Assembly (NCBI GenBank): GCA_963971425.1
Contig: OZ020515.1
Coordinates: forward strand, 2,782,678 to 2,846,677
From: Bryoerythrophyllum caledonicum
Taxonomy: Eukaryota > Streptophyta > Bryopsida > Pottiales > Pottiaceae
Direction of reading: 5' to 3'
Length of the DNA: 64,000 bases
Below the pieces are notes generated by a model. The model saw only the letters and a program-made list of their open reading frames with translations, had not been told where the DNA came from and did not search any database. Below are positions 1 to 64,000 of this stretch, one piece after another. How positions within the stretch are numbered: the stretch's first letter is position 1; each line of letters begins with the position of its first letter. The position numbers and the translations under genes are program-made.

Positions 1-1896
1 ATGTTGGCCTGCAAACCTTCTCCTTCTTCTCCACCAGTTTGGTGAAGAGTCGGCTCCGGTTGACCATGTCAACTGAAAATTCCTGGGCTGCCGGACCTCC
101 GTCAAGGCGGCTGCGGAAGCATTGGCCTTTTCCTTGGCCAGTTTCCGGGCCGTCACTGCGAGGGTGGTCTCCGCGAGGTACCGCTTCATCTTCTTCTCCA
201 TGTCGTTACTGGCCTTCTACATGGTGGTGATTTGCGTATGCAGTGCCTTCAAGTCCGTCTCCCGGTTCTGGAGTTCCTCCACCTTGTTGATGGCGTCTTC
301 CAGCCGGTCGACGTCGAGCCTCCGGAAGATCTGCTCCACGCTGGTGGTGATGACAAAGTTGGTCTCCTTAAGGAGGCCAACTCTCCAGCCGATCTCTCGG
401 GTGAGCTCGTCCATTTGCTTGAGCTGTCCTTTGGAGTCATCCTTATCTACCTTGCTCCTCTTCCGGCTGGTTCCTTCTGATTGTCTGGACTCTTCTCTGG
501 AGGATTCGGAGGAGCTGTCGATGCCCACACTCTCCGTCTCGGGCTCCTTCCCCCGAGGTGTCTTAGGAGTCTTCCGGCCTTCCGGAGTGCTCGTGGTTGC
601 TGCTCCCGGCACAGTCCTCTTTCCTCCAGATTCCTCTTCTTCCGACTCGTCCGCTTCATACCTTTGGAAGTTGAGCACTTCATTGTAGTGCCGGACTTCC
701 GCATGAGTGAGTTGCTGGTGGTGAGCAATGAGCATAAAGATGCACCACATACGAGGCCAGCGGTGTTGTTGATTTCCTCACCTTCTCGAGATTGGCTACG
801 AGCCGGTTGATTAGTTTGGTCATCAATGTCCCCTAGTCGACGACAATCTTTCTCCGGAGTGCTCCAAGGAAACTGTAGGCCCACTTCGCCACCACCCGTT
901 TTGGCTTTTCCGGATGGAAGATAGGGTTTAAAAACCCTAGCACGAGCAGGGCATCCTGGTGCTTAAGGTCTTGGAGGTTGTAGCCATCCTTTGGGTCTGT
1001 TGGTCCTCCGAACTCCTATGCCAAAAACTCGTCCCGTCGTTCCACCACCTTGGTGCGGCCAACTTGGAAGTCGTAGGCCTGAGACCACTCCGGGACTCTC
1101 GAGACTTCCGGATGGGCCCTCATCAGCCCCTTATACTTCTCGTCCGGCGTCCCAACAAGCTCCGGGACGTAGACCTCCTCCCGGATGCCCCACGGGACCT
1201 CGAGCAAACCCTCACAACTCATATACTTCAGGCTGTTTTTCAACATACCGAGTTCCTCCGGGTCTTCTGGGATCTCCGGAAGAACGCGGGTTAAGGGGGG
1301 CAGTGCAACAGCCGGCTCCTCGTCTCTCCGGCCGCGCCCATTCCTATCCGTCCTCTTCTTCTTGGCCATTGGTACTGACTTCATTAAACCTGCCTATCGC
1401 CTCACAGTCTCTCGAGGTTGTCCCTGCACGCACCGTCCTCACAAGAACTCTCCCTACATGACACACGTCCGTTCTAACCGTCTAAGTTTCAAACCCTAAC
1501 GGCCAGCAGTTAGAGAAACGATAAGAGAGAGAGAGAGAGAAAAGAATAAAGCCTTAACGCGAAACCCCACTACGCGAGAAAGAAATGGAGAAGAAAGAGT
1601 TTCCCCCCCTAACCCCATCCTTAAGTAGTCCGGCCGTTAGTACGGAGTCATGATGACAGTTGATGGTGACAGTTCCGGATAACTAACTGCCCCGGAATTC
1701 TGGTAACTGCTCCGGCTCCGATTTTAACCGCTTTTGGCTTAATTAGGGTTTGCAGTCCGGTCCATCTGCCTTTATTCTTACCTGAAGACTATCGGCTGTA
1801 TCCTAGCGCGGACTATCATAACTATTTAACTAATTTTTTTGTTTTAGCCGGATTTTTAAGTTAACTTCCGGCATCATGTGGGAACAGGGTCCCACA
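1..1896 (-). mobile_element. LTR-type unit, 5' part, cut by the window edge
   Basis: Read on the minus strand, this unit begins at 1896 with the 20-base near-palindrome TGTGGGACCCTGTTCCCACA. The same start is found at 4341, 29909 and 61601 (plus) and 27502 (minus). It contains the start of the family's gag-like protein (about 1384 downward: MKSVPMAKKKR..., then a conserved helical domain) and the coiled-coil part, and runs off the window at base 1. No reverse transcriptase is seen. It is a fossil copy, broken in roughly one to a few places, close in sequence to the 4341 and 61601 copies and therefore probably fairly young. Family assignment (LTR-like, gag-only) is inferred from the ends of the complete copies. 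Confidence 0.7.
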
Positions 1897-2769
1897 AAAC
1901 TCCTTTTTGTTTATGGATAAAATAAGTGTTCCTGGCCGAAGAGGTATGATTCATGCATGAAGGATCTAGTGAGGCTAACTCACGACAAGGCCACAAAAAG
2001 TTCCGCATAAAGGACCAAGTATTGATGGTTGACGATTTCACATGGCGGAATTTGCTGAACGGAAACTTGGCATGCTACTTTCTAAAGTCATGGCATGGGG
2101 AGATGACCTTACCCAATGCAAGGAAAATTATACCTGACATTGCAACAGCATTGCTTCTGTTCATCCTGCTGTTGCGATCCTCAGCGTATGTAAAGGAGTA
2201 TCTTCAGACACATGATATGGATGCTCAGTGTAAACGGAGACTATGTCAGCAATGGCAATATGACGAAGTATGTAAGAGTAGGTAGAGTTGATGCACTCTC
2301 AGCCTCCGAGTTCCTAAGAGCACTTGATGGGGGACTACAAGATTAGAGGTGAATGCAATCTGGACTGTGGGATTGGAGAGCCCTCGATCGAGATTGTTTT
2401 GAAAGATCCTGAGATTGTAGAAGATTTTTTGTGAGCGTTATTTTGAATATGTAGAGGCAACCCAATATAGATGGGTACTCTCTCCGTTTTTTGTTCCCAC
2501 TGTTGTACAATCCAATATTATGTGAATAAATTTTCAATTTCTTATTGGTCTTCAAATCATTGCATACATGAATGTCTACTTACTCTCTTTTAGAATTTCA
2601 ATTCCTTAAAGGTCTTCAATTCGATGCAACACATGAATGTCTATTTTCTCTAGATTGGAAGCTCGTCCGGTCTAGGATGACACCTGGATGCACAAAATTT
2701 TTAAGAGGTGTTGTTTTGTTAGGTGGTCAGCTGTTAGCAGGTCAGCTATTTTGTTATGATTCCACTAAA
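1897..2769. other. Intergenic stretch with one orphan ORF
   Basis: The only sizeable frame is 1953-2285 on the plus strand (about 110 codons from ATG, beginning MHEGSSEANSRQ). It has one hydrophobic stretch (ATALLLFILLL) and resembles no family I recognise. There is no clear splice site or promoter, so chance or a decayed exon are both possible. The rest is non-repetitive. Confidence 0.3.
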
Positions 2770-3110
2770 AAAGTCCTCGATCAGGAGCTCGGCCGGTCTA
2801 GATGTATCCTAGATGAGGACCTTCCTGGATTACGACGTAACTTGGATCGGGAGCTCGCCCGATTAGACTTAACCTGGATGAGGACCTTCCCGAGTCACGA
2901 CGTAACTTGGATTGGAAGCTCGCCCAGTTTTAGCGCCACCTAGATGAGACCTCCCCGGGTCTGGCGGTAACTTGGATCGGGAGCTCGCCCGGTCTAGACA
3001 TAACATGGTTTGGGACCTCCCTTTTCTGTTTCTGAAAATCTATCTCCCGCTCTCCACGTAACCTACATTGGGAGCTCTCTAGGTCTCGTAGTAAAGTCCG
3101 GATTTCAAAG
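2770..3110. repeat. ~65-bp minisatellite (GGGAGCTCGCCCGG motif)
   Basis: The block GATCGGGAGCTCGCCCG recurs with few changes at about 2779, 2845, 2910 and 2975, a period of 65-66 bases. Each copy is joined to a second conserved block, GATGAGGACCTTCCCGG...CGTAACTTG. More degenerate copies lie near 2660 and 3065. The period is not a multiple of 3 at every step, and the short frames across it are interrupted, so it is most likely non-coding tandem DNA. Confidence 0.8.
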
Positions 3111-4340
3111 TCCACATTTCATTCTAAAGTCCATTTTTACTTAAATATCGCATACATTTGTGTGGAGAAACTAGATTTGACACACGTCGTGAATCTAGAC
3201 GATCCAATCCAACAATGTAAGGATAGGATAAGGTAAGCCCCCTCCAATAACCAACAAAAACCCATAGCCAACGCCTATAAAATTGGGGTATATCTAACCC
3301 TCTTCCATCCCATTACCACCAACTCAGCCCCAAATTGAGGTTTGCTACTAGTCAAGACCCTTACTTTTGGTCGTTGGTTATAAGGGTACCTACTACTGGT
3401 CACCCACTAAACATGGTTGTTTAGTTTGAAACTTCAAAACTAAATCAGTTCTCATCAAAAAATATGAAATCACTTGGGTTGGAATTGTAATACTATTGGC
3501 TATCACTGAAAAATATAAGTGTAATTATCTCCTCTCTCCTCATATGCACACTCTTTAACCCTTAAATGCCGAAGCAGCCAAAAATTGGCTTCTTGGATGA
3601 CATTGTTGAATGATAAACAACAAAAACAACTATTTTTCATCCATTTTTTTCAAAAAGGAGAGTTTCTTGTATGTACAAGCATTTGATGATGATAAAATTG
3701 GCCTCATTGAGGTAATCATGTTTTATCTAAGAAAGAAAATGCTTGTGACACGGATCTCAATACAGTGAAATTGAGAAGCTTCTAGCTTTAGCTCTAGATC
3801 TGAATTCAAGCCATCAAAATGATATTTTTTGAATTTTAGCCCAACTGATGAAATGAAGTTAATGATGTCTAGTTTCCATACCATTTTCAAAATTAAAAAA
3901 ATATGTAAAATTGAATAAGTTATTGCAATTTGAACTTGGACCTATAACAGTGGTTCTAATTTTAGCCGAACACGGAACTTTCATTCACACCACAAGTTTT
4001 GGCACTATAATGTCCACTTTTGGTGAAATTTTCAGAATTTTATAGCATAAATTTTATCTTAATACGAATTTTCTTCACTTTTTCTTCAGAAAATCACACT
4101 AAATTCAAATTTCCACAAAAAAATCTGTGATTTTTGAAACATAATTGAGACATATGATCTCATCTTTAAAAAAAATTTACAAAAATTCTACTCATATCTC
4201 ATGAGAAACTAGAGCATACAGCTAATTGAAAATTTAGATTGATGCCACGGTCATAGGCTCCATCGTTTAAGGGTTAACTTGTCGGTTTTAGGGGGGCTTA
4301 CCTTAGCTCATTGTTGCTCGGAAACAAGCTTGAGCATAAT
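3111..4340. other. AT-rich gene-free interval
   Basis: No ORF of note, repeat family or RNA gene was recognised. The stretch is AT-rich with short A and T runs, and ends at the target site (ATAAT) of the LTR-type unit that starts at 4341. Confidence 0.6.
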
Positions 4341-7300
4341 TGTGGGACTCCGTTTCCACATGGTGCCGGAAGTTAACCTAAAAATCCGGCTAAAACAAAA
4401 AAAATAGTTAATAGTAATGTAAGTCCACGCTAGATAACAGCCTATAGTCTCCTGGTAGAAATAAGGACGGATGGGTGGGACTGGAAACTCTAATTACGCC
4501 AAAAGATAGTAAAATCTGAGCCGGAGCAGTTCCCGGAATTCTGGGGCAGATAGTTATCCGGAACCGTCGCCATCAACTGTCATCATGATACCGTACAAAC
4601 GGCCAGACTACTTAAGGCTGGGGTTTGGCAGGACACTCTTTCTTCTCACTCCATCTTCTCGCGACAAGGCAATCTCTCTCTCTTCCCTTTTTCTCTCATT
4701 TTGCGCCCTTACTCTTTCGGTTTTGCTAACCGCTTGCCATTAGGGTTTGGAATTCAGACGGTTAGAACGGACGTGCGTCCGTTAGAGAGGGTCTTTGGGA
4801 GGTTGGTGCGTGCAGGGACAACCTCGAGAGACTGTGAGGAGATAGGCAGAACTCATGAAGTCTGCACCGATGGCAAAGAAGAAGAAGACGGACAGGGATG
4901 GACGCGGTCAAAGAGACGAGGAACCGGCAGTTACCCTACCTCCCTTAACCCGCGTTGTTCCAGAGATACCAGAGGACCCGGACGAGCTCGGCATGCTGAA
5001 GAACAGTTTGAAGTACATGGGCTGTGAGGGGTTGCTCGAGGTTCCATGGGGCATCCGGGAGGAGGTCTACGTCCGGGAGCTTGTCGGGACGCCGGACGAG
5101 AAATACAAGGGGCTGATGAGAGCCCACCCGGAAGTATGGGGAGTCCCGGAGTGGTCCCAGGCCTACGATTTCCGGGCTGGCCGCACCAAGGTGGTGGAAT
5201 GGAGGGACGAGTTTCTAACGGACGAATTCGGAGGACCGGCTGACCCAAAGGATGGCTTCAACCTCCAAGACCTTAAGCACCAGGATGCCCAGCTTGTGCT
5301 AGGGTTTTTAAACCCTATCTTCCATCCGGAAAAGCCGAGAAGGGTGGTGGCGAAGTGGGCCTGTACTTTCCTCGGAGCACTCCAAGGAAAGATCGTCGTC
5401 GACTGAAGGACGCTGATGACCGAGCTGATCAACCGGCTCGTAGCCAACCTCCAGAAGGTGAAGAAATCAGCAACTCCGCTGGCTTCATATGTGGTGCATC
5501 TTAATGCTCACCACCAGCAGCTCACTCAGGCGGAAGTCCGGCACTACGACGAAGTGCTGAACTTCCAGAGGTATGGGGCGGACGAGTTGGAAGGAGAGGA
5601 GTCCGGAGGGAAGGAGCCTGCACCGGAGGCAGCAACCACGAGCACTCCGGAAGGCCGGAAAAACCCCAAGAGACCGAGGTGGAAAGAGCCCGAGACGACA
5701 AGTTCGGAAATCCGCAGTTCCTCCGCATCATTTGGAGAAGAAGAGTCCGGACACTCAGAAGGGACCAACCGGAAGAGGAGGAAGGTTGACAAGGACGACT
5801 CCAAGGGGCAGCTGAAGCAAATGGATGAGCTGACCCGCGAGATCGGCTGGAGAGTTGGTCTCCTAAAGGAGACCAACTTTGTCATCACCACCAGCGTGGC
5901 CCAGATCTTCCGGAGCCTGGATGTCGACCGGCTGAAGGATGCCATCAACAGGGAGGAGGAGCTCCGGAACCGTAAGACGGACGGAAAGGCACTGCACGCG
6001 CAGATTAAGACCATGTACAAGGTCAATACCGACATGGAGAAGAAGATGAAGCAGTACCTTGCGGAGGCCGCCCTGGCAGTGACGGCCCGGAAGCTGGCCG
6101 AAGGGAAGGCCAATGCCTCCGCAGCTGCCTTGAAGGAGGTCCGGGCAGCCCTGGATTTTCCGGTTGATACGGTCAACCGGAGTCGACTCTTCACCGAACT
6201 GGTGGAGAAGAAGGAGAAGGTCAGCTGGGCCAACATCATACGGTTTCTATTAGACCAGGCGGAGAAGATGGGCCGGACTTGGGAGCAGATGCGGCTGCTC
6301 GTCGACAACATCGTCATGGAAGAACCAGCAGTACCTGGTCCGGAAGTTACCCCGACCACCACACAAACTACAGCTCCTCCGGAACCCCCTCCACCTGCGA
6401 CAACTCCAGCTCCGGGAACCTCCGCCAATCCGGAGACCCTGGACACTCCGTCACCTCGGACGCTGACGGAAGGTATCGTACTCCCCAATCCGAGTACAAG
6501 TGAGATCCTGAAGAAGCTTTCGGATCTCCTGTCGCCACCCAACATGCGGCTTCCGGATCCCCCGGCTGAAGGCGACCTCCCAGTTGCACCAGGTCCGTAT
6601 CTCGGAAATTGGCGGACGGACCACGGAGTCCTTCTGGGAGCTACAGGGACTTGGTTTAGAAGACCGGGCCAGCCTCCGCGGCAAGAACACCGGCACCCCC
6701 AGTTCCGGAAGGATCACCGCACCCACCACCTCCACCACCGGACGCCAGTACTCCGGAGTTAGCTGTTCACCCAACATCCGGACCCTCGACCCGGAGGACC
6801 ACCCATTCGCCAGCAACATCGAAGAAAGCGAAAGGCAAGGCACGCGTCCTGGTAGAGATCTCTCCCTCCCGCCGGAGTGGGAGAAACCGGGGCCCAGGAG
6901 CTCCGACTTAGGATTAGTTAGTTCTTTTTTTTGCGTCTCCTTTCTTTCGTCTCAGGGTTAGAGTCCGGATCAGCAGCGACTAACGATGGGGCCCCAAGTG
7001 CACCCGGCTGCTGCCGGAGTCAATAGCCAGTTTGTAGTTAGATTAAGAAATCCGGAGACGGAACGGTTCCGTGATTTGTGGATCTGAGATCCGATCTGGA
7101 ACTTTTCCAGATTTCTCGGATCTTTTAGATAAGATCTAGCGGACTTCCCATTGATAGTTAGAAAGATATCTAAGTTTAGGTAGGACTTAGTTAGTACTTA
7201 GCAGAGGGTTTTTGGGCAAAACCCTTTCATCTTGTTCTACTCATTCAGGAATATACGTTATCATTTTCGCATCAGACTTGCTACCTTGTGTGTTTGAGAT

Positions 7301-8227
7301 GGCGTAGTAAACCTGTGAGGGACGGATCCATTCTTGAGGGTAGGGTTGTGTGAGTAATTCTTCCGGAATAGGGTAATTCAACCGCTTTGCCGGAGGGGGA
7401 AGCTGTCGAGGTCGGTGTTAGGAGATCGCCTGGGAGAGCTGGAGAGAACTATTGCAGAGGTGTTCCTGGTAGTCTCCAAGGTCCGGAAGTAGCCAGGAGG
7501 GGAAGAGATGAATTGCAGAGGTGTTCCTGGTAATCTCTAGTTCGCGGTAGGAACCGCTTAAAACTAGATTCCGGTCAATACCAGAGTCCTCCCCCAAGAT
7601 AGGAAAAAAGCCTGACACCCATACCTTGACGGAATAACCATAGTAAACGGTGTGCCTCTGTCTCGGAGAGTTGCAACGATACCCACCGGAATGTCGTTGT
7701 AGTTCGGATCAGTCTCTGTGTGACCGCATCCGAATGGCCTTTCGGATGTCGTGAGAGCCGACGTCCGGCCGCAGCAATCAAATTACCGGTTAGCAAAGTA
7801 GGGAGAGTGGTGTTCGGTCACTATAAGTTCCGGACAGTGGGTGCCTAGCCACTTTAAGTCACAGGGCAGTGGGAAACCCAGCCACTTACACAAAACAGGG
7901 TCAGTGGACTTCGGCCACTCGCTTAAAAACTCCAGGAGACCCTCTGAGGTGGAACAGAGATAAATCAAACCCTACTTTAGAATTCCGGAAACTACACTCC
8001 GGATAGTATTATATATAACCTGCATTCCGGAAGGACCCGGATCCAATGTAATTAAGTATACTTTCTAGCTAACTTGTAACCGAATTGCTTTTATCAGAGA
8101 GGTAGTCCGGAGTACTGGAAATAAGAACATTAGGTCTCTGGGAACAAAACCGGAGCGGTTACTCTGGGGAGCACTTAGTGACGATTGAGTGCATTCCGGA
8201 GGGATAATGTCTCTACGAACTGCAACA
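4341..8227 (+). mobile_element. Whole LTR-type unit, copy A (3.9 kb, gag-like coding region)
   Basis: The unit starts TGTGGGACTCC and ends ...GAACTGCAACA (TG...CA ends), flanked by ATAAT on the left and ATAAC on the right, a 4/5-matching 5-base target duplication. The order is: a ~500-base untranslated leader; a gag-like coding region (about 4.85-6.8 kb) with an N-terminal helical domain (PWGIREEVY, FLNPIFHPEKP), a long charged coiled coil and a Pro/Thr-rich tail; and a ~1.4-kb 3' region with short repeats. No protease, integrase, reverse transcriptase or second terminal repeat is present. It is a fossil: the coding region is broken about once or twice. It may be a solo LTR that carries a gene or a gag-only element. 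It looks young, with a core identical to the copy at 29909. Confidence 0.75.
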
Positions 8228-11200
8228 ATAACCATTTCACCAGCACACAATTGATAGAATTGCACAAAGTGCTGGAAAAAAAATCATATTCAAGTCTCAA
8301 GCGTCTTAGAATATCCGCAATGTTTAGAAAAGAACTTTGATTATTTTTACCCGGAGCTTATTATGCCCCTCAAATGAAAATTGCATAAATTTCTTGCCAG
8401 CAAATGCAACGAATATGATATCAACGTCTGTAAATATTAAAGAAGAAGAAGAACGCCGGTCCCCGGAGGAGGCCGGCGTGAGTAAAGTGTCCGTTCGTTC
8501 CACCACTAAGTCCATGCCCACCGGGCATGGGTTAGTAGTATGGAACTACTTCCCCCTTTCGAGGGTGGACACTATGTACCAGTAGCAAGTAACCAATATC
8601 AAAGGACCCGAGGTCCCAAAAAGTTTTTAAAAGAGGGAGGGCAAGTACAAAGAGTGCAAAAATGCAAGTGTAGATCTATGGAGGGGGGTTTAAAGTGTCC
8701 GGAAGGGGTTGATTGTTTTCAAGTTTACGTTTATGTAGGAGTATTGACATAGCATGTTGAATTGCATTAGTGTTAATATTTGAAAAGGTGGTTTGGATTG
8801 AAGTGATGGGGATTTTAAAGGTTTCTTCAATAATTGTCATTGAGGGGATGAAGGTGGTGGCTCTAGCACCCGCGGTGATAACAATGAGGGGGTCTACTTT
8901 CCATCCTAGTGCTTGAATATCATCAAGTAGTGGTTGGTATTTATTTGTTTTGTTTGAGATGGTGTCCGGGGAGAATCTATCATTACAGTATGTGAATTCA
9001 ATAAATTGGATGGTGAGATTAGGGTCTATATGGTTTGGTGGGGGGTCTTTGTAAGAAAGTCCTCTAACACATAGTAGGTCCGGTTTGAATCTTGCATTAC
9101 AATGACATCTTTGGGTATTACAGATGCATGGTAATAGCCACGGAGGGACCGTATTTTCTTGTGGATTGTCATTAAAGGTTCCGGCATTCATGAGAATGAA
9201 ACACCGAGATTTGGTTGATGATATGAGTAGTTTACGAATAGCCCATACGGCTTTATTGTGTCTCTTGACAATTAGTGAGTGTATATGGGGGTTTTGGCAC
9301 TTGAGTAAGACATGTAGCCATGTGTCTGGGTCCGTGGTGTTACAAATTGGACATGTAATTGTAGGGAATCTTTCTATTCCAAAGAAGAGTTGTTTACGGG
9401 CATTCCCCATGTATTGTCCGGTGCGAAATTTGATTAGGCATGTGATTTGTGAATCCGTTATAATGGGGTTTTTCCAAAAATTGTTGGATAGAACGTTATG
9501 AATGTTTGGGTTGCCAGTCCATTTATCAATATTGGGGAAGTTTTCTGTAAGTTGTTTTAGGTTATTTACAAGATCATGTTTTTTGAGGTATTTGTCCAAG
9601 AATCGTATGGGGCCTTTGTCAGGAGTTTCACCCATAGAGGGCCATTCATATCTATGGAAGTAGTATGGGGTGGCATGGGCGTGTTCGTATGGGTGTTCGG
9701 CATTCTTGTGGGTTTTTTCTCTTCCTTCCTTTGCTAGTTTGTCGGCTTGTTCATTACCGTCGATATTAGCATGGGCACGGACTTTATGGAGTGTAGTAAT
9801 TTGTGTACGGTTTTGGAGCATTTCAACCATAGATGTAAGGATAGTTTTATCCGGGTGACTATTGTGTAAAGTAGGGTGTTTAATATGTGTATTAAGGAGG
9901 TATAGTACATTTATGCAATCTGTAAAAATGTGAGCCGGTTCGTGTGGGTATTGGGTGGTGATTATTTTAAGGGTTTTGTGTATAGCCATCATTTCGGCTC
10001 TTAGAATATTTTGGAGTCCATGTAGTCTTTTACCTAATTTAATTTGTTTGGTTGAATTGTATATCCCATAACCGGCTTTTTCACGATGCCAATGTCCCGG
10101 GCTTACTTCGGTTGGTTCTTTGAAGGAGCCGTCAGTGTAGTAGCTAAAGTTGGGGTCAAATTTAGGGTCTGTATTAATTTGGTAGTAGGAGAGGGGGAGG
10201 CTTAATTCGGCAATTTGTGATGTGGAGATGTTTGTGTGGGGGGCTTTAGACCATTTTTTGTTGCGATTTACACGGGTTGAAATGGGTGTGGGAGAAGCAA
10301 TTGCGGTATAGACCTTGTTAATGTTTAGATTTTTTGCTATCAAAGTTAGATGAGTAAGGTTGTCTAGAGTACCTATTTCACAAGTTTGTTGGTGTATACA
10401 TAAGATACGTAGAGTTGCCGGTTCAAGGCGGGGTGTTTGTATTTGCGGTGGTATAGTGGGTTCTTTGTATGTCATAGAGTCCGCTTCGAATAGTACTATG
10501 ATGTGGGAGTCCGGGAATGGGCCTAAGTGTGGGTTAGGGTTATGGTACCAATGATTGTCGGGAGTGATAATAATGGTGATGTTGTGGTTGGGGTCATTAT
10601 TTGCCGCTAGGCGTGCCCAATGTATTGCTTGTTGAGTTTCTTCTCCGTTGTGAGGGTGTGCAAGGCCTATTCCACTCCACTTGTAATCAAAAGCTTTACC
10701 AAGAGAACCAAAAATCATATCGCGTTCGAATGGAGAGTAAAATTTTGAGATTTTTGTGGGGCATGTAACGGGGGATGAGAAGTATGAATGTGTGATATTC
10801 AGGGATGTAATAAGGTAGTCTAGGATAGGATCGGGTAATGTGTAGTGTGCATTTTTAAGGGGGTCATTTTTGGGTATTCGGTAGTTATATCTTTGGTATA
10901 GCCAAACAATTTCGGTTTCAAAAGTTTGGGGTATTGGTTCAATGCTAATGGAGGTTTGTAGTGCATTGTGATATTGGTTCCATAGCCAATGTAGTCTAGT
11001 GAGTGGTATGGTAATTAGGTGTCTCCCATTACCTTCGTATATGTGGGCATTATCTTGTTGTATTTTAATAGTATTTGTTTGTGCGAGGATGTCTGTTTCG
11101 GGGTTGCATTCGGTTGTAAGGATGTTAAGGAGGGGGATAATAAGAGGTGGCGTGACAAATCTATTATCTCGAGGTTGTGCTTGAGGGTGATGTAATTGTA

Positions 11201-14200
11201 TGATATTTAGGTAGTGATTGTTTTGAGTTCTAAGGTAGTATTGTGTGAGGATGACGATGTTATGTAATGAAGTATTTGGGTTGTGCCAAGGAAAAAGATT
11301 TCGTTGTGGGAGCCATTTGGCGTAGGAGGTGTTATTGTGGGACCAATGGCATAGGTATGACGTATATTGTTTGCTTATATTGTGAGAGTCAATATATTTT
11401 CTATGTTTGTGCGCGGTTATGTTGTTTATTGGATGTATGGAGGGATTTTTTAATATGTGTGGTGGAGGGGTATGTGGTCGTGAATGTGGTGAGTTTGGAG
11501 GGGTTAATGGGAGATTGGTGTTATGGTGGGTGTCATTGTGATCGATGATGTATGAGTCTTTGAGTGTGTACGGTGTGGCGTGAGTGTTGCAAGGGTTGGG
11601 GCATATAGGGAGGCATGGAGGATGACAAAATAATTGCTTAGCAATATTTAGTGCACTTTTTATTAATTTGTGAGGGGTACCGTAAAATGTTTTGTAGCTC
11701 TTATCGTCCATGAGGTGTGTTCCATTTGGTAGTGTAATTTGTTTTAGATCGGTAATGTTTGCAGAGATAAGTTTTTGTAGGAGTTTGTCAGATAATTGTC
11801 AGTCGAGTATAGGGAGGCTATGTATTTCATTTGCCCAATTTAGTTCGAGCGGCGCGGGGCCTAGTAGGAAATCTTCTAGTGTGCTTTTTAGAAATGTTTG
11901 GCCTTCTGTTTTGAGTAGAAATAGTGTGCGGGTAATGGGGGACCGAAGACAATCAGTTTTTTTAAGTCTATGGAGGTATTGTGCTCCTCCATAAATGGCT
12001 AGGATGTGCCGAAGGAGTCCACTATAGATTAATCCTAGTCGTCCCTTGTCGTTAAGTGCATTTTGGAGTTGTTCTCCAATGCAACGTAGATAAGCATTTT
12101 TGAGGGAGAAAGCTTCTAATCCGAATAGTTCGTGGGGGAGTTGTGTTATGACATTTGGCGTGCAATTAGGGAGTCCGCATACTTTCTTTTGTATAGCTAT
12201 GATTTTTTTATCAAGTTTGTTTATGGCGGGCATGGAGTACGGGACCGCATAGAAACTATATGAGATACCTGGACGTATGACGGTATCAATCATTTTTATT
12301 TTTTGTTGCAATGTGGCCGGACACAATGTAAGTTCCTTGCATTGTTTAATAAGTTTTGTGGTAGTAGCGTGAGTTTGGATTTTCCATTTTAACGATGGGA
12401 CTAGGTTTATTCCAAGGTATATGTAGGATTGGTTTTGGTTGAGAACCGGGATTGGTTGGTTACGATATTGGATATTGGTAGCTTGAATGAGGGCTTTGAA
12501 GGCAGTTGGGTTTATTTTTGATTTGTTTGGGCACCCAGTTACGGCACATTTCTGGACACCAAGTTCCATCCCGGTCCATAGACAAAATTTGTCTATTTTG
12601 TCTAGTTGGGTTTGGAGTGATTTAAGGCGACCAGAGATGGCCGCTAGATCGTCGGCGTATGCGGCCGAGTTTACGGTGATTTTTGAGGTGCCAAATGTGT
12701 AGCCATTATTGCCTCTTTTTAGCCATCTCAATAGAGGTTCTAGAAAAATAATGAAGAGGTATGGGCTCAATGTATCGCCTTGGATGGTACCACGTTGGAT
12801 GGGGATAGGGTGTGTTTTACCAAAAAATTCTCCGGTGTATGTAGTGGTGGATTGGGAGTATATATTACCAACCAGTTTGACTGCGTCTTCCGGATATCCA
12901 AGATCACTCATTATGGCTAGCAATCGAGGGTGGTCAATGGAGCCGAATGCGTTTTTAAAGTCGATGTAGAGTATGTAAATGTCTTTATTAGTGAATTTTG
13001 CGTCTTCAAGTGCGGCAATGAGGGTTTGAAGTTGCCGTGTGGTACTTCTCTCGGCTCTAAACCCTTCTTGGCTTTCGTGTAATATTTGGTGTATTTCCCC
13101 GTACGCCGATAATATTGATGTTAGTGTACTAGTGTATAATTTGTAGATGGTGTTAGCTAGGGCAATAGGTCGGTGGTTAGGTAACACAGATGGGTTTCCT
13201 TTTTTGTATAATAAGATTGTTAGGCTTGTTTTCCAAGATGCGGGAATGGATTTTTGCTTGTAACAGTGAAGGAAGAATAGTGATAGGAGATCGTGGAATC
13301 TTAGTGGCATGTTTTTAAGAATTGAGTTAGGTATATGGTCCGGACCGGGGGCTTTGTTAGTTCCCAAATTTTTTAGGCACATGTTATATGTTTCTCTACT
13401 ATAATATGTGTGGAGAGGTGTTGTTGGCTCGCCTCTTTTGTCAATGGTAAATCCGTCTAAGTCATGCCACGGGTATTGCCTAACTCCGCATGTGCATTTT
13501 GATGTGTGTTGTGGTTGGAAGTGACATGGGGGGGTGGTTGGTCTGTTGTTTATTGATTGTTGATAATGAATTTCGTTTGCGATGTCATCAGGGCTGGTTA
13601 GAATGTTATTGTTTTGGTCTAATATGCAATCTAGTGGCAGGTTTGTGTTATTTTTAAAGACTTTTCTATTAATCTTTTTTGGACTAGATTCGTATAGTTG
13701 GCGATACTTGGATATGGCTTTTTTGACACATTCTCGTGCGTATTTTGTAGTAATTTTTCGAGCTTCTTTATTGGCAATTTTTGCAATGATTGCAATGTCT
13801 TTTAGCCATTCTTCTTGGGATGTGTTGGGTAATGGTAATTGTGGGATATGAGGGTGACGGAGGTTTTGTAGTTCGGAGATTATGGGGTGGGTTTGCCAAT
13901 TTTGATTAGTTTTAGCGGTGTAAATTGTTTTACGTATGGTGTGGTATGTGGTGAGATGTTGTTTCCACTTTTTAGCTAGTTTTCTCGGGAGATATCCCCC
14001 TTGTTTTGAGGTTCTAGGTGTAAGTTGTGGAATTGGGGGCGCTTTACAAGTTTTTTCTAGTGTGGTAGAAATTTCATTAATAAGTTTGTCAAGAGTTGTG
14101 CAAGCTTCTTCCCATTGGGTTGGTGTGAGGTGTTGGTGGTTAGAAAGAATATCTGTAAGGGAGTCTATTTGTAGTGAGTTTTTTTCAAAGAATATTGTAT

Positions 14201-15713
14201 TAAAGTTATGAAGGTTTTCTTTTGGAATGGGATTTAGTATTTTAGTATCATTTAAGTTGATGTTTGTGGGAGGTCTACTTATAAGGGTGTTGTGAGGAAT
14301 ATTGAGTTGGATTGGGAAGTGGTCCGAGTTTAAGTTGGTTATGGTATTTGTGGTAGATGTATAACGGGTATGGTTAGGTGTTTTAATGTAAAATCCATCA
14401 ATTAGGCTAGTGTGTGTGTAATTATGTCCACCTTGACGAGAGTATTGTGTATTGGTTGGGATTAGATATAACCCTAGGTTATCCGTATAATTTCGCCATT
14501 GGTAGTCTAAGTCCATTGGGGGTGTAGTTACCTCTCCGTTTTGTCGTCCAATAAGGGCGATATCTCGGTTAAAGTCTCCGCAGAGTATTATAGTATGGTT
14601 AGTGTGTGTATTTATTTGTGAAGTGATGGAATTTTGGATTTCCGGGATAAGCCTCGAGTCTTCTGTGTGTGAGGGCATGTATAGATGAAGAATGAGCCAT
14701 GGTTGAAGGGGTCGGTTAGTAATTTCAATAATTTGAAGATATGGCGATATATTAGCCGGGGTGGGGATTTTAGTAATATTTCCGGGGAAGGCATATGATT
14801 GGTATATGAGCATGAGTAGACCTCCTCTTGCCGGTGTGTATGGCCTTCGTTGTTGGATGCATCGTGTGAGAGAATGAGTGTTATTGAATATAAGTTTATA
14901 ATCGGGGAATATTTTTTGGATGTATTTTGTGGATTTAGTAGCGGTTAATTTAGTTTCTTGTATGGCAATTATGGCGGGTGGTGTGTTGGTGTGGGCGGTT
15001 AGATTGTGGATGCATGGTAAAGCAGTGTTTAACGTTGCGGCGTTCCATGTGGTTATATATGTACTTCTATTGTCTATGTTGTCGTGGTTAGAGAGTGGAG
15101 GGGAAATGTAAGCGGGTGTCGGGGTGGGGTGCGTGTAAGCGTGAATTGGTTCAAAGCATCTAAGAGCTTCTAAGATAAGATTATGCGGGAAGTAGGGAAA
15201 TTTTAGTTGTACTTCATCGGGAGAAGGGGGTGGGGTTTGGCTATGAATAAAGTTATATAGGTCAATGTGTAGAGAGGTTTTGTGTTCGAGGAGGTGTTGG
15301 TTTTCCTCTAGGAATTTGGTATATGGGTGGAGTGTGTCTATATGTCTTTCGGGGGGATTATGTAGAGAGGATAGGGTGTTTAGTAATATATTTGTCCAAT
15401 GTGTTGGATTTACGTTGGTAGGATGCTGGTTGGTGATAATATTGCATTCGTCTATAGAAGGGTGGAGGGTGGTAATTATGGCGAATAAGATATGTGTGGA
15501 TGGGTGGTTGTATTTTTTTTGGTGTATGTAGCGGGAGATGTTGGGGTAGAGGGTGGAATAGTTTTGGTGAAGAGTGTGATTGTTTTTTAGAAGTGGTGCA
15601 AAGGAGGATGCTAGTTGTTGATATTCAGGGTGGAGTTTTATAGTATTTGGAATGAAATATATTTTTGATAATCTTTTGTGTGTTTTAGGATGGTTGTGGA
15701 AGACATTTGTCAT

Positions 15714-15740
15714 TGGGCCGGGATTAGTTTCTATGTCTCC
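15714..15740 (-). other. Canonical 2A ribosome-skipping motif in ORF2
   Basis: The minus strand encodes GDIETNPGP, preceded by SIILC. This matches the 2A consensus D(V/I)ExNPG|P including the hydrophobic lead-in. In known 2A peptides the ribosome skips the Gly-Pro bond, so the poly-Q leader would be released and the enzyme part would begin with Pro (PMTNVF). The same CGDIETNPGP string is known from 2A motifs of animal non-LTR retrotransposons. Activity here is inferred, not shown. Confidence 0.85.
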
Positions 15741-15804
15741 GCAAAGTATAATTGATAGTCTGCAATGAGTAATGTTTATGGCTGCTAGTGGGAGGGGTGT
15801 GGAG

Positions 15805-16059
<255 letters not shown>

Positions 16060-16169
16060 ATTTTGTTCTTGTTGTCGTTTTTGGTTTGTTTAGTAGTGTG
16101 TAGAGGTATCATGTTTTGTGTCCTATGTGTATTATTATAACTTTTCTGTAACTTTATAATAGTTGTTTT

Positions 16170-16356
16170 AGTATATAAATATACTGAATTAAATCCTTGT
16201 TTGTTTTTAATTAAGTTGTTATTTATATTTTGGTTGTATTTGTTGTGTTTAATAGTGTATAAATACACTAGAGTTATTATTATTTTTATTATTTTAATTT
16301 TATATGTATTTTGGAGATTGTTTATTATATTATATATTATAGTATATATATATACT
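16170..16356. repeat. Three evenly spaced 16-bp palindromes in the ORF1-ORF2 spacer
   Basis: AGTATATAAATATACT (16170-16185), AGTGTATAAATACACT (16254-16269) and AGTATATATATATACT (16341-16356) lie 84 and 87 bases apart. In the ORF2 frame each encodes a VY(I/L)YT peptide, so this looks like a degenerate tandem repeat of 28-29 codons. They could be hairpins affecting ORF2 translation, or relics of tandem duplication. Confidence 0.6.
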
Positions 16357-16393
16357 GTTGTGTATTCTTTGTTTATAGCGTTGTTTGACAATG

Positions 16394-17980
16394 CTAGTTT
16401 GACAAGTCCATCTTGCCTTCAATGGCCCGTTGCTCTCTTTCCGATGCTTGAGATTCGGCCGCCATGATTGTTTGAATCAGTTGGGATCGGAGAGTTGACA
16501 TTTCTCCTCTAAGAGATTTCACCGTGTTGGCTTGTACCATATCCGCGTATTGTTTGGCCTCTTGTACGATCTCCCCCTTCATAGTCTTCATTTCCTTTCG
16601 AAGTTGGTCGAGGGTGACCCCATTGCCCTTGTTTGGTCCATTCTCCATGGCTATCACGGCGTTTACTACTGCTGAGTTTATATCGGAAAATCCTAGTCTT
16701 GTAAGTTCATCCGCACTCGGTTTGTTACTTCCATCTAAACTTTTAGGATGAGGGGTAAACATGACATACTTTCCGTGAAGTTTTTTACTTTGTTTGACAT
16801 GTTTTTTGTATACCGCAGCGTTTAGACATTCAATGTTACATGTCCCTACATGCCGCCCGTGTTCAAGCTTGAAGAATATATCAACCACATTCTCTTCGCC
16901 GAATATAGACTTGATTCCAATTGCAAGTTCTTTTTCATTTTTTGTCTTGTTAAGGTTTTTGGCAATAAGGATAAGACAATTCTTTTTTGCAATTTCATCT
17001 TCATCTAACTTCCTAGTTGCAAAAACCGGCAAAAAGATCTCATTGGAGAATGAGACTTTATAGTCTTTTACTTTCGCCGCTTGTTCCGGGGAGGGGGTTT
17101 TGACCCATGCAAAATCGGATGGGCCCCTTTTTTCCACCCCGGTTATTTCAAAGTCTTGACCTCTAGCAAAACTCTCTCTAACAATTTCTGAATGCAATTC
17201 AAAAGACTCCTTGTTTGCAAGGTTTGGGCCGGATATTTTGACGGATAGGAGGTGTGAAAAGGCAAGGGAATCGTATGACTTGCATACTTTTCCTTTGTGT
17301 GGGATCCCTTCATTCAAGATGAGAATGAAAGGTCTTAAACCTTTCAATAGTCCTCTACCATCCGAGCCTGGGTTTTTTAGGTGTATCTTAATAAGCCCAT
17401 TCCAATTGTCTGTTTGGTGGTGGCAAAAGATGGCAATGGGCTCACCAATACCTGTCCCGGTAGAGATTTTCATTTCATTCAATCTAGCTTTGACCATACC
17501 TAATACAACATTTTTCAACCAAATTTGATCGCCAAGTTCGAATTGAATTGCCACATGGTAATCCAATGCATAACCATTACTGTCCACCTCAACTTCACTT
17601 GGAAGTTGAGTGAGGTTGAAGTGGTTACCCTCTTTCCCGTCTATCCTTGTGGCTGCCCATTCTTTTTGGGCAACGAATGGAAATGAGGGTAGTGCTTCGA
17701 AGCTTTCCCTTGCCTCTTTTATGTCTAGGCCGGACTTGACCAATTCCTCAATACTAACTAATGGTATTTTCTCACTTCCATTGGTCCTTGCCATCATATT
17801 CATTGCATGATATCCTAACCAGTATTCAGTGTAAGGCAAACTTGTTGCCTTCACTTTTTTCTGGGTAGTGTTTGTGATAAATAGAAGGTTATGATTGACG
17901 TTTACTGGACCAGGGTTTTCCTCAACCACATCAATAAACAAGCGCTTGGAGGAGGTTGCACCATCTTGATATTGAGACAT
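16394..17980 (-). CDS. LINE ORF1 protein, RRM-type RNA-binding with coiled coil
   Basis: About 528 residues from ATG at 17980 (MSQYQDGATSS) to TAG at 16394, intact. Residues 17-25 read DVVEENPGP, a 2A-like block. A middle region of unknown fold (residues ~40-330) follows. An RRM-like domain comes next, with RNP2-like LILIAKNL and RNP1-like HVGTCNIEC strands, then a C-terminal Glu/Gln/Lys-rich coiled coil (LRKEMKTMKGE to the end). The expected role is binding the LINE RNA and assembling the ribonucleoprotein, as for other LINE ORF1 proteins. The start is uncertain because the frame is open for another ~1,065 codons upstream. ORF2 follows at once in the -1 frame. Confidence 0.75.
   Translation of the reverse strand: MSQYQDGATSSKRLFIDVVEENPGPVNVNHNLLFITNTTQKKVKATSLPYTEYWLGYHAMNMMARTNGSEKIPLVSIEELVKSGLDIKEARESFEALPSFPFVAQKEWAATRIDGKEGNHFNLTQLPSEVEVDSNGYALDYHVAIQFELGDQIWLKNVVLGMVKARLNEMKISTGTGIGEPIAIFCHHQTDNWNGLIKIHLKNPGSDGRGLLKGLRPFILILNEGIPHKGKVCKSYDSLAFSHLLSVKISGPNLANKESFELHSEIVRESFARGQDFEITGVEKRGPSDFAWVKTPSPEQAAKVKDYKVSFSNEIFLPVFATRKLDEDEIAKKNCLILIAKNLNKTKNEKELAIGIKSIFGEENVVDIFFKLEHGRHVGTCNIECLNAAVYKKHVKQSKKLHGKYVMFTPHPKSLDGSNKPSADELTRLGFSDINSAVVNAVIAMENGPNKGNGVTLDQLRKEMKTMKGEIVQEAKQYADMVQANTVKSLRGEMSTLRSQLIQTIMAAESQASEREQRAIEGKMDLSN
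17906..17932 (-). other. 2A-like motif at ORF1 N-terminus (non-canonical)
   Basis: The minus strand encodes DVVEENPGP followed by V. It has the VEENPGP core of 2A, but the usual Asp is one residue too far upstream (V in its place). It would separate anything translated from the long upstream frame from ORF1. Skipping activity is doubtful without a test. Confidence 0.55.
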
Positions 17981-20900
17981 GCTGTAGCAATAACAAAAAA
18001 TGTCAATTCTAAAGGTACATCGTATTATCTCGTTACCCCTTATCCTCTTGATCTCAGCTTCTCCCCCCAACATATGTTGAGGGCTTTTCGAAGGAGAGTT
18101 TATCAAGAAGGGGTGGAAATTCGTTCTAATGGTGTACCAACAAGATACTAAAACAATTTCTAAAGGTTGGAAGTACAGCGCATTGACCTTTACACATACA
18201 CACGCATGGGAGGCGCCAAAATATTGGGCACCTCCCCAAGTAACTGGCTTGATTAATACATTTTGTTTACATGTCCTTTGGATTGCATAATAATCCCAAA
18301 GTTGGCAAAGATCAATAAATTGTAATGGGGGTGTGAAAGAAGTAAAACCTGAGTGTGTAATTCCACCTTGCAGCCTAGGGGGTAGAGTCTTGATTTGATG
18401 GTCCCCCCGTGTGGTGGTGTACCTCTCGCTTGCCTGTAGCTGAAGTCTCTGTCTGGTTGGTGTGAGCACCACTACGGTTCTTGTAGTACGCGAAAGACAA
18501 GGTTTGTTGGCGTAGCTTGGTGGTCCCCTTCCAGATGTCGCGCACTTCTCTTCTCCAGGTTGATGTAGCGTGGAAAGTACCTCTCTTATCGCGGCTCGCT
18601 TCTTCTTGCCGAGCTGATGGTCCTTGAATGATCCCCGAACGGATCTCTTCCAATCTTGGGCAGGCAGTTGGCGCTCTCTTCGCTCTTGTAGAACTTCTGG
18701 AGCCGTTACCGAGGTTAGGGTTTCTTGGGACGTCGGCGGAGTTGCCGCAACCCGTTTGCAGGACCAGCGCTTGGGCGTCTGTCGGCGGACCAGCTGCGGG
18801 GTTTGCCGAGGTTCCGGGAGGATGTGGTGGAGTCGCGGCCGTTGGGAGTGGTCGTCTTCGCTCGTATGCAGTCTTTGGACTTCACTTGCGCCGGCACAGC
18901 AGTCTCGCCTGACGTGTTGTTGGTCGGGCTTCGTCGGCCCTTCTTCGTAAGTGTGTGGTCTCCCTCTGCGCCTGTTGGCAATCTTCTTCCACCTACATCG
19001 GTCTTCTACAGCGGTTGTCTGTGGCGACTTGTTTGGATCTTGCGCAGACCTTCTTCGTGGTGCAGTCTCCTTGCTCTTTGTTCTGTTGATGTGCTCGGCA
19101 TTCGGGTCTTGGGACAGGGCTTCTTGGTCCTTCTTGCGTCGGTGTGTGCCTTGGGGTCCACCTGCGGGGCAGTTTCTCGACTTCGACTTCGGCTGATGGA
19201 TCCTCGAGTTGGTCTGCTGCGGGCTTCGGCGGTGAGTCTGGATAGCTTTACTCGTTCTGTACTTCACCTGTATGTGTACTGCGTGAGATGCGACATTTAA
19301 CAGAAGTTCCTCTACTATTGTCTGCAGGTGCAGGTGCCGTTCTCTCTGTGAGGCACATGTTAGCGTCCTGTTAACGACTGTCAGTTTACAAACAATCCCC
19401 ATAAAAGACAACAAGATTACAAGGAAGGGAGTAAACCGTTCTTCACTGTCGTAGGTAGTCAAGGCGAGGAGTGTCCAGGCCGATCTTGGGGGTGACGTCT
19501 CTCTCCTCCGTTGGTCCTTCGTGGCTTCAAGCAGGTACTTGCCCTCAACTTGGGCTGAGCAGATGTCGCAGTGTCTCCACAGCGATGGGAGTGGGTGTCT
19601 ACGTGGTATAGCAATGTAAGAGGGTTTGAGAGTAAAGTGATGGTGAGATATATACCTTGTGTTGAGCTCGTGTTTGATGGATGTAGTTGTGGTTGATGAA
19701 CATCTTCGTTTTTGGGTTGTTGATCTTCTAGGGTTAGCTTCTTCTGGGAGCCGTTGAGTTGCGGCTGGTTGATTGTCTTGGCTTGGATGGAAGTTTGAGT
19801 CCTGCTCTTTCGAAAGTTCGTTGTTTTTGTATTGCCGGCTAGGGTTTCGTCTGTGTACTAGTGGTTGTCCAGACTTCCTTGTGAGTTGCATGTCCTTGGG
19901 CATCCTACTAGTATTTAGTGGTGTTTCCTTACCAGAGAAGACAGGAAACGAGGAAATGTTGAGGTTGCTTACCTGTACGTACCTGTTGTTTATTTGGTGT
20001 CTTGAGGTCTTGCTTGCTTGTAGTTGATGTGTTTGGTGGTGTTGTCGCTGCGGTGGTCTTGATGTGGGGCTGTCCAAGGTGTGGAGTCCATGGTCTTGCA
20101 CTTCCTTCCTTGTTGATTTTGGTGGACTCTTGTATGTCGTTGATTTTTCTTTTAGCTCCTGCTCTCTAAATCGACGTTGTCTTCGGCAAATGATGTTGCA
20201 GTGTTCCCTGGTGAAAGTAAATTGGAAGCATATGATGTATAAACTAGGGGTAGGAATACTTACCTTGGCCAGTGGTGGTGATGAGTCGTTGTGCTTGTCT
20301 CCTTTCGTTGAAGTTGATGTCATTCTGTTTACGACGTGGGTCTTGGGGGCGAAGTCGTCCGCCGCGGCCTCTGGAACCGCCGCAGCCTCGTGGCTTTTCT
20401 TGGGCACCTTCTGGAGCTGCGTCTTCATCGTTGCGAATTGCTCCACCCATGTGCTATTTCCGATTTCGGTACTCGGTCCTCTTGCACCACCCGTGTGTGA
20501 TAACACGTTCCTCATGTGCGCGGCGACCTCGTGCATGAGCTTGTTTTTCGGGAGTCTGATGTGCTGCTCGATCTTGGTCATTGGAGGTGCTGTGTCATCG
20601 TGCTTGATTCTTTGAGTTGAGGCTGATGTCATGTTGTTTACGCCCTGGTCCTGTTGTTGTTGACTGCAGGTGTGTTGATCTTGATATGTTGGTGCGGCTG
20701 CTTTGGATCTTCGGTGTGGTGCTGCTGCTGCTTCAGTGTAGGAGTGTAGATTCTGTAGGTCTTCACAGATTAGACGTAGGCGCCTCTCCTTCGTAGTGCT
20801 GAACTGCTGCTGATTATGGGTGGGCTCTATGTGTGAATGGTCTGCAGTTGTGCCAAGTAGGCATCTGTTCTTCTCTATTTCTGCGGGGTTATGAAATACA

Positions 20901-21175
20901 CTTGCTTCCACTACTTTCCTAGTTGTATGTGACCCTAACTTACATTTCCTAACATGAGGTTTTGCAAGATGCCTTTTGCAATTAGACTTAGATTCTATAC
21001 TGTGAAACGATGTAGGCAGCGTATTGTAATGAAAAAACTTAGCTGATTTTGTTGAATGTTGTCCTTGATAGAGTGATCTTGTGTCTCGGTGGCTGTTTCG
21101 TGTCTTCTGTAGGCAGTGGTTCTTCTTCATAGTAGTGCTGATGCTCTGGTTGAGGAGAGGTAAGGTGTATGGCAT
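17981..21175 (-). CDS. Stop-free 5' frame fused to LINE ORF1 (~1,065 codons)
   Basis: This frame runs without a stop from an ATG at 21175 (MPYTLPLLNQ) straight into ORF1. No other frame in the interval exceeds about 190 codons, so chance openness is very unlikely. The product is rich in Gln, His, Arg, Ser and Thr and looks mostly disordered. It contains an internal repeat, VNNMTSASTQRIKHDD versus VNRMTSTSTKGDKHND. No known domain was recognised. It occupies the place of a LINE 5' untranslated region. The 2A-like motif just after its junction with ORF1 suggests it may be translated as the first part of a polyprotein. Alternatively it is an untranslated leader with biased composition. Confidence 0.5.
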
Positions 21176-23669
21176 GTCTATGGTGTCATGGTAACCTAAA
21201 TCTGGATCTAATTGATTGAGAGATGATATGGGGCTGCAACCTCTAGATCTAGATCTGGGCCAACACAGAGCCCCGCCACAGATCTACTCTCCCAAACTAG
21301 CTCTAGATTGTTGCAACCTCCTACATACTTTGCATCAATAGATCTAAGATACGCAATCCCTCAACACTTTGCACACCATAAGCATACCGTTCAGCAACAA
21401 AGGACGTGCACACAGGGATTTACAATGAGCCCAGCAACCCTCATTGATGTGTGCATTGCAATTGCGCCTAACACCTAGAAACCTCTCCTCACCAGGTTTT
21501 GCGGAGCTACTCTTCTCTCATCTCTCACTCATCCTCGCTACTCTTATTGCGGCCATGTTTGACTATGGCAGTTTTGGACTTGTAAATATTAATTACTAAC
21601 GACCATGTCCAAGAGTCCGACACCCAAGCTTATGAAATCTTCAGGCCATGTCCTACTCTGTCTGTACAGATAGCCAATAAAAAGCACCAAAATCTTCAAA
21701 CGAGGGGTAATAGAGGAGCATAGGGTGTGAACAGTTCTCTAGGTAGATTGGGTCTTCAAAACCTGTAGATGCAGTGGTGACTTCAGAGAGAAGCTCTAGT
21801 GTTACAAATGATGAAGCTCGTTCATCCGCATCCCAGGATGCATGAGGAATCGCCATTCCGTCCAACGGCATCTTCGTTGGACCATCACATGCCTGACAGA
21901 CCAAGTGCTCCATTCATCCACATCAGTAATCGCCACGATTACCTCAGGATTCGCAACATCGAACCGAAAAAGGTCAATGCTAAGTTATATTCATGAGTTT
22001 GTATGCAATGTCTATACATATCTGTACGATCAGGAATTTTTGCGAATGAAAAAACACAGCCTATTCCAAGACAATAGTTCACGAAGGCCCGCATGGCTTC
22101 CATACCATTACAAGCACAATCCCACATTCCGCGCCTTCTTTGTCACAACGACAAACAAATACCTTCACCTTATTCAGCATCTTCTAACCACAGGAAAAGC
22201 TCCGAAAGTCATCAACTTTGGCTACTGCGTTTCAAACAATTTTTTCATTACTGAGGCACAGTGTGGAGATGCAAGAAACTTTGATCTTGAAGATCTTCCA
22301 ATAAAATTATTACGTAAATCTTCATTCATCAGCACAAAATGTTCAAGGCTGTATCTTCGCTTGCTACTGGACGATTCCAACTCCTGCGAGTACTTTCATT
22401 GCGCAATCCCTCAGCTCCATCTTTGTCCAGCTCCCTCATCCATTCCAACTTCCAACTTCATGCCTTCTTACTCGTAGAAAACTGGTGAGCCACCGACATT
22501 CCACCCACACTGTCACTTTCTGTTGCCAAATCCACAGAAGCCAATTTTTCCTAGACTTCCGTTGTCCGTCGTCTTGGCCCAAATTATCCACGCCATACTA
22601 ACATCCACACCTAAGTCGGACCTCCATGTCGTCTCTCCGACCCTAAATCGATCATTGATAGCCCTCCAAGTCGCCCACTGCATGCTTTGCTGCTCTTGAA
22701 TGCGTTCCGCCAAAATTGAACATCAGTCTGCGCCAAACCAAAACAAAAGAAACAAAATAAACAAAGAGAAAATAAAAGCAGAAGAAAGTAAGAGAGAAAG
22801 GAAGAAAAAGAGAGAAAAGAAGAAAAAGAGAGAAAGGAAGAAAAAGAGAGAAAGGAAGAAGAAGAGAGAAAGGAAGAAGAAGAGAGAAAGATGAATAAAA
22901 GAGTGAAGGCAAGGAACTACAAAGAAACTAAAGAGAATGAACTAAAAGGTGTTAAGAGAGGAAGAGAGGAAGGGGGATCAGAAGAGGGAAAGAGAAGGAC
23001 AGAAGCAGAAACAAGAATTATAGCATACAACAGAAGAAGGCAAACACAAGAAAACCCTTTCAAACAAAGGCATCACCAACAACCCCAAGAATGACTCATA
23101 CAATTGCACCCACTGCACAATCATACTTCCAAACAACGAGTAATATAATCTATTGCTGCAGACGCATGCTACGAAACACATCCCTCAACCAGACCCTTCA
23201 AGACAAGGAAAAAGGAGTGGTGCCGACACCACCACCATGGAAAAAACAAGAAATCAATCTCATCCCTCAGAACCCTCCCCCTCAGCAAAGTCACTACAAC
23301 ATCAGAAACAAACGAGTCCCATCATTCTCACCTTGCATATATGTACGGAAAGATAGCTCTCTTTCTCTACCTGACTTGCCACATTGAGATACTGCTCACA
23401 CATTCAATCAAAACAGCCAACATCAGACCACCTTCGCGTTCAAAACTTACCAACACTGCACAAGCTGCGGTGCTCTTCCTCACACGATGACGCCGAGATG
23501 ATGTTGCCACAGTTGTAGAGATTACACCAGAAGTGTCCAATCCACCAACCACAAGTCCAACCTCGCCTAAAACACCAACTCACAGCCAAGTGGCAACAGG
23601 GTGAGACGACCAACACCGTGATGTTTCACACCACAAGACAAGCAAAATAATACACATGCATACAACACA
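21176..23669. other. Gene-free interval upstream of the LINE
   Basis: Only short, unconvincing frames occur. It may include the LINE's true 5' end and its target site. A purine-rich tract lies at about 22780-22905. No RNA gene or known transposon end was recognised. Confidence 0.5.
22780..22905. repeat. GA-rich imperfect microsatellite
   Basis: The tract repeats GAGAGAAAGGAAGAAAAA-type units (about 18 bases) on the plus strand. It is low-complexity polypurine DNA; the Lys/Arg/Glu-only frames across it are not evidence of a gene. Confidence 0.85.
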
Positions 23670-26600
23670 TGTCATAGTTTGCAGAGTCAGTATTCCTCCG
23701 GAATGCACTCAATCGTCACTAAGTGCTCCCAAAGTGAACCACTCCGGTTTCGTTCCCACAGAGATCTATTTATCCTTTCAAATTATCCCAAAATCACTAG
23801 TCTATTCATCACCTAGGTTAGTTAATCTAGTCAGTAAGGGTTCCGGATCCTTCCGGATTCCAAAACCCTAGCAAAACTTTCGGGATATAGTTTCCGGAAG
23901 GTATATACAGTTGTTTCCGTAAATGGTTTCCGGAAACGTGGAGGGTAGTTTGATTTACCTCTGTTCCTCCTTAGAGCGACTTCCGGAAGGTTTAAACGAG
24001 TGACCGGAAGGCCACTAATCCTATTTTGTGTAAGTGCCTGGATTCCTCACTGCTTGGTAACTTTAAGTGGCTAGACACCCACTGCCCTGGGGTTTATAGT
24101 GACCGGACAATCACTCTTCTTCTAATCTACTAACCGGTGATAGGGTGTTGGTCCTAGACGTAACTCTCACGACATCCGGAAGGCCTTCCAGACGCGGTCA
24201 CACAAAGGTACGGCCGGACTACAAAAAACGTTCCGGTAGTACTTTTGTAGCCCTACGAAGATAGGGATATAGTTCTACTTGGGAGGACTCCTTCCCGACT
24301 CACATAGCAGGTTTTCCTATCGTGGGGGTAAACTCCAGTTTTGCACCGGAATCCGGATTTACACGGATGCTTCCGTGCTCTAGAGACTACCAGGAACACC
24401 TTTGCAATATATCTCTTCCCCTCCAGGTTCTTCCGGACTCTGGAGGTGACCAGGAACACCTCTGCAATCCCCTCCAGCTATTCCGGACACTCCCCTGCTG
24501 AATATCCAGGTCAGTTCACTCGTTAGCACAACAAAACATCCTTCACTTTGAAGAACTTGCACAAAACATACTACAGCAACGGACCTTGAACCTCACACGT
24601 AAAATAACTCTCTTCACAAATACTAGGTAGCAAATCCAGAAAAGCTCTGAAATATATTCAAAGTAGAGGGAAATAAACAAGGTGATGAGTTTTCAAAACC
24701 CATCTACTAAGTACTAGAACTATTTCTAATTTAAGGCTTATCCAATCTACAAGAAATCCGGAGGATCTTATCCCTAAAGTTAAGGATCTTATCCCGAAAA
24801 ATCCGGAAAAGAGAATCTCAGATCCTATTTTCCCGGGTTTGGATTCCGGACATCCGAAAAACACGTTAAATTCCGGAAGTGTTTACAACTTTCCGGAAGG
24901 CTTAGTTTCCGGATTTAAGCAGCCGGGTACAACTCTGGGCCCCATCGTTAATCGCTACCTAATTCCGATCACTAAGCTGCTACTACTTCGAAATCTAACC
25001 TACCTAAGGAAGTGATCCAACGTTCTTGAATCAAGGGCTGGTACGCCTGGTGGATGTCTCTGCCTTGCCCTTGCCGGCCTTCCTTCGTGGTGGCGTAGTG
25101 GCTGCCGGAACGTCTTGGGTTCCGGCTCCGGAGATGGGGACCTGTGATGCTGCCGGTGGAGCAGGATCAGAGGTGGAATCTATCACAATGGTCTCCGGAG
25201 CTTCAGCAAAACCTTGGAATTCGACTCCGGGACTAGGAAGATCCGTTGCCAAACGTCTAGCAAGTGGTCGAGTGGACTTCCGGCGGCATGATGACGGAGG
25301 AGTAGGTGCAGGCCGGATGGGGGATGGGGTTTTGTCAGTACTCACCTCCGGAAGTATCTCCGTCCAGTGTGTTCCGGTACCGGTGTTCGGGTTGCCGGGA
25401 GGGCTGCTGCTCGCGTGTGTAGTAGGCTCCGGCTGAGTCAAGATCTCCTTCTGCTTTTCGAAAGCCTCCGGAAGCATGCTTGAGGGCCCGGGTTCACACG
25501 GGAATGTCCGGATACGAACCGGAGCGGTGAGGTCTTCCGGAGCTTGGGTGCTTCGATTCTCCGGTCCTTCAGTGGCCATGCTGGCCACTAGTTCCTGCAT
25601 ACGACTGCATGTCTTCTCCATCTTCTTGCCATGGTCGTGCAAGAACCGTATTATCTGTATCCGGTTCAGGTTGCCCTCCTTTTCCAGCTGATCTGTGAAG
25701 AGAAGACTCCGGTTGACAGTTTCAATCGGAAAGGCTAATGACGTGCGTACCTCCGTCAAGGCTAGTGCAGAGGCGTCTGCTGGATCTTCAGCCTCCTTCA
25801 GCTTCTTCCTGGACTCAGTCAACGTTGTAAATGTTTCGTCGCACGTGGCGGCGAACTTGTCTCAACTCAGGATGATAGCCGCCTGCTGGATCTCCAAGGC
25901 TCGAAGTCGGAGCGTGTTCTTCTGTAGAGCTTGAATCGCTGTCGGTATCTCTACGACTCTCTCCACCTCCAGCTCTCTCCGGATGCCGTCGAGGACATCT
26001 CTCAATCTTGATTCGGATTGGCACACTAGCGCCGCACGCCAACCCACATATTGAATAAGTTCGAGTAGGTCGGGCCCGTCAAGTCCAACGAGGTGCGGAG
26101 GCTCTACCGAAGGATGCGACCTTCACATGGAGCTTGCTTAGGGTCTTGCGGAGGTCGCCCATCTGTTGGCTGAATTGATGAAGATGGTCCCGGCGTTGAC
26201 TCCCTCAGTACCGACCGGCTCCTCTTCCGGGTTTGGAGAACATTCTCGGGCAAGGAAATCTCCGCGTCTTCCATACCCTCGTTGACTTCTACTGGTTCTG
26301 GACCGCCATAGTTCTAGATCTCCAACAGTAGTTCGTACCCATCTTATTCCTCCGGAGTAAGCACGTCGTATTGTGCATAGAGATGGGTGAGGTACGAGGA
26401 AGAGGGGTGCCGGCCCTCTTCGACTTCTAAAGGCCCTTCACCATCCGGTTGATCATCTCGCTCATAAGCGAGGCCCAATCTACACTAAACTTCTCCCTCA
26501 ACGATCCAAGAATGGTAGCGGCCCACTTAGACACGACCGGTTTAGGTTTTTCCGGGTGAAAGATTGGGTTCAAGAATCTTACCACAATCTGCGCATCTTG

Positions 26601-27502
26601 ATGCTGGAGGTCGTCGGTGCTGTAGCCTTCCTTAGGGTCGGCTTGCCTTGTAAATTCGTCTCCGAGGATGTCCTCGCTCCGCTCCGCTGTCTTGACGGTT
26701 CCGCTGCTGAAGGCGTAGGTGCGCCGCCACTCCGGAATACTCCAAGTTTTGGGGTGAGCTCGGATTGTGCCATCGTACTGGTTGTTCGGCGTCCCTAGCA
26801 GCTCCATCACTAGTTTCGGGTCCTTCGCGCCCCACGCTACGTCGAGAAGTCCGCGGCAGCATATGTTGGTGAGGTAGTGCTCAAGGACGGCCTTCTCCTC
26901 CGGGTCTGTCGGTATGAACGGGATTACCCGTTGTACTGCCGGCTGCGTCGTCGTGCCTCGAGTGACTCGGGCAGGTTCCGCTTCCGCCATCACAGTTTCT
27001 TCGGTATCACCTGCACGCACCGACCTTACCACAATTGCTCGCTACCGGAACCCTTCCGTTCTAATGAAATCAGCAAGGTAAGAGGCAAGGGAGATGGAGA
27101 GAGAGTATGCTAAGAAGGGTGGGAAGCCAAACTTAGCTTCTTGCTCTTATACTTTCGGTGGCGTACGGATGGCCGTTACGGTCATAATGGCGATTCCGGC
27201 TCCGGGTTCCCTCCGGTTCCGGTATCTTCCGGTTTCCGGAGATAATTTCCGGAACTCGCTTTCCGGTTCCGGGCGACCCCAAAAGGTTCCGGAGATGAGG
27301 GTTAGCATCGATTCCGGATCTCTTGGTTTTCTGGCAATTCCTAAGAGCTTTTAAGGATCTTGGAAACCCCTTATTTACATTATCCACTATTTCTCCTTCC
27401 TATGGTTTAAACCTACCTTTCTATCATTCTAATCCTGATTTTTTTTTGTTTTGCCGGATTTTTAGATTAACTTCCGGAACCTTGTGGGAATGGATTCCCA
27501 CA
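23670..27502 (-). mobile_element. Whole LTR-type unit, copy D (divergent subfamily)
   Basis: On the minus strand it starts TGTGGGAATCCATTCCCACA at 27502 and ends ...CTATGACA at 23670. ACACA flanks it on both sides (23665-23669 and 27503-27507), a perfect 5-base target duplication. Its gag-like coding region (about 27.0 down to 25.0 kb) keeps the family's FLNPIFHPEKP and HPKTW...PEWR blocks, but is only about half identical to copies A-C and begins differently (MAEAEPARVT...). The coiled-coil and Pro-rich parts are also recognisable. No polymerase domain is present. It is a fossil with several breaks, an older or separate subfamily. Confidence 0.75.
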
Positions 27503-27631
27503 ACACACCTCACAATACGACGACTTTGCTTTACCTGACGTTAGAAGGCTGCCAGGGCCTCGGGCTTTGGATCTTTTGGTCAGTCTGGTCGGGCAATGAT
27601 CGCGGAGTTCATTGTACCAACTCTAGATGAT

Positions 27632-28515
27632 CTAGATAGGAAGCTCAATCATCTCAAACTCCGCCTTGCTCAGGTCGGCAAAATTCTTCTTCTCCTTGTC
27701 GCAATATTTCTTCACTGTATTGTATGATTTCATCAGCGTCTCCACCCTCCTTCGACACTCTTTTCCTGTCCTTCCCGGCACTCCTTTGGCAACGACCTCC
27801 CACAACGGCTCATTGTTCAATCGACTCCTGGACTTCGTCTTCTCAGAAGCAACTGCTGCCATTAGCAAATCTTTCTCCCCATCGGTCCAGTTCTTTCGCT
27901 TCATTGAACCCTCCTTTTGAGGGTTAGAAACGATACCCTCCCCTTATTGTTCTCGTTGCGGTCTGGTCCTCCCATTTCCATTGGGCTCTGTGAGAGTGCC
28001 AGGCCCACGTTCTTTGCCAACATGGGTCCTAGTGTCGTCTCCTTGCTCCGGGGACTGGCTCAGATCCGATGAGGAGCTTTCCATTGCACCTATGCGGAAA
28101 ACCATGTCAACATTGTCATGTCAGCTCAACATTAATTTCGGCCAACAAATAATACATATAATCATAACAGAAAAGCACTTCAGCAACCAAACATACGCGG
28201 ATTCAATCATGCACACCGAATGACCATCTTCAACCATCTTCCACAGCAATAACTTTCTAAGCTTCACATTTCTATGCCGGATGTGTTGCACCATGCTACC
28301 ACTTGGTCTGAACTTCACAATACAAGCTCAACAAGCAATAATAACTGCGTTTCAAAGAATCTCAACTTACCTGCTCCTATGGTTTCCATGCAAAGGACCT
28401 CTTCAACGACATTTGTTTCTGCTCTGCCCATCAAAGGCGTCTTCTCTTGGATCTCAGGGTAATAGCGGAGGCGGCTCTCCAGAACCATGGGATCAAACCT
28501 GCCATTCTCCGCCAT
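27632..28515 (-). pseudogene. Two-exon trihelix/Myb-like DNA-binding protein, broken
   Basis: Exon 1 (28515-28371) starts MAENGRFDPMVLE and ends at a G|GTAAG donor. Exon 2 (28089-27632) follows an ATAG acceptor, and the two join in frame (GGT codon) to give about 200 codons. The C-terminal half holds a trihelix/SANT-like domain: W in KNWTDGEKD, W in PLWEVVAKG, then RTGKECRRRVETL and a YNTVKKYC helix. This is a DNA-binding fold of plant GT factors and also of some transposon-encoded Myb-like partners. One in-frame TAA (27946-27944, codon ~97) lies before the DNA-binding domain, so a normal product would lack it. The neighbours are transposons, so it may be host or transposon-derived. Confidence 0.6.
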
Positions 28516-28846
28516 CACAGAACCAAGGTCTGATCGGTTCCAAACTGAACTGCTAAGTGCTCACCTATCGCTCTGTATCGTACCACTTCTTGATCTTCAA
28601 ACCTAAAATGAAGGACATGACAACAATACTGGTCAAACACGCATCTGAATCGCGAACCACCCTATTTCATATGCCAAATTGTGTTTCTAGGGCTTAGCCT
28701 TTCCAGTGATGAGGAATTTTTTCTATCCACTTACAAACCATAAGGACATTTTTTGAACCATCAGATTTGAAACGTTCAAACTGACATCCTCAGCTCTGAA
28801 TATCAGGAAACTCAATCAGAATTCCATTCTGCAAAGAGCTGCTCAG
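28516..28846. other. Non-coding stretch up to a hAT terminus
   Basis: No gene was recognised. It could hold the promoter of the minus-strand trihelix-like gene. It ends at the junction with the hAT terminal sequence CAGGGTTGTCA. Confidence 0.5.
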
Positions 28847-29215
28847 CAGGGTTGTCACAACGGACGGGCTAAGGTGCTCGGACAGGACGGACGGACGGAC
28901 GGGCGGTCCGGACCGGACAGGCGGACGTTTCGAATGGATTGCCTGAAGTGCGCCCAAAAATTTTTGCACTTTTGAAATTTTTATTATGATGGACAAGTCA
29001 CATTCAGACGTGTCACGCCATAGTGGAGCTAGGGCGGGGACATCCCTGCCCTTTCCAAAGGGACGTCCCCATAAGGGGCCGGGACGCCTCCCTTGAGGAC
29101 GCGGACAACTCCACCCTAGGGAGGAGATGCCTTCATTGAGGGCGGGGACGCCTCCTTAGGTGGCGGGGACAACTCCGCCCCGGGAGGGGACGTCTCCATT
29201 GTGCACAAGTTTCTC
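28847..29215. mobile_element. hAT element terminus with GC-rich subterminal repeats
   Basis: It begins with CAGGGTTGTCACAACGGACGG, a hAT-like terminal inverted repeat. The first ~170 bases match, inverted, the end at 57100-57277, sharing the CGGACGG repeats, AAGTGCGCCCA and CGTGTCACGCCA. Then come several GGGGACGTCCCC-like GC palindromes (29030-29210). It is probably the 3' end of the minus-strand hAT family member whose transposase lies at 33815-36158. The sequence between does not match the expected transposase tail, so it may instead be a separate non-autonomous or deleted copy. Confidence 0.7.
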
Positions 29216-29908
29216 GGAACAATCCTTGTGCACAAGTTCGTTTGTGGGGTTGTAATTATAGACATCCACCTCATAAAAACGGCGTCCTACTTAACATTGT
29301 TTGTGTTCGAGGAATGCAACGGTGACATCTACAAGTTCGTGGCAAGCGGTTTGCTTTAGACGTCACCGAAAACGAGAGAATGGGCGAGTTCTGTAACATG
29401 TACATGAACGACTTCACAGACATCCATATGGACAAGTGTGTATATTACATGGAACTTGTTCATGTAAATGTGCATCAGAACGACTGAAGGTTTGAAAACC
29501 TTGTCCACTTGAGCACTAATCAGTTTCACTACAATGTTTAGCAAAACAACCAAGCAGACATTACTATTGGCCAGGATTACAGGAAGACATGGGATGAAAA
29601 ATGAAATTCATTAAACATATCCGTTCAAGTCCAACGGATGTACTCCAAAGTACGTACCACAAAGTTCAAATCCATTCCCACAGACTCATCGGCCACGTGA
29701 AACGTGGCCACCTACAAACTAAGATTATTGCCCTTCGAGTGACATTGCATTGGACGGAAACCTAACTCGTCCTGTCCTCACCTCAATGACACGTCCATTT
29801 CGACATCTTCAGTATACATGTGAATGTCCCGGATGACGTCTTCACAAACATCAAAGGAGCTTCCTCTTCACTTCTTCCGCCTTCCATCACCCTTATGCGC
29901 AGGAGTAG
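29216..29908. other. Gene-free interval with a small perfect hairpin
   Basis: No gene was recognised. GGCCACGT-GAA-ACGTGGCC (29691-29709) forms an 8-bp stem with a 3-base loop. CTTGTGCACAAG palindromic segments occur near 29205 and 29226. It ends at the start of LTR-type copy B. Confidence 0.5.
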
Positions 29909-32900
29909 TGTGGGACTCCGTTTCCACATGGTGCCGGAAGTTAACCTTAAAATCCGGCTAAAACAAAAAAAAAAATAGTTGATAGTTATGTTAATTTCCA
30001 CTAGAATACAGCCTATAGACTACGCGTAGAAATAACGGCGGATGGGTAGGACTGTAAACCCTAATTAAGCCAAAAGCTGGTAAAGATCTGGACCAGAGCA
30101 ATTCCCGGAATTCCGGGGCAGACAGTTAACCAGAACCGTCAGCCGGAACCGTCGCCATCAACTGTCATCATGATACCGTACAAACGGCCAGACTACTTAA
30201 AGCTGGGATTTGGCGGGGCACTCTTTCTTCTCTCTCCGTCTTCTCGCGTCGAGGCCATCTCTCTCTCTTTCTTTTGCTCCCACTCCCCGCTCTTACTCTG
30301 ACGGTTTTTGCTAACCGCTTGCCGTTAGGGTTTGGAAGACAGACGGTTAGAACGGACGTGCGTCCGTTAGGGAGGGTCTTTGTGAGGTTGGTGCGTGCAG
30401 GGACAACCTCCAGAGATTGTGAGGTGATAGGCAGGACTCATGAAGTCTACGCCGATGGCAAAGAAAAAGAGGACGGACAGGGATGGACGCGGTCGAAGAA
30501 ACGAGGAGCCGGCAGTTACCCTGCCTCCCTTAATCCGCGTTGTTCCGGAGATACCAGAAGACCCGCACGAGCTCGGCATGCTGAAGAACAGTTTGAAGTA
30601 CATGGGCTGTGAGGGGTTGCTCGAGGTTCCATGGGGCATCCGGGAGGAGGTCTACGTCCGGGAGCTTGTCGGGACGCCGGACGAGAAATACAAGGGGCTG
30701 ATGAGAGCCCACCCGGAAGTATGGGGAGTCCCGGAGTGGTCCCAGGCCTACGATTTCCGGGCTGGCCGCACCAAGGTGGTGGAATGGAGGGACGAGTTTC
30801 TAACGGACGAATTCGGAGGACCGGCTGACCCAAAGGATGGCTTCAACCTCCAAGACCTTAAGCACCAGGATGCCCAGCTTGTGCTAGGGTTTTTAAACCC
30901 TATCTTCCATCCGGAAAAGCCGAGAAGGGTGGTGGCGAAGTGGGCCTGTACTTTCCTCGGAGCACTCCAAGGAAAGATCGTCGTCGACTGAAGGACGCTG
31001 ATGACCGAGCTGATCAACCGGCTCGTAGCCAACCTCCAGAAGGTGAAGAAATCAGCAACTCCGCTGGCTTCATATGTGGTGCATCTTAATGCTCACCACC
31101 AGCAGCTCACTCAGGCGGAAGTCCGGCACTACGACGAAGTGCTGAACTTCCAGAGGTATGGGGCGGACGAGTTGGAAGGAGAGGAGTCCGGAGGGAAGGA
31201 GCCTGCACCGGAGGCAGCAACCACGAGCACTCCGGAAGGCCGGAAAAACCCCAAGAGACCGAGGTGGAAAGAGCCCGAGACGACAAGTTCGGAAATCCGC
31301 AGTTCCTCCGCATCATTTGGAGAAGAAGAGTCCGGACACTCAGAAGGGACCAACCGGAAGAGGAGGAAGGTTGACAAGGACGACTCCAAGGGGCAGCTGA
31401 AGCAAATGGATGAGCTGACCCGCGAGATCGGCTGGAGAGTTGGTCTCCTAAAGGAGACCAACTTTGTCATCACCACCAGCGTGGCCCAGATCTTCCGGAG
31501 CCTGGATGTCGACCGGCTGAAGGATGCCATCAACAGGGAGGAGGAGCTCCGGAACCGTAAGACGGACGGAAAGGCACTGCACGCGCAGATTAAGACCATG
31601 TACAAGGTCAATACCGACATGGAGAAGAAGATGAAGCAGTACCTTGCGGAGGCCGCCCTGGCAGTGACGGCCCGGAAGCTGGCCGAAGGGAAGGCCAATG
31701 CCTCCGCAGCTGCCTTGAAGGAGGTCCGGGCAGCCCTGGATTTTCCGGTTGATACGGTCAACCGGAGTCGACTCTTCACCGAACTGGTGGAGAAGAAGGA
31801 GAAGGTCAGCTGGGCCAACATCATACGGTTTCTATTAGACCAGGCGGAGAAGATGGGCCGGACTTGGGAGCAGATGCGGCTGCTCGTCGACAACATCGTC
31901 ATGGAAGAACCAGCAGTACCTGGTCCGGAAGTTACCCCGACCACCACACAAACTACAGCTCCTCCGGAACCCCCTCCACCTGCGACAACTCCAGCTCCGG
32001 GAACCTCCGCCAATCCGGAGACCCTGGACACTCCGTCACCTCGGACGCTGACGGAAGGTATCGTACTCCCCAATCCGAGTACAAGTGAGATCCTGAAGAA
32101 GCTTTCGGATCTCCTGTCGCCACCCAACATGCGGCTTCCGGATCCCCCGGCTGAAGGCGACCTCCCAGTTGCACCAGGTCCGTATCTCGGAAATTGGCGG
32201 ACGGACCACGGAGTCCTTCTGGGAGCTACAGGGACTTGGTTTAGAAGACCGGGCCAGCCTCCGCGGCAAGAACACCGGCACCCCCAGTTCCGGAAGGATC
32301 ACCGCACCCACCACCTCCACCACCGGACGCCAGTACTCCGGAGTTAGCTGTTCACCCAACATCCGGACCCTCGACCCGGAGGACCACCCATTCGCCAGCA
32401 ACATCGAAGAAAGCGAAAGGCAAGGCACGCGTCCTGGTAGAGATCTCTCCCTCCCGCCGGAGTGGGAGAAACCGGGGCCCAGGAGCTCCGACTTAGGATT
32501 AGTTAGTTCTTTTTTTTGCGTCTCCTTTCTTTCGTCTCAGGGTTAGAGTCCGGATCAGCAGCGACTAACGATGGGGCCCCAAGTGCACCCGGCTGCTGCC
32601 GGAGTCAATAGCCAGTTTGTAGTTAGATTAAGAAATCCGGAGACGGAACGGTTCCGTGATTTGTGGATCTGAGATCCGATCTGGAACTTTTCCAGATTTC
32701 TCGGATCTTTTAGATAAGATCTAGCGGACTTCCCATTGATAGTTAGAAAGATATCTAAGTTTAGGTAGGACTTAGTTAGTACTTAGCAGAGGGTTTTTGG
32801 GCAAAACCCTTTCATCTTGTTCTACTCATTCAGGAATATACGTTATCATTTTCGCATCAGACTTGCTACCTTGTGTGTTTGAGATGGCGTAGTAAACCTG

Positions 32901-33814
32901 TGAGGGACGGATCCATTCTTGAGGGTAGGGTTGTGTGAGTAATTCTTCCGGAATAGGGTAATTCAACCGCTTTGCCGGAGGGGGAAGCTGTCGAGGTCGG
33001 TGTTAGGAGATCGCCTGGGAGAGCTGGAGAGAACTATTGCAGAGGTGTTCCTGGTAGTCTCCAAGGTCCGGAAGTAGCCAGGAGGGGAAGAGATGAATTG
33101 CAGAGGTGTTCCTGGTAATCTCTAGTTCGCGGTAGGAACCGCTTAAAACTAGATTCCGGTCAATACCAGAGTCCTCCCCCAAGATAGGAAAAAAGCCTGA
33201 CACCCATACCTTGACGGAATAACCATAGTAAACGGTGTGCCTCTGTCTCGGAGAGTTGCAACGATACCCACCGGAATGTCGTTGTAGTTCGGATCAGTCT
33301 CTGTGTGACCGCATCCGAATGGCCTTTCGGATGTCGTGAGAGCCGACGTCCGGCCGCAGCAATCAAATTACCGGTTAGCAAAGTAGGGAGAGTGGTGTTC
33401 GGTCACTATAAGTTCCGGATAGTGGGTGCCTAGCCACTTTAAGTCACAGGGCAGTGGGAAACCCAGCCACTTACACAAAACAGGGTCAGTGGACTTCGGC
33501 CACTCGCTTAAAAACTCCAGAAGACTCTCTGAGGTGGAACAGAGATAAATCAAACTCCTCTCCAGATTTCCGGAGACTACTCTCCGGAAAGCTTTGTATA
33601 TAACCTGGATTCCGGAAGGACCCGGATCCAACATAATTAAGTGTACCTTATAGCTAACTTGTAACCGTATTGCTGTGATCAGTAAAGTAGTCCGGAGTAT
33701 TGGAAAGAAGAACATTAGGTCTCTGTGGGAACGAAACCGGAGCGGTTACTCTGGGAAACACTTAGTGACGATTGAGTGTATTCCGGAGGGATACTGTCTC
33801 TACAAACTGCAACA
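29909..33814 (+). mobile_element. Whole LTR-type unit, copy B (core identical to copy A)
   Basis: It starts TGTGGGACTCC and ends ...AAACTGCAACA like copy A, with the same parts: leader, gag-like coding region (about 30.4-32.4 kb) and 3' region. From 30567 to 33419 it appears base-for-base identical to 4982-7834, whereas its first ~650 and last ~300 bases differ from copy A at many sites. Its flanks (AGTAG and GTTGT) do not match, so no target duplication is seen. On the right it interrupts the acidic tail of a hAT transposase. It is a fossil, broken about once or twice, and probably reshaped by recombination or gene conversion with copy A. Confidence 0.75.
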
Positions 33815-36158
33815 GTTGTCATCTCCATCAAGATTGCCCCCCAATGCCGACCCATCTTCGTCTGCCCTAGCTTCTTCGGCACGGTCTTCACCCGATAATT
33901 CTACTATAGTATGGACTGCCACTGCGTCGACATCATCAAACACAAAAGGATCCACTGGGTCACCGTGGACGTTGTGAAAATGGTCATGTAGTGCATCTCC
34001 ACCGTGCTCGTTGTTTGCAGAGTTGTCCCTAGGTGGGCTATGATCAGACACGGGGTTGTTGTCACCGGCAAGGTCTTCCCAATCGCCGCCCATCCAGTTG
34101 TAACCCTCATCATCTGACTCCAAGCCCTCGTCCTCTGTGTTTGAAGTAAGTCCCCCATCTGGATCAGACTCCTCCGAATGCACATTCTCCTCATACCATC
34201 GAATCGGATCTGGACGAGCACATTCTCGGAGCAATCGACTATTCGTGTAGATGTAAACCAAATCTTCCGCTTTTTGTACTCCCAAGCGATTTCGGCTCTT
34301 ACTATGCACGAACGAATACATGCTCTAATTACGCTCACATGACGAGGCCGAGCAGGTTTGTGCTAGTATACGCTTGGCTATGATAGGCAATGATTGCCCG
34401 CCCATGCGGTTCCACCACTGGTGAGGCAACAGATTGTTGTTTTCAATTTTTCCAGCTTCCTCCGGTGAATATGGGCCTCGCAATTCTTTATACTCCGTGA
34501 TTTCGAGCATTACCGCCGAAAAAGACACTCCGAGCAAACCACAGAGCGTCATAACAACCTTGTTTAGGGCCCTTTTGGCCTCACCATTGTTTTGAATTTG
34601 CAAGTTATTGGCTAGATAAGGATTCAATAAAGCCCCTGTGTAATGGAGATCTGTTGTCATCATCTCCCAACGCCGTAGGAATGATCCTTCGAGGCGAGTT
34701 GCAATTCCGTCAAGCATGTTGAATGGCGCATTACGCAGCTTGAACACGTGCTTCTTTAGCTTGTTCATGGTCACCCAAGCAATTCCCATTGCCGGAGTGT
34801 CACCATCAAAAGTCCGCAATGCCTTTAGTACTGGTGCCACTATAAATTCAAAGTTAGTGCACCGATGCCAGAAAGTCTCGTCTAGAACGGTGGCTCGCAC
34901 CTGCGATGCCTTCGCATGGGCACGGTGCCCGTTTTGCCTATCAAAAAGAGAGGATACGTAGGATATCCATGCTGGGTCTATCACAACCATCTCCAGGGCA
35001 TTCTTCACTTCCAATAGGCAATGGATCATTATGTAATTGCATGCAAACCTTGTTGCTGCTGGCCACAATAGAGACAAATTTGGCGAAAATCGACGAAAAA
35101 GGGCCATGGGCACATGGTGGTTCCGGATATACAATGCAATTTGTTTCGCCTTCTGGACGAGGTCTGCAAACATGCCTTCTTTCCCCCAGTCCTCGAGGAG
35201 GAGGTCCAAAATATGTGCACAACACCCTTGAGTATATATGTGCGGGTACTCATCGTTGACCTTCTTCATTGCCTCCAACATATTTGAAGCATTATCGGTG
35301 CACACTTGGACCACATTCAATGGTCCAACCTTACGGATAAAACTTTTCAATTGGTCCCCTATATATGCCCTAGATTTCTTCATACCCGTGGTGTCTATAG
35401 ACCCCAAAAAGATATCACCCATTGGACATACGAGCATGATATTCATGAGAGGGCGACGTGTAACATTGTCCCACCCGTCCGAGCATATTGTTGCCCCATA
35501 CTTGGCAATATCTACGCCGGTCTTCTTGTCCACAAGGTCTTTCACTTTTTTTTTTAGAGGCTCAATGTATGTCGTCCTCATGGCATTGTACGATGGCGGT
35601 GTATAATCGAAACCCGCCTTTGACGTTGCGAGGGTGGCCTTGATGAAGGCCGGATGTCTAACCACGTTGAATGCAACGTTTGCTTCATAAATAAAATGTG
35701 CCCATAATTCGTCCAACTCTTTTTGTTTTTCTATTTGGTAAGCCTCTGGAAAGCTCCGTTGTCGTACAGATCTTGGTGTTGATGATGCTGCTTGGCTTAG
35801 AGGATTTGTGGACTGCGTGTTCTCCTCATTTTGAGTTTCCAGGAAACTACCTTGTTGGATGGATTGGCTAGAACAAGGTTCAGTGGAACATGTTGCTGGT
35901 GCGCTAGGAAGGCCAACGATCTCCGCCTCGGTTACTAGTAGGAATAATATTCCCGCATCTTTTAAAACGTGCCTTAACAGCTGTTGGGGCCTTAGTGCAC
36001 GAAGTCTTCGTCCATTGTGGATACCCATAGTGTGACATGCACCTCCCACGTTTGTATGCGAACGTGTAATTGCACCAAACACATGTCACTTGATCCTTCT
36101 TGTTAAATGTGAACCATGGGGCCCACTCCTTCGTTTGAGCCCTTTGTTGAGACGACAT
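33815..36158 (-). pseudogene. hAT transposase (BED finger, hAT dimerisation), broken, minus strand
   Basis: From ATG 36158 (MSSQQRAQTKEWAPW) it encodes a BED zinc finger (CVWCNYTFAYKRGR...SHYGYP). A DUF659/hAT catalytic core follows, with CSDGWDNVTRRP (first Asp), VCTDNASNML (second Asp) and GCCAHILDLLLEDW, then the C-terminal dimerisation motif CSASSCERN and an acidic tail. Two lesions are visible: a frameshift at about 35930-35945 between the BED part and the core, and a TAG in place of the conserved Trp codon of CERNW (34325-34327). After the TAG the frame continues (SMYSFVHSKSRNRLG) until LTR-type copy B interrupts it at 33814. The 5' part lies near the assembly gap. The product would cut and paste hAT ends; this copy is unlikely to be active. 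Confidence 0.85.
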
Positions 36159-36369
36159 CACAATAAAATTGGCACGCAATGTTGTGCCAAAGAGAATCCG
36201 CCAAAAGTAATAGGAAATTGTGTGTGCATAGAAAATGTTGACCCAAAGGTCACTCACAAACTTGTAGATTCATGCAAGGAGCCCAATAAGGTGTTCCAGG
36301 ACACGAAGCCAAGGATGTGAGGTGAGTCAAGCACATCGCATATAGTTCTTGTATAGTGCGTGAGCAGGA

Positions 36370-36442
36370 GGATCTGGGGCCGGGCGCGCACAAGGATGGC
36401 CCGGCGCACTCTCTATGTGGCCGGGCGCGCACGCTGTTGGCC
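36370..36442. repeat. GGCCGGGCGCGCAC-type repeats at the gap edge
   Basis: GGCCGGGCGCGCAC occurs at about 36377 and 36418, and a related GGCCCGGCGCAC between them, right up to the run of N. A longer GC-rich array probably fills the gap and may be why assembly failed. It may be the 5' subterminal region of the minus-strand hAT. Confidence 0.6.
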
Positions 36443-36642
36443 NNNNNNNNNNNNNNNNNNNNNNNNNNNNNNNNNNNNNNNNNNNNNNNNNNNNNNNNNN
36501 NNNNNNNNNNNNNNNNNNNNNNNNNNNNNNNNNNNNNNNNNNNNNNNNNNNNNNNNNNNNNNNNNNNNNNNNNNNNNNNNNNNNNNNNNNNNNNNNNNNN
36601 NNNNNNNNNNNNNNNNNNNNNNNNNNNNNNNNNNNNNNNNNN
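36443..36642. other. Assembly gap (200 N)
   Basis: Exactly 200 undetermined bases. The size is typical of a placeholder, so the real distance is unknown. Confidence 0.99.
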
Positions 36643-37170
36643 AGCAACTGCTCCGCCAATCCCTCTTTCTTGCTCTTCAACGTCTTTGACGTTCAGCTGC
36701 TTTCTCCTTAGCTAGAGAAACCTCTTCATTGGATAGCCCACTAGGTTCAGGCCTAGCTGCACGCCTCCTAACCATCCTATAAAGCTAACATAACAAAAGT
36801 ATGAACTTCGGAGGATAGATGTAGGGATAATATACAACACCCCAACGGATATGAAAGTGTCAATAACTCCATTACCTGAATAATCGTATATACGGGCTAC
36901 CAGGATTTTTTTTGAAAACATGGAAATCCACGGTAGTCCAGTTTCGAAGTTCGCTGAATCAAAATCAAGAGAATTGTTCACAACAAAGAGGACTATGACA
37001 TACATGATTGTCGTCACTCCCTGCACTAGTCGCCATCCCAACTCTGGAGTCTCCTCGAACTAACCTCGTATTCACGACCTACAGGATTTCCACAATCAGC
37101 ATTATATCTGCGCGCATTAATTAAAATACGGAGAAAGTCAATGAAGGAAATTGGACATCATGGATCTGAA
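36643..37170. other. Interval with one hydrophobic orphan frame
   Basis: A minus-strand frame (37041-36712, about 109 codons) has hydrophobic stretches (TTIMYVIVLFVV, FISVGVLYIIP, YFCYVSFIGWLGG) that could be membrane segments. It matches no family I recognise, and no splice signals were confirmed. The remainder holds nothing recognisable. Confidence 0.25.
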
Positions 37171-38953
37171 AGAATCGTCCAAGTTCGAGTTTATCCACGA
37201 AAACAAGTTTCCGGGTCAATCTGAAGGTAAAGTTTTTGTTTTTAAGATGTCTATTGATCGTCTAGGTAGTGGTATCGACCTTGTAAAGCGTATGCAAGCC
37301 GGGGGGATCTCCTAGATTGTTGGTTGATGTTTGATCATGTAAAGCGAGTGAAGGATTGGACTACCATGGCATGCCATGTGTATGACAGTAAGTATTGTAG
37401 AGTCATGACAATCGCCATGTGCATCATGCAATCGGAGGACGCTAAAGCCCAACAACTGTCCTAGGAGAATTTGAATGGCACAATGAAGAACCACGGCCTA
37501 CAGGAGACAAACTTCAAAGGCTTTATAGCAGATAGCTCTAGAGCGAATTGGCACGCCGTCCGGCGAATTTATGCCTCCGGCGAGAAGGAGAAGCCTATGG
37601 ATAACAAAGAACGAACTTGCTTATTTCATTGGACCAAATGTCTTCAAGGAGCCACTACCAGAAGCATTCTACCCAGCTTCAGAGAGCAACACATCGCCCT
37701 TTGCAAAATCTGGAAGAACGCAAAGACTCAAGAGGAGGCTGAAGCGCAGTACAACGTAATTCGTGCATGGTGGATGTCTTCCTGTGCCACAACCGAAATT
37801 GGCTATCATGCTCTAGAGGATTGGATGGCATTCTGGCACTTCCGATATCGACAATGGAGCGCTGCTGTGCAACTTATAAGCCCTCATCACCCATTACTTT
37901 AAAAAACTCTTACGTTCAATACAAGAGAGACTTCTGATCATTTTAATGACATTTATTGAACCTTCTCAGGATCTCACGCTTGACGAGAGAGCCGACATGC
38001 CTTCCTACAACTTTGCAGAAACAGTCTACAACCGGTGGCTGCAACAATCTAAAAATACAATGACATGTTTGTACGCGGCAACCGTGGACGACCTCATCCG
38101 TGCTTTTATGCAGATCACCATGTATCAGACATGGTTGAAGGGTAGTACGTTTGGAAAAGGTCCGGACAAAGGTACACTTCGTTTGCGGTCTGCGTAATGT
38201 TCAAGTGACCCTAAACTCATTGCTGAGGCTGTTAGGAACTTTTCTGGGGCTGAGGATCTACTAACCACGACGGACGGCTTAGAAGGAGTGCAATACTAGG
38301 GTTGGGCATGGCAATCATGGGACTCTAGCCCCCACATATGCCGGTATGAAGAAAGATTACAGATCACCACGGCATGTCTCAGCTGAATTCTAGTTTTGTT
38401 CCAATGACATTAGTCGTTGTGTAAAGGGGTCGAAAAAACCATTTGTGGTTAATTGGCCAGCAATTCCAATGACGCGGCCTGTGAAATTTGGCACTAATTT
38501 AACAGTGCAAGAGGTACTAGCATTGGAAGAATTAGTTTCCAATTGCAGCAGCATGGAGTTCTTTTATTACGAAGACAATTCCAAGTGTCTATGGACATGC
38601 CCCTTCCGCGGTCACACTTCCTTGTTCAAGTGAACCCGAATTCTTACCACACCTTTCGAAATGGCTATGCAATTTGTAGAACAATAGATGTTCCAACCAC
38701 TGAGCAACGCAACAAGTGGTCAAGCGCCACTCTTATGAATAATTGTTACGTCTCCAACCTCTATGCCATATCGTATCCCGGATAGGGATGCGTTATCACT
38801 CTTCATACAGGAAAGAACAAGTCATATTGCATCACCTTCACGGACCTTCCGGGGTGTTCATGCCCTGATTTTTTGAAGATGCAATCGGAGGCATTGGGAA
38901 AGAAGGGACAATGGAAGTATTGCAAGCATGTCTATTATATCTTACCTTTGTAA
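37171..38953 (+). pseudogene. Decayed MULE-like transposase with SWIM zinc finger
   Basis: Fragments in shifting frames read in order: an N-terminal piece (EFIHENKFPGQSEGKV..., with stops near 37314); WLMFDHVKRVKDWTTMACHVYD; then NFKGFIADSSRANWHAVRRIYASGE...NKERTCLFHWTKCL...HIALCKIWKNAKT (37471-37902); RADMPSYNFAETVYNRWLQQSKN...DDLIRAFMQI (37946-38197); and a final CSCPDF...WKYCKHVYYIL, the C-x-C...C-x-H pattern of a SWIM finger, ending at 38953. SWIM fingers are typical of MULE transposases and FAR1-like host proteins. At least three stops or frameshifts make it a pseudogene. Terminal repeats were not located. MULE assignment is moderate; another SWIM-bearing transposase family is possible. 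Confidence 0.55.
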
Positions 38954-40447
38954 AATGGATTACAAAGAGGACTTATTCATACATGCTCCAAGCTACAGCT
39001 TCAACGAAGTCATGCAAATTCTAGAGCTTGGGAACATTGCCAAACAAGAGTGAGAAATGCAATGATGTCGTATTTCTCAAAAAGATCTACGATCTTAGAT
39101 TGCTAAGATGTTGAGTTGCAGAGTCGTAGACGTGGATGTGAATTTAGTTCATGTACTTATTGAGTTTGTTATGATTTGTTAATTGGCGTACTTCACATAT
39201 ACTACCGTACGCAATGGAGAGTGTTGTACTAGTAGAATTCAAAGTGGAGACTATCAACCTTTTCCAAAAATCCCTTTGGATTTATGTAAGTGATCCCATT
39301 TACTGCCCATGTGATGACCTTGTAATACATGCCACATGGATGATAGCCAAGTAATGCCTATGTGATACCCGTTATAAACCTAGGCAATACCCTTTTGATA
39401 TCTATGTGATACCCTGCAGTATACCTTGTGTCCAAATTAGTCGATATTTATAAATAATATATTTTGTTGTGTCCAAACAAAAAGTTTAAACCTGATGTAC
39501 AAGATTTGAATGTGATCATTCTAAATTTAAAGATATTAGATGTACGTTATAACCGAAGCACGAGAAGAGAAGAAGGTCCAATAGTCCAAAAAATTGTTCC
39601 ACAAGTGACCACGGTTATAGGCTATTTACTTAATTTAGCAATTAGAAAAGAAAAATGCTCCAAAATTCATAGTTTTGCCCAAATTGTCGACAATTTCACA
39701 TTTTTAAAAAAAAAATTGTGAATTTTTTCCAATTTTTAGAGTTTTGTATGCTCGCCGCTCACCGCTCACCGCTCACCGCTCACAAGATAGCGTCGCTGAA
39801 ATTTAAACTAGCATGAATCCTGTTTCTGGCTTTCCAATGAAACCTCTTAGATACTTGGCTGATAGTTTCCTCTTGCTAGAAGTTCCACTACTGTCATTTG
39901 AACTATTGCCGACATTCCGACCACTTACGTAATTTTCGTGCATGCTGATCCACGGCTAGACGTTCTTTAAAATATGGGCTTCGTTGGTTGCATCAAGTCA
40001 CGTGGATGTCAGATATTTTCCATAAGAGAACTTGCTATTTCGGTAACTACAACAAATTTTCTGTTAGAACGTCGGCTCAAGAATCAACTGGTATTTGCTT
40101 TACCGTTACTGTGCACCTGTTGGCAATGTAGGCGGTATTTCGGATTCAGGTGGTCTCCTCAATCTTTGCAGGTCTTTTTGAAGATTCGTCGGTCTTTAGT
40201 ATTTTTAGTGTCCTTTTGAGGACAAAGAATCGCTTATGTATTACGAGATTCAAAAGTATACTCTATTTAGGATGATTTGGTTTTACACCCCAGTGCTATT
40301 TAAGGTGCTTCTACAATATCCTCCAAAGAAGGCCGTGCACGACACATTGCAATCTGTAATACTCTGACCCCTGATCCTTTAGTGTGGAATCCAAAAAGTT
40401 TGTCTAACATGTCTTTTTTTGGGTTAATTGTAGGTATATCGAACTCC
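38954..40447. other. Gene-free interval with a 7-bp microsatellite
   Basis: AT-rich, without convincing frames. CGCTCAC is repeated four times at about 39754-39783. The interval ends just upstream of the possible first exon of the next gene. Confidence 0.5.
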
Positions 40448-43400
40448 ATGGCGGATATCCAGGTCCATGTGTCCGAAGAGGTATATATTTATTGTTTTCC
40501 CTGAGAATGTTTCGTGGCACTCCATCGTTTGTCTCAGCTGACTGGGCTGATTGTGAATGCGAGTTGTTTACACGCAAATTCTTTTTGAAGGAGAAATCGG
40601 GGAGGCTGCAATTCGCGTGCCCGACATCTTAAACGGTCTGATACCTTTTCATTTACCAAATTCACGAAGTATGGTTCATGTGTGTTGCATGTACATGTAC
40701 TCACAGACATGATAAGGCTTGAATTGTTTTAATGTTACAGGGTGATTCACATAAACTTTGGATTAGGGAGACCTCCTGAAATCCAGTCAAAAGTATGTAT
40801 TATTAATTTTGTCACTGGATTTTAGAATTTTGTACATATGAAATTAAACTTCTATGTTGAACGTCTGTTTTATCCTTGCCACATTTATTTGAGACAATTC
40901 TAATGCCTGCTATATAGTATTACTGCTCTTAAAAATAAATTTATGTAGCTGAATCAAGTTTTAACTAGGATGTAATTAGTTTTCTTGGCTTCCTAGATGG
41001 TATGCGACTACTACCTTTTTGGACTATTTACAGCTTTACATGGTGTAACATATTGAGATGACATGTCTAAATCGACTACTGAATAGCGTCAGTGCAATTC
41101 GAATGTTTGAATTGTTTTCAGAAACCCCTTGTTTTATGTACAGATCCTGCTCTTGTTGCAGACTGTCTTCCAGAACCGACTCCAGTGGCTACTCCAATTG
41201 CAGTGCGTCTACATCTAACTACTGTACTTTTTTGATAGTCGTCTCTAAGATCGTTCAATGTTTAATATACCATACAATGCATGTTGTACTTCTGTAGTTG
41301 AAACAACTGCAGATTAATGTAGCTACTTTCTTATGTGCTGCAGAGTGAGTTTGATGGTGAATCACGTGGGCCTGAATCTGACGGTGAGGCACAATACGAT
41401 GGTGAAATCCCGGAACCTATCCGTGTTGGACTACCTTGACCTGAATGGTTGAACCGCAACGTGAAACTCCTGAATAGTGATGGAGTACTTGTAGGTGCTG
41501 GTTTGGTTCGAAATTGCGAAGCGTCTGATTGTGTCGACAATCAACCACTTGGTACAGAGGACGTAGGCATTCTCATTTTGGAATCTTTTGACGAAAACTT
41601 TGTGCCTGCCGGTTGGAAGTACTCTCTTCGTCGCTGGTCATCAAGAGCTACCGATTGCGATGGTGTGTCTCTATTTGACCTAGGGAGAGTGTTCGAAGAG
41701 CAAGTGCAGGGAGATCAGAGGCTCGGCCCTAAACGACAGTACAGAACTTCACGTGTTCGACAGCGCATGCGATCAGATAAACTACAGCGCCTGACAAGCG
41801 ACCAGTCACTGTGGGAAGTGGCTTCCAAATCTTGTTGCATGAGGAGGTGCACAAGGAAGATTAGTCCGGAAGTGGTGAAAAGTTTGCGACACGAAATGTG
41901 GTCCTCTGATCACAAACTACGATCGCACATCAAACTTGATGTCCATAGACACGTTCGCCGTGGGGGAGATCAAAAGTATGTGCCCCTTGAAAACGACGAA
42001 GTTTGCCTTAAAGGCTGGATGATTATCATGGCGGTCTCGAAAACTGAATTCTATAGGCAACGTGCCTACGCAGGATTGGGTGTGCGATCGAGTCACCATG
42101 GGAATCGAGGTACAAAGAAGCGTAGAGCAGGTTCAAGGCAGGCTTGCGCATCACTTGCGTGCATTATCGAAGCATCTGCGGATCTCATGCCCCATAGGTT
42201 TCGAACCTTGCCTTCTGGTGAAAGGGTAGTAGAGCGAGTGTTGCCTGCCGGGACTACATGGAAGGATATCCGAGGGAAGCTAAATGAGGTACGTTCCTGA
42301 ACATCGCAAGTTCTACCAATACCTGCTATCGTTTTGAACTTGTTCGTTTATCTCCGAGCCACATATTGCACGGTGATGTTTACAATTTAAATGCATGGCA
42401 TGTCCTATATTTTATGTACCAGTGGATACTCTTAGAAATTTAAATAGTGATTGGTTCCGTAGTATATCATATTCCACTGCCTTTATTGTACTCAGTAGAC
42501 CTAACTTAGAGGACTTCCTGATTATGGTTAGTCCATTGTGTTTGGGGTGATAAATTCAACCGTTTCGACAATTTTAGATATATGTATCCACTTGCTCACT
42601 GTTGAGTATGCGATGACTCTTACGTTTCCAAGCACCAATCAATAAAGTCTATCGGAACTGTAATAATGATGCGAAGTCAGTGAGCTTACAATTTTTGTAT
42701 GAAGTAAGTAGAGATTCCCTTAGCCTAAACTATGTTTTATATCCATTTATTCAACGAGAGATCCAATTCGAGAAACATATGAGTTGTAATGTTTAGTCTA
42801 CGCTAACTTCTAATATCAGGATGCGATAGTTGCGCTAATATATTGTATGTACTAAGAGGTGTATTAAGATGACAACCTTAATCAGTGGTGGATGATTTGT
42901 AGTGTGACTACAATGTTGTGGAGAATAGTGTAGAACTGAGTCTCAAGACTGTTCTTGTAGGATGAACTGTAACGGCAATTCTACGATGCATAGGTGTTCA
43001 TATAGGGTGTAGTGAGCTTATTTGGGAAAGGTGATTTAGCAAACAAAGGTGACTGCCTTGGTTTGGATGTGCACTCGACGGACTGCTTGGAAGCTGTGGA
43101 TTAGGGTGGTCTCCTTAAACTCAGCGGCATATTGTCAAGTATCGTTGACTATTTTTTATTAAGATTACCAAAATTTGACTTCATGTATGATTGTACTGAA
43201 AGTTGTAGGGGTCGACCTTCTTGGTTTATGAGATGCGCAACAATCTCACGCATATTAATTGAAACTGATGTTTCCATGCAGGTTAATAAAGCTCTGGGGT
43301 TGCCAGACATATCTCCTTCAACAGTGAGCTTCCTTAGACGAATGGAGTTTAGTGACTGCATTATAAAACGCCGTGGCGATATGTTTGCTCGGTGTGGCAC

Positions 43401-45186
43401 GTGTGACAGAAGGAAACAACTTAGGAACGCTCATGCGGTTGGATCCACAGCTTACGTATTTTATGCCGACGCACTTCAGCGTCACCTTGCTGAACAAGAA
43501 GCGCACCGCCAAGCCTAGTACTATGCTTCGCGGTACTTGTCCATCCAGAAGCCTGATCAGGTTTTGACAATTATCCATGATAAGATGGATCATTCCAAGA
43601 CTGCATCACCATGTTTTGCAAACCGCAACAAGAACACGGAGGGACTAATGAAGCTTCCCGTTTCAGTGACTGGCATGATTGCCCATGGGCATGGCGATAT
43701 TCGTTACGCACACTATTCTCTAGATCTATATCCAGCCGACTCCAATCACACTGTGGGCTCGATTGCTAGACTGCTTCGCGATCTGGAGCGTCCTAAAGCC
43801 ACAGCAACGGGCAAACTTTTTCAAAATTCTGGGACGACGCCGTTGTTTAGTGCTCTACTTTGGGACCAGGCACAATGCATTGAAGCATTAGGGGTTTCTG
43901 GTGAATCCACCGATGCAGCTCCCCTACCCCCTGTACTTCATGTACAACTTGATAATTGTTGGAAGGATAACAAGAGTAGGTTTGTGTTCTGCTTTTGGTC
44001 CCTCCTGGTTGCGAGGGGGGTCTTCGAAGAGGTGTTTGTTTTGTTTCTTCTTGTGGGTCACACTCATGAGGATATCGACGCCTCATTTGGTAGATGGAGT
44101 ATGAAGCTTCGGGAGCGCGATTATCCAACCCTTCCATCTCTGATGGAGTCCTATATGAATATTGATGAGAATACTGGAAAGGTGATCCCCCATTTGATTG
44201 AAGAAGTTCCAGATTTCAAGGCATTTGTATTACCGTATATTGCAAAGGAGGGGGACAAGCTTATTGGGCACACTAAAGGGCAGCAGTTCAAATTCTCCAT
44301 GCGCGAAGGTGAACCTATCATGCAGTTCAAGATATTGTGCACGGAGGAAACTTGGAAGCCTCTGGGCGGAATTAAGTTGTGGTCTATAGATGCGGCAGGA
44401 AAGCAGAGATTGCCAAGTGGTGATCCATATGCGGCAATCCCGATACCTATGCGGAACAAGGACGAAATCGTGAAGGGGTTGGCGGGCTTCATCAGATATT
44501 GGGAGTCGCTGGCAGCGCAAGATGTGTCTGGGAATTACCTAGCCACGCATGGGCCTTTGATTGAGTACTGGAAGGGTGTGAAGGATGCCCTGGAGTTGCC
44601 GTCTAGCACGCTGCCTTTGGCGCGACCCATCCTCGCCGATGGATTCTGGCCCAACACTCGAGGTCGTGTGAGTATGAATGACATGTTCACCGGCAATGGA
44701 ACCGTCAGGGAGGAATTCGATGTGGACGAACACTATATAGGCCCTGCCAGAGAACGGCCGCAACCTTCGTTTCGAGTTGCTCGGGACTGTGGAGAAGGAT
44801 ATATGTTGCTGCTTCGGCCAGACGATGACGGACATCACCCCAAACCTGTTTGGCTCGCTCTAGCACTTTCCGATCCTAAGCTCTCCTCCACAAGTGAGCA
44901 CTATGAGCACATTCAGGTCCAGTACTTCACACCCGTCAAGAAGGACCGAGGTGTACAAACTTCCTACCAGGGATGGGATGTAGGTGGCAGATCCGCATTG
45001 AGGTGGAAGGCCGAATCCGGTCAGCCACCTTGCTGGGTACACACTGATTCCATTTTGACTGCTTGGAAACCTAGAGCACGAGCCAAACACATTACCATCC
45101 CGGATCTGCAAGTGAGATTGGCGAAGGATAATCTAGAGCGATGTAACGAGGACGATGAGAACATTGTATCATCGGATTCAGAATAA
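40448..45186 (+). pseudogene. DUF7869-like protein gene with introns and in-frame stops
   Basis: Clear exons are 41344-42288 and 43282-45186. They are joined by a phase-0 intron (GAG|GTACGT ... CATGCAG|GTT) that keeps the frame. A possible first exon is 40448-40480 (MADIQVHVSEE, then GT). The second clear exon has a Cys pair (ARCGTCDRRKQ) with basic helices. It then has HDKMDHSK, LHVQLDNCWKDNKSR...FCFWSLLV, FLLVGHTHEDIDASFGRW and a long C-terminal region. The Asp, Asp and His-Thr-His-Glu-Asp blocks resemble DUF7869 proteins and may form a DDE/RNase H-like fold, but function is unknown. Two in-frame stops, TGA at 41437-41439 and TAG at 43516-43518, break an otherwise continuous frame. It may be a domesticated or unclassified transposase. 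Confidence 0.55.
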
Positions 45187-46110
45187 ATTAGATTGGACAT
45201 GTCCCTTGAGTTATGCTTAGAGCTGAAGGCAGCAGTGCATGTCGTGCTTGTGTAACCTTTTACTATGAAGCTTGTAGATCAGGGGTAACCGTAGTATTGA
45301 AGAATCACATATTGAGGTGTCCACCTTAATTTTTGTGCAGTTTATGTATGCCGGAGTGAACTAGGCTTTGAAACTTTTATCATTAAGTCATAAGGCCTTA
45401 ATCTTCCGGTTGACGTTGTTGTAGGCATTTACGCATAGAGGTGGTGTTGCAATCCTCTTCTCGGTTCAGATTGAAGTGATGAACTTGAATTAGTAAAATG
45501 GCGTCAGATAATTTCAAGGAGACTGTTCGGGGTGTGCAGTTTGGGGCGGTCGAGTTTCAAGTGTACATTTTGAAATGAAAAAGATTTTCTAGCGAAGTCA
45601 GATTGTATAGTGAAGACAATTTGGTGTTAGTCTTATTTAATTTAAAGAAGTAACATTCAATATATCAGTTTAACGATGTAATGCACAGAGCTGTACATGA
45701 ACTTCATTTGCAACCACTCTTGTGACGAGTACTAACGTATAAGATTCAGAGTGGAGAGTCGAGCTTCTTTTCCACTTCAAGGTATGGCACGATGTATCTG
45801 GGTATAATTCTATACTGTACTGTTCCCTTCATTTTGGTAGCGTGTTGGCTTTTTCTCCACCATGTGTATTGAAAACTTTTATTCGTCTTGCAACTGTCTC
45901 GTAGTTGAGAGCACATGAATCATGTCAAGGTTGAGGGTGTAGATTGGGATCGTAAACAATCAATCTTTACTCGGTATGATGCAATTGTCCTTCTACATGC
46001 AGATTGAAGTTGTCCCATTAATTATCCTAAGACACTGACCTTGTCACCCACAATTTTTTACGACACACTGAGGTAGTAACTTTAAGCTTCTGGAACAGAA
46101 GGTTTGAGGG
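45187..46110. other. Non-coding region downstream of the DUF7869-like gene
   Basis: AT-rich, with no frame worth reporting. It probably contains the 3' untranslated region of the preceding gene. The phrase 'aggtg(t/a)tcaccttaat' recurs here and in the tandem repeat that follows. Confidence 0.5.
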
Positions 46111-46850
46111 AGTTGGTATAATCTTGTCATTTGGCGTTGATTGAGGTCATCTCATTAATCATTCTGAGTCCAGGATTGAGATGATCACCTTAATCTATCT
46201 GAGTTGTAAGGAGAATATTAGACGTTTTAAGGCTTGTTTACATTGCGTTATAGTTTAAGTTGTATGCAGTCAGAGATGTGTACTTGGATGAGACGCTGTA
46301 GGTGTCATTATTTCCTAATGTGAACTAAAATAGCTCCGTGGGTGATAGTACACTTATAAATTAAGGAAGACCTTAATCATAAAATGTATAGTGGACGAAC
46401 TACATATTCTATCTTTAATGGACAGGGGTTGTTTATGATGTAAAAGATGGTATTATCGCTGAAGTTGTCAAGTTGGAGTTGGTTCAATCTTGTCAATTGG
46501 CGTTGATTAAGGTCGTCTATCTAATCGTTCGAAGTCTAGGATTGAGGTGATCACCTTAATCTTTCAGAGTTGTATGGAGAATATTAGAAGTTTTAAAGGT
46601 TGTTCAACATTGCATTAAACAGTTCAGTTTGTATTCAGGCGGAGATGTGTACTTGTATCAGATGCTCTAGGTGTCTTTATTTTCTAATTTGCACCCGAAT
46701 AGTTATGTGGGAGATGGTTCACTTATAAATTAAGGTAAACCTACAATATAAAATGTATAGTGGACAAACTACATATTCTATCTTTAATGCACTTGAGTAG
46801 TTTATGATGTATATGATGGTATTACTGCTCAAGTTGTGAAGTTGTTATTG
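46111..46850. repeat. Tandem duplication, two ~366-bp units
   Basis: The unit beginning AGTTGG...AATCTTGTCA...TTGGCGTTGATT starts at 46111 and again at 46477. The copies align over their whole length with roughly 15-20% differences, including the shared segment AAAATGTATAGTGGAC. It is non-coding. The divergence suggests an old duplication. Confidence 0.85.
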
Positions 46851-46948
46851 GTAAAGTATGTATTCTTTGTATTTGTGACATTCATTGGAAATGATTATTT
46901 TGAGAGGGGCAATAGTTCTATATGATACAAAAAATACCTCTACCTGTC

Positions 46949-47064
46949 GCCAAGCCATGCGCTCAAATTTGTTGGTTGGAACGAGTGTGTATCATATAAT
47001 CGGTCCGGGTTCGAAACCCATTGGACTCGTTATGAGCGATTCTGTGGTACGTCATGGCTTGGCG
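46949..47064. ncRNA. Nested hairpin with Pol III B-box-like sequence
   Basis: Three nested perfect arms are present: CGCCAAGCCATG (46949) with CATGGCTTGGCG (47053), CGCTCA with TGAGCG, and AACGAGT (46980) with ACTCGTT (47025). The innermost part contains GGTTCGAAACC (47008-47018), which fits the tRNA B-box consensus GGTTCGANNCC. An A-box-like TCGCCAAGCC lies 60 bases upstream. A canonical tRNA cloverleaf could not be drawn. It could be a tRNA-derived SINE head, another structured RNA or chance. Confidence 0.35.
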
Positions 47065-48174
47065 CTGCTGGGGAGAAATTCACAGGCAGGAAATGTTGTA
47101 CCAACCAACAGGGCCCACCCGAAGCACCTGAGACAGAACTTGAAGATGCAGTGACAAGATACAATGGTGGCTCTTGCCACCACCTCAATAAAAGATGTAG
47201 TTATCACTACATCTTTTGTACCTTTCTTGTACAATGTATATACTATGTGCCTTTATTGTGGTAACCTTGAGTTCCTTTCTACCATAGCAAGGTGCTATTA
47301 ACATAAATATGCATTTAAGGTGTTCACCCTAATCTTAGACGATGGATGAAGGTGTTATCAACATATATGTTACACATTTAGTGCGACCATTGGGTGGTTT
47401 TATCATAGTATGTACAAATATGACATAGAACAGAAGAGTCACATTATATGCCTTTAGTGTCGAAGATTCTGTACAATGTGCAGCAATTTGAAATATATAA
47501 GTTATATGTCTGTATCAATTGAGTTATGAGATTGAATCAGAACTTCAACAAATTGTCCGACACAATTTCGGCACTGCTTGGAATCCTAGGATGCAGAGTC
47601 ATGACAGAGTGAGTGGAGGGCATTTCATGTGTGTCCCTGGAGTGCTTGGAATTGTGATATTACAGCCTTGATGCAACGAGTAGAAGGTATTTCACGTCTC
47701 TTCTATATTGCAGAATGTACGCAGTGTAGCCGTAGCCTATTAGGCATGTGTACCTGGACGTGGGCCCAAAAAGTGTTTACTGAGTTCCCAGAATGTTCCC
47801 ACAGCGTTCCCAAAACGTCACCACAACGTTCCCAAAACGTTCCCATAGCGTTCCCACAGCGTCCCCACAGTGTTTTAAATATTTTTAAGGAACCTTGCAA
47901 ATATGTATGAAAGGATGAATTGTATTGCAAAATTGTCAGGCTTCTATCAAAACAATTTTAAATGCTAGTCCTGCACTACTTTCAAGATCCCAAGTCCTGT
48001 GAACTGTAATATCATTAAGATGTACACTCCAATTTAAGGTGATGTACAAGTTGGGACATGCTAAATTCCCAAATTAATAAATATAGTGTTGTTATTTTCC
48101 ACGAAAGACAAGGAATTTTTTTATAAATTAAAAAGGAAATCATTTTCTACACTCTTATGTTTGCTCCAAAACTA
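47065..48174. other. Non-coding interval with an 11-bp minisatellite
   Basis: No gene was recognised. The only structured feature is the array at 47784-47871, listed separately. Confidence 0.5.
47784..47871. repeat. 11-bp minisatellite, eight units
   Basis: Eight consecutive units of GTTCCCANAGC/GTTCCCAAAAC type (GTTCCCAGAAT, GTTCCCACAGC, GTTCCCAAAAC, GTCACCACAAC and so on) span exactly 88 bases. Non-coding. Confidence 0.9.
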
Positions 48175-48560
48175 ATAGGAAGCTAATAAAGGTGTTCCTT
48201 ATTGGAGAGCATGCCGTCAAAGTACAAAAGTTGTACTTCCCATTTCGCCTTCCTCCCTAGAACTAGGAAAAGACATAAACTGCATGATATTTTAAGTGCA
48301 TTAGAATCTTGTCGGAACCAAAAATACATCACCCCATATTTAATTGTGCACCCGCCTCATGGAGATGAGGAGTGCCTCGGCCAAGCAAGAGTGGCCTCAA
48401 ACGCCTCCTTGGAAAGTTTTGTGGGGACGAACCCCCCCCCCAATTTACAAGCAAACGTCCCCGCCCCTGCCCTGGTGGGGCGGAGACGTCTCCGCCCCCA
48501 CCGGATTACTATTTTAATGGAGGGGGACCTCATTTGTCCCCGCCTCGCATACTCCTATCC
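48175..48560. repeat. hAT-associated subterminal repeat, first copy
   Basis: GCTAATAAAGGTGTTC, then TTGGAGAGCATG, an AT-rich stretch, GAGTGCC and GC palindromes (GGGCGGAGACGTCTCCGCCCC near 48478). The same order recurs at 49680-50010. These segments probably mark the 5' end regions of two related hAT-type elements, or an internal duplication in one. Confidence 0.65.
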
Positions 48561-48648
48561 ACCATCTCTTCATTGAGCTGGATGTGGGCGTTGTGCGAGG
48601 TCTCATTCATCCATCCACTCCAGAATTTTGCATTCACACGTGCACACC

Positions 48649-49305
48649 ATGTCTTCATCCGGACAATTGGCCAAGGAGGAGCGAGACAAGACCCGTGCAC
48701 GAGCGGGGAACGCCCATCGAAAGCGGTTGCACGTTCTTCGTAATCCCGAGAAGTTGGCTTTTCGAGGTTCGGAGGACGTAGTAGAGCCATGGAGTTTTGA
48801 TGATTGCGCGAACTACATCGAGTGGTGCCACATCGACAAGGCTTTCCCAGAGGCGCGACACAACTATCACCGGCGCTTCCACAAGGCAAACTTGAAACAT
48901 TGCATCGATGAGGCGTTTAAAAACCGATGCATCGAAGTTTACCAAGTGTTGTATGACATCCCATTCGTCAAACGCAACGAAGTAAATCTCTTCATTGCGC
49001 GGGGTGTTCATGCGGAGGTGAAGTTGGGCAAGATAGTGGATTGGTCCACTTTGAAGTCGATGCCGGGGAAGGTGAAAATTCCTCACCCTGAAAATGGAAT
49101 AATTCCAATGGGATGGCGCAAGTATCCGGAAGGTGGATTGGGCAAGTTCATGACTGTGATGGACGATACACCTAGCTACGATACTGACACGTCGAGTTCA
49201 GATGCTGACTCCGACGGAACCCACGTCCAAGCGGCGAGCAAAAAGGCACAAGCACGTGGTAGGCTGAGGAGGACCGAACGAGCCCTTCACCAACGTTACT
49301 ACTAA
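48649..49305 (+). CDS. Unknown basic protein, 218 aa, between hAT repeats
   Basis: An intact frame from ATG 48649 (MSSSGQLAKEERDKTRAR) to TAA; a GC palindrome cluster lies just upstream. It has a Lys/Arg-rich N-terminus and a central region with WSFDDCANYIEWCHIDKAF and a YHRRFHKANL helix. A block LKSMPGKVKIPHPENG follows, then an acidic Ser/Asp run (TDTSSSDADSD) and a basic tail ending HQRYY. I recognise no family. It sits between two copies of the hAT-associated subterminal repeat, so it may be an accessory gene of a transposon, or a gene captured by one. The start could also be an ATG-less upstream extension; the chosen ATG gives the most natural N-terminus. Confidence 0.45.
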   Translation: MSSSGQLAKEERDKTRARAGNAHRKRLHVLRNPEKLAFRGSEDVVEPWSFDDCANYIEWCHIDKAFPEARHNYHRRFHKANLKHCIDEAFKNRCIEVYQVLYDIPFVKRNEVNLFIARGVHAEVKLGKIVDWSTLKSMPGKVKIPHPENGIIPMGWRKYPEGGLGKFMTVMDDTPSYDTDTSSSDADSDGTHVQAASKKAQARGRLRRTERALHQRYY

Positions 49306-49431
49306 CTAGGAGTATTTAAAGGTTTAGGATGTAGCAAATCAATTTTGTGAACAATACTTTTGCTCTAAACATTATATGATTTTAAATATCCTTTTTGTTT
49401 GTAATGGTACAATTTATTTAGAGAAATTGGA

Positions 49432-49679
49432 CATTACATTCTACTAGAGGCTTATACTACCCGTTATAGATGGGGACTTGCATAGCTCACAAGCTATTTA
49501 CCACTTGATTTGTTTTTTTCTTTAATGGTATGTTGTACATTCCTAATCTTTTGTGGGGCAATTGTGTTTAAAATATTTATTTAGAGAACTTGCACGATAC
49601 ATTCTACTAGAGGTTTATATCCCTTGTTATGGATGGGGACTTGCATAGCTCACAAGCTATTCACCACTTGATCTAAAAG
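49432..49679. repeat. Local direct duplication (~80 bp, spacing ~165 bp)
   Basis: ACTAGAGG(C/T)TTATA...GATGGGGACTTGCATAGCTCACAAGCTATT(T/C)ACCACTTGAT occurs at about 49441 and again at 49606. Non-coding. Confidence 0.8.
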
Positions 49680-50020
49680 GGAGCTAATAAAGGTGTTTAT
49701 CATTGGAGAGCATGTCGTCAAAGTACAAAAGTAGTACTTTCCATTTAGCCTTTCTTCATAGACATAATCTGCTTTTTATTTTAAATGCGTCGCAATCTTG
49801 TAGGAACCAAAAATAAGGGACCCTGTATTAAAACCTCCACCCTCCTAATGGTGAGGAGGAGTGCCTAAGCACCCAAAATGGCCCAAAGGCCTCCTTCTCC
49901 TGGGTTGGGGAGACGTCCCCGCCCCTTCACGGGGTATGGGCGGGGACGTCTATCTCCTGCCCTGGTGGGGCGGGGACGTCCCCGCCCCTTCACGGAGACG
50001 TCCCCGCCCTTGGCGCGTCA
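49680..50020. repeat. hAT subterminal repeat, second copy, with GACGTC palindromes
   Basis: It repeats the layout of 48175-48560. At 49908-50010 there are several GGGGCGGGGACGTCCCCGCCCC-type palindromes in tandem. Matching clusters occur at 48400-48500, 56965-57100 and 29030-29210, always near hAT ends or the transposase 5' side. They are likely transposase-binding subterminal sites, as in other hAT elements (inference). Confidence 0.7.
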
Positions 50021-50044
50021 GGTCACACTTGTTCTTTGCTCGTG

Positions 50045-50051
50045 TATAAAA
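50045..50051 (+). promoter_or_regulatory. TATA box of the hAT transposase gene
   Basis: TATAAAA, in the context CGTGTATAAAAGG, lies about 260 bases upstream of the transposase ATG and just after the GC palindrome cluster. The spacing allows a start of transcription near 50075. Confidence 0.6.
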
Positions 50052-52215
50052 GGATCGGGGAGGGCTGTTTGTCCTCACGCTTGTCACTTTGGCCTCTATC
50101 CCTTGGACCTCAATTCAGTTTGAGCTCCTTGCGAGTCTACTTGGGTGGCAGGCGGCACTGGTGTGCAGCTGAGGTGATGTAAAAATTGGTTCAAGCAGTG
50201 CACCAGCGCTATCAGACCTCATATTTTCACCTGATTCTATACTATAATTAGCCCGGTATTTTGGCTCAGACGGGACTTGTACATTATTTGGCATAAGCCG
50301 TGAATGCAATGGGAAGTCAAAGGAAACAAACAAAAGAATGGGAACCTTGGTACAATTTTGCTGAGAATGGGGGCAAAGTGAGTTGTGTTTTCTGCAACTA
50401 TACTTTTAGCTACAAACGTGAGCGTGCGTTTGCTCACTTTGGATATGGCGCCAAGTCAGAGAGGTCGATTTGTCGTAGCCTACCTCCCTATGTGCGAAGT
50501 CGATTTGCCAATTGTGGAAACATTGTTCCGCAACGAATGACGGGCGGGGACATGTATGGCGGAGATTCAGGTCCGAGTGGTCCATCAAGGGCACCAACTA
50601 TTGACACTTCAAGCCAATCCGACGCTCAAAATAATGTGGCGGGTGGGGTAACAAGTGGGCCTCGGGAAGGAGTGTCTAATATCTCTGAAGGAAACGACCG
50701 CGACCATGTGTCGGGTGGTCTTACCGCCTCGAATTCCACTAGATCTGGGACCCTACATCAACAACGGATGCTTGATGCTTTTAACATTGCAAAAAGGAAG
50801 GAACTTGATGAGAAGTGGGCGACCTTTTTCTATCAGGCGAATGTGCCTTTTAATGTGGCGCGAAATCAGGCGTTCATCGATGCAGTGAGGGCAACATCCG
50901 TGGCAAAGTTTGAGTACACTCCTCCTACATATCACCAGTTGAGGACTAGATTGATTGAACCTAAGAGGTTGCAAATTGAGAAAGAGATTGAAGCCAAAGT
51001 TGGTTTTGCAATCAAGAATTATGGGGTGTTGATATGCACGGATGGTTGGGATGATGTCCACCGGAGGCCCCTCATGAATTTAATGATGTCGTGCCCCACT
51101 GGTGACGTATTCTTGGGGAGCATAGACACCAGTGGTGAGAAGAAGTCCATGCGTTACATAGCGGACCAAGTGAAAGTTTACATTGAGAAGGTGGGTTCCA
51201 TCCATGTGACACAGATTTGTACTAACAATGCTCCCAACATGCTTGGAGCGATGGATGATATTATTCTCACATACCCGCACATTCACAAGCAGGGGTGCAT
51301 GGCACATGCATTGGATCTCATGTTGGAAGATTGGGCGAAGGTGCAAGAATTTAAAGATTTAATAGAGAGGGCAAAGAAATTGTGCAAATATATTAGAAAC
51401 CATCATTCGACAATGGGGACGCTTCGTGAGTTGAGTCCAAACTTGCATATTGTAGTGCCCACTGAAACCCGCTTTGCTTGTAATTTCCTTATGCTGGATC
51501 GATTGGTGAGACTCAAAGGAGTGTTGGAGCAGTTGAAAGACCACCCCCGTGTTGTAAACTACTTTGCAACCCTACGGAATAAACAGAATGGAGAGCAAGC
51601 AGCAACCGCAGCGCGTAATGTGGTGCTCACCATTGAAGATGTGGCCTTTTGGCAACGATGTCAGAATTACGTACACATGACTGGGGATGTTTTGAAGGCA
51701 TTGCGTGTGTTTGATGGCCGCGAACCAGCCATGGGTCGTGCGTGGCTTGTGATGCATAATTTGCGAGAACACGTGTACTCTTTGAGAGAGTCACCCTTTA
51801 CTCTACGAGCTGACATAGCATCCACTCTTGAGCAATCCTTTGATGCCCGATGGCAAATGGTTTTTACCGATGTTCACTACACAGGGGCTCTTTTGAATCC
51901 GTACCTCAAGGATAATGTGGCGCTTAGGGCTGACGGAATCGCACAAAGAGCATTGAATCGAGTTGTTCGCAAAATGATGGAGGTATTGGAAGTCTCATAC
52001 GAGGACGTCCAATATGAGTTAACACAATACGAGGAGAGCACAAGACCATATGGCCCTATCGAGGCATCTGACATCCGCCAGACAAAGATTCAACTCCACC
52101 AATGGTGGGCCAGGATCGCAGACAAAGCATTGTCTATAATAGCTGTTTGTATTCTAGCCCTTACGTGTTCAGCTAGCTCTTGCGAACGAAACTGGAGTAT
52201 GTACTCGTTTGTCCA

Positions 52216-55121
52216 TGTGAGTGGCCAAAGTGGGCCCTCACTCTTTTTTCTTTGTTTTTTTCGAGTTTTTGATAGTATTGACCCAATTTTAGTTAAAGTA
52301 GTAGTCAATCCATCTATTAAAGTCAAATTCCTAGAATAATCAACTTAGTGCCATGATGTCACACTACGGTTCGTATTTTTCCTCTTCCCTACTAATATGC
52401 TTGAAAGTGTAGTGGAAGTGGAGTGGGAATGAAGAGAAAGATAAAAAAGGGAAAGAAAGGTCCTTGGAAAATGACTAAAAATTGAGAAATGGGACAAAAA
52501 TTATGGAAAAAAAATTGAGAGAGTGTCTCCTAGCAGGTGGAAGTAGTGGTAAAATTTCTAGAATTTTCCGAGTTGAATTGCTATTTTATTCTAGGGTTTG
52601 ACTAGTGGATCGGCGGGTTGACCGTTCGGGAAAAATACTTATTGAACTCCAAAAATGCTAGGAAAATTCAAGTAGACTAATTAGGGTGCTGGGAGTCCAG
52701 CTGTGTGGTTTGTTTTTGAAGTTAGAAGTAAATTGCAAATCATCAGTAGTTAGTACTAGATCTAGTGTAATAGTCTTTAAAAAATCAAAAGAAAAAGAGA
52801 AAGAAAAAAAAGAAAAAGAAAAGAAAAAGAAGGAAGTGGTTGGATGTGCTTCTCCATGCACATGTCACATGACAATCCTTGTCACCATGGAGTTAATTTT
52901 AGAGCGGCTTGTCAGGAGCAAAGCGGCGAATTAATGTTCGTGATAAATTTAAACCCTGCCAAAACGGCTGGAAGTAGCCAATCCTGCTCTTCAGTGGGAG
53001 GTCATGGGCTGGCTCATTAAACTAAGCCAGTCTTGTCGGGAAAAAAAAAGAGAAAGATCAAAAGAAAGAAAAAAAAAGGGAAGAAAAAAAGAGAACCAGC
53101 CAGGCTGAGTCGCTAGCGAAGAGCGCTGGAGCTCTCTGTTTTTGGTCTGCTGCTTCTTTTTTTTTTTCCTCGTGAGCACCGGGGATCGGTGCGCGAGGGA
53201 CGCGCCTGTGAGTGTGCGGATCGTGGGCTCTTCTGTTTTTGGGTGTGTGCGCCGGCATCGAGTGGAGGATTCGGAGAGCTGGAGCTCACGGGTTTTCGGG
53301 GGGCCGGTTTTTGGAGCGAGGGAAAGCTCCTGCGAGCAGGAGGGAGAGCTGGAGCTCCCGTTTTTTTTGGGGTTGGGTTTTGTTTTTTTTGGTGGTTGGT
53401 GGTGTGTGCGCCCTGGGCGCGAGGGAGAGCTGGCCTCTCTGTTTTTTTTTCTTTCTTGGAAGAGCTCTGTGGGGAGAGGCGCGCTCTGAGCGCGTGAAGG
53501 AGGTCTCGTGTTCGGGGAGCTGGAGGAGGAGCTCCGGCGCGAGAGAAGAGCTGGACTCTTCTGTTTTTTTTCTTCTTCGTTTTTCTTGTGCGAGGCTCCT
53601 GTGCGAGGAGAGTCTCTCGTCTTTGTGGTGAGCGCACCGGCTGCGCGCGAGGAGGGTCTGCGCCTGCCTGCGCGAGGAGGTCTCGTGTTCGGGGAGCTGG
53701 AGGAGGAGCTCCGGCGCGAGAGAAGAGCTGGACTCTTCTGTTTTTGTGTGTGTGCGCGGGGATCAGAGCTGGGGCTTGCACGAGCTGGGCTCTGTTCCGG
53801 AAGGCTGCTCGGCGAGGGGCGCACCTGTGCGCGCAAGGGTCCGTGATTGTGATCACGAGGTCTGGCTCTGAGCACGGGAGAGAGAGCCGTGTTTTCTTTT
53901 TTTTTTGTGGTTTTGAGAGAGCGCGCTGGAGTGCTCCTGCGGTGGGAGCTTCGGTGTGGAGGCGCTGTTGAAGGTCGGCGTTGGTGATCGTGGAGCCGTG
54001 TGTGCGCGCGGTGGTGTGAAGGTGCCGCGAGCTGAGAAGACTCGAGCTGGAGGATCCAGGCGAGAAGAGGCTGCGGCGCTCGGACCAGGGAGTATTTCCT
54101 GGGTGAAGCTACCTTCCCTAATTCCTACCTGCATGCGGTCGTTGCGGTTTCCTTCTTGTGTTGATTGAATTTGTGGGATCTCTAAACTTGTGCGGAAGCG
54201 CTGGAGGATTTTTTTTGACATTAGGGTTCCAAAACTTGGTGATGATTGCTTGCTGGCCGATGCAAGAATGCTGATGCTTGTAAGTTGGTGCTTGCTGGAA
54301 TCGTTAAGAATTTGGTGAATGGTGTTCCCAATTGAATGATGTGTGAGCTCATGAGGAAGCTGTGAATACTTGTTGTGGTTGTTGGGTCGCCGCTGTCCGT
54401 CTGTATGTGGCAGTCCTCAAGGTCTGGTTGGACATTCTGAGGAGTCCATCGTCAAGAGCACGAAAAACTAATAAGATTAGAAGTTGAAAACGCTCAATTC
54501 GGAGTTAACCCTAGGAAGTTAAGATGTTTGAAAAAAAAACACAAAACCTGGGACTCACAGGGACTGTCCGCTGCGACTGCTGGTGGAGGCTGGTATCAAT
54601 CTCAATTTAGGTATTTAGTGGTTTATCCAAGTTGGAATTGAGCTGGTGATCATTTTAAGAGGAAATTTTTTGGTATTCGGAGTCCCGAATCAAAAGATAA
54701 GGGCTGCCGAATTTGCTGCTCCAACCAGGGTCTGGATCAGGCCTGATCAGCTGACCTAAACTCAAAAAAAAGAAAACAAATAACTAAATAATAAAAATAA
54801 AATGATAAAAATAATAATAATAATCATAATAACTAATAACCATAATAATTAGGTAACAAATAATTAAATAATTACTTAGACCTATTTAGATTCATCTAGA
54901 GTCGAGTATTTGATTACAAGGAAAGGTTAATCGAATTCACTTAACTGGGTTAAGATAATAGTATTATTAAATTCTAAATGTATAAATAGATATGCCAAGG
55001 ATCCGAATCCAGTAAGAGTAGAATGTATGGTTAAGCATAAGGAATGGTTTAAGTGGTGCAACAATAGGACCTTGTAGGTTTAAAAATGGATTCTCTTAGG
55101 GGGTCTATTTTTGGGCTTACA
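52216..55121. mobile_element. 2.9-kb insertion with LTR-like ends inside the hAT gene
   Basis: The insert starts TGTGAG and ends CTTACA (TG...CA with short inverted ends). GTCCA flanks it on both sides (52211-52215 and 55122-55126), a perfect 5-base target duplication. Removing it restores the reading F-V-H-N-K-S, as in the uninterrupted homologue (F-V-H-S-K-S). No coding domain was found. It holds AT-rich ends, an A/G tract (52785-52835) and a GC-rich middle (53100-54150). It looks like a solo LTR or non-coding LTR-type element. Its ends also resemble splice sites (GTGAGT...TTACAG), but splicing there would not keep the frame. A young fossil, younger than the hAT copy. Confidence 0.65.
53497..53741. 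repeat. Duplicated GC-rich segment within the insertion
   Basis: GGTCTCGTGTTCGGGGAGCT, followed by GGAGGAGGAGCTCCGGCGCG and AGAAGAGCTGGACTCTTCTG, occurs at about 53500-53562 and again at about 53680-53742, nearly unchanged. Both are embedded in DNA rich in GAGCTGGAGCTC-like palindromes. Confidence 0.85.
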
Positions 55122-56964
55122 GTCCACAACAAGAGCCGAAATCGATTAGCGGCAGAAAAGGCTGCGTCATTGGTGTATATTTATACCAATAGCCGATGCC
55201 TTCAACAAAGACCAGGGGCCGATCCCGTTCGATGGTACGAGGCGAATATTCACTTGGAGGATTCCGACCCAGATGCCCTGGGGCCGGTCCCGGTGGGTGA
55301 ACCTAATCGTGAATTTGATGTGTTGATAGCCGAGGAAGAGGAGGAGCACAATTTCGCAGCTCCCCGCTCTCCGCTAGAGTACCGAGGTCAGCCTAATCTT
55401 TGGGCGGAAGGCGCTGATCATCTTGAGGAAACGAGAAACTATTATGGAGATGATGACGATGTGGAAGAAGAATTGGCTCAAGGTCGTTGGGGACCTTGGA
55501 ATCAAAGTCCTCTTCGCAGTCCTTCGCCTCCTCTTCCCCAAAATGAGGGCATTCATGAAGTGCAACCTTTGTCTACTTCCTCAGAGAGCGACATCCCAAA
55601 TGTGACTAACCTTGAAGAGCCTGAAAGGGGGGGGCAATGTCGGGAATGTTCGCGACGATGACAATTCCCCATCAGACTATGGAGGTGGAAATGGAGATGC
55701 CGACAACAACGGAGCGGGAGAGAACGCAGTAAATACCGCGACTGGAAACAACCAATCATCGGTTGAAAACCGGTATGACCAAGAGAGTCCTATTGGAATG
55801 GGTGCATCATTTCATAGCACTGGAGTCATTCAAGGAGACTCTAACGCAAATATTGTAAACACAACAATTGTAGGGACGACTCGAAGAAATGAAAGGGTTG
55901 TTAATTAGCGAAAGCATTTTGATCCGGAATATGTAGACCCCGATGATGCTTTTGCATTCACAGAGGACCTTGAGCCACAACCATCTCCGGTTGTGGTGTT
56001 GCCTACTGTTATCAATGAGGAGAATGTACCAACGCCACCTTCCCGGAATTCCTCTTCTCCTAGAACGGCGAATGTCATGTATGGACCTTTCCAACGAAGT
56101 GTAGGCGTTGAGGGGATGGGTCTAAACACTTCCGCTACTACTACCAGAAATGGCAGACCCCCTTTGGCCGCTACAAGGACGCCCCTTCATCCAATGGGTT
56201 AATATGTACAACCGAGTGGAAGGACTAATGCTCGTGGAGGGTCTAGAGGCCGTGGAGCGGCTAGAGGCCGTGAAGGAAGAAACACCGGCGAAGCATCCTC
56301 CTCAAGGCATCGTAGACGTCCCCTCCTTGGAATAGGGGCACGAGATCCGAACGTGGTTGTACAACCGTTTTTGGACACGTATGTTCCAGGACGCTCTTCA
56401 ACAACTCCGGCGTTTGTTGTTCCGAATTGAGTAGTTCGTCCTACCAGCGGCCCAACCATAAATTCCGACGGCGATGATCCTCACGCACATCGACAAAAGA
56501 GATTCAGATGCTCGCGATGCGATGGTGAAACAGTCGTAGAGCTTCGCAATGACAACTCAAAAATAGAGGGCTTTTGGACTACGGATGTTAGCAATGGAGA
56601 ATTCTCAGATGAGAGCGATGAAGGAGCTGATGATGACAATCGTCCAGATTGCGATGAGGCACCAGATGATGATGATATTGTCCTTCGAGATGCGGTTATG
56701 GGTGGCCCATCCACCGAAGGAGTGCGCAGATCGGGCCGTTTGAAAAATTAAAGGACAAAAAAAGTAACTACATATATGTATGCGAAATCAAGAGAGTTGT
56801 GATAATTCATAGAAGAAGCTAGGAGAGAAAAAGGTTTCTTAGAAATCTACAAGATATTACTTCGTTTGGAAGTATGAGATTAGGGAATTGTTGTTTTATT
56901 GTGAAACTTTTTAATGTAATAAACATATTTTGCTCCCAAACATAAACATCTCTCCGCTCAATGA

Positions 56965-57277
56965 TGCAGGGCGGGGACGCCTACATGAGGGGCGGGGACG
57001 TCCCCGCCCCTGGGGGAGGCGTCCCCGCCCCTGGGGCGGAGACGTCCCGGCCCCTCATGGAGACGTCTACGCCCCTCATGGAGACGTCCCCGCCCTAGTG
57101 CCACGGTGGCGTGACACGTACGATTATGACGTGGCGATCACAGTAAAAATTTCTTACTTGCAAAAAATTACTGGGCGCACTTCGGGCAATTCGTCCGAAC
57201 CGTCCGTCCGTGCCGTCCGGACCGTCCGTCCGGTTGTCCCGTCCGATCACCTCAACCCGTCCATTATGACAACCCTG
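56965..57277. mobile_element. hAT 3' terminus: GC palindromes and terminal inverted repeat
   Basis: 56965-57100 holds at least five GGGGACGTCCCC-like palindromes. 57180-57262 holds CGTCCGTCCG repeats, and 57262-57277 ends ...ATTATGACAACCCTG, the complement of the CAGGGTTGTCA terminus at 28847. It is 214 bases past the last transposase codon. The matching 5' terminus with CAGGGTTG was not found upstream in the window. Confidence 0.8.
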
Positions 57278-57836
57278 GATCACGCGCATCCAGAGAATCA
57301 GTACCCGGACAACTCCATCGTTTTCGTTCGGCACATTGAGAAGTCGTGGCAGGAGCTCGTGAGAGAGGTGAGTAATCAGTTTCCAGAAGAGCCTCTAGCA
57401 ACTGCAAAATTAAACACAAAAGTATTAGAAGTTTTGGGAATTGATGATCGAGTCTGTGCAGGGAGTCATTGGGGAGGAGCTTCTGGACTCCTTCAACGTG
57501 GCGTCGTTCAATCCGAGCGTGGAAGATATTGAATCCGCCATCGCGCATCCGGACTCCGCATTTGAAACCCTGACACTGGAGTTCATTCCTGATTTCCGGC
57601 CCTACCCCAAGAATACAGGAGAGACAATGTTCAGAGGGGCGAACTCGTTTGGCATCGTCTTCTCAGGTATGATCCGGTCTGCTATGGGCCCCATGATCAC
57701 TCTGCACCTGGGCCGCGAGCTTGCAGACGCTCTGTTCCATCGAATTGGGGAAAACAGCGTGAAGGATTATCCCAAGTGGAGAGCCGGTAACTTTTTCACT
57801 CTTAGCTTGTGCGTGGCTGTCCTGGTCCGCAAATGA
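57278..57836 (+). pseudogene. SABATH-family methyltransferase, 3' exons only
   Basis: Exon a (57278-57367, NSIVFVRHIEKSWQELVRE) ends at a GTGAGT donor. A 94-base intron follows (acceptor TCTGTGCAG), then exon b (57462-57836, GVIGEELLDSFNVASFNPSVEDIE ... RSAMGPMITLHLGRELADALF ... TLSLCVAVLVRK, stop). The joined reading fits the C-terminal third of SABATH O-/N-methyltransferases, which methylate small carboxylic acids such as salicylate, jasmonate or IAA, or alkaloids. The LDSFN...PS block and the helix before the C-terminal strand are typical. The SAM-binding N-terminal part is missing: the hAT terminus abuts the first exon base. It is likely a host gene broken by the hAT insertion, or a captured fragment. 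Confidence 0.65.
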
Positions 57837-60500
57837 GACGACTGATATGGTGCAATCACTGTGTTCCTTGCTGCTTATGTAGAAACACATGTAGGTGCAT
57901 TGTGTCGATAGATGACCATATCAAACTCAAGGAGAGCCTGCTCTTCAGTTTCCTTTCTGACCCTACGTGACATGTGCAGGCATTGGCCGTTGGTACCTGT
58001 GCCACACCAACAATATGCATCATAGATAAGCATGAATGGGACCATTTTGTCACCGTTCAGATGGCTTATCCTAGGGATGGTAATTTGCCATGTTTGGATC
58101 TCACCGAACAAATCACTGATTGACAGCATTGTTGGTAGGGACGGAGTTGACATTAGAATTCAGTGCCTGTTTTGAGGAACGCCTCTAGTCTTGGCTGAGT
58201 TGAACGTGGTTTGTCGAGATCCGAGCAAGGTCTGTTGCTGGTGGTGAGTCCGATATTTTGGTCGGCAACCATAACTTCCTCATCTGGTCACGTAAGGTCA
58301 ATTAGAATCTGTTACTACTTGGAAGATGAAACTGGAAGGAAAATTATGGAGTGCACGAAGTCATTGTTTCTTTTTGCTCCAATCGTTCTCTATTAAACTA
58401 AAGTAGAAGGTCGGCTAAAATTTTTCTCAGATATATCTCGAAGGACATGGCAGCAAGAAAACTGCCGGTCTTGACCGAAACTTATTTGGTGGCAAGTTGA
58501 GTAGCTCTCCGGGAACGACTTTCGAGTGTCAACGCCCCACCGAAGACATTACATATAAGAAAAAGTCCCATCCTAGGCTAAATAAATAGCACTCAAGGAT
58601 CACAACTCATAGGTCCATTCTTCCTCCATCTCCTTTCACCTTTCCAGAACCTCAGCTTGTGTACAATCAAGGTCGTCATGACGGCATCTCAACAAGTAGT
58701 GTACTGGTTGCCACTTTGGTGGTCCTTTTCATAGGTACGTGAAACCCTTTCAACCTCTCGTGATACCCGCTAAAACACTGTGAGTTTGATTAGAAGTATA
58801 AATGATGTTGAGACTGTCAGTTTGGTTTTGTCTCCTTCTATTAAGATTGCACAGTACTCCATCAACTTGATTGGCCAATCACAGATTTTAAAGGTGCATG
58901 GGACGAGCTCTTGGTCCACCCCTTAAGCGTATGAAGAATGCTCTCAATGAAGGCATGTGGGTACAGTAGAGTTGAGCTTCAACCCTTTCCTGTAACTTAT
59001 AATCAATTGTGATTTTTCACGAATCCTCACATGTTATGTGTATTGAGACATTGTTCTTGAAAGATCATGTTTCTTGAGGACATGGTTTCTTGGGGAAAAT
59101 ACCAGTGTTTGGGCAGGTAAATTTTCAAAGTGAATAGATTCTAAGTTGAAAATTTTCATATCAAAATACAATCATCTTCAAATTAAAGAGTTGTTTCATA
59201 TTTTGGCATTTACATCTCACAAAAGATAAGTGAATATTAAGAAAACATATATATTCTGATTACATTGAAAGGAGTGTGGATTCATGATTGGTGTGGATCA
59301 ACTTCGCTTATTTACATCAAGCAAATGCATATCAAGTTCTAAAAGGGCATTTGTTTCCAAGCAAGTTTGTGTCAGCTGATGATTGGGAGTAAATTTCCAA
59401 TTAGTGTAGAATCTTGAACTACTTTGGTCCACACTATATTTAGAGAACGGTGTGGTGAATTCAATCATAGCAACATAGCAAATTTACTAAGTAGTAACTT
59501 TGAAAAGAAGAAATCAAAGAACGATTTGATGGAGTCTGGGATTATTTCTAGCTCAATTTTGAAGTTGATGCTGATTTAAAACAACTGACAAATCCAGCGT
59601 ACTAGCATCCAATAACTTAGCCATCAATCAACATCCGTAAGAAAAAATTCTGTCCAACAATTATAACTAGCAGTCTTGGCAGTACTTTGAGTACCCCTAA
59701 TAACCTTCTAATGCCATTTCTAGTTTGGTCTCCTACTCTAATATTTTGGATCTAAGAACAAAAAGTAATTGTTAATCTTATGGATCTTTCACCCCTACTT
59801 TTATATTTTGGACCTAAGAACAAAAAGTAATTGTTAATCTTATGGATCTTTCAGCGACAATGGCCCTTGACATTCACCTACTTATAAAATTACATATAGG
59901 TGAGTTTTAGGAAATTTGTACCTCAATTTTGAGGTGTAAAAATTGCTCATGAACTTTTTAGTTAGATCAAACTATTAAAAATAACTTAAGGATTCTAGAA
60001 TAAATAGATGAAATGACACATATAACACGCAATTAAGCAATTATGCACTTGGCCAAGTGCACTACTCGGCACTCAAAAACCAGAAGATTTTGCCCCCAAT
60101 TTTTAATTTTTTTGAAATGCTAAAATCTTACTAACTCTTTGGTATTAAGTTTTTGTGTTTGTTGTGTTACATGTTGCATTACATGTTGCGTTAAATATGT
60201 GTACGTACTTGAATAATATGCAAAATATATGATAACTATTGTTTTAAACTTATGTAGAATATATGGTTATTGAATTAGTTTTTGTTTTTTTTGGAAACGA
60301 CATTGTTCATGTACTTAAAATCTATACATACATCTTGAAACATAAGCCAATATTATTTGTGTATCACTTCCAATACTTTGATGATTCATTTGTTTTCTTA
60401 CGTGTTTGTACTATCATATAATGAAATACCATACCTTGATGTGAGTGCAACAAACCATTTGTGAAACGGAGCATTATGTGTAAAGATATTAACTTCCAAG
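57837..60500. other. Gene-free AT-rich interval
   Basis: No reliable gene was found. A 72-bp direct duplication lies at about 59733-59857. Near 58561-58736 a pyrimidine-rich leader is followed by ATG and a GT donor, but the frame closes just before the donor. Confidence 0.5.
59733..59857. repeat. 72-bp tandem duplication
   Basis: CTAAGAACAAAAAGTAATTG followed by TTAATCTTATGGATCTTTCA occurs twice with a 72-base offset and only a few differences around it. Non-coding. Confidence 0.9.
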
Positions 60501-60519
60501 CCTTGAACATCACCAAGGC

Positions 60520-60615
60520 TAGTAGAAGTCGGTTGGGGGTGGTTGAGCAACCTTGAAGTTAAGTAAGATTGTGAAGGAATAGGACTTGGATGGGTGACCA
60601 AGGGAACTAGGTTGA
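60520..60615 (+). ncRNA. 5S rRNA-like segment (pseudogene or SINE head)
   Basis: GAAGTTAAG (60554), the position of the 5S internal A box, is followed at 5S-like distance by GGACTTGGATGGGTGACC (60582-60599), which contains the exact C box GGATGGGTGACC of plant 5S genes and continues AAGGGAA. The sequence before and between is diverged and not a working 5S gene. It is either a 5S pseudogene or the head of a 5S-derived SINE. Confidence 0.6.
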
Positions 60616-60639
60616 AATTTCCTAGCTCTTCTAGGCTTC

Positions 60640-60745
60640 GCCTCGCGAAGCTCGCAGGGAACTCGGGAACTCGTGTAGCTCGGGGAACTCGGGAACTTGT
60701 GTAGCTCGTGTAGCTCGGGGAACTCGGGAACCTCGTGTAGCCTTT
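60640..60745. repeat. GGGAACTCG/GTAGCTCG short tandem repeat
   Basis: GTAGCTCGGGGAACTCGGGAAC recurs at least three times in about 80 bases, directly after the 5S-like segment. An AT-rich tail (AATTAATTTTATATTAATTAA) follows at about 60758. The order head-repeat-tail would suit a SINE-like element, but no target duplication was established. Confidence 0.7.
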
Positions 60746-60954
60746 CGCCAACGAGAATTAATTTTATATTAATTAAATTTTTAATTAATTTATGCGGATA
60801 TGTGCGTGCGGAGTGTGCGCGCGCACACCCTTGGAGGTTTGGTTTAGGGCGACGTTGAGTTGCAGATTGAGATGCAGCTCTCCTCCGCCACTCAGACACT
60901 CTGCCCGCAGCCCCTCAATCCCTCTCCACACAGCTCACAGCCCCTCTCTGCGGC

Positions 60955-61160
60955 TCCTTGCTGCCGCTCAAATCCTCTCCCTACCACCGTCGCTCAAACC
61001 CTCTCCCCGCCACCGCCGCTCAAACCCTCTCCCAGCCGCCACTCAAACCCTCTCTCCCCGCTCACAGCCTCTCTCCTCCGCCGTTCATAGCCTCTACCCT
61101 CCGCCGCTCAAGCCTCCTCCCCCACCTCAAACCCTACACTGCAGCTCACACCCACTCTCC
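60955..61160. repeat. Degenerate ~20-bp minisatellite, CCGCTCAAACCCTCTCC
   Basis: The unit (CCG)CCGCTCAAACCCTCTCC is repeated about nine times with base changes and small length differences on the plus strand. Pro/Leu/Ser-rich frames across it are a by-product of the repeat. Confidence 0.85.
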
Positions 61161-61210
61161 GCTCACACCCCCTCCCCTCACACACTCTCCTTTCGCCTCT
61201 CCCGTACAAA

Positions 61211-61600
61211 TGTTGCAGTTCGTAGAGACAGTATCCCTCCGGAATACACTCAATCGTCACTAAGTGCTTTCCTGAATAACCGCTCCGATTTCGTTCCCAC
61301 AGAGACCTAATGTTCTTCTTTCCAATACTCCGGACTACTTATCTTAACAAAGCAATTCGGTTACGAGTTAGCTATAGGCTTTACTTACTTATGTTAGATC
61401 CGGATCTTTTCGGAATCCAGATTACGTATAATGTTTTCCGGCAAGTAGTTTCCGGCAATCTGGAGGGTAGTTTGATTTGTCTCTGTTCCTCCTCAGAGAG
61501 TCTCCTGGAGTTTTTAAACGAGTGGCCGAAGTCCACTGACCCTGTTTTGTGTAAGTGGCTGGGTTTCCCAATGCCTTGTGACTTAAAGTGGCTAGGCACC
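61211..61600 (-). mobile_element. LTR-type unit, 3' end fragment
   Basis: The minus strand gives the family's 3' end (TGTTGCAGTTCGTAGAGACA on the plus strand at 61211), followed by the CAGTGG/GCCACT hairpin region, and stops abruptly at 61600 where copy C begins. It is the tail of a copy into which copy C inserted; the remainder is presumably beyond the window. Confidence 0.75.
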
Positions 61601-64000
61601 TGTGGGACTCCGTTTCCACATGGTGCCGGAAGTTAACCTAAAAATCCAGCTAAAACGAAAAAAATGGTTAATAGTAATGTAAGTCCACGCTAGATAACAG
61701 CCTATAGTCTCCGGGTAGAAATAAGGACGGATGGGTGGGACTGGAAACTCTAATTACGCCAAAAGATAGTAAAATCTAAGCCGGAGCAGTTCCCGGAATG
61801 CCGGGGCTGACAGTTATCCGGAACCGTCAGCCGGAACCGTCGCCATCAACTGCCATCATGATACCGTACAAACGGCCAGACTACTTAAGGCTGGGGTTTG
61901 GCGGGACACTCTTTCTTCTCACTCCATCTTTTCACGACCAAGCTATCTCTCTCTCTCTTCCCTTTTGCTCTCATTTCGCGCCCTTACTCTTTCGGTTTTG
62001 CTAACCGCTTGCCGTTCGGGTTTGGAATTCAGACGGTTAGAACGGACGTGCGTCCGTTAGGGAGGGTCTTTGTGAGGTTGGTGTGTGCAGGGACAACCTC
62101 GAGAGACTGTGAGGTGATAGGCAGAACTCATGAAGTCTGCACCGATGGCAAAGAAGAAGAGGACGGACCGGGATGGACGCGATCGAAGAGACGAGGAACC
62201 GGCAGTTATCCTACCTCCCTTAACCCGCGTTGTTCCGGAGATACCAGAGGACCCGGACGAGCTCGGCATGCTGAAGAACAGTTTGAAGTACATGGGCTGT
62301 GAGGGGTTGCTCGAGGTTCCATGGGGCATCCGGGAGGAGGTCTACGTCCGGGAGCTTGTCGGGACGCCGGACGAGAAATACAAGGGGCTGATGAGAGCCC
62401 ACCCGGAAGTCTGGGGAGTCCCGAAGTGGTCCCAGGCCTACGATTTCCGGGCTGGCCGCACCAAAGTGGTGGAGCGGAGGGACGAGTTTCTAACGGACGA
62501 ATTCGGAGGACCGGCTGACCCGAAGGATGGCTTCAACCTCCAAGACCTTAAGCACCAGGATGCCCAGCTTGTGCTAGGGTTTTTAAACCCTATCTTCCAT
62601 CCGGAAAAGTCGAGAAGGGTGGTGGCGAAGTGGGCCTGTACTTTCCTCGGAGCACTCCGGGGAAAGATCGTCGTCGACTGGCGGACGCTGATGACCGAGC
62701 TGATCAACCGGCTCGTGGCCAACCTCCAGAAGGTGAAGAAATCAACAACTCCGTTGGCTTCATATGTGGTGCACCTTTATGCTCACCACCAGCAGCTCAC
62801 TTAGGCGGAAGTCCGGCACTACGACGAAGTGCTGAACTTCCAGAGGTATGGGGCGGACGAGTCGGAAGGAGAGGAGTCCGGAGGGAAGGAGGCTGCACCA
62901 GAGGCAGCAACCACGAGCACTCCGGAAGGCCGGAAAAACCCCAAGAGACCGAGGGGGAAAGAGCCCGAGACGACAAGTCCGGAAATCCGCAGTTCCTCCG
63001 CATCGTTCGGAGAAGAAGAGTCCGGACACTCAGAAGGGACCAACCGGAAGAGGAGGAAGGTGGACAAGGACGACTCTAGGGGGCAGCTGAAGCAAATGGA
63101 TGAGCTGACCCGCGAGATCGGCTGGAGAGTTGGTCTCCTAAAGGAGACCAACTTTGTCATCACCACCTGCGTGGCCCAGATCTTCCGGAGCCTAGATGTC
63201 GACCGGCTGGAGGATGCCATCAACAGGGTGGAGGAGCTCCGGAACCGGGAGACGGACGGAAAGGCACTGCACGCCCAGATCAACACCATGTACAAGGTCA
63301 ATACCGACATGGAGAAGAAGATGAAGCAGTACCTTGCGGAGGCCGCCCTGGCAGTGACGGCCCGGAAACTGGCCGAAGGGAAGGCCAATGCCTCCGCAGC
63401 CGCCTTGAAGGAGGTCCGGGCAGCCCTGGATTTTCCGGTTGATACGGTCAACCGGAGTCGACTCTTCACCGAACTGGTGGAGAAGAAGGAGAAGGTCAAT
63501 AGGGCCAACATCATACGGTTTCTGTTAGACCAGGCGGAGAAGATGGGCCGGACTTGGGAGCAGATGCGACTACTCGTCGACAACATCGTCGTGGAATATC
63601 CGGAAGAACCACCAGTACATGGTCCGGAAGTTACCCCGACCACCACACGAACTGCGGCTCCTCCGGAACCCCCTCCACCTGCGACAACTCCAGCTCCGGG
63701 AACCTCCGCCAATCCGGAGACCCTGGACACTCCGTCACCTCGGACGCCGACGGAAGGTATTGTACTCCCCAATCCGAGTACAAGTGAGATCTTGAAGAAG
63801 CTTCCGGATCTCTTGTCGCCACCCAACATGCGGCTTCCGGATCCCCCGACTGAAGGGGACCTCCCAGTTGCACCAAGGTCCGTATCTCGGAAATTGGCGA
63901 GCGGACCGCGAAGCCCTTCTGGGAGCTACAGGGACTTGGTCCAGAAGACCGGGCCAGCCTCCGCGGCAAGAACACCGGCACCCCCAGTTTCGGAAGGATC
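61601..64000 (+). mobile_element. LTR-type unit, copy C, cut by the window edge
   Basis: It starts TGTGGGACTCCGTTTCCACA at 61601 and carries the leader and the gag-like coding region (about 62.1-64.0 kb; MKSAPMAKKKR..., FLNPIFHPEK, coiled coil, Pro-rich tail) before running off the window. It is very close to copies A and B but differs from both at scattered sites. It is a fossil, broken about once or twice in the visible part, young, and nested in the tail fragment at 61211-61600. Confidence 0.75.

Follow-up and report, generated by a model that had tools for sequence, protein, structure and literature searches.

A candidate StopGo (2A) peptide preceding the ORF2 enzyme of a Dualen/RandI-like LINE in a probably green-lineage genome

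Organization of the LINE and its surroundings

The window, the whole 64,000-nucleotide stretch of DNA analysed, carries a LINE for which the limits (Table 1) are the extent of near-identity to one sibling at G000:C2, in two short stretches. The sequence GAAGAAGAAGAA at ~8441-8457 is located at the 3′-end of the element and constitutes a TTC repeat on the sense strand (GAA/TTC). A 1539-codon open frame (16418-11802, minus) contains the sequence GDIETNPGP and also encodes endonuclease and reverse transcriptase domains. In 20 of 22 near-identical copies the corresponding frame is open for 2521-2757 aa, as compared with 1539 in the window copy and 1528 in one other. Comparison of 3023-nt segments between the window and four other loci gives 99.87-99.97% identity, which points to recent movement.

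Table 1. Features of the LINE, listed from its 5′-end to its 3′-end
Feature	Window position	Strand	Basis or remark
Complete LINE copy (3′-end at 8441, 5′-end at 21526)	8441..21526	minus	about 13 kb
Open frame upstream of conserved ORF1	17981..21283	minus	1101 in-register codons without a stop
Conserved part of ORF1, 528 aa	16394..17980	minus	MSQYQDG... to stop
Second NPGP motif, VVEENPGP, in ORF1	17906..17929	minus	possible non-canonical 2A
AT-rich, non-repeat part of the ORF2-frame leader	16059..16418	minus	overlaps ORF1 end by 25 nt
Poly-Q tract, 84 codons	15807..16058	minus	hypervariable; from translation
L/I-rich lead-in, ITHCRLSIILC	15741..15773	minus	KLLLLLG/S/C in other families
2A/StopGo core, GDIETNPGP	15714..15740	minus	from translation; predicted skip between G and P
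APE-type endonuclease domain	14310..15050	minus	Pfam Exo_endo_phos_2, E=2.7e-6
Reverse transcriptase domain	12405..13196	minus	Pfam RVT_1, E=7.8e-29
In-frame stop breaking ORF2 in the window copy	11799..11801	minus	
PCIF1-like methyltransferase domain with AHPHN	10668..10943	minus	Pfam PCIF1_WW, E=7.7e-9, over cut-off
RNase H domain	9720..10145	minus	Pfam RNase_H, E=8e-13; PDB Ribonuclease H1, E=0.004
CCHC motif, C-x2-C-x9-H-x4-C	9297..9353	minus	invariant in 8/8 aligned sequences
KPD...E motif, candidate restriction-like endonuclease	8997..9086	minus	K, P, D and E invariant in 8/8

The match to the APE-type endonuclease is marginal, at 27.7 bits against a cut-off of 27.4 for Exo_endo_phos_2, with Exo_endo_phos (E=0.0053) below its cut-off. 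The PCIF1-like domain is located between the reverse transcriptase and RNase H domains and has AHPHN where PCIF1 has NPPF. As AHPHN is kept in 13 of the 20 fetched loci (L015-L017, L019-L024, L026, L028, L029 and L032), this appears to be a conserved variant and not a sign of decay. The invariance of the C-terminal CCHC and KPD...E motifs was established in an alignment of eight sequences, with L109 left out because it has a stop in this stretch, and L107, L110, L114 and L115 not used. There are no matches to this region in the PDB (profile search) or in Pfam, and identification of a restriction-like endonuclease (RLE) by homology was therefore rejected; by its motifs, the region is a candidate RLE. 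The earlier note described a dual-endonuclease element, and of its two nucleases the APE stands by virtue of a Pfam match barely over the cut-off, and the second by its invariant motifs only. Based on domain content (APE, reverse transcriptase, RNase H and C-terminal CCHC/KPD...E), the carrier appears to be a Dualen/RandI-like LINE.

The conserved part of ORF1 has a pN/pS of 0.15 relative to L017 (527 codons) and 0.13 relative to L014 (316 codons), and tblastn with the window ORF1 finds matches at 16 of the 20 fetched loci, the match in L032 being on the other strand from its 2A site. No match to the conserved ORF1 was found in Pfam at E<=0.1 or in the PDB at E<=5. Between the conserved ORF1 and the 5′-end at 21526, there are 4 stops in register as compared with 47 and 48 in the other frames. 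The upstream open frame is weakly constrained, with pN/pS values of 0.78 for 135 aligned codons and 0.75 for 139, and contains one stop in the L014 comparison. Within 500 visible codons of this frame there is one in-frame stop in the near-identical L010, and none in L009 (the window itself) or L011-L013.

The pattern GARNNNAAYCCNGGNCC has two matches in the window, as compared with 0.02 on average for shuffled sequences, the second being VVEENPGP in ORF1, near the border of the upstream open frame and the conserved ORF1. The VVEENPGP codon pattern occurs at 24 sites in the assembly and at 0 in the control, and has V at p12, which places it outside the expanded StopGo core, (D/G/C/N)(V/I)ExNPGP. 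Among seven close relatives read (L134 did not align), the motif is kept in L129, which differs from the window at 2 of 51 residues, and in L130 (SKRLFVDVVEENPGPM); it is altered to NPSP in L017 and to NPCV in L133, lost in L014 and absent in L131 and L132. No NPGP was seen at the ORF1 N-terminus in L015, L019, L021-L024, L027, L028 and L033, for which alignment near the motif is weak. With retention in only two of seven relatives, and the motif unseen in these nine more distant loci, VVEENPGP was rejected as an equal second 2A. As a rare natural variant with V at p12 retains over 95% activity in its own context, according to the available text of PMC12846837, activity of the ORF1 motif is possible.

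The assembly (437,360,962 bases, 894 contigs) has three rbcL genes on small contigs (C821, C590 and C894). Two versions, L116 and L117 on contigs C821 and C590, are 96% identical, and the PDB matches of L116 are Rubisco large chains. We take both to be of the green type and, with an accD located beside rbcL that presumably fits streptophytes, this suggests an assembly from the green-plant lineage, in support of the plant-like genome proposed from the window. The presence of two rbcL versions might reflect a second plastid source or contamination. The window also contains three related repeats that are 94-97% identical (4341-8227, 29909-33814 and 61601-64000). The LINE lies between the first two, both of which have a 451-aa ORF, identical in DNA sequence and without a Pfam match. 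Two DUF659 ORFs (34325-36085, minus, and 50297-52339, plus), presumably relatives of hAT-type transposases, and a DUF7869 ORF (43519-45186, plus) are also present.

The 2A core and its conservation among copies

In the translated sequence, GDIETNPGP (15740-15714, minus) is directly preceded by RLSIILC and directly followed by MTNVFHNHPK. DIETNPGP conforms to the expanded StopGo core and is positioned in frame, with coding sequence on both sides (ORF 16418-11799). By eye, an L-rich lead-in that ends in C, S or G and is followed by G-D, with G at p11, appears to agree with upstream motifs 2/6 of the StopGo peptides, as these are given in the available text of PMC12846837. Codon patterns for GDIETNPGP and D(V/I)ExNPGP have 1402 (712+690) and 1714 (877+837) matches, respectively, in the assembly, and the reversed patterns used as controls have 0 and 2. 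The initial observation, of a 2A core sequence within a LINE ORF2 and behind a hydrophobic lead-in, is confirmed.

Twenty 10-kb loci chosen by motif were fetched and, with the window, provide 22 sites. The lead-in consensus from these has K at -7 (0.86), L at -5 (0.82) and L at -2 (0.86). Leaders in the 20 loci are Q-, N/H-, T/N- or K/T-rich, depending on the family, with parts common within subgroups, and these divergent leaders converge on KLLLLL-G/S/C-GDIETNPGP-MPN. There are 30 synonymous spellings of the core among 73 fetched sites, some of which come from overlapping loci. At sites with other spellings (DIEK, DIEQ, DVET, DIEA, DIEI, and DIET without the preceding G), the motif runs into a recognizable ORF2 in eight of nine cases. 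One site with another spelling, L126, has the lead-in and MPN in common and diverges thereafter. At this locus (G000:C1:8818970-8819270), MPN is followed, as judged by eye, by an apparent element 3′-end on the opposite strand, perhaps from an insertion beside the 2A. Intact GDIETNPGP sequences also occur as pairs, 510 bp apart on one strand, at G000:C1:6319947/6320457 and C1:44910457/44910967, and L016 has a degraded upstream copy, GDMETNPRP. Based on these pairs and the L016 copy, the 2A region itself seems to have been duplicated within elements.

Copies were also chosen by endonuclease domain, and not by motif. In a search of the genome with this domain, 148 of 3880 candidates were scored, the first 22 being ~100% identical to the window. 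Sixty copies were taken from the remaining 126, the next 40 in order plus 20 lower (the last 17 and three others); one of these read as N, leaving 59 aligned. Of the 59, 52 have an unaltered D(V/I)ExNPGP and 53 have the expanded core; the six copies that have lost the latter comprise three with NPSP, one each with NLGP and TYPGP, and one that is rearranged. Among the 20 copies with open frames of at least 2000 aa there is one such loss, and no significant link was found between a broken 2A and a short open frame (19/1 vs 34/5, p=0.65). The earlier note had named non-conservation among copies as the result that would count against a 2A; with the exact core in 52 of 59 copies, and with synonymous variation present, the proposal withstood this comparison.

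Calculated for 43 distinct sequences, with the rearranged copy dropped, piN/piS is 0.109 in the core, 0.354 in the ten codons upstream, 0.292 in the next 15 codons and 0.086 in the 13 after those (codons 34-46). As piS in the core (0.305) is like that of the next 15 codons (0.308), the constraint is mainly on the peptide. Codons 34-46, however, show a degree of conservation equal to that of the core, and conservation by itself is therefore not specific evidence for skipping; the core is constrained, yet not beyond parts of the enzyme body. Among 58 copies, only p15 varies recurrently (T in 51, K in 4, I in 2 and M in 1), with one change each at p12, p16 and p17, three at p18 and none at p13, p14 or p19. 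More informative are the change at the leader, the freedom of synonymous codons to vary and the recurrent variation restricted to p15.

Entry into the ORF2 frame and predicted skipping

The length of the glutamine tract ranges from 61 to 257 residues among nine near-identical copies, in all of which the frame is maintained. In the window and L094-L101, in that order, the tract lengths are 84, 87, 155, 157, 190+L+67, 227, 87, 61 and 119, the 257-residue figure being the sum of 190 and 67 with one Leu between; L102 and L103 were left out of this comparison. The remainder of the leader is identical in all nine except for one substitution in L101. Such variation in leader length between otherwise near-identical copies fits the idea that the enzyme is freed from its leader. 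The poly-Q leader noted initially is real, as a feature of some families only, its place being taken in others by the N/H-, T/N- or K/T-rich sequences. The 360 nt that precede the tract in the window are 77.5% A+T, and their 120 codons have no stops in the ORF2 frame as compared with 15 and 12 in the other frames; in Markov-1 simulations of this leader, 1 of 20,000 was open. ORF1 and ORF2 overlap in the window in a -1 register, an offset shared by L014 and L017, with a different offset in L028 and L015. No canonical slippery heptamer was seen, by eye, at the window overlap, and the first ATG of the ORF2 frame in the window is at codon 103. An ORF1-ORF2 fusion considered for L016 was rejected, as the long frame consists largely of low-complexity repeat, together with the degraded second copy of the 2A region, and the window ORF1 matched L016 only at E=0.65.

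The observed basis for interpretation is the sequence and position of the motif, the open leader, conservation at the amino-acid level, the near-identical copies and the variability of the leader. Judged from these sequence features, GDIETNPGP very probably functions as a StopGo (2A) peptide where the ORF2 enzyme of this Dualen/RandI-like LINE begins. Entry of ribosomes into the ORF2 frame would take place where ORF1 ends, or close by, through -1 frameshifting or termination-reinitiation, and would be followed by translation of a leader that varies in both sequence and length. At ...GDIETNPG/P, the G-P bond would not be formed, and the leader, with ORF1 if fused, would be released. Translation would then continue to generate an enzyme predicted to begin PMPN or PMTN.

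Met is the next residue after the motif at 58 of 58 and 22 of 22 sites, which makes initiation there conceivable, with the conserved peptide then simply the upstream edge of a conserved region. Short leaders without any ATG in the ORF2 frame, in four of the first eight copies (L001, L003, L005 and L006), are in keeping with such a start. Proline codons are, however, CCN, so that the base at -3 of this ATG is always C, and at 21 of 22 sites the base at +4 is C as well. Under the usual Kozak rule, C at -3 and +4 is a poor start context. With, in addition, a window leader that is open in the ORF2 frame only, and a peptide before the ATG that is constrained with free synonymous change, unlike an untranslated edge, an ATG start at this position is improbable. 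Slightly more improbable still is that the motif is conserved because it serves a structural function in an ORF2 protein that stays uncleaved. Residues soon after the motif (SKIYFIPNTIKLH) are equally conserved, as this would predict, but the leaders that stand before the motif are of widely different sequence, and both the pattern of change, recurrent at p15, and the L-rich lead-in are those of StopGo peptides as described in the available text of PMC12846837. The hydrophobic run that precedes the core could also be considered part of an N-terminal signal peptide with partial skipping, for which the sea urchin NLR proteins provide a precedent (PMC4981915, in the text available). This is very improbable here, as the run has only about six residues and in most copies is located behind 61-257 glutamines or long polar leaders, not at the protein start. 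A chance match or lone relic, conceivable for so short a motif, has practically no likelihood and is already refuted by the genome counts of 1402 and 1714 sites, for which the reversed controls gave 0 and 2.

Beyond a StopGo peptide at the enzyme start, it is possible, albeit rather unlikely, that the element encodes a polyprotein with up to three recoding events. The p12 = V motif in ORF1 would act as a StopGo to cut the long free leader from ORF1; a -1 frameshift or reinitiation would lead from ORF1 into the stop-free, repeat-expanding leader; and the canonical StopGo would free the dual-nuclease enzyme. The 2A would then insulate the enzyme from a microsatellite, which could expand without harm. 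If true, this would constitute large-scale natural use of StopGo in the green lineage.

Relation to known 2A-bearing and Dualen/RandI elements

L1Tc, a non-LTR element of trypanosomes, presumably belongs to a clade other than that of the window LINE. The statement in the earlier note that 2A motifs are known from other non-LTR elements agrees with the available text of reports on L1Tc (Heras 2006; PMC4981915, PMC5972666) and on APE-type elements of multicellular organisms, in which the 2A is reported to mediate recoding (Odon 2013; PMC4981915). As here, L1Tc has a 2A core in frame in a non-LTR retrotransposon protein, and the elements of Odon 2013 have D(V/I)ExNPGP in LINE proteins. Based on the same partial texts, the window LINE differs from L1Tc in its host and in having the motif placed after a leader on the ORF1 side and ahead of a long APE-RT-RNase H-CCHC enzyme, and from the Odon 2013 elements in being dual-endonuclease-like, in an assembly with green-type rbcL, with 1402-1714 sites and a hypervariable poly-Q leader. 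According to the available text of PMC12846837, natural StopGo is mainly a viral mechanism, is seldom encountered in cellular organisms, and gave no evidence that plant viruses use it. The L-rich class of viral peptides (motifs 2/6) described there shares the core, the L-rich hexapeptide, and G and D at p11 and p12, respectively, with the window LINE family; p15 is a free position at which these motifs favour S, whereas the window LINE family has mostly T and is a mobile element in a genome.

Dualen encodes both an APE and an RLE, and RNase H has been reported from Dualen/RandI (PMC4640811, in the text available). Green-algal Dualen/RandI elements share APE, reverse transcriptase and RNase H with the window LINE, in which CCHC/KPD...E could be the RLE, but the available portions of the reports (PMC4640811, PMC8226300, PMC3747384) make no mention of a 2A or of a PCIF1-like domain, and give (ATT)n or (CTATTT)n as the 3′-ends of RandI, in contrast to the TTC repeat here. 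Among the literature matches listed, there is no report of a 2A for Dualen/RandI or for a green-lineage LINE. The presence of 2A in other LINEs is thus already known; the clade, the apparent host lineage, the scale and the leader are what appear to be new.

The element is very abundant, a single assembly with green-type rbcL having well over a thousand sites with a StopGo core, some in near-identical copies. These provide a source of natural 2A variants shaped in a probably green-lineage host, a case in which a repeat tract of up to 257 glutamines adjoins an enzyme, and a test case for why a LINE would separate its enzyme by means of a 2A.
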